From positions 186,001 through 250,000 of the forward strand of contig NZ_QWLD01000003.1 of the NCBI RefSeq assembly GCF_003600155.1: DNA of 64,000 nucleotides. The letters are read 5' to 3'. The translations under genes were made by a program, and so were the position numbers. The notes beneath the pieces were generated by a model. The model did not search any database. It saw only the letters and a list, made by a program, of their open reading frames with translations, and was not told where the DNA came from. Source of the DNA: Nesterenkonia muleiensis (GTDB taxonomy: Bacteria; Actinomycetota; Actinomycetes; Actinomycetales; Micrococcaceae). Within the stretch, counting starts at the first letter, position 1; every line of letters begins with the position of its first letter. This document shows positions 1 through 64,000 of the stretch, in pieces.

Positions 1-81
1 TGTGAACTCACTCAGATTTCCTCCGAGATGTGCTACTGAGATGCCCTTGAGGACCTCTGCTAAAGGATGCTGATGACTCAC
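1..81 (-). CDS. 5'-terminal fragment of an unidentified gene (truncated by window edge)
   Basis: A reading frame opens with GTG at 81, overlaps the stop of the upstream CoA-transferase in a GTGA arrangement, and stays open for 27 codons to the window edge. The overlap suggests a translationally coupled fourth gene of the symporter/CoA-transferase operon. The visible residues include LKGISVAHLGG, which loosely recalls the N-terminal strand of CaiB/BaiF CoA-transferases, so it may be a paralogue of its neighbour. This is too short to be sure. Confidence 0.4.
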   Translation of the reverse strand, partial: MSHQHPLAEVLKGISVAHLGGNLSEFT

Positions 82-1424
82 CACAACGACCTCTCAATCT
101 TCATCTCACGGGGAACTCCTTCAGGCCAGAGAATGCCATGTGACTCAAGATGATCGATCTTCTCCTGGCTATAACCGAGCACTTCTCTGAGGACGGTACT
201 GGTATCGGCCCCGAGGAGCGGAAACTGTGATTTCAGCTGCCATTCATCCTGTCCGTCAGCGGCAAGCACCGGAAGTGCCTGCACGCGGAAGTCGCCCAAT
301 GCCGGGTGCTCTGTGTTCTGCAGCAGTCCACGTTCAGCCAGTTGCGGATCGTTCTCCACTCTGTCCATACCTGCTTGCACCGGAGCTGCCGGCACTCCCG
401 CCGTAGCAAGCAGTTCTGTAGCCTCATATTTCTCATACTCCAGGAAATACTCAGAGAGGGAGCTCTCAATCGCCTCAACCTGTTCGTGCAAAGCAGAGAA
501 AGCCAGCTCCGCGTACTCGTCCAATGCCGGCGTAAGAGCCTTGAGCAGACCTTCCCACTGCTCCGGAGTCTCCACGGTGAGCGCTACCCAGTCGTTGTCC
601 CCCTGACCTTTGGTGCGGAAAACATTGCTCAGTGGCGCACGATCACCCCGATACCCCACATCCCGTCCATAGGGATCAACGGAACGATTGCCCTCTGGGA
701 AAGTCTCCGGTGGGGCTGCTCCAGTCGTGAGGTACTCGGTAAGAGCCGGCCCGATCAGCGAAAGCCCGGTTTCGACCTGGGAAAGGTCGAGCCTCGTGCC
801 TTCACCGGTGCTCTGAGCACGCTTGAGCGCTCCCAGCACTCCGATCGCGCCCATATAGCCGGCTGTCACATCGAGGTATGAATAGCCCCAACCTGCTGGA
901 TCGCGTCCCGGCACACCCGAGATGGCTGTCATGCCGCTCATAGCTTGGGCGGTGGGGCCCCATGTGTTCTTCGGAGCATGCGGCCCGTTGTGACCGAATC
1001 CCGAAATGCTGGCGTAAACGATCGATGGGTTGAGTTCCTTCATCACCTTGAAAGACAGTCCCCAGCTCTTCATCACAGAGGACGAGAACGACTCAGTCAC
1101 CACATCTACTTCACGGATCAGGTCCTTGATGACTTCTAGCCCCTCATCCGATTTCACGTTGATCGTGACCGATTCTTTGCCGACATTGAGGTTTGAGAAG
1201 AATGCTCCGTTGTTGTAGGTCATCTCCTTGGTGTCCTTGTGAAACATTGCCGTACGCATAGGATCTGGACCCTTGGGCCATTCAATTTTGATAATCCGTG
1301 CCCCCAGCCCTCCCAGATACCTGGTCATCGTGGGTCCTGCCACACTCCAGGTGAAATCGAGGACAGTTACTCCCTGCAGCGGTAACCCGGTCAGTTCAAA
1401 ATGTTCGGAATGCTCAGCACTCAT
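78..1424 (-). CDS. CaiB/BaiF family (class III) CoA-transferase
   Basis: The 448-residue product is expected to move CoA between acyl-CoA and a free carboxylic acid in the cytoplasm through an aspartyl-CoA anhydride. It starts with the family's LQGVTVLDFTW motif, followed by ADLGA-like and IKIEWPKGPDP segments. YSYLDVTAG is the likely site of the nucleophilic Asp. The length is slightly above the usual 400-420. ATG at 1424 overlaps the stop of the upstream small membrane gene by 4 bp, so the two are coupled. With a symporter upstream and a divergent thiolase, it probably activates an imported acid for CoA-linked degradation. The substrate cannot be read from sequence. Confidence 0.88.
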   Translation of the reverse strand: MSAEHSEHFELTGLPLQGVTVLDFTWSVAGPTMTRYLGGLGARIIKIEWPKGPDPMRTAMFHKDTKEMTYNNGAFFSNLNVGKESVTINVKSDEGLEVIKDLIREVDVVTESFSSSVMKSWGLSFKVMKELNPSIVYASISGFGHNGPHAPKNTWGPTAQAMSGMTAISGVPGRDPAGWGYSYLDVTAGYMGAIGVLGALKRAQSTGEGTRLDLSQVETGLSLIGPALTEYLTTGAAPPETFPEGNRSVDPYGRDVGYRGDRAPLSNVFRTKGQGDNDWVALTVETPEQWEGLLKALTPALDEYAELAFSALHEQVEAIESSLSEYFLEYEKYEATELLATAGVPAAPVQAGMDRVENDPQLAERGLLQNTEHPALGDFRVQALPVLAADGQDEWQLKSQFPLLGADTSTVLREVLGYSQEKIDHLESHGILWPEGVPREMKIERSLW

Positions 1425-1861
1425 GACACCACCACATTAGGCTCGCCTTCAGAATGTTCTTCTTGCAGTTTCAAAATCCCGGAGATACTGGCGATATATG
1501 CGTACATCACACCTCCGACAACGCTGTAGAAGGGCCATCCGAACAAGAACAGCACAGCAGTACTGGCGGGAAGGCCAGCGAGCCATTGGTCAGTGTTATC
1601 TAGCGTCAGCAAGGCAATCAGCCACAAGGCCACCGAGATGACGTTGAAGGTATGCAGCGCCCCCATGATGGTTCTTCTGCGTGTGGTATCGGGAATGTCG
1701 CTGACCGAGAGGTAAAGAAGCACCGCAATAATCGCCGGCAGCGCTAGGAAAATCAGGAACGGAATGTTGGCCATCATCCCGATGAATCCCAGGATCATGA
1801 CGATAGTGAGCGAATAGACCAACGCGTCGATCCGCCGGTGAGTGGCGACTGAGACACTCAT
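1421..1861 (-). CDS. small four-helix membrane protein, probable partner of the symporter
   Basis: The 146-residue protein has about four hydrophobic segments (roughly residues 12-30, 33-52, 72-90 and 98-122) and charged ends. I do not recognise a named family. It overlaps both neighbours by ATGA junctions, so it is made together with the sodium:solute symporter upstream. Small membrane proteins next to SSS-family symporters are a known arrangement (the DUF485 protein beside ActP, the DUF997 protein beside PanF). By analogy this may be an accessory subunit, which is inference. Confidence 0.7.
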   Translation of the reverse strand: MSVSVATHRRIDALVYSLTIVMILGFIGMMANIPFLIFLALPAIIAVLLYLSVSDIPDTTRRRTIMGALHTFNVISVALWLIALLTLDNTDQWLAGLPASTAVLFLFGWPFYSVVGGVMYAYIASISGILKLQEEHSEGEPNVVVS

Positions 1862-3429
1862 TGGTCCTCCTTCTGAGTGGTTGAGCGGCTTGTACGATCA
1901 GCTCCAGCGCTGGGTATGTGCTCAGCAATAGCAGCAGCGGAAGCCGAGACAGGGGCGGGAGTGCGGTAAAGGTTCTCGTACTTCTCCTGATCCGCCGCGC
2001 TTTGCGTGAGAAGAGAGACCACCACATAGAGGACGACGCCGGAAACTATCACACTGAACCCCGGAAAGAACTGAGCTGGAGGCTGCCACCAGTCGAATAT
2101 TCGGGGAGCCACAGTGATAAAGACATTCAGCCCGAGACTGCCAATGATGGCGGCCAATGCCCCGGTACTGGTTCCTTTGCGCCAGTAGAGACCCAACACG
2201 ATTGGGCCCATAATGGCTCCAGCAAAAGCTGCCCACCCGATGGCACCGAGAAGATAGATGATCTGATCCAAGAAGAGCGCCACGGCCACGGCGGCAAAAG
2301 TGACTACAGCGCTTGCGATGCGGTTCCAGGTCAGTTCACGCTTCAAGGTGATACCGAGCCCACCCATAAGATCCCGAGTCGCAGCGCTTGCACCAATAGT
2401 AATGAAGCTACTTGCACTAGACATAATTGCCGCCAGCAACGCAGTCAAGGCAAAGGCCGCCAGCAGCGGCGTGGTGAACTCCACCAGGAAGAGCGGCGCC
2501 GTGTTATCCGGATCGCTGTATTCTTCCACCCCACCAATCTCTATTTGATTCCGGGCAGCAAGGCCGACGCCCAGGGAGAACAGTGTAGTAATACCGTAGC
2601 CAATCGCCGCCACTGTCGCACCCCACTTGAGCTCCCGCGGGGACCTGAGCATCAGGAACTTATGCACCAGCTGGGGCTGCCCTATCATTCCCACACCGAT
2701 CATGATCGTGTTAGCCACGACCCACACTGCAGGTTGCACCCCGTCCAGAGCAATAAAATCACTATCCGCTTGCCAGAGAGTGTCGATCGTAGCGTTCCAG
2801 CCCCCACCAAGGTTCATGGCTACGAAGAAGACCACGATCGACATCGCGATCATGATCAGTCCCTGAATGAGATCGGTCCAGATAGCAGCGAGCATTCCGC
2901 CGGCTACCGTATAGGCGGCAACGATCCCTGCCCCGATGACTAAGGAAAGCTCGAAAGGCAGGCCAAGCAGGAGCATAGTGATAAATCCTGCGGCAACCAC
3001 CTGAGCCGTCATGTAGCCGATGGAGCCGATGATCATGGCAATGGCCATCCAGAGCTGTGCAGATTTCTTCTGGTAGCGCACCCGAACCAGGTCCGGCACA
3101 CTGTAAGCCTGGTGCCGGTGGGCAATTACTCGCAGTTTCCCTCCGAGCAGAAACCACGTCAGGGCAAAGCCAAAAGGAGCTAGGAAAGCACCGGCGAGAA
3201 TGGCGCCGATACCCCATGTAGACGTCGAACCAGCCATCCCCATCATCCCCCATCCACTTTGGATGGAGGAGAAGGAGGCAATGGCCATCACGAAGAACCC
3301 CAGTGATTGGCCAGCAACTAGAAATTCCTTGGAGGATTTCATGCGTTTGTTGGCCCAATATCCGATCCCAAGCATTAACCCGAGATAGATCACCGCAATA
3401 GTGATGATCATAATCTGAGCGTCCATCAT
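1858..3429 (-). CDS. sodium:solute symporter (SSS family)
   Basis: The 523-residue protein has about 13 hydrophobic helices. It carries SSS hallmarks: the N-terminal YLGLMLGIGYWANKR segment followed by SSKEFLVAGQSLG, and the central GGMLAAIWTDLIQG signature. It should import a carboxylate or similar solute with Na+ across the cytoplasmic membrane. ATG at 3429 has GGGG five bases upstream; a GTG at 3435 and an ATG at 3426 are alternatives. It is the first gene of the minus-strand operon whose promoter lies in the 3430-3711 gap. PanF/proline-type transporters are the nearest resemblance, and the substrate is unknown. Confidence 0.9.
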   Translation of the reverse strand: MMDAQIMIITIAVIYLGLMLGIGYWANKRMKSSKEFLVAGQSLGFFVMAIASFSSIQSGWGMMGMAGSTSTWGIGAILAGAFLAPFGFALTWFLLGGKLRVIAHRHQAYSVPDLVRVRYQKKSAQLWMAIAMIIGSIGYMTAQVVAAGFITMLLLGLPFELSLVIGAGIVAAYTVAGGMLAAIWTDLIQGLIMIAMSIVVFFVAMNLGGGWNATIDTLWQADSDFIALDGVQPAVWVVANTIMIGVGMIGQPQLVHKFLMLRSPRELKWGATVAAIGYGITTLFSLGVGLAARNQIEIGGVEEYSDPDNTAPLFLVEFTTPLLAAFALTALLAAIMSSASSFITIGASAATRDLMGGLGITLKRELTWNRIASAVVTFAAVAVALFLDQIIYLLGAIGWAAFAGAIMGPIVLGLYWRKGTSTGALAAIIGSLGLNVFITVAPRIFDWWQPPAQFFPGFSVIVSGVVLYVVVSLLTQSAADQEKYENLYRTPAPVSASAAAIAEHIPSAGADRTSRSTTQKEDQ

Positions 3430-3711
3430 CGACACCCCGAATCTGTTGCTGTGTGCAATAAGGCTTGACGGTGTATCACCGGCACCTCCTCAGACATGTA
3501 CATAGTGGACAAGGGGACGAGTTTCCTTCTCCACCATGGTCACCGTAATGTGCGTCACATTCATATAGCTCGCAGTGCTATAAAACCTTGATGTGAATAT
3601 CTGAACTAGATATCCCCTCTGTGACCACGAGCACGTAGCCTTTACGGCATCGAGACTCAGTAGTTTGATTGTCCACATTGAAACTCAGTCGATACATGAA
3701 GAGGTGCTGTG
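3430..3711. promoter_or_regulatory. divergent promoter region with inverted repeat TATAGC-N7-GCTATA
   Basis: This gap separates the symporter operon from the thiolase/PucR pair, so it must hold both promoters. An inverted repeat TATAGC-N7-GCTATA lies at 3564-3582 and is a plausible operator for the adjacent PucR-type regulator. TTGTCC at 3670 with GATACA about 16 bp downstream is a weak promoter candidate for the thiolase. No gene is seen here. Confidence 0.35.
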
Positions 3712-4857
3712 ATGAGAGAAGTGGTTATTGTGTCTGCCCAGCGAAGCCCAGTCGGACGGCGCAAGGGCGCACTGTCGGGCCTTCATCCAGCAGACTTGGC
3801 CGCCCAGGTGCTCAACGGCCTGATGGACAGCGTGGGCTTGGCCCCGAGCGTGGTGGACGATGTGATCTTCGGCTGTGTGACCCAGGCTGGAGAGCAGACC
3901 GGGAACATTGCCCGTACTGCTGTGCTGGCAGCGGGATGGCCCATTGAGGTCCCCGGGGTGACCGTGGACAGGCAGTGCGGCTCGTCCCAGCAGGCGATCA
4001 GCTTCGCCGCTGCTGTGATCGCCTCCGGACAGGCTGAAGTGGTGATCGCCGGTGGCGTGGAGTCCATGACACGCAACCCTCTGGGCTCATCCGCTCAGGA
4101 TAAGGATCCGTTGGGCTCCCAGTTCCGCGAGCGCTTCGGTGTAGCTCCACATCAGGGCATCGGTGCGGAGATGATCGCTGAACAGTGGGGGTTCTCCCGT
4201 ACTGCGCTGGATGAGTACTCACTGCGCTCACATTCCCGAGCCGCTGAAGCCTGGGATTCCGGACAGATCGGTGAGCAGATTGTGCCGATCACCCTGCCAG
4301 ATGGAAGCCAATTCACACGGGATGAGGGGATCCGAGCTGGTGGAACCTTGGAGAAGCTCTCACTTTTGGATCCGGCATTCAAGGAAGACGGGGTGATCAC
4401 TGCTGGGAACTCCTCGCAGATCTCTGACGGGGCGGCCTCGCTGCTGCTGATGTCGGAGCAAAAGGCGGCAGAGCTCGGTGTGAGACCGCTGGCCAGAGTA
4501 CACACTTCAGTGGTGTCTGGCAGTGATCCAGTCATTATGCTCACCGGCCCCATTCCCGCCACCAAGAAGGTCCTCTCCCGCGCCGGCCTCTCCCTGGAGA
4601 GGATCGGAACCTTTGAGGTCAACGAGGCCTTTGCCCCGGTGGTCCTGGCCTGGCAGAAGGAGACCGGAGCCGATTGGGACATGGTGAACCCGCACGGCGG
4701 GGCGATCGCCCTAGGCCACCCCCTAGGCGCATCAGGTGCCCGGCTGATGACCGACATGCTGCACCGAATGCGCACCAAGAACATTGAGTACGGCCTGCAG
4801 ACCATGTGCGAGGGCGGCGGGCAGGCCAACGCCACCATCATCCAACTCAGCGAATGA
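3712..4857 (+). CDS. thiolase (acetyl-CoA acyltransferase)
   Basis: The 381-residue product matches the thiolase length. The nucleophilic Cys89 sits in VDRQCGSSQQA. The His of NPHGGAIALGHPLG and the second Cys of MCEGGGQANA complete the active site. It should cleave 3-ketoacyl-CoA with CoA, or run the reverse condensation, in the cytoplasm. ATG at 3712 follows GAGG by seven bases and is preferred over the GTG three bases upstream. The stop overlaps the next start (ATGA), which couples it to the PucR regulator. With the divergent CoA-transferase and symporter it suggests a beta-oxidation-like route for an imported acid. Confidence 0.93.
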   Translation: MREVVIVSAQRSPVGRRKGALSGLHPADLAAQVLNGLMDSVGLAPSVVDDVIFGCVTQAGEQTGNIARTAVLAAGWPIEVPGVTVDRQCGSSQQAISFAAAVIASGQAEVVIAGGVESMTRNPLGSSAQDKDPLGSQFRERFGVAPHQGIGAEMIAEQWGFSRTALDEYSLRSHSRAAEAWDSGQIGEQIVPITLPDGSQFTRDEGIRAGGTLEKLSLLDPAFKEDGVITAGNSSQISDGAASLLLMSEQKAAELGVRPLARVHTSVVSGSDPVIMLTGPIPATKKVLSRAGLSLERIGTFEVNEAFAPVVLAWQKETGADWDMVNPHGGAIALGHPLGASGARLMTDMLHRMRTKNIEYGLQTMCEGGGQANATIIQLSE

Positions 4858-5994
4858 CCTGGGCAGCACCACAGGCTCGGCAGATTCCCGAGGTTGTCTT
4901 CGAACGACTCCGGGAATCGGAGGACACGCTGATGACCGACGTGGTCTGTCACGTGCGCACCACGTATCAGACCTACTCCCTGGTGACTGATCAGGAGCTG
5001 CGATCCTCATTTCGGCAGAACCTGGATATCTCGATTCAAACCGTTCGAAGGGCGGCCCCGCCGGAGGCTGCCACCCTGGAACGCTATGCTCAGATTTCAC
5101 GCAGTCGATTCGAAAAAGGTGTCCTAGTCGATGAGCTCATTCGAGCTTTCCGGTGGAGCATTGGAGTGATCGCGGATCAGCTGACTGTTATTCTCAAAGA
5201 TCTGGGCGTCTCCGCGGAGTCAGGGGTGCACGCCTATCGACTGATCTGGCGAGCCAGTGACGACTACACCTCTCAGCTGGTCAGTGAGTACCGGCGTCAC
5301 CAGATCCGGCTGGATTCGCAGAACCGTGAGATGAAGGCAGATATCCTCAGCCGCCTACAGTCCGGAACTGTGGATAAGGAGACGCTCCGGGTGCTCAGCT
5401 CTCGGTTCAACCTCTTGCAGGAGCAGTCGGTGTGTGCGTTTCGGGCCAAACCCACCGACTCCGCCTTAGACGTCCTGGATGTGATGGTCCAGGCAGACAC
5501 TGCCCTGGTAAGAAGTCGTGGGTTCGCCGCGATCAAGGGAGACCACGTCGTCGGAGTCTGTACTGACCCGATCTCGATCAGCGGCCCAGTGGCCATCCCA
5601 CACCTCGCTCACCGAGTTGCCGACCTCGTTCGCCAGTGCCAAGGCGGTGCTGTCTACCTCCATGGGCCAGGAGCCAGGCAACTACAGCCTTGAGGATGTC
5701 ACCTGGCGCGCTGTTGTCGATCCAGCTGATCCTCTGATGCCGCATCTGGCCCGGATATTCCTGGAGCCGCTGATGGATCGGGTGAGCGATCCCCAGATTC
5801 TGCTCCACACAGTCCAGGCATATCTGGAGGCCGACCGCTCATACAACCAGGCGGCCAAACACCTCCACTGTCATGCCAATACCGTGCGCTACCGAATCGG
5901 TAGGTTTCAGGAGCTTACCGGAGTCGATGTGGACTCAACGGAGGTGATGACCTCGCTGATGTGGTTCTTGGAGGCCCGAGCTCGCACAAGCTGA
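4854..5994 (+). pseudogene. PucR/CdaR-type transcriptional regulator, interrupted by a frameshift
   Basis: The first frame (4854 to about 5600) gives the N-terminal and middle region of a PucR-like regulator. The second frame (about 5600 to 5994) gives the C-terminal PucR helix-turn-helix, seen as YLEADRSYNQAAKHLHCHANTVRYRI. The shift is one base between about 5590 and 5610, because SFASAKAVLSTS continues the expected sequence in the new frame. The start overlaps the thiolase stop as ATGA. It probably regulated the surrounding acyl-CoA locus. As a single lesion it could be recent inactivation or a sequence error, and both halves otherwise look well preserved. Confidence 0.8.
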
Positions 5995-6001
5995 CTAGAC
6001 G

Positions 6002-6982
6002 CTATGCCGAGCCGTCGAACAGGGTGGTCACCGACCCGTCAGTGAAGACCTCCTTGATGGCGCGGGCCAGGATCGGGGCGATGGAGAGCACGGTGAGCTG
6101 CTCGAAGCGCTTCTCCGGTGGGATCGGCAGGGTGTTGGTCACCACCACCTCGCGCGCTCCGCAGTTGGACAGTTTCTCGGTGGCCGGCGGGGAGAGGATC
6201 GCATGGGTGGCTGCGATGATCACTGAGGTGGCTCCGGCCTCCTTGAGGATGCTCACTGCCCCGGCGATGGTGCCTCCGGTGTCGATCATGTCGTCGATCA
6301 GCACACAGGTCCGGCCTTCGATCTCGCCGACCACCTGCTTGGACTCTGCCTTGTTCGGCTTGGTCAGGTCGCGGGTCTTGTGCACGAAGGCAAGGGGCAC
6401 ACCGCCGAGCCGGTCGGCCCACCGTTCGGCCACTCGCACGCGTCCGGTGTCAGGGGAGACCACGGTGACCTCCTCCCCTGCCACCTGCTCGCGGATGTAG
6501 TCAGCCAGCAGCGGAATGCCGAAGAGGTGGTCCACCGGACCGTCGAAGAACCCCTGGATCTGGTCGGTGTGCAGGTCCACACTCATGATCCTGTCCGCGC
6601 CGGAGGCCTTGTACAGATCTGCCACCAGGCGGGCGGAGATGGGTTCGCGGCCGCGGCCCTTCTTATCCTGGCGCGAGTAGGGGTAGAAGGGGCTGACCAC
6701 AGTGATCCGCTTAGCAGAGGCCCGCTTCATGGAGTCGATCATCAGCAGCTGCTCCATGAGCCAGTTGTTCAGCGGTGCGGGATGCGACTGCAGCAGAAAC
6801 ACGTCCTTACCGCGCACCGATTCGGAGGAACGGACATAGATTTCCCCGTTGGCGAAGTCATAGGCGCTCATCGGCAGCAGCTCGGTGCCGATCTCGGTGA
6901 CGATCTCCTGCGCCAGCTCCGGGTGGGCCCGCCCGGAGGCGATAACCATGGTCTTCTCGGTGCTCTGCCTGATTTCGTCCAT
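6002..6982 (-). CDS. prs: ribose-phosphate pyrophosphokinase (PRPP synthetase)
   Basis: The 326-residue enzyme makes PRPP from ribose 5-phosphate and ATP for nucleotide, His and Trp synthesis. It shows FLLQSHPAP near the N-terminus, SVDLHTDQIQGFF in the ATP/metal region, VVSPDTGRVRVAE, and the PRPP-binding loop VLIDDMIDTGG. It lies 38 bp downstream of glmU on the same strand. The glmU-prs pair is a standard actinobacterial arrangement, so this is core chromosome. Confidence 0.97.
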   Translation of the reverse strand: MDEIRQSTEKTMVIASGRAHPELAQEIVTEIGTELLPMSAYDFANGEIYVRSSESVRGKDVFLLQSHPAPLNNWLMEQLLMIDSMKRASAKRITVVSPFYPYSRQDKKGRGREPISARLVADLYKASGADRIMSVDLHTDQIQGFFDGPVDHLFGIPLLADYIREQVAGEEVTVVSPDTGRVRVAERWADRLGGVPLAFVHKTRDLTKPNKAESKQVVGEIEGRTCVLIDDMIDTGGTIAGAVSILKEAGATSVIIAATHAILSPPATEKLSNCGAREVVVTNTLPIPPEKRFEQLTVLSIAPILARAIKEVFTDGSVTTLFDGSA

Positions 6983-7020
6983 GCGGCGTGTGTCCCTGTT
7001 CTTTCGGTCCTTGGCGGGGG

Positions 7021-8487
7021 TTATTCGGCGGTGGGGGTGTTGGTGTTGTTCTGGGCGTCGTCGGCAGCCTGGGCAGCAGCCGAATCAGGCCGTTTGGCCT
7101 GTACCCAGCCTTCGGCGTTTCGCTGCGGGGCGACTGTCAGGGCGAGCGCACCGGGGGGCACGTCTTTACGCACCACGGCACCGGCACCGGTGTAGGCGCC
7201 GTCGCCGATCTCCACCGGGGCGACGAACACAGTGTTGGAGCTGGTGCGCACATGGGAGCCGATGATGGTGCGGTGCTTGTTCTCACCGTCGTAGTTGGCG
7301 GTGATGTTGCCGCAGCCGATGTTGCTGTACTCACCGATGGTGGTGTCACCGGCATAGCCGAGGTGGGAGAGCTTGGAGCCGCGGCCCACGGTGACGTTCT
7401 TGGTCTCGTAAAAGGCACCGATCTTGCCGTCCTCGCCCAGGACTGTGCCCGGGCGCAAGTAGCTGTAGGGGCCGACGACGCCGCCGGCACCGATCACTGC
7501 CCCGGTGCCGTGGGCGCGGGTCACTGTGGCGCCCTGGCCCACGGTGACATCGGTGAGCGTGCTGTCAGGGCCGACCACGGCGTCGCGGGCAATGTGGGTG
7601 TCCCCGTGCAGCTGGGTGCCCGGCAGGATGGTGGTGTCCTCCTCCAGGGTCACGGTGGCATCGATCCATGTGCTGGCGGGATCGATCACGGTGGTGCCGG
7701 CACGCATGGCGGCGGTGACGGTGCGGCGGTTGAGCTCGGCGCCCAACGCCTGGAGCTGGACCCGGTCATTGGCGCCTTCGACCTGCCAGCGGTCCTCAGT
7801 GATCAGCGCAGAGACACGGCGCCCGGAGTCTCTGGCGATGGAGAGCACATCGGTCAGGTACTTCTCGCCCTGGGCGTTGTCGGCTGAGACTCTGCTGAGA
7901 GCCTCGGTGAGCGCTGCGGCCTCGAAGGCGTAGATACCCGAGTTGATCTCAGGGATCCTGCGCTGCAGGTCGGTGGCGTCCTTGTGCTCGACAATGCCGG
8001 TGACCTCATCGCCTTGGCGCAGGATCCGGCCGTAGCCTGTAGGGTCCTCAAGCTCGGTGGTCAGTACGGTGACGGCGTTGCCGGAGGATTGGTGCTCAGC
8101 GACCAGCTCCTGGAGCAGGTCTGAGGTGAGCAGCGGGACATCGCCGTAGGTCACCACCACGGTGCCGGAGCCTGTGTCAGCTCCTGCCTGGCGCAGAGCG
8201 TCCAGCCCGCACTCCACGGCCCGGCCGGTGCCGGGGACTTCGTCCTGGTCGGCCAGGAGCACGCCGGGGTCCTGCTGGTGAATATGCGCAGCGACCTGCT
8301 CGCGCTGGTGGCGCACGACGGCCACCAGGTGCTCCGGGTCCAGGGCGCGGGCTGCGGTGAGGGCATGGCCGACCATGGAGACCCCGCCCAGGGTGTGAAG
8401 GATCTTGGGGGTTCGTGACTTCATACGCGTTCCGGCCCCTGCTGCCAGTACGATGACGGCGGTGGGACGGACGGCGATCTCTGACAC
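7021..8487 (-). CDS. glmU: bifunctional GlmU: N-acetylglucosamine-1-P uridyltransferase / glucosamine-1-P acetyltransferase
   Basis: The 488-residue enzyme makes UDP-GlcNAc for peptidoglycan. The N-terminal pyrophosphorylase domain has LAAGAGTRMKS. The C-terminal left-handed beta-helix is visible as hexapeptide repeats from about residue 255, with GENKHRTIIGSHV near its end. GTG at 8487 is chosen because AGGAGA lies about seven bases upstream. A TTG at 8517 would place the start next to the tRNA gene without a better ribosome site. The C-terminus has a variable tail. It is followed by prs. Confidence 0.97.
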   Translation of the reverse strand: MSEIAVRPTAVIVLAAGAGTRMKSRTPKILHTLGGVSMVGHALTAARALDPEHLVAVVRHQREQVAAHIHQQDPGVLLADQDEVPGTGRAVECGLDALRQAGADTGSGTVVVTYGDVPLLTSDLLQELVAEHQSSGNAVTVLTTELEDPTGYGRILRQGDEVTGIVEHKDATDLQRRIPEINSGIYAFEAAALTEALSRVSADNAQGEKYLTDVLSIARDSGRRVSALITEDRWQVEGANDRVQLQALGAELNRRTVTAAMRAGTTVIDPASTWIDATVTLEEDTTILPGTQLHGDTHIARDAVVGPDSTLTDVTVGQGATVTRAHGTGAVIGAGGVVGPYSYLRPGTVLGEDGKIGAFYETKNVTVGRGSKLSHLGYAGDTTIGEYSNIGCGNITANYDGENKHRTIIGSHVRTSSNTVFVAPVEIGDGAYTGAGAVVRKDVPPGALALTVAPQRNAEGWVQAKRPDSAAAQAADDAQNNTNTPTAE

Positions 8488-8518
8488 GTGGGCTCTCCTG
8501 GGGTCAGTTCTGGACAAG

Positions 8519-8589
8519 CTCCGCCACTAGGACTCGAACCTAGACTCTCGGTACCAAAAACCGGTGTGCTGCCTTTACACCATGGCGGA
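8519..8589 (-). tRNA. tRNA-Gln (anticodon UUG)
   Basis: The minus strand folds as a 71-nt cloverleaf without encoded CCA. The acceptor arms TCCGCCA and TGGCGGA pair fully, with discriminator G. The T arm is CTAGG-TTCGAGT-CCTAG. The anticodon arm CCGGT-TTTTGGT-ACCGA places TTG at positions 34-36 and has one mismatch at the outer pair. It lies just upstream of glmU on the same strand, as in related Micrococcales. Confidence 0.95.
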
Positions 8590-8900
8590 ATATGCAGCCC
8601 CACTAGGGTACCGCAGGAGACACGACACTTCGGTGCGAGGAACCCCGACACTGCTGGCGGCTTAGCGAAGAGCGGGGCGTGAGCGCCGCAAGCGCGAACC
8701 AGTTCCTTAGGCGTGAAGGCGAGCGCACGCTCGCCGAGGCGGACCCCTGACGTCAGGGACCCGTGCAAACGCATGGCGTTTGTGCGGGCCACGTCAGGGA
8801 CCGAGCGCGGCACACGCGCCGCCGGGACCAACTTCAGGCGCGAAGGCCCGCGCAAGCGGGCCGAGAGGCGGCGCGACCTGCGCGCGTCGCCGGGACCAGC
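8590..8900. repeat. gene-free stretch with clustered GC-rich palindromes
   Basis: No gene is visible between tRNA-Gln and the XRE-like gene. Instead there is a series of hairpins: GGCGAGCG-CA-CGCTCGCC (8718-8735), the perfect palindrome CCCTGACGTCAGGG (8745-8758), GCAAACGC-ATG-GCGTTTGT (8765-8783), and GGCCCGC-GCAA-GCGGGCC (8845-8862). Two of them sit in the same frame, GGCG(T/C)GAA before the stem and CCGAG followed by GGCGG after it. They therefore look like diverged copies of one structured repeat with compensating stem changes. They could terminate transcripts of the XRE gene. Confidence 0.6.
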
Positions 8901-9431
8901 TCAGAACAGGTCCTTGTGCTTGGCGTAATGCTCCACCGCCGGGTGCGCGGGGCCGGTGCCGTAGATGTGCAGCACCTCGGCAAGTTGGGGGTGGGCGCCC
9001 TGCAGGGCTTCGGCGGCGTCGCGGATCTCCGATCCGGAGGCCACCGCGCGCAGCAGATTTCGCATTCCCGCCACAATGGCGGCATCCGGTGCCTGATCGG
9101 CCATCACCTTGGTGGTCCGGCCCAGTGAACCCTTGGAGCTCTTGACCTGGTCCAAACGGTGAGGCACCTCTTCGGCGTCCACCTGACCTGCGGCAAGCTG
9201 GTCGACCAGCTCATTGAGCTGGTGTACACGCGAGAGCACGGCGGGGTTTCCGATCTTGACACGCTGAGCGCTGTTAAGCTGGGAGAGCATCGGTGCAGAG
9301 AGCCCGAGAATACCGGCCAGACCCGCCTGGTTGAGCCCGAAGGCCTGACGGATCCGGTCGAACGTCTCGTTCAGCGGTTCACCATAGGCCGCACGCTGGG
9401 CTTCGCGATTCGTCTGAGTCGTTGCACTCAT
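8901..9431 (-). CDS. XRE-like helix-turn-helix DNA-binding protein
   Basis: The 176-residue protein has an N-terminal HTH at about residues 20-60 (FDRIRQAFGLNQAGLAGILG, then a recognition-helix segment LSAPMLSQLNSAQR). A helical C-terminal region without a recognised enzymatic motif follows. ATG at 9431 is ten bases from GGAG and is preferred to a GTG at 9440. It is divergent from the vWA gene. Palindromes TTGC-N4-GCAA in the shared gap are good candidates for its binding sites. It probably controls itself and the vWA/paralogue pair. Confidence 0.8.
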   Translation of the reverse strand: MSATTQTNREAQRAAYGEPLNETFDRIRQAFGLNQAGLAGILGLSAPMLSQLNSAQRVKIGNPAVLSRVHQLNELVDQLAAGQVDAEEVPHRLDQVKSSKGSLGRTTKVMADQAPDAAIVAGMRNLLRAVASGSEIRDAAEALQGAHPQLAEVLHIYGTGPAHPAVEHYAKHKDLF

Positions 9432-9723
9432 CAGCCACACACTCCTTTGCCTGAAATTTGCTCTAGTAAAGTCTACGGCATGAGAGCGTAAAACTGGCCA
9501 GAACCGCGCACCCTACGGCCTCCGACCGCCAAGCCGTCGGACATGAGGGCGTCAGCATCCGCCATACTGGAAGGCACGTGATGACGAACGGGAGAGCAAC
9601 ATCGCATGTCATCAAGGACACAACACTTGACTTTGCGATAGCAACTCTATAAATTTGCTTACGCAAACATAGACGCGATGCCTGGAGGGACAGGCATCAC
9701 TACGAGACTAAGGAACGGCAATC
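9432..9723. promoter_or_regulatory. promoter of the vWA gene with two TTGC-N4-GCAA palindromes
   Basis: On the plus strand TTGACT (9627-9632) and TATAAA (9648-9653) form a promoter candidate with a rather short 15-bp spacer. TTGCGATAGCAA (9633-9644) fills the spacer and TTTGCTTACGCAAA (9654-9667) begins right after the -10. Their centres are 22 bp apart, about two helical turns, which fits cooperative binding of two repressor dimers. Further TTTGC elements lie just upstream of the divergent XRE gene (about 9446-9462). The adjacent XRE-like protein is the obvious candidate ligand. Confidence 0.5.
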
Positions 9724-11949
9724 ATGGAAATGCACAGCACCTCCAGTAATGAATCCAGCCGTACCGGGACCAGGCTCTCTGCTCCGCTACGCACCCTGAC
9801 CGGCATGAGCCTGGCCGCCATCATGGTCGGAGCCTTCGCCCCCTCATCATTCGCCTCCCCGGCAGCCACAGCCTCTTACAGCTCTCACGAGCTGCTGCCG
9901 GCGTCGTCATCCTCCTCAGGTCAAGACGACGATCAGGACCAGGAGGACAGCGAAAACCACACAGGCGAAGACGGTGCCCCTGAGATCGAGATGGAAGGCA
10001 CCGAGATGATCCTGGTGATGGACGCCTCGGGCTCTATGAACGCCGAGGACGCCGGAGACCAGACGCGGATCGCCGCGGCAAAAGACGCCCTGTCCAATGT
10101 GGTCGACTCCCTGGAGGACCACCAGAATGTCGGGCTGCGGGTCTTCGCCGGGGAGGTGACCGACAGCGAGGCGCCGGAGGCCTGCGAGGACTCCGAGCTG
10201 GTGGTCGAAATCGGCGATGACAACCGTGACGAGCTGAGGAGCGCGATTGACGACTACGAGGCCGTAGGTGCCCGGACCCCCTTGGCCTATGCCCTGGAGC
10301 AGGCCGCAGCCGACCTCGGCGATGAGGGCAACCGCACGATCGTGCTGGTCTCCGACGGAGAGGAGAACTGCGCGCCAGATCCCTGCGAGGCAGCTGAGAC
10401 CATCGCTGAACAGGGCATTGACGTGGCCATCCACACTGTCGGTTTCCAGATCGAGGATGAGGAGGCCGCTGAGGCCCGCGAGCAGCTGCAGTGCATTGCC
10501 GAGACCGGCGGCGGCGACTACTACGACGCCTCCGACGCCGAGACCCTGACCCACACCCTGGAGCGGATCAGCCATCGGGCGTTCATGCCCTTCAGCCTGC
10601 ACGGTGAAGAGGTCGAGCCCGGCTCCAACCAGGACAATGCCCCGGTGCTGGAGCCCGGAGCCCAGTACGTGGGCGCCTTCGAGTACGAGACCATGTACTA
10701 CAGGATCCCGCGCAGTATGGAGAATTCCACCCTGCACGTGGGCATCGCCACCTACAACGATTCCGGTGACCACTACGAGAACGCCGAGATCGAGCTGACC
10801 ACCATGGGCGACAACCGCACCTGCGGGCGCCAGCGCGTGCGCTGGTGGGGCACCACGGCCTCGAACCTCTTCCGCACCGCCCAGGTCGCGGCCGCACCGG
10901 TCTACGACTCCGAGGACAACGACGCCGGCTGCGGGGAGAACGACGAGCTGCTTCTGGCCATCCACTCCGGCGGCCGCTTCGGCGAGGGCGACGATATCCT
11001 CGGCCAGCCCTTCGAACTGCTCGTGGAGGAGGAGCCCGACCCGGTCAACGGCCAGGACTACTACAACGACTACCAGAGCAACGGGCTGCCCTGGGACGGC
11101 GATGACTTCGGCTGGATCGAGATGGAGCGCGACCGCGACTCGGAGGAGCAGACCATCGCCGGCTCATCGCTGAACAACGCACCCAAGCTGGAGGCAGGCA
11201 CCACCTATGACACCGACATCCTCCCCGGGGAGATCCAGGTCTACCGGATCGACGCCGAATGGGGCCAGCAGCTTCAGGCCGAGGCGTTCTTCCCCGAACC
11301 CGACAGCAGGCTGAGTGACGAACTGCTCTCCAACTACACCAATGTGCATATGGATATCCTCAGCCCTTACCGTGGCGCTGCCACCCCTAGCCGCAACAGC
11401 GGCGGCTCAGACGTCGGCACCGGCCGCGAGCGCATCAGTCCGCAGAACGCCACCACGCTGCACCGCTACTCCCACCCGGTCTGGTGGCCCAACCGCTACA
11501 GCACCACCGGCAGCGACAGCGAGCACAGCGCCACTATCGACGGCGAGTACTACCTGGTGATCAGCGCCGATCCGGCTGACGAGAACACCAGCTTCTCCAT
11601 GCCCTACCGATTGACTGCAGACACTTTCGAGGTCATCGACTCCGAGACTCCTCAGTACTCGCAGACCTCGTCCGATATCCAGGAGGAAGGTACCGCCGAG
11701 GAGGATCAGCCCGAAGATGTCAGCACGGAGACTGCCGCAGCCTCATTCGAAGGCCAGAATGACGACGCGGGGGTCGAGGAGCCCGGCGGCGAAGACAACG
11801 GTGAGCCGGTGGCCGCTGAGCAGACCGGGTTCTTCTCCGGCACCACCGGAGTCCTGGTGGGACTGGGCGCTTTCGCGCTGCTGCTGATGGCCGCTGGAGG
11901 GCTCTTCCTGGCCAGGGTCATCAAGACTGGTGGAAACGAGCAGGTCTGA
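9724..11949 (+). CDS. secreted, membrane-anchored von Willebrand factor A domain protein
   Basis: The 741-residue protein has a long signal peptide (about residues 1-45) ending near SSFASPAATA, then a low-complexity acidic linker and a vWA domain at about residues 90-290. Its MIDAS metal site is complete: Asp100-x-Ser102-x-Ser104, Thr185 and Asp211. A beta-rich region of about 400 residues follows, shared with the next gene. One C-terminal membrane helix (about 708-731) ends in a short basic tail. The ectodomain is very acidic. AAGGA lies upstream of ATG 9724. The function is unknown; metal-dependent protein binding at the cell surface is the family expectation. Confidence 0.85.
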   Translation: MEMHSTSSNESSRTGTRLSAPLRTLTGMSLAAIMVGAFAPSSFASPAATASYSSHELLPASSSSSGQDDDQDQEDSENHTGEDGAPEIEMEGTEMILVMDASGSMNAEDAGDQTRIAAAKDALSNVVDSLEDHQNVGLRVFAGEVTDSEAPEACEDSELVVEIGDDNRDELRSAIDDYEAVGARTPLAYALEQAAADLGDEGNRTIVLVSDGEENCAPDPCEAAETIAEQGIDVAIHTVGFQIEDEEAAEAREQLQCIAETGGGDYYDASDAETLTHTLERISHRAFMPFSLHGEEVEPGSNQDNAPVLEPGAQYVGAFEYETMYYRIPRSMENSTLHVGIATYNDSGDHYENAEIELTTMGDNRTCGRQRVRWWGTTASNLFRTAQVAAAPVYDSEDNDAGCGENDELLLAIHSGGRFGEGDDILGQPFELLVEEEPDPVNGQDYYNDYQSNGLPWDGDDFGWIEMERDRDSEEQTIAGSSLNNAPKLEAGTTYDTDILPGEIQVYRIDAEWGQQLQAEAFFPEPDSRLSDELLSNYTNVHMDILSPYRGAATPSRNSGGSDVGTGRERISPQNATTLHRYSHPVWWPNRYSTTGSDSEHSATIDGEYYLVISADPADENTSFSMPYRLTADTFEVIDSETPQYSQTSSDIQEEGTAEEDQPEDVSTETAAASFEGQNDDAGVEEPGGEDNGEPVAAEQTGFFSGTTGVLVGLGAFALLLMAAGGLFLARVIKTGGNEQV

Positions 11950-11975
11950 GCCGGAGCGCGAAAAGGAGTCTGATC

Positions 11976-13352
11976 ATGAAACAGAGTCGAGCGTCCAGCA
12001 CATCGGCTGGATTCGGTCTGGCAGCGGTGCTGGCCCTGACGCTGGCAGTGCCGGCCACGGCGGAGACCTCCGATCAGGACGCCCCCCTGCAGGGTGAGCA
12101 TGTCGAACCAGGTACGCATCAGGACAACGCCCCAGTGGTGGAGCCCGGCGACTACTACACCGGCAGCTTCGGCCCCGAGACGCTGTACTACCGGGTCGCC
12201 CGGACGATGGAGGAGTCCACCCTCCATGTGGGGCTGACCACCTACGACCAGGAAGGCCAGGCCACCGACGACGCTGAGATCGCACTGGGCACCTTCGACG
12301 GCAGCTCCTGCGACTCAGACAGGCTGGGCTGGGAGTCCGGCAGCGCGGGCAACCTGCTGCGCGGGGCTCAGATCCGGGCTACCGCCCCGCGTGACCCCGA
12401 GCACCACAGCGCTGTGCCGGAATGCGGCAGCAGCCAGGAACTGCTGCTGACCGTGGAGACTCTCGGAGATGAACTCACCGGGGAGGACTTCGAGCTGGTG
12501 ATCGCCGAGGAACCTGATCCGGTCAACGGCGACGAGCTGCGCACATCCTTCGAGGATGACGCCGACCACTGGGGCCCTGACGGGCTGACCTGGCAGGAGC
12601 TGCAGCGGGATCGTGACGCGGACAACCCGATCGATCCCGGTGGTTCCCTGCACAGCGCACCGCAGGTGGAACCCGGGACCACCTACGACGCCGCCCTGGA
12701 ACCCGGGGGTATCCACGTCTACCGGATCAGCGCAGACTGGAACGAGCAGATTCAGGCAGAGGTGTTCTTCCCGGAGCCGGACAGCCAGCTCTCCGAGCAC
12801 CTGGGCCGCTGGTCCGAGGCTGAGGTCTCCATCATCAGCCCCTACCGCGGTGCCACAACGCCCAGTGGAAACCGCGCGCCGAATGAGCAGAACACCTCCA
12901 ACCGGGTGGATGACACCGCTGCCACCACCCTGCGTGCTCAGTCCTACCCGGTCACCTGGACAGGGCGGTTCGCCGGCAACCAGGTGGGCGGGAATGCCCG
13001 TCATGCCACCGTCGCGGGTGACTACTATCTGGTGGTGACCATGGATCCTGCCGAGGAAGGGGCCGACGAAGAGGAGACCTCCTTTGAGGTCCCGTACCGG
13101 CTCACCGCTGGTGTGCACCCGGCCTTCGACGAGACCGCACCAGAGTACAGCCAGCCTGCGGTCACCCCGGCCGGCAGCAGCGATGCGGACACCGGCGATG
13201 AGCAGAGCGACACCGTTGCCACGCCTGATGAGCAGACCTCAGGAATCAGCGCCGGTCAGGGGCTGGCCATCGGTTTAGGGCTCCTCGGGCTGCTATTGAT
13301 CGCTGGCGGCGGGCTCTTCCTGGCCCGGGTGATGCGCCAGCAGCGGCCCTAG
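11976..13352 (+). CDS. secreted membrane-anchored paralogue of the upstream protein, without the vWA domain
   Basis: The 458-residue protein has a signal peptide (cleaved near VPATAETSD), an acidic ectodomain and a C-terminal membrane helix at about 429-450. Its ectodomain is collinear with the C-terminal half of the vWA protein: both contain EPG(S/T)(N/H)QDNAPV, STLHVG(I/L)(A/T)TY, EEPDPVNG, VYRI(D/S)A(E/D)W and FFPEPDS. The pair therefore arose by duplication, with vWA gained or lost. It starts 26 bp downstream with AAAAGGAG before ATG, so it is in the same operon. No catalytic motif is seen. Confidence 0.85.
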   Translation: MKQSRASSTSAGFGLAAVLALTLAVPATAETSDQDAPLQGEHVEPGTHQDNAPVVEPGDYYTGSFGPETLYYRVARTMEESTLHVGLTTYDQEGQATDDAEIALGTFDGSSCDSDRLGWESGSAGNLLRGAQIRATAPRDPEHHSAVPECGSSQELLLTVETLGDELTGEDFELVIAEEPDPVNGDELRTSFEDDADHWGPDGLTWQELQRDRDADNPIDPGGSLHSAPQVEPGTTYDAALEPGGIHVYRISADWNEQIQAEVFFPEPDSQLSEHLGRWSEAEVSIISPYRGATTPSGNRAPNEQNTSNRVDDTAATTLRAQSYPVTWTGRFAGNQVGGNARHATVAGDYYLVVTMDPAEEGADEEETSFEVPYRLTAGVHPAFDETAPEYSQPAVTPAGSSDADTGDEQSDTVATPDEQTSGISAGQGLAIGLGLLGLLLIAGGGLFLARVMRQQRP

Positions 13353-13376
13353 TGCCGGCCCCTCAGCCGGTGCCGA

Positions 13377-14741
13377 TCAGCTGAGCGCCAGAAACAGCGC
13401 TGCCGCCATCACCACCAGCCCCAGGCCGAAGAGGATCAGCGCGATCGCCAGCGCCTGTCCCCGGTTGGCGCGGGTTGTGCTTTGGGCCGCACGGCTCTTC
13501 TCTTCGCCGGAGGCATCAGTGTCGGAAGCTGCGTCCATCCGCGGTTGGACTGGAAATCCCGGTCGCTGCGGGGCAGCAGCGGCAGTCCCCACCGGTGCAG
13601 CGTGCTCAGGCGGGGCGTGAAACACATTTCCTGGTTCAGTATTGCGGTCTCGCATGCCCAGCTGAGGCACCGGCATCTGCCGCTGCGGCGGGAGATCCTG
13701 CCGCTGAGTAGGCTCAGCCATCGCGCCCGGGCCTGAGACGTCCAGCAGCTCTGTGGGCGGATCAGCCGGTGGCGCTTGTGAGCTCGCAGGGTCCGGTGTG
13801 TGTGGGGAGGGTCCGCCCGCCGGTACCTCAGAAGGTGCCGGCTGAGCTGCGGCGACGGCGCCCAGCGGCCCATGCTCACCCCACCCGTCGGGCAGCTCAG
13901 GGATGTGGTTGAACACCTCGACCTCGCCGAGGAGCTCCTCCGGGGAGGAGTGTTCCAGCAGCCCGGTCGCTTCCAGTGCGCCGCGGGCCTGGGCTGCTGA
14001 GGCATAGCGTTCGGTGATCACAGCATTCCCGAGCCGGGCGATGACCCTGATCAGCTCAGTGGGCACGTCCTCGGCCCGTCCTGAGGCAGAGAACGCCTGC
14101 AGGACATGAGTATCGGCCTCCGGGGCAACTCCGGTGAGCATCTCCATAGCGCACATTCCGGCGGCGAAGAGGTCTGCCCGGGCTTCGGGCTGCCAGCCGT
14201 GGTGGAGGCATTCAGGGGCTACGTAGCCGGGCGTGCCCATGGCGAACGGCCCCTGGGTCAGCCGTGGGGCGTCGTCGCCGGCAGCGATGCCGAAGTCGCC
14301 CAGCCACAATCTGGGAGTGCCGCGGCCGGTGGCGTCCAGCATCAGGTTGGCAGGCTTGACATCGCGGTGGACGATGCCTTCGGCGTGGATCGCTTCCAAA
14401 GCCGCCAGCAGCTGGTCCAGCAGCACCGCGGCCAGTTGCGGGGGCAGCGGCCCGAAGTCGTTGATCAGGGTGGAGACCGACCCTCCGCGCATCATCGGCA
14501 TGGTGAACAGGACTTTGTCATCCTCTCCGGCCCAGCCGGTGGGCGCGAGCACATGGGGGTGGTCCAGGCGCATGGACTGCTCGCGCATGAACCGCAGCAG
14601 TGAGGCAGCGTCCACCTGGCGGAGCACTTTGGCCGCTGTGTAGTGCTGGCGCTTGCGGTCCCAGGCACGCCACACCACGCCGGCTCCCCCTTCGCCCAGA
14701 GGGTCCACCAGCTCATAGCGTCCTGCGAATACGTCACCCAC
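13377..14741 (-). CDS. Hanks-type Ser/Thr protein kinase with C-terminal membrane anchor
   Basis: The 454-residue protein has an N-terminal kinase domain (about 8-265). It shows the glycine loop GEGGAGVV, Lys38 in AAKVL, HRDVKPAN with catalytic Asp127, DFG at 149-151 and APE of the P+1 loop, so it should be active. A long Pro/Ala-rich cytoplasmic linker leads to one hydrophobic helix at about 430-452, with almost nothing outside. Unlike PknB-type kinases it has no PASTA or other sensor ectodomain. It converges on the vWA/paralogue operon with 24 bp between stops, which suggests those ectodomain proteins are its partners (inference). Confidence 0.93.
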   Translation of the reverse strand: MGDVFAGRYELVDPLGEGGAGVVWRAWDRKRQHYTAAKVLRQVDAASLLRFMREQSMRLDHPHVLAPTGWAGEDDKVLFTMPMMRGGSVSTLINDFGPLPPQLAAVLLDQLLAALEAIHAEGIVHRDVKPANLMLDATGRGTPRLWLGDFGIAAGDDAPRLTQGPFAMGTPGYVAPECLHHGWQPEARADLFAAGMCAMEMLTGVAPEADTHVLQAFSASGRAEDVPTELIRVIARLGNAVITERYASAAQARGALEATGLLEHSSPEELLGEVEVFNHIPELPDGWGEHGPLGAVAAAQPAPSEVPAGGPSPHTPDPASSQAPPADPPTELLDVSGPGAMAEPTQRQDLPPQRQMPVPQLGMRDRNTEPGNVFHAPPEHAAPVGTAAAAPQRPGFPVQPRMDAASDTDASGEEKSRAAQSTTRANRGQALAIALILFGLGLVVMAAALFLALS

Positions 14742-14814
14742 TGGATGTCACCCTATACGCTATGCACCGTATGAACAGGTGAGCACAGGCCACACTGTGC
14801 GGCATCAGTACGGC

Positions 14815-14916
14815 TTAGGATCCGGCAACTGCGGAGAGCGCGCCGAAGCCTGCCCCGAGAATCAGCAGTGCAGCCAGCAGCAGGGCGATGATGCGCGTAA
14901 CGGTTGTGACCTTCAT
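14815..14916 (-). CDS. 33-residue hydrophobic mini-protein
   Basis: The frame starts at ATG 14916 with GGAG close upstream and encodes a basic N-terminus (MKVTTVTR) followed by one Leu/Ala-rich hydrophobic segment and a small polar end. It looks like a single-span membrane peptide or a short leader. It lies upstream of the kinase on the same strand, at the edge of the island. I recognise no family, and its small size keeps confidence modest. Confidence 0.45.
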   Translation of the reverse strand: MKVTTVTRIIALLLAALLILGAGFGALSAVAGS

Positions 14917-14962
14917 GGTCTCCAGCCTACCCGCCGTGCCGAATGCGGGCACAAGCTGTCCC

Positions 14963-15998
14963 TCAACCCCGGCCCTGCTTCATGAGCGCGATCGTCGCAA
15001 CGGTCTGGTCGAGCGTGCGCAACGGGGACTGCGAGAGACCCGCGTTGATTCAGCGCGCCACCTCGAGCGCCTCCCAGAAGAGCTGTGTGTGCGGCTTCGT
15101 CGGGTCCTCCTCATAGCGAATCTCCTCGCCGGTATCGTGAAACCGCACGGATACGGGGCCACCGTGGTAGAACGGGGCCTCGAGCGAAAGGGTCGACTCG
15201 GTTCCAACGATCTAGGCGGTGGTCGGGGTATCCGCCAGCATGGAGGCGCTGACGGTTGCTTGGCGATTCGCCGCATCGGCGAGCAGTGCGTTGAACTGTC
15301 CGATCGTACCCGGCCCCTCCACGCCGTCGACCGGGTGCCGCTGCCCGCAGGATGCGGTGACTCTCAACCCGGGCAGCACCTCGTTGGCGAACATCATGAC
15401 GTATGTTCCGATGTCGTTCATCGCCCCACCACCCTGTGCCGGATCCATGGCACGGTGGTGGTCCACGAGACGCTCACCGAGCGTTCGCATACACCTCGAC
15501 AACCTCGCCGAGCATGCCGCTGGCGAGCACCTGGCGCACTACAAGAGTAGCGAGGCAGCGCGAGCGACGACACTGCCTCCATCGCGAACAGCCCCTTTTC
15601 CCGTGCATAAGCGGTGAGTGCCCGGGCCTCGGAAAGCCGCGGTGTCATGGGTTTCTCGATGAGAACAGGCTTGCCCGCCTCCAGCCCAAGCCGGGCATGC
15701 TCGAAGTGATCGAGGTGACCGGTGGCAATGTAGACAACATCGACGTCGCTCGCGACAAGGTCGTTGTACGAGCCGTATGCGCGCTCAATACTGTGCTCGG
15801 CCCCAAACTCGTCCGCACGCCCCTGGCTTCTGGAGCCGACCGCGACAACCTGTTACTAATGAGTGCGTAAGTTGCCTGAAAGAACCAGCACATCCCTCCA
15901 GGTCAGCTCAGTGCAGATTTGGGGATGGTGTGCGGATCGGGTACGTCCGGGCGCGGAATGCGGCCGGTGACCGAATTGTGCTGAAACTGCTCGGTCAT
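14963..15998 (-). pseudogene. degraded Gfo/Idh/MocA oxidoreductase
   Basis: The start ATG at 15998 overlaps the stop of the upstream dehydrogenase (ATGA). The first 30 codons are normal, then a TGA follows and the GxGxxG dinucleotide-binding segment is missing. The fold continues in another frame as VVAVGSRSQGRADEFG and HLDHFEHARLGLEAGK up to EKPMTP. Frameshifts occur near 15560 and 15490. The C-terminal half then has an in-frame TAG at 15212-15214 and TGA at 15050-15052. The remains resemble dihydrodiol-dehydrogenase-like Gfo/Idh/MocA enzymes. The gene cannot be functional. Confidence 0.85.
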
Positions 15999-16989
15999 GC
16001 ACTCGCCTCCACTGACACAAAGGCTCCGCCCGAGTGCATCGACTTGACGGCAGCGGCCGCAGCTCGCGTAGCGTCCCGCCCATCCTCAACGGTGGCCAAG
16101 CCTGGTGTGTGCCCCTCGTTCAGTGCATTCACCCACTTCTGCAGCTCAACGCGGTAGGACTCGGCGGAACGAGGGCGGAAATCAGCCAGGATACCGGTGC
16201 TGGTCGCAAGCTCGGAGGAAACAGCGACGCGGTGCGGCTCGGCAATCTCGATGGCACCGGTCTCGCAGACGACTTTGCAGCGCATGTCGTAGCCGTAACG
16301 GGCATTGAGGAAGATCTCGACGGTCGAGAGCACCCCATCGGCAGTACGTAGCTGGAGGAAAAACGGGTCACGCAGGTCGGTGTTCGAGCTCGTTGTCTCG
16401 GGGGCGTGCCAGCTGACCTCGGTGACGGGCGAACCAAGCAGCCACGGCACGAGGTCGAGATCATGGATCGCGGAGTTGAAGATGACCGTCTCGTCAGTTA
16501 CGGCGGGACCGGAGGCGACGCCGCGGCCGGTTGAGTGGACCATGAGCGGGCGGCCGGAGGTGCCCGAATCGAGGAGGCGCTTCTGCTCAATTCGGGATCA
16601 AAGCAGCGCATGAATCCTACATGCACCAGCGGTGTGCCGTCGCCGACCGCAACGCGGTGGGCTGTGACGACCTGCTCGGCCTCTTCGACCGAGTAGAATA
16701 GCGGCTTCTCGCACAGCGTCGGCTTGCCTGCGGTAAGGCAGGCGAGCGTCTGCGCTGCATGCCGGAAATCAGGTGAGGCGATGACCACCGCATTGACGTC
16801 GGTGTGATCTATGAGCTCCAACGGCTCGGCGAAGGCTGTTGCCCCCACCGCCGCAGCGGCGTCCTTTGCCCTTTTGGGATCGGGGTCGGCGACTGCGGTG
16901 ACCGTCGCGCCCGAGACTTCACGGTGCAGGCACTGGGCGTGAAATGCTCCCATCACGCCGGTTCCGATGATGCCGATTCTCATAGCCAA
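15995..16989 (-). pseudogene. Gfo/Idh/MocA (inositol dehydrogenase-like) gene with one frameshift
   Basis: The N-terminal Rossmann part runs from ATG 16989 (IGIIGTGVMGAFHAQ, then CEKPLFYSVEEA and GFMRCFDPE). It loses frame near 16587, where one base appears to be missing after CCCGAATT. The second frame supplies KRLLDSGTSGRPLMVHSTG through to the C-terminus. Apart from this the gene is full length. It resembles the intact dehydrogenase at 43838-44854. An IolR-like site lies immediately upstream at 16993-17008. A sequencing error is possible for this single lesion. Confidence 0.82.
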
Positions 16990-16992
16990 CCC

Positions 16993-17008
16993 ATTTGTTC
17001 TAACAAAT
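16993..17008. promoter_or_regulatory. palindrome ATTTGTTCTAACAAAT, candidate GntR/IolR operator
   Basis: The site lies four bases upstream of the dehydrogenase start codon at 16989. It shares TTGTYCTAACAA with the iolC/gntR intergenic site at 52391-52407. It is close to the KGWCHTRACA motif that I recall for IolR of Corynebacterium glutamicum. The position would block transcription or translation initiation. Confidence 0.5.
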
Positions 17009-17173
17009 AAGTCAGATCGAGTCTGGTCGAAGGCAAGGCCGGTGTCGATCCGTCAGCGGAATATCTCACCGGCCTAACAAGTTCACTGCGACACTTCCAC
17101 ACCTCCGCCTTGGTTCTCGACAGCAGTTCACGCACTTGCAGCTACAGCTGAGTAGATGAGGATGTAGATGAGC
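17009..17173. other. short gap with a 9-bp inverted repeat
   Basis: AGGCCGGTG (17036-17044) and CACCGGCCT (17067-17075) are perfect reverse complements with 22 bases between them. This may be a weak terminator for the upstream isomerase remnant or an operator. No gene is seen. Confidence 0.35.
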
Positions 17174-17958
17174 TCAGGCCTGCGCAGCCCCTTGAAACGC
17201 TTCGCGAAATCGATCCAGCGCGGCGTCGGGATCCCCCGAGGCCCACGCTTCGAGTGCAATAATGCCCTCATAGTCGGCCCCATGGAACGCGCGGGCAATT
17301 GCCGGGTAATTAATCTCGCCTGTGCCGGGTTCCTGCCGCCCGGGTACATCCGCAACCTGTATCTCTACCACCCACGGCAAGAGGCCAAGGATGCGCTCGA
17401 TGAGGTTTCCTTCATCGATCTGTGCGTGGTAGATGTCATAGTTGAGGCGAAGAGCCGAGCTGCCGACCTCCCGCACGAGCCGAGCTGTGTCCTCGGAGCG
17501 CGCGAACGGGGTGCCGGGATGATCGACCCGTATTGAGATTCTCCAGGGTGAATACCTTCCCAGCCCGCTCACCGAGACGCGCCAACTTGCTGAGCGTCTT
17601 AAACGCTGCGATCCAATCGGAGCCAGAGATCGACTGGCGCGGATACACCGGCGACCCCCGTTGTCGAGGCCGGTTCCGTGCACATTCAGACGTGGGCAGT
17701 TGAGCAGGTGCGCCACCTCGAGCGACTGCTCAGCCGAGGAGAGAAACGCTACGCTCCCCTCATCGGTAGTAAGGTCTCCGGAAACATAGCCGGTCATTGA
17801 TGAGAAACTGCACCCGTGCCGCGCAGTTCTTTGATGTCCTTCGCCGTCCAGTCCCAGATCTCCACCTGAAATCCTTGGTCATGAATGCGGGCAACGCGCT
17901 CCACGAAGAGTCGGTCGTGGTAAAGCATCTCGGCATCGGCTGCAAGCGTGAAAGTCAT
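17174..17958 (-). pseudogene. degraded TIM-barrel sugar isomerase (hydroxypyruvate isomerase/IolE-like)
   Basis: Translation from ATG 17958 gives a normal N-terminus (TFTLAADAEMLYHDRLFVER) that ends prematurely after GAVSHQ near 17813, where one T seems missing. It resumes as MTGYVSGDL in a second frame. A pair of opposite shifts then garbles residues between about 17550 and 17650. The C-terminus (RLNYDIYHAQIDEGNL and EIQVADVPGRQEPG) is well preserved, with metal-site Asp/His/Glu residues. It resembles hydroxypyruvate isomerase family enzymes. It lies 36 bp after a decayed dehydrogenase in a decayed operon. Confidence 0.8.
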
Positions 17959-17994
17959 GATCGTGTCCGTTCACTCGTTTTTTGCGGTTGCCGC

Positions 17995-18912
17995 TCAGGC
18001 CACGGCACCGGCCTTGTCAAAGGAAACAGGGGCACTGCGGGTCACCGATTCGATACAAGCGAGGGCGATGGACAGGGCAGCTCGCGCGTCCTCTCCCTGA
18101 GCACCGGTCACCTCAGCACCACTACGCACCGCTTCGGCGAAGGAGATGAGCTCGCCAACACCTCACCACGCACGTCGTACCCGTAGGCAGCGGAGAAACT
18201 CGCCTCGGCGTCCGCGATCGCGCCGTTGTCATAACGAATCGTCACCATAGCAGTGTCAAGCAGGCCCGACTGTTTGAAATCGAGGTAGGCGAGTGCATCG
18301 GCCGCGGCGAACACCTCCACCGGACACGCGCCCGAGTTGAACCAGTTCAGCGTATCGAAATCGTGGGTTAGGGTTTCGAGGAAGATCGTCCACGGCCGCA
18401 CCGCACCCGGATCCGGGATGCCGGGGTCACGGGTGAGGGAGCGCATGAGCTGCGGGGCGCCGATGCCGCCATCCGCAACCACAGCACGAGCTGCAGCGAA
18501 GTCGGTTGAAAAGCGACGATTGAATCCAGTCTGCAACACCACACCGGCAGCGCGCGTCGCCTCGATTGCGCGGTCCGTATCCTCGATGCGTGAGTGCCAT
18601 CGGCTTCTCGACGAAAACCGCCTTCCCTGCCCCAGCAGCGGCGACTACGATCTCCGCGTGGGTGAATGCGGGTGAGGAGATCACAACACCGTCGACCTGG
18701 TCATCGGCAAGCAGATCAGCCGCGTCGAGGTAGGTCTTAGTCACTCCCAACGGTGCAGCCACCCGGTCAGCGGCGCCCGGTGTCGGGTCGGCTACGGCCT
18801 CAAGCACGGCACCCGGAACACGATTTGAAATCGTCTCGGCATGGAAAGCACCGATCCACCCCGAACCAATCAGGCCGAGGCGCACAGGCGATGCATGGCT
18901 GTGATGAGTCAC
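17995..18912 (-). pseudogene. degraded inositol 2-dehydrogenase-like (IolG-type) gene
   Basis: From GTG 18912, preceded by GAAGGAG, the Rossmann domain is clear (LGLIGSGWIGAFHAE, FVEKPMALT). An extra base near 18600 shifts frame. The second frame supplies GFNRRFSTDFAAARA and LTHDFDTLNWF, the catalytic Asp/His region of IolG-type enzymes. After GYDVRGEVL about 50 residues are missing and the text resumes at GELISFAEAVRSG in another frame, ending at 17995. It therefore has a frameshift plus an internal deletion. It follows the decayed lacI and the operator pair at 18955-19028. Confidence 0.83.
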
Positions 18913-18954
18913 GGATGGCTCCTTCGATCCGAAGACATGATCGTCGAACCCTAA

Positions 18955-18970
18955 TAGCACGTTCTAGTTT
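18955..18970. promoter_or_regulatory. LacI-type operator copy 1 (TAGCACGTTCTAGTTT)
   Basis: This sequence is the exact reverse complement of part of the second copy 57 bp away. Each copy is itself a near palindrome (CTAG-N2-CG-N2-CTAG type with central CG), as expected for a LacI-family site. It lies between the decayed lacI and the decayed dehydrogenase, in the dehydrogenase promoter region. Confidence 0.5.
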
Positions 18971-19012
18971 CGGGCTGACACTTCAACAGTGACGCCGACG
19001 ACAGCAGGTAAA

Positions 19013-19028
19013 ACTAGAACGTGCTAGT
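19013..19028. promoter_or_regulatory. LacI-type operator copy 2 (ACTAGAACGTGCTAGT)
   Basis: This is the second copy of the near-palindromic operator, abutting the stop codon of the decayed lacI gene. Its sequence differs from the TTGGACCGGTCCAA sites elsewhere in the island, so it probably belonged to the local, now broken, repressor. Confidence 0.5.
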
Positions 19029-20093
19029 TACCGCTTCAAGTTCCCACCTCGCAGTGCGGCCCCCGTGCTGCTTCGCACGGCGAGTGATACCATCACTCGG
19101 TGTTCCGTCACAGGGGAGGCAGGGTCTTCGATACGCCTCTCGGCAGCGTCTATCGCGAGCGCGGCCATGCGCCGCGGATCGGGCCGCACACTTGTGAGAT
19201 CGAGAAACGGAAAGCGTGCAACGCTGCTGTCGTCGAATCCAATCACAGAGATATTACCGGGCACTTGGACTCCGGCGCGCACTAGCGTTTCGACGAGTCC
19301 GAAGGCACAGCGGTCGTTTGCGCACACCACGGCAGTTGGGCGCGGGTCAAGGTCGAGGAGTTTATGGGCCGCAGCGTGACCACCCGCCTCTGTGTATTCG
19401 GTTGAGATCATCACAGTCCGGTCCCCGATCCCATGTCCCTGCATGGCAAAGAGATACCCTTTCGTAGCGTTCGCCTGCATTCGGCCCTGCTTCAGGCCCG
19501 GCATACGCAATACTCTGATGTCCGAGTCCGACGAGGTGATCAACGGAAAGGCCAATGCCTGCCGCGTTTTCGACCCGCACCTCATCGAAGGAATCTGAGT
19601 CCGCCCGCGGACCGCCGAGCAGCACCACAGGTACGGTTTCGGGCAGATCGGAAATCAATCCAAACCCTTTCTCCGCGGCGAGCACGATGAGGGCCTCGAT
19701 GCGTTGCCGCATCAGCTCGTCAAGCGCGGTCTGCTGTGTGCGCCCCGGCCCCATATGACTGAGCACAAGGCTGTACCCTCGAATCGCAGCCTCTGCGTAG
19801 AGGGCATCGACGAGATCGGCTTCGAACGGCTATCGCATAGTGAACAGCACACCGAGCAGCCGCGTCCGTCGCTGCCGAAGCAGACGAGCAGATGCATCCG
19901 GGTAATAACCAATCTCTCGGGCGGCTCTGAGCACGCGCTCCCGGGATTCGTCCGAAGCACCGGGCACCCCTCGCAGCACAATCGAGACAAGAGGGGGCGA
20001 CAGCCCCACCCGGTCGGCCACATCCTGCATGGTGGGCCGGCGTGCTGCAGGGCCGACCTTGTCGCGGCCTATGGGGGTGTCAGGCTGCCTCAT
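19028..20093 (-). pseudogene. degraded LacI-family regulator
   Basis: The N-terminal HTH is intact (PTMQDVADRVGLSPPLVSIVLRG would be the DNA-reading region). The frame then meets a TAG right after LLGVLFTMR, where a Gln codon is expected (CAG to TAG). The same frame continues cleanly as PFEADLVDALYAEAA. An extra base near 19490 shifts the frame again, after which VVCANDRCAFGLVE and ISVIGFDDSSVA of the sugar-binding domain follow to 19028. One nonsense change plus one frameshift make it non-functional. It would have controlled the downstream decayed dehydrogenase/isomerase operon. Confidence 0.85.
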
Positions 20094-20126
20094 GCTCCTA
20101 TATTCCCACGCGGGGAGGAGTCTGCC

Positions 20127-20969
20127 TCATCCGTCGTAGGCACCGGGCACATTCTGATCCCAGTCGATGATCGAGCCAGTGACCACACCACTTCGGTCAC
20201 TGAGCAGGAACACCACCGCATCGGCAATTTCATCGGGCTGCCCAAGCTTACCCATCGGCTGAGCCACCTCAGCCGCAGCGAGCCAATCAGAATCGGCGTT
20301 GTGAAACGTCTGCTGTGTCACCGACTCCCCTGGTGTTGCCGTCCACCCGATGTTCAGCCCATTGATGCGCACACGGTCGAAGCGGTGGGCAAATGCAGCA
20401 TTCCGAATCAGACCCGCGAGTCCCGCCTTCGAGGCCGCATAGGGAGCCAGATACGGCTGTCCGCCGTGCATCGACATCGACAGGATATTGACAATCGTCC
20501 CGGGAGCACTGCGCGAGGTCATGTCAGCAACAGCGGCCTGCATGGTCATGAACGGCGCAACGAGGTTCACCGCGAGGTGCTCGTCGAGCAGCTCGCGCGT
20601 CGTGTCAAGCAACGCGCCACGGCTAGTGGAGCCAGCAGCGTTCACGAGGCTGTCGATGCGTCCAAAACGCTCGATAGTCTCAGCGACAGTACGCTCAGCT
20701 TCGCCCGGCTTGCCCAGGTCAGCGATAATCGCCAGCACGCGACTGTCTGGAGTGCCGTCAGTGCCGCCGAAAGGAGCCCCATCCGCAAGTTCCTCACCGT
20801 TGAGAATGCGGTGGATCGCCGCCGTGGCACGCTCCGCTTTCTCTCGACTGCGGCCAACGATTGCGATGCCCTCAGCACCCTCACGCGCCGCGGCTTCGGC
20901 AACCGCTAGACCGAGCCCCTGTGTGCCACCGGTGACAAGCAGAACCTTTCCGGTCATCAATTGCTGCAT
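20127..20969 (-). CDS. SDR-family NAD(P)-dependent oxidoreductase
   Basis: The 280-residue protein has the SDR cofactor motif TGGTQGLG, NAAG, a catalytic Ser in NILSMSMHGG, and YAASK. It should oxidise or reduce a sugar or cyclitol hydroxyl in the cytoplasm. ATG 20969 is chosen because GAGAGGAG lies upstream. It is the last gene of a four-gene minus-strand operon (dehydrogenase, isomerase, dehydrogenase, SDR) driven from the operator-linked promoter near 24280. Confidence 0.92.
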   Translation of the reverse strand: MQQLMTGKVLLVTGGTQGLGLAVAEAAAREGAEGIAIVGRSREKAERATAAIHRILNGEELADGAPFGGTDGTPDSRVLAIIADLGKPGEAERTVAETIERFGRIDSLVNAAGSTSRGALLDTTRELLDEHLAVNLVAPFMTMQAAVADMTSRSAPGTIVNILSMSMHGGQPYLAPYAASKAGLAGLIRNAAFAHRFDRVRINGLNIGWTATPGESVTQQTFHNADSDWLAAAEVAQPMGKLGQPDEIADAVVFLLSDRSGVVTGSIIDWDQNVPGAYDG

Positions 20970-20980
20970 AGTAACTCCTC

Positions 20981-22042
20981 TCAGTTGAGTCGGCCCGGAC
21001 GCAGGGGGAGGCCGCAAGTCTCATAGACCTGGTCGATGAGCGCCATGGTGCGGCGAGAGCGCTCGAGTTCTACAGTGCTGCAGTCCCCCCTGCGCACCGC
21101 CTTTCGAATACGCTGCAGCTGGTAGGTGTATGAGGAGATCTTACCCATGTGTTCGACCCGTTCTTCCCAGTCGTCCGCGTTGACTGAACCGGTACCCCCT
21201 CGCACGATGAGCCGATCATCCTCCTGCGGCTTCACGAAGTTCGGCGCAAACACTGAACCGCGGGTTCCTTGGACTTCGAAGCTGAAGTCCCATTCAGGAC
21301 TCTGCATATCTGTCCACATCTCAACCGGCACCGCACCAAGCGTGAACTCAGCACGCACTGCGGCATCGACACGGGCATCAGTCGCGTAGAGATCTGCTTG
21401 TGCAGAAATCAGCTGCAGGGGCGCGTCAAGTGCCTCACCTACTAACAGCAGAGCATTGATCGCATAGCAGCCGAGGTCCATGATGGCACCGCCGGCAAGG
21501 TCGAAGCTCCAGCGAGGATCCGTTGGGGGTGGTCCCGGCATGGTCATGGCCACCCGCACTCGGCCGACAGCGCCGATCTCGCCGTTGCGCACGATCTCGA
21601 TCAGACGGGACATGAGTGGATGGTCGGCGTAGTGGAACGCCTCCCATGCCCAACCTGCCGCAGTCCCGGCCGCATCAGCGGCAGCAATCTCAGCCGTCAG
21701 CTTCGCAGCCATACGGTCGAACTCTGGCAGGTTCGAGGCGAGTGGTTTCTCGACAAGCACCGAGCGTCCCGCTTCGAGGGCTCGCACGGTCCACTCGGCG
21801 TGCAGTCCGTTGGGCAGGCCGATGTAGATGAGATCGAGTGAGTCATCCGCGATGAGTTCCGCATAGCTGTCGCGGATGCCGTGATAACCGTGCTCAGCCG
21901 CATAGGCGCGGGCGCGCTCAGGATCACGAGCGGCGACTGCGGCTCGCTCGTCACCGGTCTCCCGAGCGGCTTCGGTGATCGCCAATTCCGCGATGCGTGA
22001 TGCACCAAGCAGGCCAATGCGCAACGGGTCCGAGCTGGTCAT
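20981..22042 (-). CDS. Gfo/Idh/MocA family oxidoreductase
   Basis: The 353-residue enzyme has an N-terminal Rossmann fold (RIGLLGASRIAELAI), VLVEKPLASN with the conserved Lys, and a C-terminal alpha/beta domain. WSFDLAGGAIMDLGCY is typical of the glucose-fructose/dihydrodiol dehydrogenase branch. It probably oxidises a cyclitol or sugar with NAD(P). Its start overlaps the stop of the isomerase upstream by 4 bp, so the two are coupled. The substrate is unknown. Confidence 0.92.
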   Translation of the reverse strand: MTSSDPLRIGLLGASRIAELAITEAARETGDERAAVAARDPERARAYAAEHGYHGIRDSYAELIADDSLDLIYIGLPNGLHAEWTVRALEAGRSVLVEKPLASNLPEFDRMAAKLTAEIAAADAAGTAAGWAWEAFHYADHPLMSRLIEIVRNGEIGAVGRVRVAMTMPGPPPTDPRWSFDLAGGAIMDLGCYAINALLLVGEALDAPLQLISAQADLYATDARVDAAVRAEFTLGAVPVEMWTDMQSPEWDFSFEVQGTRGSVFAPNFVKPQEDDRLIVRGGTGSVNADDWEERVEHMGKISSYTYQLQRIRKAVRRGDCSTVELERSRRTMALIDQVYETCGLPLRPGRLN

Positions 22043-22923
22043 GCCGCCACTGCCTCGCGAATGAATTCGACGCTCAGGCGTGCGTTCTCGAAGGCACGTT
22101 TCGCATCGTCTTCGTTCTCGACGACGGTATCCTGCTCAAGCACATACCATCCGTCGTAGCCTGAGTCGCGCAGTGCCGTGATGATCTCGGCCACACGCGC
22201 GTCACCGACACCGAGCGCCTGATACATGCCCTGGCGCACGCCCTCACGGTAATCAATCTCTCCTGCGCGCACGCGTGCTGCAATGTCGAGGCTGACATCT
22301 TTCAGATGCGCGTGCACAATCCTCTCAGCGTGCTGCTGCACCAGTGCGAAGGGGTCGCCTCCGCCGAGGGTGTAGTGACCAGTATCGATGCAGAGGCCAA
22401 TCCGTGAACCCTCGACGACTCGGGCCGTGGCCTGAGGAGTCTCGACGACAGTGCCCAAATGCGGATGCAGCGTCGCCACGACGCCAACGGCCGCAGCGGC
22501 ATCGAGTGCGCGGTCAAGATTTGCGAGCAGGGTTCGCCATTCCTCTTCGCAAAGTTCGGCCGTGCCGTCATAGCCGACTTCCCCCGTCACAGCCGAGAGC
22601 ACCATCGTGCCAGCTCCAGCAGCGACATAGGCCTCCAGTTCGCGCTCGATGATGGGCAGCGGATCCCCCTCCCTTCCGGGCTCCGCTGTCTTGTGCAGCA
22701 CCACTGGGAAAAATCCACCGACGGCCTGAAGTCCGGCATCAGCGAGTGCGACGGCCCGGTCGGCTGGGTTGTCGGGGAGAAAGCCCTCGGGACCGAATTC
22801 GGTTGCGGTAATCCCTAGCGAGACCATCTCACCGAGCACACGCTCACGGTCAAGCTGCAGTCCCCAGTCCGGGACTTCGATGACACCCCAGCTGATGGGC
22901 GCGGATGCGATGCGTGCGTTCAT
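22039..22923 (-). CDS. TIM-barrel sugar isomerase / inosose dehydratase-like protein
   Basis: The 294-residue protein begins IASAPISWGVIEVPDWG, like IolE-type inosose dehydratases. It carries TLHPHLGTVVE, CIDTGHYTLGG and HAHLKDV, the metal-binding residues of the xylose-isomerase-like barrel. ATG 22923 follows AGGGAG. It sits between two Gfo/Idh/MocA genes, so it probably converts the keto product of one of them. An IolE-like dehydratase and a keto-sugar epimerase are both possible. Confidence 0.88.
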   Translation of the reverse strand: MNARIASAPISWGVIEVPDWGLQLDRERVLGEMVSLGITATEFGPEGFLPDNPADRAVALADAGLQAVGGFFPVVLHKTAEPGREGDPLPIIERELEAYVAAGAGTMVLSAVTGEVGYDGTAELCEEEWRTLLANLDRALDAAAAVGVVATLHPHLGTVVETPQATARVVEGSRIGLCIDTGHYTLGGGDPFALVQQHAERIVHAHLKDVSLDIAARVRAGEIDYREGVRQGMYQALGVGDARVAEIITALRDSGYDGWYVLEQDTVVENEDDAKRAFENARLSVEFIREAVAA

Positions 22924-22955
22924 GCTTACTCCCTGGTGCGTAGTTCTGATGTCGG

Positions 22956-24179
22956 CTAAGACTTGATCGCGGCGGTAGTGCCGGAGACTGCTGCGCTCGG
23001 CTCCCAAGCCCGGGTCTCAGCTGATCGTTCCGCAGCGGTGACAACTTGTGCGGCGGAGAGCGCATCCTGAATATTCGAGTTGAACGACTCGCGTCCCAAC
23101 ACCGACTGAACAAACTTTTTCGCCTCAATCACCTTGAGGTCGTCATAGCCCATCGACGTTCCTGAACCTGGCTGGAAACGACCGAAATCGCCCATACCCG
23201 GGTGCGCCATCACGCGGGTATAGCCCTGGTCTTGCGTCCCAAGTCCGCCGGAGATGTGCAGTTCGTTCATGCGCTCGAAGTCCCAGTGCGCCGAGCCCTC
23301 GGTGCCGTAGATCTCGATGCCGTAGCTGGAGCGCGGCCCCACAGAGACGCGCGAAGCCTCGAGGGTGCCTACTGCCTCTGGTGCGACCGCCTCGCCTGAG
23401 AGACGCACGAGCATCGCCGCGTAGTCCTCATTCTCAACAGGCTTCATCTCGCCGTCCTCTATGACAGCGAAGTGGGTGCCACTTCCCATAGGTAGCTCAG
23501 GGCGCTGCGTGTATACGGTCGAGGTCACAGCAGTCACCTCGGCAATGGGCCCCAACGCGTACTGAACAAGGTCGACCAGATGGCCCATGAGGTCCCCAAG
23601 AACACCGTTGCCGGCCAGAGCCTTCACGAAGCGCCACGAGAGTGCTCCGTTGGGGTTGGAGGAGTAATCAGCGAACATATGGCCGCGGATATTGGTGATG
23701 CGGCCGAGTTTTCCTGCAGCGATAATCTCGCGCAGATACTCAACCACAGGAGCGTGGCGGTAGTTAAACCCAATCGAGCTCACAACCCCGGCCGCGGCCG
23801 CGGCCTCGGCGACTGCGCGAGTTTCCTCCTTACCGCGGCCCACAGGCTTTTCGATCCAGAAGTGCTTGCCAGCCTTAGCTGCGGCGATGCCGATCTCGGC
23901 ATGAAGAAAATTCGGGGCGCAGATCGAGACGACGTCGACCTCGGGATCGTTCAGCACATCGTGATAGTCCGCGGATGCCTTCTCGTAGCCGAGCACCTCA
24001 ACGGCATCCTCAGCTCGCGCCGCGGCCGGATCAGCAGCGCGTACCAACCGCGGCTTGACCTTGAGGTCAGGGTAAACATAGCGCAGATTCGAGTAGGCGC
24101 GGCTGTGCAGTTGGCCCATCCACCCCACACTGATAAGCCCGACTCCGATCGTCGTGGTCCCGTCTTCATTGGTCTGCAT
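22956..24179 (-). CDS. Gfo/Idh/MocA family oxidoreductase (long type)
   Basis: The 407-residue enzyme opens with GVGLISVGWMGQLHSRAY, has WIEKPVGRGKEET with the conserved Lys, and GFNYRHAPVVEYLRE. The long C-terminal insertion is like that of levoglucosan dehydrogenase-type members. It is the first gene of the operon running to 20127 and follows a promoter with the TGGACCGGTCCA operator. It probably starts the degradation of a cyclitol or anhydrosugar brought in by the nearby ABC importer (inference). Confidence 0.92.
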   Translation of the reverse strand: MQTNEDGTTTIGVGLISVGWMGQLHSRAYSNLRYVYPDLKVKPRLVRAADPAAARAEDAVEVLGYEKASADYHDVLNDPEVDVVSICAPNFLHAEIGIAAAKAGKHFWIEKPVGRGKEETRAVAEAAAAAGVVSSIGFNYRHAPVVEYLREIIAAGKLGRITNIRGHMFADYSSNPNGALSWRFVKALAGNGVLGDLMGHLVDLVQYALGPIAEVTAVTSTVYTQRPELPMGSGTHFAVIEDGEMKPVENEDYAAMLVRLSGEAVAPEAVGTLEASRVSVGPRSSYGIEIYGTEGSAHWDFERMNELHISGGLGTQDQGYTRVMAHPGMGDFGRFQPGSGTSMGYDDLKVIEAKKFVQSVLGRESFNSNIQDALSAAQVVTAAERSAETRAWEPSAAVSGTTAAIKS

Positions 24180-24270
24180 AAACGATGCTTCTTTCCGGTC
24201 GAGGTGCGGCGCACCTATACGTCATTGTGGGCCAGTCTGCGAGCCGTTCAACCCCTTGAAACCCTGAGAA

Positions 24271-24282
24271 TGGACCGGTCCA
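24271..24282. promoter_or_regulatory. operator TGGACCGGTCCA (site A)
   Basis: This is a perfect 12-bp palindrome between the divergent 22956-24179 gene and the dehydrogenase remnant at 24340. It abuts the -10 of the minus-strand promoter, so bound repressor would block initiation. It is one of four near-identical sites in the island and has the central CG of LacI-family operators. Confidence 0.8.
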
Positions 24283-24283
24283 A

Positions 24284-24313
24284 ATTCTAGAGATCAGCGC
24301 TGACAGGTGTCAA
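24284..24313 (-). promoter_or_regulatory. sigma-70-type promoter for the 24179-20127 operon
   Basis: On the minus strand TTGACA (24313-24308) and TAGAAT (24289-24284) are separated by 18 bases and followed directly by operator site A. The same geometry recurs at two other sites. Confidence 0.7.
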
Positions 24314-24339
24314 CACACCACCAAATGAGAGAACTCTTT

Positions 24340-25018
24340 ATGCCGAAGATCATTCGCGTCGCAGTTGTCGGAGCCGGCTTGGCCGGTCAAGCTCATGCGT
24401 TCGGATACCGCAACGCTGCGATGGCCGATGTCCTGAGCCGCGTGCGAGTCGAGCTCGACACTATCGTCGACCCGAACAGCGCACTCGCCGATGAAGTCGC
24501 AACGCGCTATGGATTCGCACGCACTCCCGCATCGATCGACTAGATCCTCGATGATACGCGCAGAGAAGCCAGTCGGCGCCACTGCCACAGAGGCCGCAGA
24601 AATGGCAGAGATCGCGGCAACACGGCCGGACCAGATCGCGGCGGTCGGATTCTCTTCCTACCGGCATATCCCTGCTACGGCTGCCGAGCGGTGGCCGAGG
24701 GTCGCATCGGCCGCCCATACTTCGGCCGCGCCCACTACTTCGCCGACTATACACTCGACCCACACAGTGCCCGCACCTGGCCTTTCGTCCAGCAGGCCAG
24801 CGGAGGAGGCACACTCATCGAGTACCCCATGCCGACCGGGGAGCATGGGGCGCTCTGCGACTGTCTCAGAGACCGAGTTCGGCGAAGCCAGCAACGATGA
24901 CACGGCACTGCTCACTGTTCTCTTCGAATCAGGGGCAGTCACCTCATACGATGCGCGTGGTGCCGGCGGACCTGGACAGCTCAGCAGAGCGCCGTCCAGT
25001 GATCGTGGCACCGTATGA
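24340..25018 (+). pseudogene. degraded Gfo/Idh/MocA oxidoreductase
   Basis: ATG 24340 begins a good N-terminus (IRVAVVGAGLAGQAHAFGYR, like the intact enzyme at 38264) that stops at TAG 24541-24543 after about 67 residues. The next recognisable text, EKPVGATATEAAEMAEIA and VGFSSYRHIPA, comes after a missing stretch of about 60 residues in another frame. VAEGRIGRPYFGRAHYFADY follows in a third, and TALLTVLFESGAVTSYDARG ends it. Internal deletion plus several shifts make it clearly dead. It is divergent from the intact operon across operator site A. Confidence 0.8.
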
Positions 25019-25029
25019 TCAGTAGTTCT

Positions 25030-25680
25030 ATGACTACCATCCCGCGCACCGTCACCATGGACTCCGTAGCCGAGGAGGCCGGGGTCTAGCGAGCCACTAT
25101 GCCCTGGCTTATCACGGGGTAAAGGGACTGAGCCAGGCATCGATTCAGTGGCCACCGATGACCGTCTTGGCGGCATCATCGCCACGCAGCATTTGCTTGA
25201 GCTTGGCCACCGCAGCGTCACCCACCTCTCCCCTCCGAACGGCGACCTCGATCATGCACGCCGCGATGGGTACCGCGAGACGATACTCCAGGCCGGTATC
25301 GCCCCCGGACGAGATTGACACCGGGTTTTCGATCGATGACGCTACGACTACTGCCGTCGGGTTGCTGCACAGGGCAGACCGCCCGACTGCGATCTTCGCC
25401 GATAACGACGTAGCTGCTCCTGGGGGTGCTCACCGCAGCTGCCGACTTGGGTATCAGGGTTCCGCAGCAACTGTAGGTCGTAAGCTACAACAATACACAG
25501 GCTGCTTGACTTCCCGGCATCGGGCTCACACCCATCGACCAGCATGCGCTACGTCTCGGGCAGCTTGGAGCGGAGTATGCTCTCGAGGCACTGGGCTTGG
25601 GCAGCTCTGCGCGACCCGACGCCCCGAGACAGACTCTGCTGACTCCCTCGCCTTGCCATCGTTCTTCGATGGCACCGCCT
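25030..25680 (+). pseudogene. degraded LacI-family regulator
   Basis: ATG 25030 starts a LacI HTH (VTMDSVAEEAGV) that meets TAG where Ser is expected. A large part of the sugar-binding domain is deleted. The text resumes as ATQHLLELGHRSVTHLS, later ADLGIRVPQQ with further stops, and LGQLGAEYALEALGLG near the C-terminus. The boundaries are approximate at the 3' end. Confidence 0.75.
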
Positions 25681-25707
25681 CCATGAGGCAGCGCATCACG
25701 CCTATGG

Positions 25708-25750
25708 CCGGGGCACCTGCTTAACCTGTCCGGTTGAGCAGGTGCCCCGG
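25708..25750. terminator. strong bidirectional hairpin terminator
   Basis: CCGGGGCACCTGCT (25708-25721) pairs perfectly with AGCAGGTGCCCCGG (25737-25750). Five inner pairs (one G-T wobble) close a five-base loop, TGTCC. It sits between the decayed lacI on the plus strand and the end of the ABC operon on the minus strand, so it can end transcripts from both sides. Confidence 0.8.
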
Positions 25751-25774
25751 TCACAACTCACCTCGATTGCGGAG

Positions 25775-26722
25775 TTAGCGTTCTTGTTCGGGTAGGTCCA
25801 CGATCTTCACAGCCTCCGTGAGGGGCACTTTTCCGACCCCGGCTGCGGAGTCGTGCTGTACCTCATCGCGGATCGCGCGCACCTCGCTGGTGTCCGTACC
25901 CGCGTCACGCAGCTCGTGCACCAGCTGCTCAAGTTCGGCTCCACCAGCCATGAGCCCGGTGAGCTCTTCGAGCGTGATCTCGTCCTTCTCGTAGTAGCCG
26001 ATGTTCTGGCCACGTTTGAGGAGCAAGAACCGGTTGCCCACCGGATAGGCATGGTGCGGGTTGTGCGTAATGAACACCACGCCCAGGCCGCGTTCACGAG
26101 CCTGGATGACGTACTTGAGCACCACACCCGACTGCTTCACCCCCAATGCTGCGGTCGGCTCGTCCAGGATGAGGACCTTGGCGCCGAAATACACCGCCCG
26201 GGCAATCGCCACGCACTGACGCTCACCACCGGAGAGGGTGCCGATCGGCTGCTCAACATCACGCAGGTCAATGCCCATGTCGAGCAGTTCCTTCTTCGCA
26301 GTCTCTTTCATGAAGGGGATATCCAGCCGCCTAAACGGACCCCATCCCTTCGTGGTCTCAGATCCAAGAAAGAAATTGCGCCACACCGGCATGAGCGGCG
26401 CCACCGCGAGATCCTGGTACACGGTCGCGATGCCGTAATTGAGCGCCTCACGCGGTGAGCCGAGCTTCACCGGCTCGCCCTCGATCTCAAATACACCTCC
26501 GTCGTGCTGGTGCAGGCCCGCGATGATCTTGATGAGGGTGGACTTGCCGGCGCCATTGTCGCCGAGCACGCACATCACCTCACCAGCGCCTACCTTCAAA
26601 CTCACGTCACGCAGGGCGATGATGTTGCCATACCGCTTCTCGGCTTCACGAAGTTCAACAAGGGGTGGGTCAGCATCCCCGGCCTGCCTCGCAGACGTCA
26701 CCTGTTCAGCTTGGGCGTTCAT
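25775..26722 (-). CDS. sugar/cyclitol ABC transporter ATP-binding protein
   Basis: The 315-residue protein has one ABC domain: Walker [13 protein letters not shown], signature LSGGERQ, Walker [12 protein letters not shown], and an H-loop in FITHNPHHA. It is the short FrcA-like type of the ribose/fructose/inositol import family rather than the double-domain RbsA type. A charged C-terminal extension of about 50 residues follows. ATG 26722 has AGGAGG upstream and overlaps the permease stop by 4 bp. It energises import by the two genes upstream. Confidence 0.93.
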
Positions 26723-27777
26723 GTTTTCCTCCTGCCTCCTCCCTTGGCCGCTCGCCTCTGGAGCGAGAAGTTCAATACGGTAGCGCCCAGCAGCATCGCG
26801 CCAAGGAAGAACCGCAGCCAATCCGGGTTCCACTCCGCATACACCACACCGCTCAGCGCCATGCCATAGATCAGGGCACCAATGGCGCCACCGATGGCCG
26901 AACCATAACCACCAGTGAGCAAACACCCACCGACCACCGCGGCAACAATATAGAGGAACTCGTTACCGATACCCTCACCCGACTGCACAGTCCGGAAAGC
27001 GAACAGGTTGTGCATGCCCAACAGCCACGCGCAGAACCCGACACCCATGTACAGGCCAATCTTGGTGCGCCACACGGGCACGCCGACCGCACGGGCCGAC
27101 TCGGGAGCGCCGCCAGACGCGTAGATCCAGTTGCCGACCTTTGTGCGGCGCAGAATCCACGTCGCAAGGATCACCAGCGCAATCCAATAGATCACCGTGA
27201 TGCGCAGGTTCACCCCGAAAATCGGGACGCTGGAGGCAAAGACCGCCGCGGCCGAGTCAAACCCTGGCCACTGTGCAATCGAGGGCGAGGCCACCCCACC
27301 AGTGATCATTCTCGTGACCCCCAGGTTCAACCCTGTGAGCATGAAGAATGTGGACAGGGTAACGATGAAGCTCGCCAGCCTCGTCTTCATCAACAACCAA
27401 CCATTGATGAAGCCCACGCCGAGTGAGAACACCAGGCCGAGAAGTACGCCGACCCACACGTTCGTGCCGAACCAGTACACGAACAACGACGCCGACAGCG
27501 CACTGGATATCACCGCGACGCCAGTCGAGAGATCGAACTCCCCACCGATCATCAGCAGTGACACACCCAGCGCCATGATGCCGACCGTCGAGGCACCATA
27601 CAATATTGTTGCCATGGAAGATGGCTGGGTGAACTGCGGCGCAGTGATCGCGAAAATTGCGAACACCACTACCGCACCGGCTACTGCGCCGGCCTCGGGC
27701 TTCGTGAAGAACTTCGTAAACCAGTTCCCCGAAGCAACACGCTCATCTTTCGGTACAGTCTTAGCTGTGCTATTCAT
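26719..27777 (-). CDS. sugar/cyclitol ABC transporter permease
   Basis: The 352-residue protein has about ten membrane helices and the BPD_transp_2-type permease pattern. Examples are [18 protein letters not shown] near the first third and [17 protein letters not shown] before the coupling region. It forms the membrane channel with the ATPase downstream, which overlaps it by ATGA. The arrangement binding protein, permease, ATPase is that of ribose/inositol importers. Confidence 0.93.
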
Positions 27778-27810
27778 CAGCTGCCACTCTCTTTCAGCCT
27801 GGTATCCCGT

Positions 27811-28857
27811 CTAGCCCTCGTCCTCATCATCGGGTGCCTGCTCGTCCTCATCAGAATCCGAGTCAGCACCGTCCTCGAACTGGGCGGCGACCGTGTCCAA
27901 GTTCTCAGGAGTGATGACCGCCGGGCCGGTAAGCACGGCCTGGCCACCGCCAAGTATGTATCCCCCGGAGTCGTAGAGCCGGACCGCCTCGATACTGGAG
28001 TAACCCTGCAGCCAGGGCTGCTGGTCCGAGGCGAAAGCCATATCTCCGTCCCTAATGGCGTTATACACATCGCCGCTCACATCCGTGGTGGCAACTTGAG
28101 CATCGCTTCCAGCATCGGCAACCGAGTCGATTGCGGTCATGCCGAAAGGCGCGCCGAGGGCAACCACAAAGTCGATGTCGGAGTTTGTCTGCAGGCTTGA
28201 AGTGATCGTCGAGGCAACATTGGTCATGTCCTGACCATTGACATACACAACTTCGGACTGCCCGTCATAGGTATCGGCGAGACCCTCGCAGCGGGCTTCC
28301 AGTCCAACGTGGCCCTGCTCCTGGATCACGCAGATCGCGCGGTCCGATCCCTCTTCGTTGAGCTGCTCACCGACTGCCTGGCCGGCGATGTACTCATTCT
28401 GTCCAAAGTGCGCCAGGACTCCCATCTCAGCGTATTCATCTTCGCCAGCATTAATGCTGTACACAGGGATATCTGCGGCAAGCGCGTCCTGCACAGCACT
28501 TGACATAGCCTCTGGCGTAGCAAGAGTGACCACGATTCCGTCTACGTTCTGCTCGATTGCCTGGCTCACGAGCAGGGCCTGCCCCGAGGCCTCTGGGTCA
28601 CTCGAGTACAGCAGATCGATATTATTGCGCTCTGCCGAGGCCTCGGCACCACTGCGAACAATATCCCAGAAGGTGTCACCAGGAGCCTGGTGGGTAATGA
28701 GGGCGACGCGCAAATCGTCTTCCTCGACGCCACCATCGCCTGCGCCACCTCCAGCACCTGCCGGACCACCGCCACACGCAGCGAGCGTCAAAGCTGCTAC
28801 CGCGGCGATTCCTGCGAATCCAAATTTTGTCCAGCGCCGTTGATCTGACGTCGACAT
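27811..28857 (-). CDS. substrate-binding lipoprotein of the sugar/cyclitol ABC transporter
   Basis: The 348-residue protein has a lipoprotein signal with lipobox LAAC (Cys at about residue 28) and a Gly-rich linker. A periplasmic-binding-protein type I fold follows (LRVALITHQAPGDTFWDIV, DGIVVTLATPEAM). The C-terminus is highly acidic, with a D/E-rich tail after PENLDTVAAQFED. ATG 28857 is eight bases from GGGAG and is preferred to GTG 28866. It should capture a sugar or cyclitol outside the membrane. Inositol or a relative is likely from context. Confidence 0.92.
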   Translation of the reverse strand: MSTSDQRRWTKFGFAGIAAVAALTLAACGGGPAGAGGGAGDGGVEEDDLRVALITHQAPGDTFWDIVRSGAEASAERNNIDLLYSSDPEASGQALLVSQAIEQNVDGIVVTLATPEAMSSAVQDALAADIPVYSINAGEDEYAEMGVLAHFGQNEYIAGQAVGEQLNEEGSDRAICVIQEQGHVGLEARCEGLADTYDGQSEVVYVNGQDMTNVASTITSSLQTNSDIDFVVALGAPFGMTAIDSVADAGSDAQVATTDVSGDVYNAIRDGDMAFASDQQPWLQGYSSIEAVRLYDSGGYILGGGQAVLTGPAVITPENLDTVAAQFEDGADSDSDEDEQAPDDEDEG

Positions 28858-29111
28858 AGATTTCACTCCCTCATCTATTTGAACTTATGGCGTTCAAAGC
28901 GTTCGCCCTCAGTTTCGCGTTATCACAACATCGCTGCCTTTGGGGTAGGCCCAGTGATGCTTTGATAACACCCAGTGCTTGACGGCGGCTGATATGCGCT
29001 GATCGGCAACGCTACAGCCAGAACGCTGGCCAATGCTGCCGTCCAACGCCCGGTTCCACACTTCCGGTCAGCCGTCCTGACAACATGGTCTACATAATGT
29101 CCTGACAAACT
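28858..29111 (-). promoter_or_regulatory. long untranslated leader of the ABC operon with inverted repeats
   Basis: About 250 bases separate the operator-linked promoter from the binding-protein start. The stretch contains GTTATCA (28919-28925) and TGATAAC (28963-28969) as an inverted repeat, and TTGAAC/GTTCAA (28879-28897) close to the start codon. No gene is visible. The repeats could form RNA structure or extra regulator sites. Confidence 0.35.
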
Positions 29112-29123
29112 TGAACCGGTCCA
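29112..29123. promoter_or_regulatory. operator TGAACCGGTCCA (site B)
   Basis: The site differs by one base from the perfect palindrome. It abuts a minus-strand promoter with TTGACA (29154-29149), an 18-bp spacer and CACAAT (29130-29125), the same geometry as sites A and C. It controls the ABC importer operon. Confidence 0.75.
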
Positions 29124-29275
29124 AATTGTGACATGGCTCTCAGTCAATTGTCAATACATGACTTGCCGACACGGTTCACCAGCTTGAGATGTGGTTGACG
29201 GTCTGCCAGTCACTCATGAAAAACCGCATGTACAGCACTGTCACGCTCCATCCAGATCACGTGCTGGACTGGGCC

Positions 29276-30238
29276 TCAGCACTGGGCGGCAAAGGCGGGG
29301 GACCCTCCCTCGAGGGTGGCAGTGACTGCTTCGGCGGCCATGCGAAACGTGGCCACCATCGCCCCCTCCGACAAGCCCGTGGTATGCGGACTCAGCAGCA
29401 CGCGCGGATCGCCCGCCAACGGATGCCCCTGCACCGGCTCAGCCGCAAACACATCGAGGCCTACTCCGCCCAGCACACCCTCGTCGAGCGCGACGCGCAG
29501 GGTTTCAGCGTCGACCAGATCAGCACGAGCGCAGTTCACGAGCACCAACCCGGGCCGCGCGCTGCGCAGAAGCTCGATCGGCAGCAATTCCCCGCCACCG
29601 CCTGGCAGATGCAGCGTGATCGCGTCGGCCTCGCGCGCTGCGTCTGTCAGTGAGACATTCTCATGAGTCTCAGACTGCACATAGGGGTCATGCACTATCA
29701 CTCGCATCCCGAAGGCCTCACCGAATCCAGAAATGATGCGGCCGATGCGACCGTAGCCGAGCACCGCCAGCGTCTTGCCGTACAGATCTCCCGGTACCGG
29801 CACCGCCTCAAAGCCCCACCGGCCAGAGGCGACGAAGGCGTTCGACTCGCCAACCCGCTTCACCAGTGAGGCGATCATCCCAAATGCGCCCTCGGCGACC
29901 GCACGGCTGTTGCTTCCCGGTGTCACCGCTACGGCGATGCCGCCTTCCGCACACGCTTCGACATCGACGCGATCCACACCGACACCCGTGCGGGCAACGA
30001 CCCGCAGGTTCGGCATCCGCGCAAGCAGCGCTCGGCCCACGTCATATGCCGCACGCACAATCGCGCCGTCGGCCTGAGCAAGGTCATTCGCAGACGGCTC
30101 GACGACGAACACCACGTTCTCAGGCAGATGCGGCAGAACCAAAGCCGGATCGACTGGTCCCAGACCGACGACCACTGGGGCCCTTGCCGAAGATGTCCCA
30201 TCCCGATCGAGTCCTGCTAGCCTCTCACCCTGTGGCAT
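29276..30238 (-). CDS. D-isomer-specific 2-hydroxyacid dehydrogenase (phosphoglycerate dehydrogenase-like)
   Basis: The 320-residue enzyme has the NAD-binding motif LAVLGYGRIGRIISGFGEAF, the catalytic Arg in VNCARADLVD, Glu in DVFAAEPV and His in LSPHTTGLSEGA. It should interconvert a 2-keto acid and a D-2-hydroxy acid with NAD(H). It overlaps the aldolase stop upstream by 14 bp and ends the operon that starts at 34576. It may process a product of the aldolase. Confidence 0.92.
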   Translation of the reverse strand: MPQGERLAGLDRDGTSSARAPVVVGLGPVDPALVLPHLPENVVFVVEPSANDLAQADGAIVRAAYDVGRALLARMPNLRVVARTGVGVDRVDVEACAEGGIAVAVTPGSNSRAVAEGAFGMIASLVKRVGESNAFVASGRWGFEAVPVPGDLYGKTLAVLGYGRIGRIISGFGEAFGMRVIVHDPYVQSETHENVSLTDAAREADAITLHLPGGGGELLPIELLRSARPGLVLVNCARADLVDAETLRVALDEGVLGGVGLDVFAAEPVQGHPLAGDPRVLLSPHTTGLSEGAMVATFRMAAEAVTATLEGGSPAFAAQC

Positions 30239-31043
30239 GCTTCACCCCGAGTCCCTCGGGAATCGAGGCGCGAACAGTTGAGGCGAGCAGCGTCGCGTCA
30301 GAACCGAGCGCGAGAAACCCAAAGCCACGGGCACGATACCGATCGATCGTGGCGCGGTCGTTGGCTAGAATCCCGGCAACTTTGCCGTGCCGCCGGCACA
30401 CATCGACCACTCGGTCGAGTACCTCCTGAAACCCGGGGTCATCGAACTGGCGCGGCACTCCGAGCGCGTAGCTCAGGTCCTGCGGACCGACAAAGAGAAC
30501 GTCGGCTCCGGGGGTCGCAGTGATGGCCTCGAGATCATCGACTGCGCCCCGAGTTTCTATTTGCACGATGCCGATGGCCTGCTCATTCGACCGGTCTAAT
30601 GCCGCCGTGTCCAGGGTCCAACGGGCTGCACGGTTGTAGCTCGCGACCCCGCGTCCGCCTTCGGGCGGGTACAGCTGGTGACTGCGTGCCTCTGCCGCCT
30701 CGGCAGCACTGGATATGCGCGGAAACATCACGCCTGCGGCACCCGAATCAAGGGCACGGCCGATGCGAATCCGCTCCGGCTGCTCAACGCGCACCAGCGT
30801 GGCAGTCCCGTAAGCTCCAACGGCGGCGACAATGGCACCGACCTGATCCTCATCGCCGCCACCGTGCTCGAGGTCGACCAGCACCCAGTCAAGTCCTGCC
30901 GCAGCGCACACCTCGGCCGCGCTCACCGAACCGAGCCCCAGAAATGTGCCGATAGTTGTCTCACCCGCGAGAAAACGCTCACGAAGGGTGCGCCCGGCGA
31001 CCAGCGGCCCCCCTGCGTGGCGTGCTCCCCCTGCACAGCTCAT
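30225..31043 (-). CDS. HpcH/HpaI family aldolase
   Basis: The 272-residue protein resembles class II pyruvate-dependent aldolases: TLRERFLAGETTIGTFLGLG, DWVLVDLEHGGGDEDQ, GVMFPRISSAAEAE-like text, and ETRGAVDDLEAI with the metal-binding Glu. It should split a 2-keto-4-hydroxy acid into pyruvate (or a relative) and an aldehyde. ATG 31043 overlaps the stop of the IolD-like gene (ATGA). With the aldehyde dehydrogenase and hydroxyacid dehydrogenase of the same operon it suggests ring cleavage followed by retro-aldol cleavage. Confidence 0.9.
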   Translation of the reverse strand: MSCAGGARHAGGPLVAGRTLRERFLAGETTIGTFLGLGSVSAAEVCAAAGLDWVLVDLEHGGGDEDQVGAIVAAVGAYGTATLVRVEQPERIRIGRALDSGAAGVMFPRISSAAEAAEARSHQLYPPEGGRGVASYNRAARWTLDTAALDRSNEQAIGIVQIETRGAVDDLEAITATPGADVLFVGPQDLSYALGVPRQFDDPGFQEVLDRVVDVCRRHGKVAGILANDRATIDRYRARGFGFLALGSDATLLASTVRASIPEGLGVKHATG

Positions 31044-33034
31044 CCGTGCCACCGCTGCAGCGTAAGGCCCTCACTGTATTCGCCGAGCTTTTCGGAGGTG
31101 TCAACATGTTCCCAGACTTCAGCAGGTGAAACATCCCACCATGCTCCTGCAGAGGGCAAGTCGGCGTGCGGAATCGTGGGCACCACGATGACGACCGGGC
31201 CGCGCACATCGCGAGTCTCATCGAGCGCTGCGCGCACCTCTTGGCTGGTGGTTGCCTTCCGCACCTCAGCCCCAAGTCCTCCGGCGATCTGCGCGAGATC
31301 GATCTTCAGATAGTCGCCTTCCAGACGATTCTCCCGCGCAGCAGCCATTTCAGCCTTGTGGACAGCACCGACCAATGCCCCTGCAGCAGCTTCCGCGCCG
31401 GGGCCTTCGCGATAGCGGAACTCATTGCCGAAGTGCTCTCCTGTGCGCCACATCTGCAGTCGGCGGATCACCTGGTAGCCGTGATTCTCGGAGATGACAA
31501 GGGTGAACGGGATGCTTTCCTGGGCCGCGGTAACGATTTCGGTGGGCATCATGATGAAGGTGCCATCGCCGATGAACGCAGTCACCCGGTGCGCGGGATC
31601 GGGATCGGCAACCCGCACGCCCATCGCCGCGGGCAGCTCGTAACCCATGCAGGAGAAGCCGAACTCAAGATGCGCCGTACGCCCCTGAGTCGCGTCCCAC
31701 ACCTTTTGCAGGTCACCAGGAGGCCCACCAGCGGCTGCCACGATCGTGTCACCCGCCTGGGCGTGCTCGTGCAGCAGCCCGATGAGCTGTCCCTGAGTCA
31801 GCACGGCATCGGTGTCAGGCAGCTCCGAGTGCTCCTCCTTCGGGAATCGCGTATCAGGGTCCAGCGCAGCAGCACGAGCGGGAAGCCACTCAGCCCGAGC
31901 TGCTTCGACCCTTTCGCCCCAGACTGCCGGCACACGGTAATTCTCCAGCTCCGCGGTGAGCCCCTCGAGTGCGAGTCGGGCATCGGCGATGGCTGCAGTG
32001 GCACCCTGTTTCACGGCGTCGTGCTCGACGATGTTGATGGATGCGAAGCGCACTGCGGGGTTTGCGAACAGCGACTGCGATCCGGTGGCGAAGTCGGTGA
32101 GCCTGGTGCCGATATGCACGATGAGGTCGGCTTCGGCGGCCAGCGCGTTCGTGGTCGGCGATCCCTCAAGGCCGATGCCGAAGGCTCCCCACGGCCCGTC
32201 TTCGGTAAGCGCGCCTTTGCCGCCAAAGGTCTCAGTGATGGGCAGCCGAGTCTGCTTGCCGAGATCGGTCAGTGTCTGCTGCGCTTCGGAGTAGATGACA
32301 CCTCCACCTGCAATGACCAAAGGTTTCTCGGCCTGTTTGATCAGCGAAGCGACCTGGGCGACTTCATTGGTGTCCGGCACACGACGGCGGATCACCCACT
32401 CACACTCCTCAAAGAACTCCACGGGGAAGTCGCAGGCGTGCGACTGAACGTCTTGTGGCAATGCCACCACGGCAGCTCCGGTTTCCTCGGGGTTGGCGAG
32501 CAAGCGGAACGCCTGCGGCAGCGCGGTGAGCAGCTGCTCTGGGCGGGCAATGCGGTCGAAGAAACGCGAAACGGGGCGGAATGCATCATTCGCAGTCACA
32601 TCTGGGGTACCCGGCAGATCGAGCTGCTGAAGCACCGGGCCCTGGCGTCGAGTGGCGTAGGTATCCCCGGGGAAAAGTAGCAGCGGAATGCGGTTGACCG
32701 TCGCCAGCGCTGCAGCGGTCACAAGATTTGTCGCGCCAGGACCGATCGAGGCGGTGACAGCGAGTGTCTGGCGCCGCTTGGTTGCCTTCGCGAAGCCGGT
32801 GGCCATGTGGCCCAGTGCCTGCTCGTTGCGCCCTTGCACGAATGGCAGGCGGTCTGCGTGTTCAGCCAACGCCTGTGCGAAACCGGCGACGTTGCCGTGG
32901 CCGAAAATGCCGAGCGCTGCGGGCACGAAACGTCGGGCCTGGCCATCAGCGACCGAATACTGGGCCGAGACGTAGCGCACAATGGCTTGTGCGGCGGTGA
33001 GGCGTACTGTCTGCCCCGAGATTCCCTGAACCAT
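31040..33034 (-). CDS. IolD-like thiamine-diphosphate ring hydrolase (second copy)
   Basis: The 664-residue protein is a paralogue of IolD (3D-(3,5/4)-trihydroxycyclohexane-1,2-dione hydrolase). Shared segments include GIFGHGNVAG, GRNEQALGH with the ThDP-activating Glu, and DAFRPVSRFFDR. The ThDP-binding GDGTFIMMPTEIVTAA runs to SENHGYQ. It should open a cyclic 1,2-dione. It sits with an aldehyde dehydrogenase and an HpcH/HpaI aldolase, not with iolB and iolC, so its substrate or product fate probably differs from the canonical enzyme at 45928-47853. Confidence 0.88.
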   Translation of the reverse strand: MVQGISGQTVRLTAAQAIVRYVSAQYSVADGQARRFVPAALGIFGHGNVAGFAQALAEHADRLPFVQGRNEQALGHMATGFAKATKRRQTLAVTASIGPGATNLVTAAALATVNRIPLLLFPGDTYATRRQGPVLQQLDLPGTPDVTANDAFRPVSRFFDRIARPEQLLTALPQAFRLLANPEETGAAVVALPQDVQSHACDFPVEFFEECEWVIRRRVPDTNEVAQVASLIKQAEKPLVIAGGGVIYSEAQQTLTDLGKQTRLPITETFGGKGALTEDGPWGAFGIGLEGSPTTNALAAEADLIVHIGTRLTDFATGSQSLFANPAVRFASINIVEHDAVKQGATAAIADARLALEGLTAELENYRVPAVWGERVEAARAEWLPARAAALDPDTRFPKEEHSELPDTDAVLTQGQLIGLLHEHAQAGDTIVAAAGGPPGDLQKVWDATQGRTAHLEFGFSCMGYELPAAMGVRVADPDPAHRVTAFIGDGTFIMMPTEIVTAAQESIPFTLVISENHGYQVIRRLQMWRTGEHFGNEFRYREGPGAEAAAGALVGAVHKAEMAAARENRLEGDYLKIDLAQIAGGLGAEVRKATTSQEVRAALDETRDVRGPVVIVVPTIPHADLPSAGAWWDVSPAEVWEHVDTSEKLGEYSEGLTLQRWHG

Positions 33035-33112
33035 GATGAATAGCTCCCTTGTTGCTGTTTGCCTGAAGATTGTTCAGCTGTGCGGGTCAACCAGGTCTGC
33101 GAGCCGTCAGCC

Positions 33113-34576
33113 CTACCCGTGCATGATGACGGTCTTTACCTCCGTCATTTCCTCAACCGCCGAGCGCACGCCCTCCTTGCCGTAGCCGCTGGCCTTGAGA
33201 CCCCCGTACGGCATGAGGTCGGCACGCCAGAAAGGAGTCCACCCGAGGTGGATGCTGCCGGCGTCGATCTCGCGCATAGCACACAACCCCTCGCTGAGGG
33301 TGCCCCCGAAAACTCCCGCTGCCAGCCCATAAGCAGTGCCGTTGGCAGCGTCAATCCCGGCGTCGAAGTCATCAACGGTGGTGACTGCGACGGCGGGACC
33401 GAACAGCTCATCCTGCGCGAGCTTCTGGCGGGTGTCGACACCGGTCACCACGGCTGGTGAGACGAAAGTCGCGTCACGCTCGCCACCTGTGAGCAGACGC
33501 GCTCCCTCTGAGACGGCCTGCTCAATGCTCTTCTCGACACGAGTCGCCTCCTTCTCGGTGATCAGCGGGCCGAGTGTCGTGCCCTCAGCAGACGGGTCAC
33601 CCATGCGGATCTCTGCGACCTTAGGCAGCAACGCGTCCAGGAAGTCAGTCTCAATGCCTCGGTGCACGATCACCCGCTGCACCGAGATGCAGACCTGCCC
33701 TGCATTGACGTAGCCGCCAGCAGCCACTGCAGCAGATGCCTTTTCGATGTCGGCACCGGGAAGGATGAGCGTGGGTGAGGAAGCACCAAGCTCGAGCGAC
33801 AGCTTCTTCACGCCCGCGATAGAGGCGATCCGCTCCCCCACTCCGGTCGAGCCGGTAAACGAAATCTTGCGCACCCGCGGATCGGTGACCAGCGCGTCGC
33901 CGAGCAGTCCACCTGGTCCGGTGAGCACTGAGAGCACGCCTTCCGGAACGCCGGCATCGATGAACGCTTCTGCAAGAGCCAGCGCTGTAAGCGGCGTGGT
34001 GGTGGCGGGCTTGAGAATGACCGCGTTGCCCGATGCCAGAGCCGGAGCCACCTTGTGCAGCACCAGTAGAGCAGGGTAGTTGAATGGAGTGATGGCGGCG
34101 ACGATACCCACAGGCTGGCGCAGCGTGAACCCGGCCTTGTCCTGTCCGGTACCCGGGTTCGCGTCGAGCGGGAGACTATCCCCGTAGAGCTGGGTGCCCT
34201 CGTAGGCAGAGAGGCGAATGATTGCCCCCGAACGACGAGCCTCTCCGTAGGCCTCTCCAAGCGGCTTGCCGTTCTCGGCCGAGATGATCGCAGCGATGTG
34301 GTCTGCGCGCTGCTCGGCAATATCAGCAGCGCGGTTCAGGATCACTGCGCGCTCATGGGCAGGTGTGCGTCGCCAGATAGCAGCACCGGCTTCTGCGGCA
34401 TCGACTGCGACCATCACATCGAGGGTCGAGGCGACCGCGACTTCGCCGACGGTGCGGCCGTCGAAAGGCGATCGCACCTCTGTGCGCTTACCGTCCGCAG
34501 CCTCCCGCCATTCGCACCCAATGACCAGGCCAAAGCTCACTCTGTCGCTGCTGACGGAGGTGCTTTCTACGCTCAT
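33113..34576 (-). CDS. NAD(P)-dependent aldehyde dehydrogenase
   Basis: The 487-residue ALDH has ITPFNYPALLVLHKVAPAL, the cofactor region FTGSTGVGERI, the general-base Glu in LELGASSPT, and the nucleophilic Cys in NAGQVCISVQR. It lacks the GERCMA signature of methylmalonate-semialdehyde dehydrogenase, which is encoded at 48890. It is more like glycolaldehyde/lactaldehyde-type enzymes and may oxidise the aldehyde released by the downstream aldolase. ATG 34576 follows AAGGG. It is the first gene of the operon behind operator site C. Confidence 0.92.
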   Translation of the reverse strand: MSVESTSVSSDRVSFGLVIGCEWREAADGKRTEVRSPFDGRTVGEVAVASTLDVMVAVDAAEAGAAIWRRTPAHERAVILNRAADIAEQRADHIAAIISAENGKPLGEAYGEARRSGAIIRLSAYEGTQLYGDSLPLDANPGTGQDKAGFTLRQPVGIVAAITPFNYPALLVLHKVAPALASGNAVILKPATTTPLTALALAEAFIDAGVPEGVLSVLTGPGGLLGDALVTDPRVRKISFTGSTGVGERIASIAGVKKLSLELGASSPTLILPGADIEKASAAVAAGGYVNAGQVCISVQRVIVHRGIETDFLDALLPKVAEIRMGDPSAEGTTLGPLITEKEATRVEKSIEQAVSEGARLLTGGERDATFVSPAVVTGVDTRQKLAQDELFGPAVAVTTVDDFDAGIDAANGTAYGLAAGVFGGTLSEGLCAMREIDAGSIHLGWTPFWRADLMPYGGLKASGYGKEGVRSAVEEMTEVKTVIMHG

Positions 34577-34608
34577 CGCTGCCCTTTCATCCTGCATCAC
34601 CATTGATT

Positions 34609-34622
34609 TTGGACCGGTCCAA
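34609..34622. promoter_or_regulatory. operator TTGGACCGGTCCAA (site C) with promoter
   Basis: This is the full 14-bp perfect palindrome. The minus-strand promoter reads TTGACG (34652-34647), an 18-bp spacer and TAGAAT (34628-34623), directly followed by the operator. It controls the aldehyde dehydrogenase/IolD-like/aldolase/dehydrogenase operon and lies right after the lacI gene at 34665. Confidence 0.82.
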
Positions 34623-34664
34623 ATTCTAGACACATGGCGAGTTTCGCGTCAAGATCGTCACAAT

Positions 34665-35720
34665 TTACTGGGACGAGCCTCGCACCACAAGGCGCGGTGG
34701 TATCAGCACCTCGCGAGGTGCTGTATGAACAGGGCCGACCGCAGATTCTTCCGCGCCTGCACGCTCCATGGCAGCAAGCAGCTCATCGGCTGACTCGCGA
34801 CCGATACGGCGGTTCATCGGGTCCACTGTTGTCAGTGAGATACGAGGAATCGCCGCCAGGGTCGAGTCATCGTATCCCGTGACTTTGCAATCCTGCGGTA
34901 CGGAAATTCCGGCTGCCTCAAGGGCGCTGATGACACCTATGGCAACGAGGTCGTTGACCGCAACGACAGCTTCAGGGGATTCTCCCTCGGAAAGGCTTCG
35001 TTCGATTGCTCGCCGGGCATCCTGCTCCGTCAGCCCAGTCCGTTCTACTTTTCCTGAGGCTTCGAGACCACGCCGACGCAGCGCCGCATGGAAGGCGCGC
35101 TCGCGGGTCGCCGAGACCGTCCCACCGCTGCCACCGACGAAGACGATATGACGCATCCCTTGGTCGACCAGATGATCGACCACAAGCGAAATTCCTGCCT
35201 CATCATCTGTGCGCACTGTGGCAATGGTGTCATCGGTGGCATCGATCGCACTGGCAACGACGGTCGGCATGGCTGCTGTGAACTCAGCGAGCTCAGCGAA
35301 TTGGGGAACAGTCCCCACAGTGATGAGCCCGGCTGGGCGGAGGTCGCGCAGCATGGCGAGGTTGTCCTGGTCGAGCAGGGACTCGCCTTTGTCGCGGTCG
35401 TTGTCGACCTGGGCAGTGACGATCATCGTGGGCTTGCCTGCATCGCTGAGCCGGGCCTTCACCGCGCCCACAATCTCTGCGAAGATCGGGTTCGACAGGT
35501 TCGAGACGAGGATTGCGACGATATTTCGCCGACCTGCAGACAGCGACTGCGCGACGAGATTGGGCCGATAACCAAGCGTCTCCGCAGCCTTGAGGACTCG
35601 ATCACGGCGCTCATAGCTCACGTTGCTGCTGCCTTTGAAGACGAGCGAGACCAAGGACTTCGAGACTCCTGCCTCACGAGCGACATCCCGGATCGTGGGA
35701 GCACGCGACTGATCCTCCAT
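34665..35720 (-). CDS. LacI-family transcriptional regulator
   Basis: The 351-residue protein has the LacI HTH (TIRDVAREAGVSKSLVSLVF), the hinge region RPNLVAQSLSAGRR, and a sugar-binding domain with VVAVNDLVAIGV and VTGYDDSTLA. It is a candidate repressor of the TTGGACCGGTCCAA sites, one of which lies 43 bp past its stop. ATG 35720 and GTG 35726 are both possible starts. The gene follows a small membrane protein and iolG in one run. Confidence 0.93.
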   Translation of the reverse strand: MEDQSRAPTIRDVAREAGVSKSLVSLVFKGSSNVSYERRDRVLKAAETLGYRPNLVAQSLSAGRRNIVAILVSNLSNPIFAEIVGAVKARLSDAGKPTMIVTAQVDNDRDKGESLLDQDNLAMLRDLRPAGLITVGTVPQFAELAEFTAAMPTVVASAIDATDDTIATVRTDDEAGISLVVDHLVDQGMRHIVFVGGSGGTVSATRERAFHAALRRRGLEASGKVERTGLTEQDARRAIERSLSEGESPEAVVAVNDLVAIGVISALEAAGISVPQDCKVTGYDDSTLAAIPRISLTTVDPMNRRIGRESADELLAAMERAGAEESAVGPVHTAPREVLIPPRLVVRGSSQ

Positions 35721-35725
35721 GGTCA

Positions 35726-35923
35726 CTACACCCCCTCGAACTGCTGAGCACGGATACTCATGACAACTGATTTACCCGATGACTCCGGAAAGAACCGGAA
35801 GACTCCCTGATCGCTGACATCAATGTACCCCTGAGTCAGCAGCCAGAGCAGGCCGAATGCGCCGACCACCACGATCACGATAATGACCGCTCGGTAGATA
35901 TTGCGCTCGCCTCCACCAGACAT
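35726..35923 (-). CDS. 65-residue single-span membrane protein
   Basis: The protein has a short Gly-rich start, then one strongly hydrophobic helix at about residues 11-30 and a polar domain of about 35 residues, ending EGV. GGAGGAGG-like sequence precedes ATG 35923, so it is well expressed in principle. It lies between iolG and lacI and touches the lacI start. I recognise no family. A role tied to the inositol regulon is only suggested by position. Confidence 0.65.
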   Translation of the reverse strand: MSGGGERNIYRAVIIVIVVVGAFGLLWLLTQGYIDVSDQGVFRFFPESSGKSVVMSIRAQQFEGV

Positions 35924-35963
35924 GAAACGCCTCCTCCATCACCTGGCCAATCCCCGATCCGTC

Positions 35964-36971
35964 CTACTCCTCCACCGAGACCTCGATACCCTCAGTCGCT
36001 GAGCACTGCGCGGCGTCGGCAAGGATCAGGGCCGCGCGACCATCCTCGAAGGTGGGGCTCACCGACGTATCGCCCCGCACGACCTTGACGAACTCGGCAA
36101 GTTCCTCGGCATATGCCTGCATGTACCTCTCAACGAAGAATTCGCCGAAAGCGGGCTTCGCATCCACCGCTGCAGCTGTCGAGCAACTCACCAGGCTGGT
36201 CGGGGCATTCGCCACCTGCAGCATGCCTCCTGCACCGAAAGCCTCGAGGCGCTGGTCGTATCCGATCGCACTGTGGCGAGAGTTGATAACTGTGGCCACC
36301 GCCCCCGAGGCGGCACGCAGTGTGGTCACCGCAGTATCGAAATCTCCATGGCGCTGCGCTCCTGCGTCAAAAGCCCGGGTCCCGATAGCGTTGACTGAGA
36401 CGATGTCTTCAAGGAAGAAACGCACCATGTCGAAGTCATGGATGGTCATATCGCGGAAGATGCCGCCGGAAACCGCAATGTACTCTGCTGGCGGAGGAGC
36501 AGGATCGCGGCTGATAATGATGAGCTGCTCAAGATCACCGATCTCGCCGGCTGCGATGCGCGCTCGAGTAGCTGCGAAGTCGCGGTCAAAGCGGCGGTTG
36601 AATCCGAGCGTGACGGGCACCCCGCTCGATTGCACCAGCGGGCGCAACGCATCGACGCGAGCAATGTCAAGATCGATGGGTTTTTCGCAGAGGGTCGGCA
36701 GCCCTGCCCGGACAGATGCCTCGATGAGATCAACGTGCGTGGGTGTTGGTGAGGCAATGAGTACCGCATCGATTTCGCCCGAAGCGATGAGCTCTTCGGG
36801 CGACTCGGTAGCAGTGCCGCCGAACCGCTCAGTCACACTGCGTGCACCTTCGATGAAAGGGTCAGCAACCCAGGACAGCCGCGTCTCGGGACTCGCCGCA
36901 ATGCTCGCGGCGTGCACCTGGCCGATACGCCCAGTGCCGATGAGTCCGATCCGAACCGGGGTCTGCGTCAT
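35964..36971 (-). CDS. iolG: inositol 2-dehydrogenase (IolG type)
   Basis: The 335-residue enzyme is a close match to IolG. It has IGLIGTGRIGQVHAASIA, LCEKPIDLD with catalytic Lys, GFNRRFDRDFAA, and TIHDFDMVRFFL carrying the Asp/His pair. It oxidises myo-inositol to 2-keto-myo-inositol (scyllo-inosose) with NAD+. ATG 36971 follows AAAGGAGCAGC. It lies downstream of operator site D. Several other Idh-family genes are present, but this one has the clearest IolG features. Confidence 0.92.
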   Translation of the reverse strand: MTQTPVRIGLIGTGRIGQVHAASIAASPETRLSWVADPFIEGARSVTERFGGTATESPEELIASGEIDAVLIASPTPTHVDLIEASVRAGLPTLCEKPIDLDIARVDALRPLVQSSGVPVTLGFNRRFDRDFAATRARIAAGEIGDLEQLIIISRDPAPPPAEYIAVSGGIFRDMTIHDFDMVRFFLEDIVSVNAIGTRAFDAGAQRHGDFDTAVTTLRAASGAVATVINSRHSAIGYDQRLEAFGAGGMLQVANAPTSLVSCSTAAAVDAKPAFGEFFVERYMQAYAEELAEFVKVVRGDTSVSPTFEDGRAALILADAAQCSATEGIEVSVEE

Positions 36972-37042
36972 TGCTGCTCCTTTGCGTGCAGGGGTGGGAC
37001 GACCGCGCCCACGCACTCCCTCATGTCATATCAGTCGAAAAG

Positions 37043-37073
37043 AGTATACGGGCTTTGGACCGGTCCAGTTCAA
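37043..37073 (-). promoter_or_regulatory. iolG promoter with operator TGGACCGGTCCA inside the spacer (site D)
   Basis: The perfect 12-bp palindrome occupies 37056-37067. On the minus strand TTGAAC (37073-37068) and TATACT (37048-37043) are 19 bp apart, with the operator in the spacer. This is a different placement from sites A-C, where it follows the -10. Repression by occlusion is expected either way. Confidence 0.65.
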
Positions 37074-37085
37074 TCCTTCCAATGG

Positions 37086-38102
37086 TCAGCGCATCAACGG
37101 TGCCGTCGAACTGCGCACAACCATGCGCGGCTCAACAAGCTCTGGCGCGCGGCTACTCGATTCAGCGCCAGCACTCCCTTCAATAAGCTCGGCCAAAGTG
37201 CGGCCGGCGGCCCTGCCAAGTTCTCGCATGTCACCGTTCACTGACGTGAGTGCGATGAGCTCGTATGCTGCGAGTGGCGAATTATCGTAGCCGACAACTG
37301 ACAGATCCTGCGGCACCCTGAGTCCTCGGTCCTGCGCCGCACCGATCACCCCGACTGCCATGGGGTCATTGACAGCGAACACCGCAGTGGGCCGAGGAGC
37401 CGCAGATCCTTCTGCCGTGAATACCTGGGAGATTGCAGTGTGCGCCGCCGCCTCGCTCGTCTGCTCTGCGCGCAGCACTTGTGGTGCGAGCTTCCGTTCG
37501 CGCATCTCCGTCAGATAGCCGGCCTCTCTGGCCGCGGCGCTCGCGCCTGAAGCGCTGACGCAGGCGATATTTCGATGCCCGAGGTCGGCGAGATGCCTTA
37601 CGGCGAGACAACCTCCCGCCGTCTCATCACTAGCGATCACAGGAGCAGCTCCTGCGCTGATCGCCCGGGTGCCAAGAATGACTGTCGGCGCGGTGAACCG
37701 CTCCACAGCCGCACGCGGCACTTCTCCGGCAAGCACCAGCCCGTCGACGCGCAGAGACCGGAACACCTCGAGGGGGTTGAGGCTGAGGTGCGCGTTCAAC
37801 GCGATGTCAGCAACGCTCAGACTGTAACCGCCACCGGCAAACGATTCGCGCAGCCCCGCAAGAGCGGTCGCGAACCACAGGTTTTCGAAGTCATCGATCA
37901 CTACGCCGATGCTCCGAGTCCGGGTTCCGGCAAGTCCGGCCGCGAGCCGGCTCGGCGTGTAGTCCAGGTCTGCTACAGCCGCCAGCACCGCCTCACGCTT
38001 CTCCGCGCTCACCTGAGGAGAATCGCGCAGGACAAGTGAAACGAGGGATTTGGAGACACCCGCGCGCTCGGCGACATCGTAGATCGTCGGCGTTTTTCGC
38101 AT
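37086..38102 (-). CDS. LacI-family transcriptional regulator
   Basis: The 338-residue protein has HTH TIYDVAERAGVSKSLVSLVL, hinge YTPSRLAAGLAG, and effector-domain motifs VFAVNDPMAVGV and VVGYDNSPLAAYE. ATG 38102 is nine bases from GGAG and is preferred to GTG 38126. It is divergent from the dehydrogenase at 38264 across the variant operator ATTGGAGCGCTCCAAT. It may be autoregulated through that site and may also act on the TGGACCGGTCCA sites. Confidence 0.93.
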   Translation of the reverse strand: MRKTPTIYDVAERAGVSKSLVSLVLRDSPQVSAEKREAVLAAVADLDYTPSRLAAGLAGTRTRSIGVVIDDFENLWFATALAGLRESFAGGGYSLSVADIALNAHLSLNPLEVFRSLRVDGLVLAGEVPRAAVERFTAPTVILGTRAISAGAAPVIASDETAGGCLAVRHLADLGHRNIACVSASGASAAAREAGYLTEMRERKLAPQVLRAEQTSEAAAHTAISQVFTAEGSAAPRPTAVFAVNDPMAVGVIGAAQDRGLRVPQDLSVVGYDNSPLAAYELIALTSVNGDMRELGRAAGRTLAELIEGSAGAESSSRAPELVEPRMVVRSSTAPLMR

Positions 38103-38164
38103 CGGCAGCTTCTCCCAGGATGACACATTGACAGGTCGACCTGATCAAGATTAGCGTAAGCACT

Positions 38165-38180
38165 ATTGGAGCGCTCCAAT
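38165..38180. promoter_or_regulatory. variant operator ATTGGAGCGCTCCAAT (site E)
   Basis: This perfect 16-bp palindrome has the same TTGGA/TCCAA arms as sites A-D but GCGC instead of CCGG in the centre. It lies between lacI (minus) and the 38264 dehydrogenase (plus). On the plus strand TTGACA (38130-38135), an 18-bp spacer and TAGCGT precede it, so it follows the -10 as in sites A-C. Confidence 0.75.
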
Positions 38181-38263
38181 TCTCGACGCAGACCATACTC
38201 GTGACCCATTCCGTGCATCGGGGCCTACATTCCCCGCCCCTACAATCTCCCGAAAGGCCCCAC

Positions 38264-39466
38264 ATGACTCAGTCACTCGGCGTCGCCGTCATCGGCGCAG
38301 GCATGGCAGGAAAAGCCCATGCCGCCGCCTACCGCGCAGCTTCGACTATCTACAAGCCGACGCTCCCCGAGATCCACCTGATCTCGATCGCTGACATCAA
38401 CGTCGAACTCGGCACGGAGGCTGCCGCGCGCTATGGGTTCCAGCGTCACGATGTCGAGTGGCGTGCCATCGTCGACGATCCCGCAGTCGATGTTGTCAGC
38501 GTCGTGGTCGCGAATTTCCTGCACCGTGAAATCGTCGAGGCATTGCTCGCCGCAGGCAAGCACGTGCTCTGCGAGAAACCGCTCAGCGATACACTCGATG
38601 ACGCACGCGCGATGGCAGAAGCCGCCCACAGCGCCGAGGAGAAAGAGATCCTCGCCCGCATCGGCTACAGCTATCTGCGCGCTCCGGGCATTACGTTCCT
38701 CGGCAGTCTCATTGACGACGGCAGACTCGGTGAAATGCTGCACTTCTCGGGGCGGTACTGGACAGACTACGGCTGCCACCCTGACGCACCGATGAGCTGG
38801 CGCTACCAGGGTCCGGCGGGTTCAGGCGCACTTGGTGACGTAGGCAGTCATCTCTCCTACATCGCGGAATACCTCTGCGGCGAGGTACAGGAAATTTCAG
38901 GGGGCCGTTTGTCGACCGCGATCAATGAGCGTCCTCAACCACTGGGCAATGTGGTCGGACACAGCCGTGGCAATGTCAGCAACGAGTTCTCTCCCGTAGA
39001 GAACGATGATTATGCAAGCTTTAACGCGAAGTTCGCGCGCTGTGTCGGCACACTCGAAGTATCACGGGTTGCGGCAGGCCACCCCAATGACCTGTACCTT
39101 GAGGTTTTCGGCTCCAAGGGTGCAGCCCGCTGGTCGCAGACCAATCCCTCCCAGGTCGAGGTACTTCTGCACGACGAGCAGGCCGACGTTGCCGGGTACC
39201 GGGTGGTGCCGCTCGGCCCGGCACATCCGCGCTACGCCGGCGGCTGGGCTATGGACGCTCCGGGGGTCGGCATCGGCCAGAACGATCTGTTCGTACACCA
39301 AGCGCGCGCCTTCCTCGAGGAGATCGCGGGCATTCCCGAGGCAGAGTCACTGCCGCGCTGCCGCACCTTCGTCGATGGTGTGCACAACATGGAATTCCTG
39401 GCCGCAGTCGCGGATTCGGCAGCCGCCGGTGGATCTGCCATCCCCATTTCCTCAGAAATTAATTGA
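38264..39466 (+). CDS. Gfo/Idh/MocA family oxidoreductase
   Basis: The 400-residue enzyme has GVAVIGAGMAGKAHAAAYRA, VLCEKPLSDTLDDA with the conserved Lys, and GSHLSYIAEYLCGEV in the catalytic region. The long C-terminal domain is like levoglucosan dehydrogenase-type members. ATG 38264 follows GAAAGG; an upstream ATG lacks a ribosome site. It overlaps the region before the isomerase at 39499 and forms a two-gene unit with it under operator site E. The substrate is unknown. Confidence 0.92.
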   Translation: MTQSLGVAVIGAGMAGKAHAAAYRAASTIYKPTLPEIHLISIADINVELGTEAAARYGFQRHDVEWRAIVDDPAVDVVSVVVANFLHREIVEALLAAGKHVLCEKPLSDTLDDARAMAEAAHSAEEKEILARIGYSYLRAPGITFLGSLIDDGRLGEMLHFSGRYWTDYGCHPDAPMSWRYQGPAGSGALGDVGSHLSYIAEYLCGEVQEISGGRLSTAINERPQPLGNVVGHSRGNVSNEFSPVENDDYASFNAKFARCVGTLEVSRVAAGHPNDLYLEVFGSKGAARWSQTNPSQVEVLLHDEQADVAGYRVVPLGPAHPRYAGGWAMDAPGVGIGQNDLFVHQARAFLEEIAGIPEAESLPRCRTFVDGVHNMEFLAAVADSAAAGGSAIPISSEIN

Positions 39467-39498
39467 CCGCAGATACCTCATCCAATCAAGGAGCACTC

Positions 39499-40503
39499 AT
39501 GAAGCTTGGCGTCTACAACGCAATCCTCCACGATCGGACACTGCCCGAGGCGATCGACGTCGTCCAGAGCATCGGTCTCACCGGCATCGAACTCAACACG
39601 GGTGGCTTTCTCCCTCCGGCGCATATTCCAAACCGTGAAGAGATTCTGACTTCTGATGCCGCCCGCGACGAGTTCCTCGGCCAATTCGAAGGCACCGGCA
39701 TCTCGCTGGCGGGACTGAACTGCAATGGCAACCCCCTACATCCGAAGTCACTGATCGGAGATGCCCACGCAGCAGACGTGCGCCGCTCTATCGAACTGGC
39801 CGCACGTCTTGGCCAGGATCGTGTCGTGACCATGTCAGGCCTTCCCGGTGGTGAGTCCGGCGCTACCGTCACCAACTGGATCGTCAACGCCTGGAACTCT
39901 GCAGCCCTCGACGTTCTCGACTATCAGTGGGACATTGCTGCGGAATTCTGGCGTGAGATGGATCGCTTCGCCGCCGACCACGGAGTGAAGGTCGCCCTCG
40001 AGCTGCACCCGCAGAACCTCGTGTTCAACTCCGCCGACGTGCACAAGCTCATCGAGCTGACCGGCGCAACCCACGTCGGTGTCGAGCTCGATGCCTCACA
40101 CCTCTTCTGGCAGCAGATGGATCCGGTCGCCGTTGTACGTCACCTCAGTGAGCTCGTCATCCACGCAGCGGCGAAGGATGTACGGGTGAACCCCGAATGG
40201 GCAAACCTCAACGGAGTACTCGACAATTCATTCCGCCGCCTCTCCCCCGGCGAACCGCGAACTCACCTCGGAGGAGACGAATGGGCAAACGCGTGGCCCA
40301 AGGAGTCGGCCTGGGACTTCGTTGCGCTCGGTAAGGGCCACGACACCGCATTCTGGACGGAGTTCTTGCGCGCCCTACGTGACGTCGACCCCGACATGTG
40401 GGTGAACATAGAACACGAGGATGTGTCTCTCAGCCGTATCGAGGGCCTCGAGGTATCGGCAACGGTGTTGTGCGAGGCGAACGCCGCGGCGGAGCGCAGA
40501 TGA
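39499..40503 (+). CDS. TIM-barrel sugar isomerase/epimerase
   Basis: The 334-residue protein begins MKLGVYNAILHDRTLPEAID. It has NTGGFLPPAHI, ELHPQNLVFN, GVELDASHLFWQQMD and NIEHEDVSLSRIEG, the Glu/Asp/His metal-site pattern of the xylose-isomerase-like superfamily. AAGGAG lies directly before ATG 39499. Partnered with the upstream oxidoreductase it probably isomerises a keto-sugar or keto-cyclitol. The same C-terminal motif survives in the remnant at 40509-40621. Confidence 0.9.
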   Translation: MKLGVYNAILHDRTLPEAIDVVQSIGLTGIELNTGGFLPPAHIPNREEILTSDAARDEFLGQFEGTGISLAGLNCNGNPLHPKSLIGDAHAADVRRSIELAARLGQDRVVTMSGLPGGESGATVTNWIVNAWNSAALDVLDYQWDIAAEFWREMDRFAADHGVKVALELHPQNLVFNSADVHKLIELTGATHVGVELDASHLFWQQMDPVAVVRHLSELVIHAAAKDVRVNPEWANLNGVLDNSFRRLSPGEPRTHLGGDEWANAWPKESAWDFVALGKGHDTAFWTEFLRALRDVDPDMWVNIEHEDVSLSRIEGLEVSATVLCEANAAAERR

Positions 40504-40508
40504 TGGAG

Positions 40509-40621
40509 CTAGGTGAGCCCCTCGCACAGCACCGCTGCAGCTTCGGCAGCCCCTTCGGCCCCGCCCTGGATGTCTTCGTGCTCGATGGAGAGCGGACCGA
40601 TCTCCTCGGGGTGCCATTGTC
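40509..40621 (-). pseudogene. C-terminal remnant of a TIM-barrel isomerase
   Basis: The minus strand reads WHPEEIGPLSIEHEDIQGG then GAAEAAAVLCEGLT and a stop. GPLSIEHED matches the end of sugar isomerases such as the 39499 gene (NIEHED). It is fused directly to a transporter remnant upstream, so a deletion joined two genes. Confidence 0.65.
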
Positions 40622-40926
40622 AAGTCCCCGGGAAGTTCTCCCTCGTTGTGCTCCTCCTCCGCCACATGTTCGACATCAGCAAGTTCGGCTTTCGCACGGT
40701 CTTCCGAGCGGATCGTCTTGAGCACGGCGAGAGCGTCATCACGACGCCCCATCTCAGCCTGCAGAGGGCGCTCCGCGCCGTTGGCCACACCCGTGTCCTA
40801 GCCGAACAGCAGACAACCGATGGTAGCAACGGTGGCGACCAATCCGAGTCGCTGACAGTACGGTGCGGGCGTGAAGGGTGGGAGCTCAACGCTTCCATTG
40901 GCTATTGGCGCAGGGCCTCCAGACAT
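40622..40926 (-). pseudogene. remnant of an MFS sugar/inositol transporter
   Basis: From ATG 40926 the text reads RLGLVATVATIGCLLFG, TAG (40798-40800), DTGVANGAERPLQAEMG. This is the start of an IolT-like sugar porter, in which LLFGYDTGV is expected; the Tyr codon has become TAG. It jumps straight to GRRDDALAVLKTIRSEDRA, the central cytoplasmic loop, so helices 2-6 are deleted. Everything after the loop is lost. It may be the dead relic of an MFS inositol uptake gene now replaced by the ABC importer. Confidence 0.75.
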
Positions 40927-41001
40927 GACAAACTCCTTCGTCTCACTCGTGTTGCCTGAATCACAGTACGGCTCTCGCGAGTGTAATTATGTATCGACAT
41001 T

Positions 41002-41028
41002 TTGACAAACTTGCCTCTCATGTACAGT
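41002..41028 (+). promoter_or_regulatory. promoter with likely leaderless start
   Basis: TTGACA (41002-41007) and TACAGT (41023-41028, preceded by TG) are 15 bases apart. A GTG codon begins at 41035, seven bases after the -10, where transcription should start. This is the arrangement of a leaderless actinobacterial mRNA. Confidence 0.4.
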
Positions 41029-41034
41029 GCGCTT

Positions 41035-41734
41035 GTGACGCTGCTGCTCTCCGAAATCACGGCCTACACCTGGGCGCTTTTAGTCCTTGCGGCCCTGCTG
41101 GTCGGGGTGTCGAAAACTGCGATGCCCGACATCAACACGCTTTCTATCGCTATCTTCGCAGCCGTCCTGCCCGTCAAAGCGTCGACCGGAGCATTACTGC
41201 TTCTGCTCATCGTCGGCGACGTTTTCGCGCTCAGCGCGTATCGCCGCCACGCTCACTGGCCGACACTCATCCGCCTCATCCCTGCAGTGATAGCGGGCCT
41301 CGCATTCGGTGCTGTCTTTCTGGCCATCGCCAACGATGCCTCCGTGCAGCGGGTGATCGCCCTGATTCTCCTGTGCATCATCGGCTTCACGCTATGGCAG
41401 CGGCGACAGGGCCAAGTCCGCCCTACGCAGGATAACCCGCCGATCCTTCCACTGCCCCCCATCACGACGCCGGGGACATCAACGTCGGCGAGGCGGAGAC
41501 CGATGTCACCACGCGCACCGCATCCATAGCACTCACCGGCTACGGTTCTTCTCGGCGGATTCACCACGATGGTGGCAAACGCCGGCGGTCCTATGGCTCG
41601 ACCTAGCGTTGGTGCCCGCGGTCATCGCTGGTGCAGTCCTTGGACGGTGGATCGCTGACCGCATTGCCCGAAGAGTCTTCGACCGGCTCGTCATCGGCTG
41701 CACGATCCTCGGTGCGCTGTATCTGTTCATGTGA
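41035..41734 (+). pseudogene. degraded TauE/SafE-type permease
   Basis: The first 160 or so residues are normal for the family (ALLVGVSKTAMPDINTLSIA, then several helices). Frame is lost near 41500-41540, GGFTTMVANAGGP appears in another frame, and about 60 residues of the middle are missing before LDLALVPAVIAGAVLGRWIA. The C-terminus ends at TGA 41732-41734. It is therefore shortened and shifted. An intact relative of this family lies at 55302-56063. Confidence 0.78.
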
Positions 41735-41781
41735 AGGACCTTTCGCCTGACGCTGGTCATGACCAGGGAGCACAGGTTATC

Positions 41782-41795
41782 TTTGTTCTTACAAA
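41782..41795. promoter_or_regulatory. palindrome-like TTTGTTCTTACAAA, candidate GntR/IolR operator
   Basis: The site resembles the IolR-like sites at 16993 and 52391 and lies about 42 bp upstream of the transaldolase start. It suggests that the transaldolase gene belongs to the GntR regulon. Of the three sites it matches the motif least well. Confidence 0.4.
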
Positions 41796-41836
41796 CTAGT
41801 TTTCAGGCGGGGTGCCCGCTGTCTCTGGAGGTAAAC

Positions 41837-42922
41837 GTGACCGCAGCCAACTCTTCGAACTCTTCGGCACCGCTGGCCCGTGCCGTTGCCGAAACTCCGA
41901 CCTCCCTGTGGAATGACTCCGCCGACCCCCACGAGCTCAAAGCCTCCATCGAGTTCGGTGCCGTGGGTGCCACCTGCAACCCGGTGATCGCATTCACTGC
42001 GATCAACAAATATCCTGAAGCGTGGGGGCCGCGCCTGCGCGATCTCGCCGATGAGCACCCCACTTGGAGCGAATCAGAGCTCGGCTGGGAGGCCGTACGC
42101 GAACTCTCAATCGACGCGGCGCAGCAGTTGCTTCCAATCTTTCAGGAAACCGGCGGCCGCAACGGGCGCCTCTCGATTCAGACGGATCCACGGCTCTACC
42201 GCAATGCCGAAGCTCTGGTGCAGCAGGCCGTGGAGTTCTCCCGGCTGGCAGAGAACATCATCGTGAAGATCCCCGCCACAGAGACCGGCATCGCCGCCAT
42301 CGAAGAAGCCGCATACCAAGGTGTGAGCATCAACGCCACCTGCAGCTTCACCGTGCCACAGGCGCTAGCTGTCGGAGAGGCGCTCGAACGAGCGCTCGAA
42401 CGTCGCGCAGCCGACCGACTGTCTGAACAGGAGTTCGGGCACGTTGTCACCATCATGGGCGGCCGTCTCGACGACTGGCTCAAAAAGTGGGCCGGCCAGA
42501 ACCGGATCCTCACTACTCCAGGCGTCCTCGACTGGGCCGGAGTCGCGGCTCTCAAGCGCGCGCACTCCATCTTCATCGAGCGAGGCTATCGCAGCCGCAT
42601 CCTCTCGGCGGCGTTCCGCAACGCGCTGCAGTGGTCGGAACTCGTCGGCGGCGACCTGGTAATCTCCCCGCCGTTCGACTGGCAAGCCCGCATCAATGAG
42701 AACAACATCCCGGCAGAGAACCGCATCGATGTGCCGGTTGCGCCTGCGATTCTTGACGAGCTCATGGAGCTCAGTGAATTCCGCAAAGCCTACGAGCCAG
42801 ACGGCATGAGCATCGAGGAGTTCATCACCTTCGGGGCTGCGCGCAATACGCTGCGCCAGTTCCTCGACGCCACCGCGCAGCTCGATGCACTCGTACGAGA
42901 CGCAATCCTCCCCGGAGCCTAA
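41837..42922 (+). CDS. transaldolase family protein
   Basis: The 361-residue protein has the transaldolase barrel with IEFGAVGATCNPVIAF near the start and the Schiff-base Lys in NIIVKIPATETG. SINATCSFTVPQALAVGEA follows. It should transfer a dihydroxyacetone unit between sugar phosphates or act as a related aldolase. GTG 41837 is chosen for the GGAGG five bases upstream. It converges on the iolH-like gene. A link to inositol metabolism is from position and the IolR-like site. Confidence 0.9.
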   Translation: MTAANSSNSSAPLARAVAETPTSLWNDSADPHELKASIEFGAVGATCNPVIAFTAINKYPEAWGPRLRDLADEHPTWSESELGWEAVRELSIDAAQQLLPIFQETGGRNGRLSIQTDPRLYRNAEALVQQAVEFSRLAENIIVKIPATETGIAAIEEAAYQGVSINATCSFTVPQALAVGEALERALERRAADRLSEQEFGHVVTIMGGRLDDWLKKWAGQNRILTTPGVLDWAGVAALKRAHSIFIERGYRSRILSAAFRNALQWSELVGGDLVISPPFDWQARINENNIPAENRIDVPVAPAILDELMELSEFRKAYEPDGMSIEEFITFGAARNTLRQFLDATAQLDALVRDAILPGA

Positions 42923-42935
42923 GACCGGGTATCAG

Positions 42936-43808
42936 CTAGGCCGCGGCGATGAGCTTTTTGATCTTCGCCAGCTGGAACCGCGAACTTTCGTCAGCGTTCT
43001 CGTCCTCTGCGAAGACGTTAGAGACGATGAGCGCGTCATCGCGGTCGAGGTAGCCGGTCCGTTTCAGGGTGCCGAACAATTCGGTCCAGTTGACATCACC
43101 GTCGCCGATGTTCAGATGCTGGTGTACTCGCACCGCGTTGCCGGGAGGGTTGGTGATATACCGCAGACCGTTTGATCGGTGGTGGTCGAAGGTGTCCGCC
43201 GTGTAGACGGCGCCCAGACGGTCGCCGATCTCTGGAAGGAGGGTGCTGGCGCGATCACCGAGGTGGAACGTATGCGATCCGACGTAGACGAATCCCACCT
43301 GATCTGTGTTCAAGCCGCGAATGATGCGCCACGCTTCGAGTCCATCCTCCACAAAATCATCGGGGTGCGGATCAAAGTTCAGCTGCACCCCCTCACGCTC
43401 GAGCACCGGGATGAGTACCTCCATAGCGCGGTAGAAGGCGAACTCCGACTCTTCCTCTCGCTCTGGGCGACCCGAGAATTCGGTGTTCACGACCGGAGCC
43501 TCGAGCTCGGCTGCGATCTGGATGTACCGCGTGGTATTGAAGATCGCAGCCTGCACGTGGTGTTCTTCGGGGCCACCAAAGCGCTGCACAGGCAGCACCG
43601 AGGTGATGGTCACGCCTGCATCCTTCGCCCGCTTCTTGAGCTTGGCGATCATGTCACTGTCGACCTTCGGATAATGGAAGTGGCGTCCGAAATCGGGGTT
43701 AGGGGTGAGCTGCAGGTATTCATAGCCGAGCCTCGCGACGAGGTCCGGGAAGTCGAGCAGATGCACAGTGTTGTTGTACGGCGTCGGGTCAAGTGCAATG
43801 CGAACCAT
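42936..43808 (-). CDS. iolH: IolH-like TIM-barrel sugar isomerase/epimerase
   Basis: The 290-residue protein reads VRIALDPTPYNNTVHLLDFP, LNFDPHPDDFVEDGL, YVGSHTFHLGD and VHQHLNIGDGDVNW, with the His/Asp/Glu metal residues of the superfamily. It resembles IolH proteins found at the end of actinobacterial iol operons, whose exact reaction is not settled. It is the last gene of the operon running from iolC, 29 bp after the dehydrogenase. Confidence 0.82.
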   Translation of the reverse strand: MVRIALDPTPYNNTVHLLDFPDLVARLGYEYLQLTPNPDFGRHFHYPKVDSDMIAKLKKRAKDAGVTITSVLPVQRFGGPEEHHVQAAIFNTTRYIQIAAELEAPVVNTEFSGRPEREEESEFAFYRAMEVLIPVLEREGVQLNFDPHPDDFVEDGLEAWRIIRGLNTDQVGFVYVGSHTFHLGDRASTLLPEIGDRLGAVYTADTFDHHRSNGLRYITNPPGNAVRVHQHLNIGDGDVNWTELFGTLKRTGYLDRDDALIVSNVFAEDENADESSRFQLAKIKKLIAAA

Positions 43809-43837
43809 GATGCTCCTTTGCTGAGGTCGGAGGTGGA

Positions 43838-44854
43838 TTATGCGTAGAACGCGGGGCGTTCCGGAGCCTCCACCGGCACGACGCCGCCTTCATTCAGCGC
43901 CCTCACCCCTGCTTCGCAGGAAAGGGCTACGAGGTAGCCGTCCCACGCATTCGGGCCGTCGATGAGCTCACCGCGGCGCACCGCATCGGCCCAGCGCTGA
44001 ATCTGCGCGTCGTAGGCGTCGGCGAACCGCGTCACGAAGCTCTCGTGATCCTTCACCCGGAAGAAGCCCTCGTCCCATCGCTGCAGCCCCGTGGGCTGAC
44101 CGATACGGCCGATGCCTTTTTCAAACACAGCCTCGGTGGCCACCTGGTAGCCGAACTGTACGCTGACGTTCATCTCAACATCAACCAGCACGCCGTTCTC
44201 GAGTTCCATTATCACCAGAATCGGCTCACGCAGACGCTCGGGGGCCAGCGAGTTGCGCCGAGAGTGCTTCACCTCTACGCTCACAATGCGTGAGCCGGCA
44301 AGCCAGGGCACCACATCGAACTCATGCACCACCGAGTCGGTGATCAGCATGTTCTGCACATAGGATTCCGGCACCGACGGGTTCCGGTGCAGGGCACGCA
44401 CCATCAACAGTTCTCCACTCTCGCCGGAAACCACGAGCTCGCGCAGCTGCTGATAGTCCTTGTCGAAGCGGCGCATGAAGCCGAGCTGAATATGCGGACG
44501 ATCCAGTTGCTGCTCGAGCCTCAGTATCTCGAGAGAGGACTCCGAATCCTGGGTGAGCGGTTTCTCGCAAAGGATGGGCAGCCCAGCGGCGAGCGCGGGC
44601 TTGAGCACCGGCGCATGAAACTGCCCCGGCGTCGCGATAAGCACCGCATCCATCGCCGCGTCCTCGAGCGGATCGTCGATACGTGTGTATGTCATCGATC
44701 CTGGTGCATCCTCGGCAGCGGCAGCCGCACGGCTGGCATCCGGCTCAACGATGGCAGAGACACGGGCACCTGCGATGCGGTGGGTGATGCGCTTAATGTG
44801 GTCGGCACCCATCACGCCGGCACCGACCACTGCCACACGGAGGTCTTCAGTCAT
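43838..44854 (-). CDS. Gfo/Idh/MocA inositol dehydrogenase-type oxidoreductase
   Basis: The 338-residue enzyme has VAVVGAGVMGADHIKRI, LCEKPLTQDSESS, GFMRRFDKDYQQLRELV and VVHEFDVVPWLAGS. It belongs to the branch found inside actinobacterial iol operons and probably oxidises or interconverts an inositol isomer with NAD(P). The frameshifted gene at 15995-16989 is its nearest relative here. It sits between iolE and iolH. Confidence 0.9.
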   Translation of the reverse strand: MTEDLRVAVVGAGVMGADHIKRITHRIAGARVSAIVEPDASRAAAAAEDAPGSMTYTRIDDPLEDAAMDAVLIATPGQFHAPVLKPALAAGLPILCEKPLTQDSESSLEILRLEQQLDRPHIQLGFMRRFDKDYQQLRELVVSGESGELLMVRALHRNPSVPESYVQNMLITDSVVHEFDVVPWLAGSRIVSVEVKHSRRNSLAPERLREPILVIMELENGVLVDVEMNVSVQFGYQVATEAVFEKGIGRIGQPTGLQRWDEGFFRVKDHESFVTRFADAYDAQIQRWADAVRRGELIDGPNAWDGYLVALSCEAGVRALNEGGVVPVEAPERPAFYA

Positions 44855-44868
44855 GAGCTCTAGTCTCC

Positions 44869-45795
44869 TCAAGAAATTCGTGCCAGGTGCGTGCAGCCAA
44901 AGATGTGCTCGCGGGTGCGCTTGGCAATTGGGAATGGGTAATCGAGGGCACAGCCGTACATGTCCTGCTCGACGATCGCGAAAATCTCGGGGTCGATCTT
45001 CGCCACGGCTTCGATGATCGGAGCAAGGTCGGGGACACCGCCACGCGGCTCGATCATGATTCCCTTAGCGACAGCATCGACGAAGGACGTGTCATTCTTC
45101 AGCACATCAAAGAGGAGGGTAGGGTCAACCTGCTTGAGGTGCAAATAGCCGATGCGCTCGGGCCGCTCTTCGATGAGCTTGACGTTGTCGCCGCCGTAAT
45201 AGGCGAAATGGCCGGTGTCGAGGCAAAGATTGGTGTATTTTTCGTCAGTTTCGTCAAGAAATCGGACCACTTCGCTGGTGGTGCCGATGTGGCTGTCGGC
45301 GTGCGAGTGGAACTGCTGCTTCATGCCGAATTCTTCCAGCAGTGCCTTGCCGAGGCGATCGTGACCGGCAGCGAGCTTCTTCCACTGCTCATCGGTGAGC
45401 GTGCGAGGTTCGAGATTCTCGCCGGTGACATCGCTGCGCCACAGATCTGGGATCACCACGAGGTGCTCAGCGCCGAGCTTCGACGCAAGTCCGGCAACGG
45501 CGAGAGCCTGGTCCCAGGCACGCTGCCACTGTTCCTCGCCCTTGTGAAAGCCGGTGAAGACGGTGCCCGCTGAAAGCTGGAGTGCTCGTTTGCCAAGTTC
45601 GTCCGCAAGCTGATGCGGATCGGTCGGCAGGTATCCGTACGGGCCGAGTTCTATCCACTCATACCCCGACTGCACCACTTCATCCAGGAATCGCTGCCAG
45701 GGCACCTGCCCTGGATCGTCTGCATGCCATACGCCCCATGAATCGGGAGCCGTGCCAATGCGCAGGCCAGGATTCTCGATTGCTTCGTTGGTCAT
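44869..45795 (-). CDS. iolE: inosose dehydratase (IolE)
   Basis: The 308-residue enzyme begins IGTAPDSWGVWHADDP, has IELGPYGYLP, FHSHADSHIGTTSE, CLDTGHFAYYGGD and HLKQVDP, and ends near FAIVEQDMYG. These are the IolE metal and substrate residues. It dehydrates 2-keto-myo-inositol to the cyclohexane-1,2-dione, the substrate of IolD. GAAGGAAG lies upstream of ATG 45795. It follows iolD after a 132-bp gap that may hold its own promoter (CATAAT near 45870). Confidence 0.92.
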   Translation of the reverse strand: MTNEAIENPGLRIGTAPDSWGVWHADDPGQVPWQRFLDEVVQSGYEWIELGPYGYLPTDPHQLADELGKRALQLSAGTVFTGFHKGEEQWQRAWDQALAVAGLASKLGAEHLVVIPDLWRSDVTGENLEPRTLTDEQWKKLAAGHDRLGKALLEEFGMKQQFHSHADSHIGTTSEVVRFLDETDEKYTNLCLDTGHFAYYGGDNVKLIEERPERIGYLHLKQVDPTLLFDVLKNDTSFVDAVAKGIMIEPRGGVPDLAPIIEAVAKIDPEIFAIVEQDMYGCALDYPFPIAKRTREHIFGCTHLARIS

Positions 45796-45927
45796 CTGCT
45801 GATGCTTCCTTCTCGTGACAACATCGTCTAGAGGCCGGCCTACTTACCCAGCCACTATTTGACGGGACATTATGCCAAATTCAGGTCTCGGGCCATCTAT
45901 ATTCACCCACCTAGAATGGTCGGCAGA

Positions 45928-47853
45928 TCAGCCGAGCAGCGGCTTCTGGTATGTCGCCTGCTCCTCGTACTCAGCACGGGCGCGCTGTGTGGCCTCCAGT
46001 GTGGCGACCTGTGGTACGGGCACGTCCCACCAACCTGCCCCGTCAGGCGAATAGATGAGCGGGTCGCTGTTGATGTGGATGAACGTGGGGCGGTCCGAGG
46101 CTTTCGCGGTGGCGATAGCAGCACCGAGGTCATCGATGGCCGAGGCTCCCGGCTCCACCTCAATAACGTCCATACCGTAGCTCCGGGCGTTCATAGCGAG
46201 GTCAACGGGCAACACCTGTTCTCCCTGGAAGTTCTTCGCCTCGGTATCATACGTCCGGTACCAGGTGCCGAACCGCTCCGAGCCGACTGTTTCGGAGAGG
46301 TGCCCGATCGAGGCATAGCCGTGATTCTGGATGAGCACCACAATGATCTTGATGCCTTCGGCCACCGCGGTGACAAGCTCAGTGTTGAGCATGAGGTATG
46401 AACCGTCTCCGATCATCACGATCACATCGCGGTCATCACCTGCAGCGTCCAGGCCGCGCTTTGCTCCGAGACCACCAGCGATCTCGTAGCCCATGCATGA
46501 GTAGGCATACTCGACGTGGTAGCCGAGCGGATCGCGGACCCGCCACAGCTTCTGCAAATCACCCGGCAGTGAACCTGCCGCCTGCACCACCACGTCACCC
46601 GGGGCCGAAGCCTGCTGCACCGCCCCGATGATCTCGGGCTGACCGGGCAGCTCGAAGCCGGAGGGCGCGAACGCCTGGTCGACCATCGCGTCCCACTCGG
46701 CGTTCTCGGCCGAGATCCGCTCAGCGTACTCCGCTTCAATGCGCAGGTCGGAGAGCTGCTCGTGAAGTTCAATGAGCGTCTCGCGCGCATCGGCGATGAC
46801 CGGAACCGGACTGCCATGCTTATAAGCGTCGAATGCGGCCACGTTGATGTTGACGAATTTCACATCTGGGTTCTGGAACACGGTACGTGAGGCTGTCGTG
46901 AAATCGCTGTAGCGCGTGCCGATGCCGATGATCACATCTGCCTCAGCGGCAAGGCGGTTTGCAGCGAGAGTCCCGGTCGCGCCGACACCGCCAGTGTACT
47001 GCGGGTGGGCCCAGTCAAGCACCCCACCGCCGGCCTGCGAGGTGCCCACCGGAATGCCGGTGGCCTCGACGAACTTCCGCAGCTGCTGCTCAGCCTCCGA
47101 GTACAGCACCCCGCCGCCGGCCACAATAAGTGGTCGCTTGGCACCACGGATAGTCTCCAGTGCTGCGGCAAGCGCGTCCCGTTCGGGGCGGGGCCGGCGA
47201 ATGCGCCACTCACGCGGCTGCAGGAATTCCACCGGCACGTCCATGGCCTCGGCCTGCACATCCTCGGGCAGCGCGATCGTCACGGCACCGGTCTCGGCAG
47301 GATCGGTGAGCACACGCATGGCGGCCAGCGCGATCGAGAAGAGCTGCTCAGGTCGTTGCACACGGTCAAAGAATCTCGAAACCGGGCGGAAGGCGTCATT
47401 GACGGTCAGGCCAATGTCATGCGGCTGCTCCAGCTGCTGCAACACCGGGTCTGCAACGCGGGTCGCGAAAGTGTCGCTGGGCAGAAGCAGCGCAGGCAGC
47501 CGGTTGGTCGTGGCCAGAGCGGCGCCGGTAAGCAGGTTCGTGGCCCCCGGCCCCACAGAGGCTGCAGAGGCGTAGGTACCGCGCCGGCGGTGCATACGCG
47601 CATAGCCGACGGACTGGTGCACCATAGCCTGCTCGTTGCGAGCCTGATAGTAGGGCATGAGGTCAGGGTTCTCAACATTGAACTGCTTGAGCGCCTGCCC
47701 CACACCCGCGACATTGCCGTGCCCGAAGATTCCAAACATTCCTGGCACTGTGCGCTCGCGGATCTCTGTGCCGTCCGCGGCGCAGTCGAGAGTCCATTGG
47801 TTGGCGAGGAACTCGACGAGGGCCTGGCTCACAGTCATGCGACGGATAGTCAT
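45928..47853 (-). CDS. iolD: 3D-(3,5/4)-trihydroxycyclohexane-1,2-dione hydrolase
   Basis: The 641-residue ThDP enzyme opens the dione ring to 5-deoxy-glucuronate. It has GMFGIFGHGNVAG, ARNEQAMVH with the ThDP Glu, DAFRPVSRFFDRV, and the ThDP motif from GDGSYLMLNTELVTA to IQNHGYA. ATG 47853 is chosen because a longer frame would overlap iolB. Its place between iolB and iolE marks it as the canonical IolD. A paralogue lies at 31040-33034. Confidence 0.95.
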   Translation of the reverse strand: MTIRRMTVSQALVEFLANQWTLDCAADGTEIRERTVPGMFGIFGHGNVAGVGQALKQFNVENPDLMPYYQARNEQAMVHQSVGYARMHRRRGTYASAASVGPGATNLLTGAALATTNRLPALLLPSDTFATRVADPVLQQLEQPHDIGLTVNDAFRPVSRFFDRVQRPEQLFSIALAAMRVLTDPAETGAVTIALPEDVQAEAMDVPVEFLQPREWRIRRPRPERDALAAALETIRGAKRPLIVAGGGVLYSEAEQQLRKFVEATGIPVGTSQAGGGVLDWAHPQYTGGVGATGTLAANRLAAEADVIIGIGTRYSDFTTASRTVFQNPDVKFVNINVAAFDAYKHGSPVPVIADARETLIELHEQLSDLRIEAEYAERISAENAEWDAMVDQAFAPSGFELPGQPEIIGAVQQASAPGDVVVQAAGSLPGDLQKLWRVRDPLGYHVEYAYSCMGYEIAGGLGAKRGLDAAGDDRDVIVMIGDGSYLMLNTELVTAVAEGIKIIVVLIQNHGYASIGHLSETVGSERFGTWYRTYDTEAKNFQGEQVLPVDLAMNARSYGMDVIEVEPGASAIDDLGAAIATAKASDRPTFIHINSDPLIYSPDGAGWWDVPVPQVATLEATQRARAEYEEQATYQKPLLG

Positions 47854-47866
47854 GGTGCTGTCCTTC

Positions 47867-48808
47867 TTAATGGTGTCTCTGGTGAGCCGATTGCTCTGCG
47901 GTGAAGGGCAGACGCGAATCGAGTTCTTGGCCCTCCCATGTCTCGCGCACCCACCCATGTGCGGGATCGTCGCTGATGAGCCAGCTCCGCTCGGGGTCGG
48001 GGCCTGCCATCACATTGAGGTAGTACATGTCGTACCCGGGGGCTGCCACTGCTGGACCGTGGTAACCGTAGGGGACCAGGGCGACGTCGCCGGTCTTGAC
48101 CTGCGAGTCGATCTCGATCTCACCCGCGGGTGAAGAGTAGGTGCTGAACATGCCGAATGCCTGCTCTTCACTGACTCCCTCGGGTGCACCCTTGGTCGGA
48201 GCGACCTCGAAGTAATAGATCTCCTCCAGCTCAGACTCGTGGCCCACTATGTGCTCATCATGCTTATGCGGCGGATAGGACGACCAGTTCTCGGCAGGGG
48301 TGATGACCTCGACGACGATGAACCTTGCGGCGTCGAGCGCCTCCTTACGGCCAAAGTTGTGCACCTGTCGGCTTGAGGCACCTGCACCTCGCAGTTCAAC
48401 CGGCACGTCCTCTACTGGCATGTAGGCCGTGGGACGAACGATGCCAGTGGGCGAGGTGGCCACCAGGAAGCGCGACTCACCGGACGAGGTCGCGGTGACC
48501 ATGGCCGTCGCGTCCGAGGAGAGGTAGAGCACATCGGTGGGACCGGAAAACACCGAGGAACGTCCAGCCAGCTCGGTGGTGGTCTCTTCCTCATTCTCGG
48601 TGTGCGTGACAGTGAACGAGCCCGCCAGTGGCACGATCAGTCGCTCTAAACCAGTGCCCTCGAGCGCGATGCCCTCGCCCTCGTTCAGACGTGCGACACG
48701 CACACCCGTGTGCTCCCACCCGGGAGTTCTCTCGTCGACGACGCTTTCCCAATCGCCCTCGGCGAGTTCGCCGCGGCGGTGGAACCAACGCTCAGCCTGC
48801 TCAGTCAT
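47867..48808 (-). CDS. iolB: 5-deoxy-glucuronate isomerase
   Basis: The 313-residue protein is an IolB cupin. The metal site is visible as YPPHKHDEH and the Glu of EEIYYFEV, with GYHGPAVAAPGYDMYYLNVMAG near the end. It converts 5-deoxy-glucuronate to 2-deoxy-5-keto-gluconate, the substrate of IolC. It lies 13 bp before iolD. Confidence 0.95.
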   Translation of the reverse strand: MTEQAERWFHRRGELAEGDWESVVDERTPGWEHTGVRVARLNEGEGIALEGTGLERLIVPLAGSFTVTHTENEEETTTELAGRSSVFSGPTDVLYLSSDATAMVTATSSGESRFLVATSPTGIVRPTAYMPVEDVPVELRGAGASSRQVHNFGRKEALDAARFIVVEVITPAENWSSYPPHKHDEHIVGHESELEEIYYFEVAPTKGAPEGVSEEQAFGMFSTYSSPAGEIEIDSQVKTGDVALVPYGYHGPAVAAPGYDMYYLNVMAGPDPERSWLISDDPAHGWVRETWEGQELDSRLPFTAEQSAHQRHH

Positions 48809-48889
48809 GCTCTATCTACCTTTCATCTGTTCGGACGTCAGCTCCTCCAATGAGCGTGGAGGTGACGCCTGAGTCGAAACCAGCGAACT

Positions 48890-50398
48890 TCAGTCGTTCT
48901 GCGGGAAGCCGAGGTTGATGCCGCCGTGCTTGGCCGGATCAAGCCAGCGGCTGGTGACAGCCTTCTCACGGGTGAAGAACTCAAAGCCCTGCACCCCATA
49001 TGCCTTCGAGTCGCCGAACAACGAAGCCTTCCAGCCACCGAAGGAGTGGTACGCCACGGGCACGGGAATCGGCACGTTAATGCCGATCATGCCGACCTGG
49101 ATCTCGTGCTGGAAACGGCGGGCTGCACCGCCGTCATTGGTGAAGATCGCGGTGCCGTTGCCGAACGCACCCGAGTTGATCAGCTCCACACCCTCTTCGA
49201 AGCTCTGGACGCGAACAATCTCCAGCACCGGGCCAAAGATCTCCTCAGTGTAGGCCCGGGAAGTGGTCGGAATGTTGTCGATGAGAGTCGGGCCGACGAA
49301 GAAGCCGCTCTCGTGGCCCTCGACCGTGAAGTCGCGGCCGTCGACGACGATGGTGGCACCATCCTGCTCGGCGATGTCAATGTAGCCGGTGACCTTGTCG
49401 CGGTGCGCATCAGTGATGAGGGGACCCATATCGGGCTCAGGGGTGTGTGCCCCGTTGCCGATCTTGAGGTTGGCGATCCGCTGTTTGATCTTCTCGATCA
49501 GCTCATCAGCGACTGGCTCGACTGCGAGCACCACCGAGATGGCCATGCAGCGCTCACCAGCAGCACCGTATCCGGCGTTGATCGCTTGATCAGCCACTAG
49601 GTCTAGATCGGCATCAGGCAGTGCGAGCATGTGGTTCTTCGCACCACCGAGCGCCTGGACCCGCTTGCCGTTCTTTGCAGAGGTTTCGTAGATGTACTGG
49701 GCGATCGGAGTCGAGCCCACGAACGAGATCGAGTCCACGTCCGGGGAATTCAGCAGACCGTCGACGGCGACCTTGTCACCATTAAGCACGGTGAACACGC
49801 CGTCAGGAAGGCCTGCTTCCTTCCATAGCTCCGCCATCCACAGCGAGGCAGAGGGGTCCTTCTCACTCGGCTTGACGATGACTGCGTTGCCTGCGGCGAT
49901 CGCGATAGGGAAGAACCACATCGGCACCATGGCAGGGAAGTTGAACGGCGAAATGATGCCGGCCACGCCGATCGGCTGCTTCAGCGAATATACGTCGATG
50001 CCAGTCGAGGCGTTCTCGGAGAACGCGCCCTTGATCAAATGTGGGAAACCGGTAGCGAGCTCCACGACTTCTTGGCCGCGGAGGATCTCTCCCATTGCGT
50101 CAGAAAGCACTTTGCCATGTTCGGCGGTGATGATCTTGGCGAGTTCGGACTTGCGCTCATTGAGCAACTCGCGGAATGTGAAGATGGCGGTCTGACGCTT
50201 CGCCATTGAGGTCTCGCTCCACACCTCGTAGCCGGCACGAGCCGACTCGATCGCCTTCTGGATCAGCGCTTCATCTGCGAGGGCGACGTGGGCCTGGACC
50301 GCACCGGTCGCCGGATTATGCACCGGCGCAGTGTTTCCTGCAGACTCGACGCGCTGTCCATCAATCCAGTGCGGAATCACGGGTACATCGTTGCTCAT
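48890..50398 (-). CDS. iolA: methylmalonate-semialdehyde dehydrogenase (CoA-acylating)
   Basis: The 502-residue ALDH has HWIDGQRVESAGNTAPVHNP at the start, ISPFNFPAMVPMWFFPIAI, FVGSTPIAQYIYE, and the family signature AGERCMAISVVL with the nucleophilic Cys. It turns malonate semialdehyde from inositol breakdown into acetyl-CoA and CO2. ATG 50398 follows GAAAGG. It sits between the aldolase candidate and iolB. Confidence 0.95.
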   Translation of the reverse strand: MSNDVPVIPHWIDGQRVESAGNTAPVHNPATGAVQAHVALADEALIQKAIESARAGYEVWSETSMAKRQTAIFTFRELLNERKSELAKIITAEHGKVLSDAMGEILRGQEVVELATGFPHLIKGAFSENASTGIDVYSLKQPIGVAGIISPFNFPAMVPMWFFPIAIAAGNAVIVKPSEKDPSASLWMAELWKEAGLPDGVFTVLNGDKVAVDGLLNSPDVDSISFVGSTPIAQYIYETSAKNGKRVQALGGAKNHMLALPDADLDLVADQAINAGYGAAGERCMAISVVLAVEPVADELIEKIKQRIANLKIGNGAHTPEPDMGPLITDAHRDKVTGYIDIAEQDGATIVVDGRDFTVEGHESGFFVGPTLIDNIPTTSRAYTEEIFGPVLEIVRVQSFEEGVELINSGAFGNGTAIFTNDGGAARRFQHEIQVGMIGINVPIPVPVAYHSFGGWKASLFGDSKAYGVQGFEFFTREKAVTSRWLDPAKHGGINLGFPQND

Positions 50399-50477
50399 GG
50401 GGTTCCTTTCGATGGTGAAGGTCTTCTTTGAATGGCTCTGCGGAAAATCACGGATCTCGCCGACCTGTCGTGCCCGC

Positions 50478-51386
50478 TCAGGCTCCGGGATTGGCTCCGG
50501 CGGCAGGGAGGTCGCGATGCACAAGGCGAGCCGCCGTGTCGACTGCGGCGGCAACGTCGTCGTCGTGCGGGTAAAGGAGCGTACGGCCGACGGTGAGACC
50601 GCGCACGCCCGGAAGCGAAAGAGCGTGCTCCCACGAGCTGAAAATCTCTTCCGGATCCCCGCCATTGTCCCCGCCAAGCAGCAGTGTCGGCATAGTGGTT
50701 GCCTCCATGACGCGTTCCATCTCGGGCACGACGGGAAGCTTCATCCAGGTATAGGCACTCGAGTTGCCGAGACCCGAAGCAATCGCCGTGGCAAGTATCG
50801 ACGCATCAGCCGACAGATCGTTCACAACCTTCCCTCCAACCCGGCTGCTCATGAACGGCTCAAGCATGATCGGCAATTCGTGGGCCGCGGCGGCATCGAC
50901 TGCGCGAGCGGTTGTCTCCAAAGTGGCCAAAGTTCCGGGATCTTCGAGATCGACGCGAATCAGCGTCTTCGCAAAGTCGATTCCCTGCAGTTTCATCGCC
51001 GGCACATCGTAGGCAGTGTAGCGATCATCCAACTCGAATGAGGCTCCGCGCAGTCCGCCGCGGTTCATGGAACCCACCACGATCTTGTCATCAAGCAGAC
51101 TGAGGGCAGCCAGGTCATCAATGATGTCAGGTGTCCCGAGCACGCCGTCAACACCGGGTCGTGATACCGCCAACGCCATACGCTCGAGGAGTTCGTACCG
51201 GTTCGCCATAGCGGTAGGGTTCGATCCGACGGCGATCGCGCCGCGAGCCGGGTGGTCTGCCGCCACGATGAACAGTCGACCATCTCCGCGGGTCACTTTG
51301 CGACGTTTGCGTTCTGAAAGTGCCCGACCGATCGCTGCGGGGTCAGCCGCGCGGAGGTCACGTAAGCATTGAAAATCCAGTGACAT
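50478..51386 (-). CDS. Cgl0159-family TIM-barrel protein, probable deoxy-keto-gluconate-6-P aldolase
   Basis: The 302-residue protein matches the (beta/alpha)8 family named after Cgl0159 of the C. glutamicum iol cluster. It shows FIVAADHPARGAIAVG, DGVLGTPDIIDDLA, KTLIRVDLEDPGTLATLE, and LLLGGDNGGDPEEIF. No IolJ-type class II aldolase is present in the window. This gene, next to iolC, is the best candidate to split 2-deoxy-5-keto-gluconate 6-phosphate into DHAP and malonate semialdehyde. That role is inferred from position. ATG 51386 follows AAAGGAG and overlaps the iolC end region. Confidence 0.8.
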   Translation of the reverse strand: MSLDFQCLRDLRAADPAAIGRALSERKRRKVTRGDGRLFIVAADHPARGAIAVGSNPTAMANRYELLERMALAVSRPGVDGVLGTPDIIDDLAALSLLDDKIVVGSMNRGGLRGASFELDDRYTAYDVPAMKLQGIDFAKTLIRVDLEDPGTLATLETTARAVDAAAAHELPIMLEPFMSSRVGGKVVNDLSADASILATAIASGLGNSSAYTWMKLPVVPEMERVMEATTMPTLLLGGDNGGDPEEIFSSWEHALSLPGVRGLTVGRTLLYPHDDDVAAAVDTAARLVHRDLPAAGANPGA

Positions 51387-51388
51387 GA

Positions 51389-52342
51389 TCAGGCTCCTTT
51401 CGCTAAAATCTCTTCGATCTCGTCTGCACCTGGCATTGCCGTGGAGCACTCAAGCCGAGTGGCTACGATCGCGCCTGCGACGTTCGCGAAACGGAGTATT
51501 TGTTCAAGGCCCCAGCCTTGCAGCAGACCGTGGCATAGGGCACCACCGAACGCGTCGCCCGAGCCAAGACCGTTGATGACATTCACAAAGTGCGGTGCCA
51601 CCTCCACGCGCTCGTCGCGCGTCTTCGCGAGTACGCCCTTCGGCCCCTGCTTGACGATCGCCAGTTCGATACCTCGTTCGAGCAGCGCGTCGGCTGCACG
51701 GTCTGGCACGGTTTCGCCGACCGCAACCTCGCACTCTTCCTTATTTCCGACCGCTACGGTCGTGTTGCCGAGCGCACGATCCACTTCAGCAGTCGCATCA
51801 GCTGGGTTGGTCCAGAACATTGGCCGGTAGTCGAGGTCGAAGACGGTGTGCTGCCGACCTGCGCGTTGCTCGAGTGCCGCGTGGTGTGCGGCACGGCTCG
51901 GCTCCTCGCTCAGCCCGGTTGCCGTGAACCAGAAGATCTTCGCCTCACGAAGGGCGGCAAAGTCGAGGTCTGCCGCTTCGATCTGCAGGTCCGGGGCTTT
52001 GGGCTGACGATAGAAGTACAGCGGAAAGTCATCGGGGGGAAAGATCTCACAGAAGGTGACCGGAGTGGGATACTGCGGATCAATTGTCACCTCGCGCGGG
52101 TCGGTGCCGAGCCGGCCGAGCTCGCGAATGAGATACCGGCCGAAAGGGTCATCTCCCACGCGAGAGATCAGGGCGCTGCGGTTGCCATACTTGGCTGCGG
52201 CCACCGAGACGTTGGCTGCACTGCCACCGAGAAACTTTCCGAATGTCTCGACATCCTCGAGGGGTCCCTGCTGTTGCGGATAGATATCGACGCCGAGACG
52301 CCCAATCACCAAAACGTCATCAGGCCGCCGTTGTTCCACCAT
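51389..52342 (-). CDS. iolC: 5-dehydro-2-deoxygluconokinase
   Basis: The 317-residue PfkB kinase has VLVIGRLGVDIYPQQQG, GGSAANVSVAAAKYG and the catalytic motif NGLGSGDAFGGAL. It phosphorylates 2-deoxy-5-keto-gluconate at C6. It is the first gene of the iol operon, divergent from the GntR regulator, with the IolR-like site 49 bp upstream of its start. Confidence 0.94.
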   Translation of the reverse strand: MVEQRRPDDVLVIGRLGVDIYPQQQGPLEDVETFGKFLGGSAANVSVAAAKYGNRSALISRVGDDPFGRYLIRELGRLGTDPREVTIDPQYPTPVTFCEIFPPDDFPLYFYRQPKAPDLQIEAADLDFAALREAKIFWFTATGLSEEPSRAAHHAALEQRAGRQHTVFDLDYRPMFWTNPADATAEVDRALGNTTVAVGNKEECEVAVGETVPDRAADALLERGIELAIVKQGPKGVLAKTRDERVEVAPHFVNVINGLGSGDAFGGALCHGLLQGWGLEQILRFANVAGAIVATRLECSTAMPGADEIEEILAKGA

Positions 52343-52390
52343 TCGCTACCCGCCTCTCGGTTCCGCGCGCACGACACTTCCCGCGCCCTT

Positions 52391-52407
52391 TATTTGTCCT
52401 AACAATA
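52391..52407. promoter_or_regulatory. IolR-like operator TATTTGTCCTAACAATA
   Basis: The core TGTCCTAACA fits every position of KGWCHTRACA, the IolR motif I recall from C. glutamicum. It lies between iolC (minus) and the GntR gene (plus), so it can serve repression of the operon and autoregulation. Confidence 0.6.
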
Positions 52408-52525
52408 TCATGCAAGCCGGTGAATAGCATGACTTTGCAGCAAGAAGGTAATATTGTCCACACATTAGTGTCATCCACTGCCGGTTGAGGTGCAGATCAC
52501 TCGACGGCCTAAGGAGGAACCCGGA

Positions 52526-53284
52526 TTGAGCAACGACCCCGTGTGGCCGGACGAGCTGTTCACCGACCTCGATCGAACCGGCCCGGTACCCCTCTACTTC
52601 CAGATATCGAGCCGCCTGGAACGGGCAATCCGCGAGGGCATCATTCCAGCTGGCGCGCGCCTGGTGAACGAGATCGAGATCAGTAAGCGCCTCGGCCTGT
52701 CACGGCCCACGGTTCGACGCGCGATCCAGGAACTGGTCGATAAGGGACTGCTCGTGCGCAGGCGTGGCATCGGGACCCAGGTGGTGCAGGCGCGGGTGAG
52801 CCGTCCGGTCGAACTCACCAGCCTTCACGAGGATCTCAGCCGTGGGGGCCACAACCCGTCCACCAAAGTGCTGTCATTCGAACACATCCCAGCAGACTGC
52901 GAAATCGCCGATCACCTGGGTGTCCCGGTGGACACCCAGGTGACCCGTATACGGCGGGTGCGGTACGCCGACGGCACTCCGATGGCGATTCTCGTCAATC
53001 TACTTCCACCCGAATTCTCGGACATCACCATCGAAGACCTCACCAGCCAAGGACTCTACGAACTGTTGCGCTCGCGTGGGGTCACTATGAAGGTCGCGAA
53101 CCAGGCCATCGGTGCACGCCGCGCCCACGGTGACGAGCATGAACTACTCGACGTGCCGAAAGGAAGTCCTGTGCTCACCATGGACCGCGTCGCCTTCGAT
53201 CAGGGCGGCAAGCCCGTCGAGGCCGGCCATCACTGCTACCAGCCGGATCTCTACTCGTTCCAGACAACCCTCGTCTCCCGCTGA
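52526..53284 (+). CDS. GntR-family regulator with UTRA domain (IolR-like)
   Basis: The 252-residue protein has a winged helix at about residues 20-85 (PLYFQISSRLERAIREGIIP, then RLGLSRPTVRRAIQEL). A UTRA effector domain follows (FEHIPADCEIADHLGVP, ITIEDLTSQGLYELL). TTG 52526 is chosen because AAGGAGGA lies seven bases upstream; a GTG at 52490 lacks a ribosome site. It is the likely repressor of the iol operon, relieved by an inositol pathway intermediate. Confidence 0.9.
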   Translation: MSNDPVWPDELFTDLDRTGPVPLYFQISSRLERAIREGIIPAGARLVNEIEISKRLGLSRPTVRRAIQELVDKGLLVRRRGIGTQVVQARVSRPVELTSLHEDLSRGGHNPSTKVLSFEHIPADCEIADHLGVPVDTQVTRIRRVRYADGTPMAILVNLLPPEFSDITIEDLTSQGLYELLRSRGVTMKVANQAIGARRAHGDEHELLDVPKGSPVLTMDRVAFDQGGKPVEAGHHCYQPDLYSFQTTLVSR

Positions 53285-53323
53285 GAGCGGCAACCCCGGA
53301 GACGCGCACGACGACGCCACACG

Positions 53324-55195
53324 TCACTCTTCCGCAGTTTCGCTGGCCTGGAGCCAAGCCTCCTCAGCCTCAGCAAGCTCGCTCTCAGCCTCATCGAGCT
53401 CGCTCTGAAGACGGCCGAGAACCTCAAAGTCCGTCGAGTCCGAGGCGGCGGCCATCTGTTCATGCAACGCTGCTTGGCGTGCTGAGAGTCTGTCCATCTG
53501 TTTCTCAATGCGCTGCATATCCTTGCGCGCCTGCCGACGATCAGCCTCCGAGGGGCCCAGAGTCTGCTGAGAGGGGCGCACTTCGGCTGCGGCAGTGGGC
53601 TCTGCCTGAGGTACGGGGGCCGGTGTGGCCGCAGAGGAAGACTGTCCACGGTATGTCCGCCCATCGACGGCCGGGGCCGGCTCGGAGCCCTCCCGAATGC
53701 GCAGATACTGCTCCACTCCTCCGGGCAGGGCGCGCAGCTTGCCGTCGTCCAGCAGCGCGACCTGGTGATCGGTGACTCGCTCCAGCAGGTACCGGTCGTG
53801 GGAAACCACGATCAGGGTCCCCGGCCAGCCGTCGAGCAGGTCTTCCATCGCAGCGAGAGTGTCGGTGTCCAGATCGTTGGTGGGCTCGTCGAGCATCAGT
53901 ACGTTGGGCTCGCCAGTGAGCAGCTTCAGCAGCTGCAGACGGCGGCGCTCTCCGCCGGAGAGATCACTGACCGGCGTCCACTGCCGTGACCTGCTGAATC
54001 CCAGAGTCTCCAGCAGCTGCCCTCCGGAGAGTTCCCTGCCCCCGACCTCGAAGACTGACTTGTCCTCGGTCATCACCTCATGAACACGCATATGCTCACG
54101 TTCACCCAGCTCCCGAACCTCCTGGGTGAGGATCGCCGTCTGGACGGTCTTGCCACGCCTGACCCGCCCGGCATCGGGTTCGATGTGACCATCCAGCAGC
54201 CGCAGCAGAGTGGATTTGCCCGCACCGTTGACACCGACGACGCCGACCCGCTCACCGGGGCCGAGACGGAACGTGACGTCGTCGAACAGCAGCGGACCCG
54301 ATCCGCCGGCACGATAGGTGACTCCCTCCAGGTCCAGCACGTCCTTGCCCAGCCGGGCGGTTGCCATCTTCTTCAGCTGCACCTCATCCCGGTGGGCGGG
54401 GACGTCGTTGATCAAGGCGTTGGCCGCGTCGACCCGGAACTTGGCCTTCGTGGTCCGGGCCGGGGCGCCGCGGCGCAGCCAGGCCAGCTCCTTCTTGACC
54501 AGCTGCTGGCGCTTCTGCTCCTCCACCGCAGCCGCCCGGTCGCGTTCTGCGCGGGCCAGGGTGTAGGCGGCGTATCCGCCGTCGAAGGAGTCCACCGCAG
54601 CGTCATGGACTTCCCAGGTAAGAGTGCAGACCTCGTCGAGGAACCAGCGGTCGTGGGTGACCACCAAAAAGGCACCCTCATCGGACTTCCACCGGGTCTT
54701 CAGGTGATGGGCCAGCCAGGCGACACCTTCGACATCCAGGTGGTTGGTGGGCTCATCGAGCATGATCACCTCATGCTCTGCCATCAGCAGCGCAGCCAGT
54801 GCCACTCGCCTTCTCTGACCGCCAGAGAGCGTCCCGACACTGGTCTCCCAGTCCAGCTCTCCGAGCAGCCCCTGGGCGACGTCGCGCTTGCTGGGGTCGG
54901 TGGCCCACTGGTGATCTGCGGCGTCGCCGAGCACGGCGGTGCGGATGGTCTGGGAGTCCTCCAGGACATCCTGCTGGTCGAGGAATCCCACAGAGACCCC
55001 GCCGCGCCAGGTGACCCGCCCTGAGTCGGACTCTGCGCTCTTGCCCAGGATCCGCATCAGGGTGGACTTTCCGTCACCGTTGCGTCCCACGATGCCTATC
55101 CTGTCACCGGCGTTGATGCCCAGGGTGATGCCGTTGAGTACGGTGCGCGTGCCGAAGGTGATCGAGACCCCTTCAGCTCCTAAAAGATGAGCCAC
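53324..55195 (-). CDS. ABC-F family ATPase (Uup/EttA-like)
   Basis: The 623-residue soluble protein has two ABC domains. Walker A motifs are GRNGDGKSTLMR and [12 protein letters not shown]; signatures are LSGGQRRR and LSGGERRR; Walker B motifs end in LDEPTNHLD and LDEPTNDLD. No membrane part is present, and the C-terminus is a charged coiled coil (about 540-620), as in Uup. ABC-F proteins act on ribosomes. GTG 55195 is chosen because the longer frame runs into the opposite gene. It marks the return to core chromosome. Confidence 0.93.
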   Translation of the reverse strand: MAHLLGAEGVSITFGTRTVLNGITLGINAGDRIGIVGRNGDGKSTLMRILGKSAESDSGRVTWRGGVSVGFLDQQDVLEDSQTIRTAVLGDAADHQWATDPSKRDVAQGLLGELDWETSVGTLSGGQRRRVALAALLMAEHEVIMLDEPTNHLDVEGVAWLAHHLKTRWKSDEGAFLVVTHDRWFLDEVCTLTWEVHDAAVDSFDGGYAAYTLARAERDRAAAVEEQKRQQLVKKELAWLRRGAPARTTKAKFRVDAANALINDVPAHRDEVQLKKMATARLGKDVLDLEGVTYRAGGSGPLLFDDVTFRLGPGERVGVVGVNGAGKSTLLRLLDGHIEPDAGRVRRGKTVQTAILTQEVRELGEREHMRVHEVMTEDKSVFEVGGRELSGGQLLETLGFSRSRQWTPVSDLSGGERRRLQLLKLLTGEPNVLMLDEPTNDLDTDTLAAMEDLLDGWPGTLIVVSHDRYLLERVTDHQVALLDDGKLRALPGGVEQYLRIREGSEPAPAVDGRTYRGQSSSAATPAPVPQAEPTAAAEVRPSQQTLGPSEADRRQARKDMQRIEKQMDRLSARQAALHEQMAAASDSTDFEVLGRLQSELDEAESELAEAEEAWLQASETAEE

Positions 55196-55301
55196 AGGCG
55201 TTAACCCTATCTGCCTGCGCCAGTGCCGAGGCGAAGGTAATGTGGGGAGCCGGGGCATCTCCGCGACCGGGGCGTGCTGAACATCAAGGTGAAGAGGTGG
55301 G

Positions 55302-56063
55302 ATGACAGTAGGGCTGCCGGTGGCGCTGGCCATCATTGGTCTGGTGGTTCTGGCGGCGGCGCTGCAGCGCCTCACCGGCATCGGGTTCGCGATGATGATG
55401 TCCCCGTTCCTGGTGGTGATGATCGGCCCGCACGGCGGGGTGATGCTGACCAATCTGCTGAGCTTCCTGGCGCCGGCGCTGATGATTCCCCTTGTGTGGA
55501 AGGACATCGAGTGGCGGAAGCTGGCGGTCATCGGCCCGGCGGCTGTGCTGGTGATGCCGGCCTTCGGCTGGCTGGCTGCGGCCTCACCGCAGGGGCCGCT
55601 CTACATTGCGGTGGCCTCCCTGGTGATCCTGGGGCTGAGCCTGTCGCTGATCATCAGCAGGATCAGCACCGACGTCGACGGTTTCGCCACCCGCGCACTG
55701 ACCGGCATCGGCGCTGGAGGCGGAGTCATCCTTGCCGGGGTGGGCGGGCCGGCCATGACGGTCTACGCGGTGCTCTCACGGTGGGATGTCCGCGCCTTCA
55801 CCGCCACCCTGCAGCCGCTGTGGGTGCTGCTGTCGGTCGGCGGGTTTCTCACCAAGCTGACCTTCAGCGGCAATGAGATCCCAGGGTTCCCCTGGTGGTT
55901 CTGGGCCGGGAGCCTGGCCGCGATTCTGGTGGGGATGACGTTCGGCACGATGGTCCGCACCTGGATCAGTGATGTGGCGGCCCGCAGAACGGTGATCGTG
56001 CTGGCGTTCCTGGGCGCCGGACTGTCCCTCCTGACCGGCATCCGCGAAACCATGGGGATATGA
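55302..56063 (+). CDS. TauE/SafE-type membrane permease
   Basis: The 253-residue protein has about seven or eight membrane helices and the family's RLTGIGFAMMMSPFL and GAGGGVILAGVGGPAM motifs. Members export or import sulfite, sulfoacetate or other organic anions. AAGAGGTGGG precedes ATG 55302. It converges on ispE. The substrate is unknown. Confidence 0.85.
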   Translation: MTVGLPVALAIIGLVVLAAALQRLTGIGFAMMMSPFLVVMIGPHGGVMLTNLLSFLAPALMIPLVWKDIEWRKLAVIGPAAVLVMPAFGWLAAASPQGPLYIAVASLVILGLSLSLIISRISTDVDGFATRALTGIGAGGGVILAGVGGPAMTVYAVLSRWDVRAFTATLQPLWVLLSVGGFLTKLTFSGNEIPGFPWWFWAGSLAAILVGMTFGTMVRTWISDVAARRTVIVLAFLGAGLSLLTGIRETMGI

Positions 56064-56077
56064 CCGCCAGCAGTCTG

Positions 56078-57091
56078 TCAGAGCAGGCGCGCCCCGTGCG
56101 CCGGACCGGTGACCGGCAACGCCCAGACATCCAGGCTCTCCTCCAGGCCGGTGGACAGCTGATTGGCCGCCGAGGCGTCGCGTGCCAAAAAGACCACGGT
56201 GGGCCCGGAGCCGGAGACCATGCCCTGAAGCGCTCCTTCGGCGAGGCCGGCGTCCATCATCTCGTCCAGCTCAGGCAGCATCGACACCGCCGGGGCCTGC
56301 AGGTCATTGGCCATCAGGGTAGCCACCAGCTCGGCCTCGCCGGTGCAGGCCGCACGCACCAGATCCTGGTCCAGTTCTGGTTCCTCCGCAAAGAGCCCGG
56401 CCTGATGGCGCATCGCATCCAGCTTGCGGTAGACCTCCGGGGTGGAGAGCCCGGTGGTGGCCGGCACTATCACCAGGTGCAGCTCTCCGCGAGTCAGCAG
56501 CGGGGAGAGGTTCTCCCCCGCTCCCTGACCCACCGCGGCTCCGCCCAGGATGGCGAAGGGAACGTCTGCCCCGAGCTGGGATCCCAGCTCAGCCAGCTGC
56601 TCCTTGGTGAGCCCGGCCTCCCAGAGTGCTGAGCAGGCCACCAGTGCGGCGGCGGCATCGGCTGATCCGCCGCCCATCCCCCCGGCGATCGGCACATTCT
56701 TGGTGATGGTCAGATCCACCCCGTAGGTGGACCTCTCTGCGCCCGGAAAGCTCAGAGTCACCGCGTCGCGCTCCTGGAGGGTCTCGCGCAGCAGCACTGC
56801 CGCCCGGTGCGCCAGGTTTCGCTCATCCAGCGGGATCTGGGCGGTGACCTTCTCACCGGATTCCGGGTCGGTGTGCTCCACTGCGGTAAACGCCGAACGC
56901 TCAGAGAGCTGGACAGTAATCGCACCGTCCTGGCGCGGAGTGGCAACGACCTCCTCATAGAGGGAGACTGCGTAGTACAGCGTGGCCACGTTGTGATATC
57001 CATCGGCGCGCAGCGGCCCGACCCTCAGGCTCAGATTGACCTTGCCCGGGGCCACTGCGGTCACGTGGCCGAAGAACTCGCTGTCTCGCAT
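56078..57091 (-). CDS. ispE: 4-diphosphocytidyl-2-C-methyl-D-erythritol kinase
   Basis: The 337-residue GHMP kinase has APGKVNLSLRVG at the N-terminus with the catalytic Lys region, and the ATP loop PIAGGMGGGSADAAAAL. VSGSGPTVVFLA lies in the C-terminal domain. It works in the MEP pathway to isoprenoids. ATG 57091 follows GGAGA; upstream frame overlaps the rsmA end. Confidence 0.95.
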   Translation of the reverse strand: MRDSEFFGHVTAVAPGKVNLSLRVGPLRADGYHNVATLYYAVSLYEEVVATPRQDGAITVQLSERSAFTAVEHTDPESGEKVTAQIPLDERNLAHRAAVLLRETLQERDAVTLSFPGAERSTYGVDLTITKNVPIAGGMGGGSADAAAALVACSALWEAGLTKEQLAELGSQLGADVPFAILGGAAVGQGAGENLSPLLTRGELHLVIVPATTGLSTPEVYRKLDAMRHQAGLFAEEPELDQDLVRAACTGEAELVATLMANDLQAPAVSMLPELDEMMDAGLAEGALQGMVSGSGPTVVFLARDASAANQLSTGLEESLDVWALPVTGPAHGARLL

Positions 57092-57122
57092 GTTCTCCAC
57101 AGTATCTCCGCGCCCGGAGATC

Positions 57123-58130
57123 TCAGCGCAGGGCGGCGGCGATGCGCGCGAAGGCATGGATGTCCAGCGTCTCGCCGCGGGCCTGCGGGTCCACTCCTGC
57201 CGCCTGCAGGGCCTGTTCTGCTGCCGCGCCGGAGCCCGCCAGTGTGCTCAGGGCCGCACGAAGGGTCTTGCGCCGCTGGGCGAAAGCTGCATCCACCACG
57301 GCAAACACCTTGTGGCGGGGGACCGACGACGAGGCCGGCTCGCCCCGGTCGATGCGCACCAGTCCTGAGGAGACCCGCGGCTCAGGCCAAAAGACCTTCT
57401 TGCCCACCACGCCTACTTTCCGGGCGTGGGCGTCCCAGGCGATCTTGGCGCTGGGCACCCCGTAGATCTTGGAGCCTGGTGCAGCCGCCAGCCGGTCAGC
57501 GACCTCCTCCTGGACCATGACCAGGGCCTTGGTGAGGCTGGGCAGCACCTGCAGCAGGTGCAGGACCACAGGCACCGCCACGTTGTAGGGCAGGTTGGCG
57601 ACCAGGACGCTGGGCTCACCCAGCTGCGGGGGGTCCTCACCGGTCCTCGCCGCTGGATCTCCCCGGGAGCTGTCGGCCCCGATCACCCGTCCGGAGAGCT
57701 CCCCGGGTGTGAGCCTCAGAGCGTCATGGCGGACTACTGTGAGGCTCTGCTCCTTCTCCGGCCGCATCAGCTGAACGGTCTCAGGCAACTGGGCGGCCAG
57801 CTGAGGGTCGATCTCCACGGCCGTGACCTGGGCGGCCTCGTCCAGCAGACCGATGGTGAGCGAACCCAGCCCCGGACCGACCTCCAGCACATGTTCGCTG
57901 CCGTCCAACTCGGCCAGGCCGACGATCCGCCGGATCGTGTTGGGGTCGATCACGAAGTTCTGCCCCCACTGCTTGGTGGGCCGGATGCCCAGGGTCTCGG
58001 CGAGGTCCCGGATGTGTGTTGCCGTCAGCAGTGATCTGCTCTCAGCGGGGCCTTGCTCCACCGCTCCGGCAGAATCCTGCGTAGGGTCCTCTCCACTGGG
58101 CTCAACCGCTCGTGCGGCCCGGTGATTCAT
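57123..58130 (-). CDS. rsmA: 16S rRNA (adenine1518/1519-N6) dimethyltransferase
   Basis: The 335-residue KsgA has [21 protein letters not shown] motif [12 protein letters not shown] and catalytic VANLPYNVA. An unusual acidic insertion follows the SAM domain around residues 145-170 ([14 protein letters not shown]), compared with the usual 270-290 residues. ATG 58130 overlaps the tatD stop (ATGA). It dimethylates two adenines of helix 45. Confidence 0.95.
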
Positions 58131-59101
58131 GTCCACACCCCGTAAGCCTGGTGGGTGTTGAACATGACCTGCTGGCACAGCCGGCTCAGCTCAGACTCAC
58201 GCACCTGAGCCATCAGCCGCATGGTCTGTGGCACCATATACGGGGCATTCGGCTGTCCGCGGTGGGGATGTGGGGTCAGAAACGGCGAATCGGTCTCCAC
58301 CAGCAGCAGCTGCGGATCGGCCACCGCCAATGCCTCGCGGAGGTTTCTGGCGTTGTTGAACGTCACGGTGCCGGCAAAGCTCATGTACCAGCCGTTGGCA
58401 TTGCAGATCCGCGCCAGCTCGGCATCCCCGGAGAAGCAGTGGAAGACCACCGAACCCGGAAGTGCGGGGGCGTCCTTGAGCACCGCCACCACATCTTCGT
58501 GAGCCTGGCGATCATGGATCTGCACCGCGAGGCCCCGCTGGACCGCCAGCGCGATATGGTCGAAGAAGCTCCTGCGCTGGGAGCCTCTTCCCCCTTCCTC
58601 GGTACGGAAGTAGTCCAGGCCGGTCTCGCCCACTGCCACCACCTCAGGCTCCGCGGCGAGCTCGCAGATCCGGTCAAAGGCTCCGTCGTAGGCACCCTCA
58701 GCAACCAGCAGAGGAGCATCATTGGGGTGGAGTGCGACTGCCGCCTTCGCCCGCTGGTGCCCCCGGGCGGCCTGGACGGAGAACTCAGAGCTGGCGACGT
58801 CGTACCCCACCAGAACGGCCCCGGAGACTCCCACCTGGTGGGCAGCCTCGAGGTGCTCAGCTACGGTGACCTGGACCTGACCGTCGCGGAAGTCCAGATG
58901 CGCATGGTTGTCGATGACTGGCACCGGCAACGGCTCAGGTGCTGGCGGGTACTCCAGCCGGCGCTTCTTCTGAGACTTCTCCTCCGTCTGGCTGCGCGCC
59001 GGGCCCCTGGCGCTCTCGGCCTCAGCACTCTCAGTGGTGGGAGTCTTCTGCGGTAGATAGACCGGTGGAACCTGCCCCGGGGTCACAGTTGCCTCACTCA
59101 C
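58127..59101 (-). CDS. tatD: TatD family metal-dependent hydrolase
   Basis: The 324-residue protein has NHAHLDF near residue 66, [24 protein letters not shown] and [10 protein letters not shown], the metal ligands of TatD nucleases. The N-terminal 60 residues are Pro/Glu-rich and not part of the fold. It is coupled to rsmA by the ATGA overlap. Confidence 0.93.
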
Positions 59102-59153
59102 AGCGGTTCAGTCTATCCTCTGCCCCGCTGCGCAAAGAGCGAGTGGCTCGGCC

Positions 59154-61010
59154 TCAGGAGGAGTAGAGGGACTCCACCTCGTCGGAGAAGTCCTTGGCAA
59201 CTTTGGCCCGGATGAGCTTCAGCGAGGGGGTGAGGTGACCGGAGCCCTGGTTGAGCTCAGTGCCGATGAGTCCGAAAGCGCGGATCGATTCAGCCCGGGA
59301 CACCTGCGCATTGGCCTGATCGACTGCCGTCTGGATCTCAGCCTGCAGGGCCTCGGCGGCGGACTCGTCATCCAGGACTTCGGTGACCGAGAGCTCGCCG
59401 AAGCCGCTGCGCCGGGCCCAGCCGGGAACCGTCTCGTGATCTGGGAAGACCAGCGCGCTGACGAATGGCTTATCATCACCGACCACCACCACCTGCCCGA
59501 CCAGGGCATGACTGCGCACTGCTTCCTCCAATGCAGCGGGGTAGACGTTCTTGCCCCCGGCGGTGACGATGATCTCTTTCTTTCGCCCGGTGATGGTGAG
59601 GAAGCCGTCTGCATCCAGGGAGCCGAGGTCGCCGGAGCGGAAGAAGCCCTCGGCGTCGAATGCTTCGGCGGTCTCCTCAGGGCGCTCATGGTAGCCGTCG
59701 AAGATCACCGAGCCTTTGAGCAGAATCTCACCGTCCTCAGCGATCCTGACGGTCGACCCGGGCACCGGGATTCCCACGCTGCCGAGGCGGGTGGCTCCGG
59801 GGATGTTCAGAGTGATCGGAGCCGTAGACTCGGTCAGTCCGTAGCCTTCCTGGACCGGGATCCCGGCTCCGGTGAAGAAGTGCCCGATCTCCGGGTTCAG
59901 CGATGACGCCCCGGAGACCATGTGGGTGACTTCGCCGCCGAGCTTGGCTCTCAGCTTGGAGTAGACCAGCTGGGAGAACAGCGCGTGCTTGGCCCGCAGC
60001 GCAAGCGAAGGTCCGGAGCCGGTGCCGCTGCTGGCAGCCTGCAGAGCCTTGGAGTAGTCGACTGCGGTGGCCCGGGCAGCCTCGAAAATCTTGCCCTTGC
60101 CCTCCTCCTGGGCCTTGGCCGCCGCCGAGTGGTAGACCTTTTCGAAGACCCGCGGCACCGCGAGGAGCCAGGTGGGCCGGAAGGTTCCCAGATCCTCCAG
60201 CAGCGTGGAGGTGCTCCCGGCGTGGGCCACCTGAATGCCCCGGTGCAGGCAGATCAGCTGTACAGCCCGGGCCAGCACATGCGACAGCGGCAGAAACAGT
60301 AGGGTGCGGGACTCATCGCCGGCGAGGATCTCAGAGGCGAAGGGAACAATATTGACAGCGCCCTCAGCCAGATTGCGGTGAGTGATGCGCACACCTTTGG
60401 GCTTTCCGGTAGTGCCGGAGGTGTAGACGAGGGTGGCGAGATCGTCGGCTCCGGCGGTGCTGCGGGCGGCCTCCAGCTGACTGTTGGTGACATTCGTGGC
60501 GCTGGCGGAGATCTCATGGATGTCCGCATCGGTCTCAATCGGATAGATCTCCACCCCGGAGTTCTTTCCGCCGGCCATATTGGCCCCGGACTGGACTTTG
60601 GCGCGCAGCTCTTCGCTGCCGATCAGCACCAGTTTGGCCCCGGAGTCAGCCAGCAGATGGGCCACCTGGTGGGCTGAGCTGGTCTCATAGATGGGCACGG
60701 AGATCCCCCCGGCGAACCAGATGGCCTGATCCACCACCGCCCAGGAATAGCTGGTCGCTGACATCACGGCGACTTTGTCCCCGGGTTCAACTCCCAGCCC
60801 GATCAGTCCCTTGGCCACACCCCGGACCTGCTCCAGAAAGCTCGCGATGGTCACATCCAGCCATCCGCCGGCGCCGTTGCGGACCGCATACACCGGACAG
60901 CCGGGCTGGGCTTCGGCCAGTGCCAGCACCCCGTCAGTGACGTTGAGGTGGTCTGCCACCCGGGCGATCGGCTCTGTGGTGGTCTCGCGAATGTGCTCAG
61001 CAGTAGTCAC
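59154..61010 (-). CDS. AMP-dependent long-chain acyl-CoA synthetase
   Basis: The 618-residue enzyme has the P-loop YTSGTTGKPKGV, the adenylate motif GYGLTESTAP, and GRKKEIIVTAGGKNVYP with the catalytic Lys region. It activates fatty acids to acyl-CoA on the cytoplasmic side of the membrane, with ATP. FadD15-type synthetases are the nearest match. Confidence 0.94.
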   Translation of the reverse strand: MTTAEHIRETTTEPIARVADHLNVTDGVLALAEAQPGCPVYAVRNGAGGWLDVTIASFLEQVRGVAKGLIGLGVEPGDKVAVMSATSYSWAVVDQAIWFAGGISVPIYETSSAHQVAHLLADSGAKLVLIGSEELRAKVQSGANMAGGKNSGVEIYPIETDADIHEISASATNVTNSQLEAARSTAGADDLATLVYTSGTTGKPKGVRITHRNLAEGAVNIVPFASEILAGDESRTLLFLPLSHVLARAVQLICLHRGIQVAHAGSTSTLLEDLGTFRPTWLLAVPRVFEKVYHSAAAKAQEEGKGKIFEAARATAVDYSKALQAASSGTGSGPSLALRAKHALFSQLVYSKLRAKLGGEVTHMVSGASSLNPEIGHFFTGAGIPVQEGYGLTESTAPITLNIPGATRLGSVGIPVPGSTVRIAEDGEILLKGSVIFDGYHERPEETAEAFDAEGFFRSGDLGSLDADGFLTITGRKKEIIVTAGGKNVYPAALEEAVRSHALVGQVVVVGDDKPFVSALVFPDHETVPGWARRSGFGELSVTEVLDDESAAEALQAEIQTAVDQANAQVSRAESIRAFGLIGTELNQGSGHLTPSLKLIRAKVAKDFSDEVESLYSS

Positions 61011-61066
61011 GGCACCAGTCTAAGCAGTAGGGACCAGTCTCAGCTGTGCTGCGGCAGCCGAGGAGT

Positions 61067-61990
61067 TCACTGCTGCCGTCGGAGCCGGTTGGCGGCATCG
61101 TAGAGTCCGCTGGCGTTGAGCCGGTTCTCAGCGGCGATCTGCTTGGCGGCGGTCTTCATCCGCTGGCCCGAAGCAGCCTGTTCCAGCACCAGCTGAGCAG
61201 CCTCCTGCAGGGTCAGCGGCTCCTGACCCTGCAGGTCACCACCTGATACTCCGGCGACCAGGAGCACGAATTCGCCTTTCAGCCCCGGCCCGCCCTGGCG
61301 TTCCGCCAGACTCTGGGTCAAGTGATCGAGATCACCGCGGAGGACCTCCTCGTACCTCTTGGTCAGTTCCCTGGCCACCGCGGCCCGCCGGTGACCGCCC
61401 AGCGCCTCAGCGAACTCGGCCACCGTGGCAGCAATGCGGTGCGGGGACTCGAACAGCACCGTGGTCCATTCCTCCCTGCCCAGCCGGTCCAGCAGGGCAC
61501 GGCGATCCGACTGCTTGCGCGGAACGAATCCGGCGAAGCAAAACCGGTCAGTGGCCAGACCGGAGAGTGCCAGCGCGGTGGGCACCGCCGAAGCACCCGG
61601 GGCTGCGGTGACGGCCACCCCGGCGTGAACCGCGGCAGCCACCAGACGCTGTCCCGGGTCGGAAACCGCGGGCATGCCGGCATCGGAGACCACAAGCACC
61701 CTGGTTCCGGCCCCTGCCTGCTCCACCAGCTCGGCCGAGCGGGCAGCCTCATTGTGCTCGTGCAGGCTCACCAGCCTGGCGCTGGTCTGCTCGCCCAAGG
61801 CCCGAATAAGATGACGGGTGCTGCGGGTATCCTCACAGGCGATCACCTCGGCACTGCGGATCAGCCTCCGCAGCCGGTCAGTGGCATCAGCCAGATTACC
61901 GATCGGGGTGGCTGCCAGCACCAATGGAGACTCCCACAGCCAGGCATCAGCCTCTTCCACCATCACCACTGCTGCCACACTCCGCTCCAT
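61067..61990 (-). CDS. rsmI: 16S rRNA (cytidine1402-2'-O) methyltransferase
   Basis: The 307-residue enzyme has LVLAATPIGNLADATDRL, CEDTRSTRHL, VVSDAGMPAVSDPG and FESPHRIAATV, the SAM and RNA residues of RsmI. The start is uncertain: ATG 61990 has GAGGTG upstream, ATG 61963 is also possible. It is divergent from the mannosyltransferase. Confidence 0.93.
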   Translation of the reverse strand: MERSVAAVVMVEEADAWLWESPLVLAATPIGNLADATDRLRRLIRSAEVIACEDTRSTRHLIRALGEQTSARLVSLHEHNEAARSAELVEQAGAGTRVLVVSDAGMPAVSDPGQRLVAAAVHAGVAVTAAPGASAVPTALALSGLATDRFCFAGFVPRKQSDRRALLDRLGREEWTTVLFESPHRIAATVAEFAEALGGHRRAAVARELTKRYEEVLRGDLDHLTQSLAERQGGPGLKGEFVLLVAGVSGGDLQGQEPLTLQEAAQLVLEQAASGQRMKTAAKQIAAENRLNASGLYDAANRLRRQQ

Positions 61991-62024
61991 CGGCTGAACA
62001 CCTCTGGCGAGTAGCATATCCAGG

Positions 62025-63695
62025 GTGAACAGCGCCGACCCCCTCACCGCGCGGGCCGCCCCCGGGGCCGCTCCGGACACGCGCGGACAGGCGCGGCTGC
62101 GGACCGCTCGCCTGGAGCTGGTGCTGGGTGCTGAGCGCTTCTACGCCGGGGTCTGGGGCTGGATTGTCCCGCTGACGGCCTTCGTGTGTGCGCTCGGGCT
62201 GCGGCTGAGCGGGCTGAACAACCCGCATGCGCTGATCTTCGACGAGACCTACTACGCCAAGGACGCCTACGCCCTGCTGCAGGCAGGCTATGAGCTGGAA
62301 TGGCCTGAAGACGCTGATGACCAGTGGCTGGCCGGTGCCCCGCAGCCGACGCAGAACGGTTCCTATGTGGTGCACCCTCCCCTAGGCAAATGGCTGATCG
62401 CCCTGGGGATCGCTCGGTTCGGGATCGAGGAACCCTTCGGTTGGCGGTTCTCCTCCGCGGTAGCCGGCGCCCTGGGGGTCCTGCTGATCGCGTTGATCGC
62501 CCAACGGATGTTCAGGTCGGTGTTCTTAGGCGGTGTGGCTGCGGTGCTGACCGCTGTGGAGGGCCACCATCTGGTGATGTCCCGGGTAGCGCTGTTGGAC
62601 ATCTTCCTGATGCTCTTTGCGCTTGCCGCCTTCGGCGCGCTGCTGATCGACAGATACAGCGGACGACGACGTATGGCAGCCTGGGCGGCCCACAGCCCGC
62701 CAGATTCGCCGGCCTGGGAACATGGCCCACTGCTGCTGTGGCGTCCGTGGCGGCTGGCCGCAGGCGTCCTGCTGGGCTGTGCGGTGGCCGTGAAGCTCTC
62801 CGCCCTGGCGTTCATCGCCGTCTTCGGAATCATGGTGGTGCTCTGGGACCTTCAGGCGCGGCGCGCCGTGGGGGTGCGCAGATGGGTCAGCTCTGGGCTG
62901 CTCCGGGACGGCCTGCCCGCGGTGGTGACGGTGGTGCCCGCTGCTGCGGTCACCTATCTGGCCTCCTGGACGGGGTGGCTGGTCAGCAGCGGAGGCTGGG
63001 GCAGGCAAGACTATGACCAGGATGCCTCAGGTGTGGCCGCAGTGATTCCCAGCCCCCTGCGCGCGCTGTGGAACTATCACAGTTCCGCCACGGACTTTCA
63101 CACTGGCCTGGACTCCGGACACGAGTATGCCTCCCACCCGTGGACCTGGCTGTTCATGGGGCGGCCGGTGTCCATGCACTATCAGGGACGCGACCAGGGG
63201 GAGGTCGACGAGTACACCGGGGAGCTCTGCGAAGCAGGCTCCTGCTCCTCGGCGATCGTCGACCTGGCCAATCCGCTGATCTGGTGGGCAGGGGTCATCG
63301 GGCTGCTGGTGGTGCTGCTGCTGTGGATCGGCCGCCGCGACTGGCGCTATGGGGCCATCCTCTCCGGCTTTGTGGCAGGCTTCGGGGTCTGGCTGCTGTT
63401 CCCCGACCGGACCATGTTCTTCTTCTACACGATCAGCTATCAGCCGTTTCTGATCCTCACCCTCGTGGTGCTGGCCTCGTTGGTGCTGCGGATCGGCACT
63501 GGAACTCTCAGCCTGTCCGGGAAGCGGCGCAGCAGCACCCAGATTGTCTATGCCCAGCAGCGAAATACGGTGCTGGTGCTGTGCTTCGTGCTGCTGGCTG
63601 TGGCCGTGTCGGTGTTCTTCTGGCCGGTCTGGACCGCGGAGTTCATCCCCTACGATCAGTGGCGGCTTCGCATGTGGCTGCAGTCATGGATCTGA
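62025..63695 (+). CDS. dolichyl/polyprenyl-phosphate-mannose protein O-mannosyltransferase
   Basis: The 556-residue membrane protein has about ten helices and the PMT motif IFDETYYAKDAY with the catalytic Asp-Glu in the first external loop. VVHPPLGKWLIALGIARFG follows. It moves mannose from polyprenyl-phosphate-mannose to Ser/Thr of secreted proteins. GTG 62025 follows TAGCAT (62012-62017) by seven bases and may be leaderless. Confidence 0.93.
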   Translation: MNSADPLTARAAPGAAPDTRGQARLRTARLELVLGAERFYAGVWGWIVPLTAFVCALGLRLSGLNNPHALIFDETYYAKDAYALLQAGYELEWPEDADDQWLAGAPQPTQNGSYVVHPPLGKWLIALGIARFGIEEPFGWRFSSAVAGALGVLLIALIAQRMFRSVFLGGVAAVLTAVEGHHLVMSRVALLDIFLMLFALAAFGALLIDRYSGRRRMAAWAAHSPPDSPAWEHGPLLLWRPWRLAAGVLLGCAVAVKLSALAFIAVFGIMVVLWDLQARRAVGVRRWVSSGLLRDGLPAVVTVVPAAAVTYLASWTGWLVSSGGWGRQDYDQDASGVAAVIPSPLRALWNYHSSATDFHTGLDSGHEYASHPWTWLFMGRPVSMHYQGRDQGEVDEYTGELCEAGSCSSAIVDLANPLIWWAGVIGLLVVLLLWIGRRDWRYGAILSGFVAGFGVWLLFPDRTMFFFYTISYQPFLILTLVVLASLVLRIGTGTLSLSGKRRSSTQIVYAQQRNTVLVLCFVLLAVAVSVFFWPVWTAEFIPYDQWRLRMWLQSWI

Positions 63696-63696
63696 G

Positions 63697-64000
63697 ATGA
63701 ACGCCCCGACCAAGGCAGAGGTGAGGCGCAGTATTCGCGCTGGCCGGGCAGCATTGAGCCGGCAGGAGCTGACCCGCCGGGCAGAGTCACTGGCCTCCGC
63801 GCTGGCACGGCATATCCCTCCGCAAGCAGTGGTGGCCGGATACCTTCCTATGCCGGGGGAACCTGATCTTCTGCCGTTTCTGGAACTGCATACGGCTCGG
63901 AGGGGGCCGGTCTACCTCCCTGTGGTCCCACCCACGGGCAAGCACCTGGAATGGTCCGCCTGGGCCCCTGGAGCTCCCGTCCGGCAGCACCCCCGGTTGC
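63697..64000 (+). CDS. 5-formyltetrahydrofolate cyclo-ligase (3' end beyond window)
   Basis: The first 101 residues begin MNAPTKAEVRRSIRAGRAAL and reach VVAGYLPMPGEPDLLPFLE, the folate/phosphate region of the family. ATG 63697 is one base after the mannosyltransferase stop, so the two are coupled. The enzyme salvages 5-formyl-THF with ATP. Confidence 0.85.
   Translation, partial: MNAPTKAEVRRSIRAGRAALSRQELTRRAESLASALARHIPPQAVVAGYLPMPGEPDLLPFLELHTARRGPVYLPVVPPTGKHLEWSAWAPGAPVRQHPRL

Follow-up and report, generated by a model that had tools for sequence, protein, structure and literature searches.

The question raised by this locus is whether one operator ties four promoters of an inositol-type gene island of Nesterenkonia muleiensis into a single LacI regulon, as a preliminary description of the DNA had proposed, and which of the two LacI-type proteins encoded there would read it. 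In the window, which is the whole stretch of 64,000 nucleotides analysed, that description had placed near-identical palindromes at 24271-24282, 29112-29123, 34609-34622 and 37056-37067, and we found each of these cores inside one of four 14-mers:

24270..24283, minus strand: operator A, TTGGACCGGTCCAT read toward the gene, one mismatch; precedes the GfoA / IolE-like / GfoB / SDR operon
29111..29124, minus strand: operator B, TTGGACCGGTTCAA, one mismatch; precedes the ABC importer (solute-binding protein, permease, ATPase)
34609..34622, minus strand: operator C, the perfect palindrome TTGGACCGGTCCAA, no mismatches; precedes the ALDH / IolD-like / aldolase / 2-hydroxyacid dehydrogenase operon
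37055..37068, minus strand: operator D, CTGGACCGGTCCAA, one mismatch; precedes iolG and, further down, lacI-1

All four sites are comprised in 12.8 kb, each ahead of one island operon. The full site spans 16 bp, TTTGGACCGGTCCAAA, a consensus over 73 sites including the four of the window, and is an even palindrome with a central CG. No second operator was found near any of them, since none of the 14 best-scoring places in the window, A-D excepted, lies within 100 bp of A-D. The sequence TTCGACCGGTCTAA (30586-30599), inside the aldolase gene, was not counted as an operator, the level of two mismatches or fewer being noise. A related palindrome, TTGGAGCGCTCCAA at 38166-38179, falls within the range covered by the preliminary description, whose reasoning does not name it.

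The structural genes of the island are the following:

22956..24179, minus strand: GfoA, a Gfo/Idh/MocA oxidoreductase with distant similarity to levoglucosan dehydrogenase; first gene behind operator A
22039..23007, minus strand: IolE-like TIM-barrel protein (TIGR04379, 146 bits, below the cut-off of 290)
20981..22042, minus strand: GfoB, Gfo/Idh/MocA oxidoreductase; no NCBIfam match at E<=1e-20
20127..21017, minus strand: short-chain dehydrogenase (SDR), from a family scan
27811..28866, minus strand: importer solute-binding protein; its best NCBIfam match is a rhizopine solute-binding protein, 165 bits, below the cut-off of 420
26719..27777, minus strand: importer ABC permease, named by its translation and the gene order
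25775..26926, minus strand: importer ABC ATPase, named by its translation, which probably starts downstream of 26926
33113..34576, minus strand: aldehyde dehydrogenase (ALDH); start taken at ATG 34576, the listed ORF beginning at 34633, across the operator
31040..33034, minus strand: IolD-like TPP-dependent hydrolase (TIGR04377, 733 bits, cut-off 715)
30225..31052, minus strand: HpaI/GarL-type aldolase, 171 bits, below the cut-off of 369
29276..30238, minus strand: D-2-hydroxyacid dehydrogenase, below the cut-offs of all families listed
35964..36971, minus strand: IolG, inositol 2-dehydrogenase (TIGR04380, 371 bits, cut-off 355); start ATG 36971; first behind operator D

The genes iolB, iolC and iolA, which a canonical Iol regulon would place under the operator, are found at 44-52.4 kb, with no operator there. 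In the congeners, no orthologue of the IolD-like protein rises above the level of canonical IolD (42-43% across the full length, at most 52% across a part, the own canonical copy giving 43%), and a LacI-1 orthologue was not found in 29 congeners, the best outside match (38%) being at the general LacI level.

The regulatory part of the island comprises these elements:

34665..35726, minus strand: LacI-1, with Pfam LacI HTH and Peripla_BP_3 domains; likely repressor of A-D, from the operator linkage in relatives
37086..38126, minus strand: LacI-2, likely to act on sister operator E and GfoC
38166..38179: sister operator E, TTGGAGCGCTCCAA, between the divergent lacI-2 and GfoC; probably the LacI-2 operator
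38201..39466, plus strand: GfoC, divergent to lacI-2 and behind sister operator E; the true start may be an ATG further in

Both proteins belong to the LacI/GalR family according to the LacI HTH profile PF00356 (57.0 bits for LacI-1 and 58.7 bits for LacI-2, cut-off 27), and in both of them PF13377 and PF00532 exceed their cut-offs, which indicates a sensor domain resembling periplasmic binding proteins. The sister operators differ by one base per half-site (TTGGACC/GGTCCAA against TTGGAGC/GCTCCAA). An exact copy of TTGGAGCGCTCCAA lies between lacI-2 and GfoC in the window, in Leucobacter ruminantium and in L. celer, and L. tardus has a one-mismatch copy about 0.1 kb ahead of its lacI-2; by count the motif is not specific (at one mismatch or fewer, two places against two for the control in the own genome, and one against one in L. 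ruminantium). Judging from this conservation before lacI-2 in three Leucobacter species, LacI-2 probably has its own operator at 38166. A hinge-residue rule for the two operator centres (AQSL in LacI-1, mostly ARSL in its relatives, AAGL in LacI-2) was considered, and no claim is made of it because it concerns one clade only and uncultured actinobacteria with ARSL have mixed half-sites.

Upstream of operators A, B and C, the predicted promoters share one geometry:

24284..24313, minus strand: predicted promoter A, TTGACA-18-TAGAAT, abutting operator A
29125..29154, minus strand: predicted promoter B, TTGACA-18-CACAAT, abutting operator B
34623..34652, minus strand: predicted promoter C, TTGACG-18-TAGAAT, abutting operator C

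The arrangement described earlier, namely TTGAC[A/G], exactly 18 bp, then TAGAAT, CACAAT and TAGAAT, respectively, and the operator at once, was borne out by our check of the sequence. Furthermore, a promoter scan blind to the operator (20000-39500, both strands) returned five sigma-70-like sites, a number that does not exceed what shuffles give (a mean of 4.1), but promoters A-C are the three best of the five, scoring 11, 10 and 10 of 12 where the other two score 9. At site D the geometry differs, the operator being located 6 bp upstream of TATACT and not after the -10 box. The earlier claim of a shared geometry extended to A-C only.

In the own 3.68-Mb genome, one mismatch or fewer to TTGGACCGGTCCAA occurs in four places only, which are A-D, compared with 0.49 expected per genome from a first-order Markov model of the window; the frequent unrelated matches that would have weakened the proposal do not appear at this level. 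Allowing up to two mismatches raises the count to 26 places, fewer than the 31 of the reversed control, and specificity is therefore limited to sites with one mismatch or fewer. L. ruminantium and L. celer hold four and four such sites, with 0 and 0 for the reversed controls, and all of them precede orthologues of GfoA, the solute-binding protein, ALDH and IolG, that is, the same four operons; in Leucobacter, a homologue of the window's ABC permease comes after the solute-binding protein gene. The motif scan that had been suggested for the own and related genomes thus yields island sites alone at home and a recurring operator in relatives. As is typical of a local regulon, the operators overlap the predicted promoters of several linked catabolic operons, are genome-specific and are kept upstream of orthologous operons in other genomes.

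The operator and much of the same gene set are also kept in Rothia, Brevibacterium, Curtobacterium, Sinomonas and uncultured actinobacteria, and operators precede ALDH orthologues in Leucobacter, Rothia and Brevibacterium. In four Rothia-group genomes (another genus of the same family), LacI-1 homologues (44-46%) lie beside orthologues of island genes, and 3, 5, 4 and 3 operator sites were counted, with 0 control sites. Twelve of these 15 sites precede island-gene orthologues or, in two genomes, a sugar MFS transporter gene; the two transporters are alike by eye, and in one genome the gene lies on another contig. The remaining three have no pathway link, two (in G326) being without a recognised window homologue nearby and one (in G142) lying inside a Gfo/Idh frame.

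Among the best 80 LacI-1 relatives listed, the locus of 58 contains a site that departs from the operator by one mismatch at most, compared with 2 for the reversed control. These counts are not independent because 52 of the 80 are titled Streptomyces; once these are removed, the site is present in 21 of 28. The relatives were gathered with the seed AGVSKSLVS, so the identity of the helix among them is partly by construction. For 64 of their 69 sites, the start of a gene homologous to one in the island follows within 400 bp. As for the 22 relatives without such a site, 15 have one with up to three mismatches within 350 bp upstream of lacI (control 4/22), and seven lack even this; the loci L074, L078 and L150 end at contig ends. 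In one uncultured actinobacterium, a one-mismatch operator is located about 75 bp before iolC (over the family cut-off), which ties the regulon to inositol. In larger genomes, isolated one-mismatch sites and control sites are equally frequent (3 vs 3 and 2 vs 2 in two Streptomyces, G407 and G408). The exact motif occurs in 8 of 395 genomes of the family, and the control in 4; three of the exact-motif loci (L046-L048) fall within a coding frame and were discounted as chance occurrences.

That sites A-D arose by chance, or by duplication of a single promoter, has next to no probability in our judgement. Even though A-C resemble each other across promoter and operator, site D is arranged differently, only 0.0017 places would be expected per 12.8 kb, and between the window and the two Leucobacter genomes the operators are 95% identical (106/112), whereas the ungapped flanks are at chance identity (123/468, 26%) and the 30-bp promoters of A-C agree in 84 of 180 positions. 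Chance origin is rejected by the whole-genome and reversed-motif controls as well, and the earlier opinion that chance is unlikely can be retained. It is also very improbable that another transcription factor, encoded outside the island, reads the palindromes and that lacI-1 is a mere neighbour. The MFS-gene operator found away from lacI-1, on another contig of one Rothia genome, would suit such a factor, but the operator follows lacI-1 homologues across families, it is confined to the regulon's operons in the own and the two Leucobacter genomes, and an even palindrome with a central CG is the LacI norm, as stated in passages of a survey of the family (PMC4052901).

A different possibility is that LacI-2, alone or with LacI-1, represses A-D, the two proteins cross-regulating one operator family. 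LacI-2 might bind these sites because the recognition helix GVSKSLVSLV is common to both proteins; moreover, lacI-2 lies directly upstream of operator D, and several operator-bearing Streptomyces regulators match LacI-2 slightly better than LacI-1. We consider this unlikely, however, since in 7 of 13 genomes searched (G142, G295, G398, G399, G400, G401 and G403) LacI-2 finds the LacI-1 homologue only or nothing (E<=1e-40), and these seven still hold two to four A-D-type sites with the gene set, which points to LacI-1 as the likely repressor. Two Rothia-group genomes and one Curtobacterium genome have a 45-47% LacI-2 relative elsewhere. The retention of TTGGAGCGCTCCAA before lacI-2, albeit not specific by count, and a tree that puts LacI-2 outside the LacI-1 clade (quick method, long branches flagged) also argue against LacI-2 at A-D.

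We therefore favour, as very probable, a local LacI-type regulon in which LacI-1 binds TTTGGACCGGTCCAAA at the four island promoters, represses them and releases on a cyclitol-type ligand; the proposal that one operator ties four promoters together is better supported than was first claimed, by genome specificity, by the conservation of the operator at all four promoters in Leucobacter and by co-occurrence with LacI-1 homologues. Binding, repression rather than activation, the inducer, co-transcription, autoregulation and the role of LacI-2 are what we infer from these patterns. LacI-1, presumably a dimer like its family, would occupy the predicted transcription start, directly after the -10 box, at A-C and, at D, the spacer immediately preceding the -10 box; bound in either way, it would obstruct RNA polymerase. 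An inositol-type cyclitol, or an early product of its degradation, would cause LacI-1 to dissociate, and expression of the importer genes, iolG and the IolD-like and GfoA operons would then start jointly. Since lacI-1 lies downstream of iolG, behind operator D, LacI-1 may limit its own synthesis, while its paralogue LacI-2 probably controls itself and GfoC through the site at 38166.

The palindromes thus probably switch an inositol-type sugar-alcohol gene cluster as a unit, and the recurrence of palindrome, repressor kind and genes in many actinobacteria makes this look like a real, testable control circuit of a familiar kind. Much more tentatively, it is conceivable that the regulon drives a second, separate breakdown route alongside the normal inositol pathway, with a cyclitol or a glycoside of one as its substrate. 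In such a route, IolG and the IolE-like and IolD-like proteins would open the ring, and ALDH, a Gfo-type dehydrogenase and the HpaI-type aldolase would finish without phosphorylation; the products could be, for example, malonate semialdehyde and hydroxypyruvate, of which the 2-hydroxyacid dehydrogenase would reduce the second. The two paralogous repressors would be kept apart by their sister operators. In this analysis, a cyclitol cluster kept from Leucobacter and Rothia to uncultured actinobacteria gains a likely regulator along with a DNA code and gene set, and regulator and operator can aid the annotation of unnamed inositol-type genes in Streptomyces and Rhodococcus. The ligand releasing LacI-1 would reveal which cyclitol the cluster serves, and two paralogous repressors whose operators differ in a single base per half-site would offer a natural test of how LacI proteins distinguish centres.

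Among known systems, the E. coli GntR/IdnR operators, also of the LacI family, have the same ACCGGT centre, with another outer half-site, and serve gluconate/idonate genes. Open-access text searches, which miss logos, figures and closed journals, gave no paper for the 14-mer operator or its 12-bp core, and none relevant by title among the matches listed for the operator 9-mer. The levoglucosan genes LgdA-LgdB-LgdC (PMC10066097) resemble the GfoA operon and importer in that a Gfo/Idh dehydrogenase, PF01261 TIM-barrel enzymes, a second Gfo/Idh protein and an ABC importer are encoded together; the passages on that pathway name no IolD or IolG, and the window's GfoA reaches 283 bits against a levoglucosan dehydrogenase cut-off of 650. 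In passages on C. glutamicum, IolR (PMC9603128) is an actinobacterial regulator of genes for the uptake and breakdown of inositol, but is GntR-type and not LacI-type, whereas Corynebacterium IpsA (PMC3899939) is described as LacI-type, responsive to myo-inositol and with a palindromic, central-CG operator, but as an activator of inositol synthesis (ino1), not catabolism. Bacillus subtilis IolQ (PMC5504672), in the passages concerning it, is a LacI-type repressor of an inositol dehydrogenase gene that has two sites and binds just downstream of a start site. Its potential consensus AGAAAGCGCTTTCT differs from the island operator in half-site and centre, and those passages report one target promoter, no binding to its own promoter and no inducer in vitro. 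The survey of Ravcheev et al. 2014 (PMC4052901) counts seven LacI-type groups for inositol, with motifs in RegPrecise and the supplement, its main text giving no match for Micrococcaceae or CCGG. The island is a well-supported case of a kind already known, LacI-type inositol regulons, and in the survey's passages the 'IolR' groups share with it the LacI family, mostly local regulons, the inositol pathway, even central-CG palindromes and frequent autoregulation.

The palindromes that the preliminary description had placed in front of four operons of the island were borne out as 14-mers with zero or one mismatch to TTGGACCGGTCCAA, and a sister palindrome accompanies them:

24270-24283, minus strand: operator A, one mismatch to TTGGACCGGTCCAA
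29111-29124, minus strand: operator B, one mismatch to TTGGACCGGTCCAA
34609-34622, minus strand: operator C, no mismatches to TTGGACCGGTCCAA
37055-37068, minus strand: operator D, one mismatch to TTGGACCGGTCCAA
38166-38179, between the divergent lacI-2 and GfoC genes: sister site, exact match to TTGGAGCGCTCCAA

The common geometry described for A to C (TTGACR, 18 bp, TAGAAT or CACAAT, operator) held on inspection of all three. In particular, the predicted minus-strand promoters A (TTGACA-18-TAGAAT), B (TTGACA-18-CACAAT) and C (TTGACG-18-TAGAAT) are each followed immediately 3' by their operator, and operator D lies 6 bp upstream of a TATACT box. A promoter scan of 19.5 kb, blind to the operators, returned 5 sites versus 4.1 in shuffles, its top three matches being promoters A, B and C. 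Because of this geometry we infer repression at all four operators: A to C would lie on the predicted transcription start and D within the -35/-10 spacer, positions at which a bound repressor would be expected to block.

The motif scan of the whole genome (3.68 Mb in 57 contigs, 98% complete), proposed earlier as a check, found TTGGACCGGTCCAA at up to one mismatch at four places, namely A to D, with no unrelated matches at this level; a first-order Markov model based on the window puts the chance expectation at 0.49 for the genome and at 0.0017 for a stretch of 12.8 kb. At two mismatches there were 26 places, fewer than for the reversed control (31). A weight matrix of 73 sites, the four window sites among them, gives the 16-bp consensus TTTGGACCGGTCCAAA and scores A to D at 23-30, the 38166 site at 16.6 and the next best site in the window at 12.6. 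A weak site, TTCGACCGGTCTAA, within the aldolase gene (30586-30599) could be an auxiliary operator or a chance occurrence.

Operator A is followed by the genes for GfoA (a Gfo/Idh/MocA oxidoreductase), an IolE-like protein, GfoB and a short-chain dehydrogenase (SDR). Operator B precedes an ABC importer; its solute-binding protein (SBP) best matches rhizopine-binding proteins, under the cut-off, and its permease and ATPase were named on translation alone. The genes after operator C encode an aldehyde dehydrogenase (ALDH), an IolD-like protein that narrowly passes the cut-off for IolD, an aldolase of the HpaI type and a 2-hydroxyacid dehydrogenase, and those after D encode IolG, above the inositol 2-dehydrogenase cut-off, with lacI-1 further downstream. 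On chemical grounds, these gene families might make up a non-phosphorylating pathway. The motif and matrix scans of the window detected no operator at a second, canonical iol set at 45.9-50.7 kb (IolB, MMSDH and another IolD, all above their cut-offs), nor at iolC (about 51.4-52.3 kb). A transaldolase-like protein (41759-42922, plus strand; 92.8 bits versus a cut-off of 367), distant from known models, is encoded between two inositol-type gene groups, and a small ORF with a membrane-like segment, judged by eye, lies between iolG and lacI-1 (35747-35922, minus strand).

At the level of sequence comparison, the sharpest test of operator conservation is Leucobacter, where two species carry LacI-1 at 72-73% identity in a similar gene order. 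L. ruminantium and L. celer have four sites each genome-wide (controls 0), preceding the orthologues of GfoA, SBP, ALDH and IolG. Over eight comparisons with the window, the operators are identical at 106/112 bases and the ungapped flanks at 123/468, which is chance level; the 30-bp promoter stretches of A to C agree at 84/180, and TTGAC stands 29 or 30 bp ahead of the operator in all nine A to C promoters of the window and the two species. L. tardus, with a different operon layout, has one site, in front of ALDH.

Within the family, exact TTGGACCGGTCCAA occurs in 8 of 395 genomes (control 4/395): the window's own, three that were set aside since the motif lies inside coding frames, and four of one other genus, apparently Rothia. 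In all four, the LacI-1 homologue adjoins orthologues of ALDH, the IolD-like protein, the aldolase, the 2-hydroxyacid dehydrogenase, GfoA and the IolE-like protein, and two operators precede ALDH, at a spacing of either 42 bp or 57 bp (two genomes each). Their sites at up to one mismatch number 3, 5, 4 and 3 genome-wide (reversed controls 0); G307 and G326 each have one ahead of a sugar MFS transporter gene, similar by eye in the two, G142 and G295 each have one ahead of the GfoA orthologue, and for three of the 15 no pathway link was recognised.

Among the best 80 loci listed for LacI-1 relatives, from a scan with one genome per species, 58 have a site at up to one mismatch (69 sites; reversed motif in 2). 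Streptomyces titles account for 52 loci, and 21 of the other 28 have a site. Scored against island-gene homologues only, 64 of the 69 sites fall within 400 bp upstream of a start, and none lies within such a gene unless also near a start. Of the 22 loci lacking a site, 15 have one at up to three mismatches in the 350 bp ahead of lacI (control 4/22) and seven have none there. In Streptomyces and Rhodococcus the operator separates lacI from a divergently oriented GfoA homologue; in one uncultured actinobacterium it stands, with one mismatch, about 75 bp ahead of iolC. Three whole Streptomyces genomes gave totals that matched the control or barely exceeded it (1 vs 0, 3 vs 3, 2 vs 2), so there it is position that supports the site.

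The window operators are single copies. Paired operators 42-44 bp apart, about four helical turns, were seen in L053, L065, L076, L077, L081, L083 and L139 (two of the Rothia-like genomes, four Brevibacterium, one Sinomonas), 57 bp apart in L055 and L056 (the other two Rothia-like genomes) and 18 bp apart in L088 and L098 (Curtobacterium). Six loci of uncultured actinobacteria (L085, L089, L112, L120, L138, L146) show asymmetric or shifted operators (TTGGAGCGGTCCAA, TTGGACCGCTCCAA, TTGGAACGGTCCAA), ahead of iolB or iolC in 4/6, i.e., wherever a neighbour was recognised. L087, L091, L093-L095 and other Streptomyces loci have a weaker second operator-like site about 80-100 bp off, by the lacI start.

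Ten LacI-type HTHs (E<=0.001) were found in the window's genome, and the helix GVSKSLVSLV is common to the two intact island proteins only, LacI-1 (34665-35726, minus strand) and LacI-2 (37086-38126, minus strand); there may be cross-binding between A to D and the 38166 site. L. ruminantium and L. celer both have TTGGAGCGCTCCAA unchanged at the equivalent position, and L. tardus has it with one mismatch about 0.1 kb ahead of lacI-2. The number of TTGGAGCGCTCCAA sites at one mismatch is not above the control (2 vs 2 in the window's genome, 1 vs 1 in L. ruminantium), and therefore the evidence for the 38166 site is its position. Seven of the 13 genomes examined have A-D-type operators but no LacI-2 match (E<=1e-40) besides the LacI-1 homologue. 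A quick tree, with long branches flagged, places LacI-1 in a 25-member clade whose proteins come from, among others, Leucobacter, Rothia, Brevibacterium, Curtobacterium, Sinomonas and uncultured actinobacteria, and LacI-2 outside it with two Leucobacter orthologues. From the site positions, the genomes without LacI-2 and the tree, LacI-1 is predicted to serve A to D, and LacI-2 the 38166 site. In the same tree the L089 LacI, labelled as from a Bifidobacterium breve MAG, adjoins the proteins of Actinobacteria UBA2541 and of other uncultured actinobacteria; the label may be wrong.

Since a search of 29 congeneric genomes found no LacI-1 orthologue, and the genus gave no IolD-like match exceeding the canonical-IolD level, the island looks accessory. 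Its left side looks worn, with a decayed LacI gene (18900-20040, minus strand; HTH GLSPPLVSIVL, open frame of just 98 aa) and split Gfo/Idh frames at 16.0-17.0 kb. Two broken genes, a Gfo/Idh gene and after it a LacI-like one, are divergent from operator A (24341-25700, plus strand); their stops and frame shifts were seen by eye.

Text searches, covering neither logos, figures nor closed journals, found no published record of the 14-mer TTGGACCGGTCCAA or its 12-bp core, and a 9-mer of the motif gave no relevant paper among the matches listed; RegPrecise may have an entry for it. The predicted A-D regulon would join LacI-type inositol regulators already in print, of which Ravcheev et al. 2014 (PMC4052901) predicted seven groups. 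IolQ (PMC5504672) is such a regulator with a different operator, and IpsA (PMC3899939) is one of inositol synthesis. Thus, with such regulators in print and no record found of this operator, the regulon looks like a new one of a known class.
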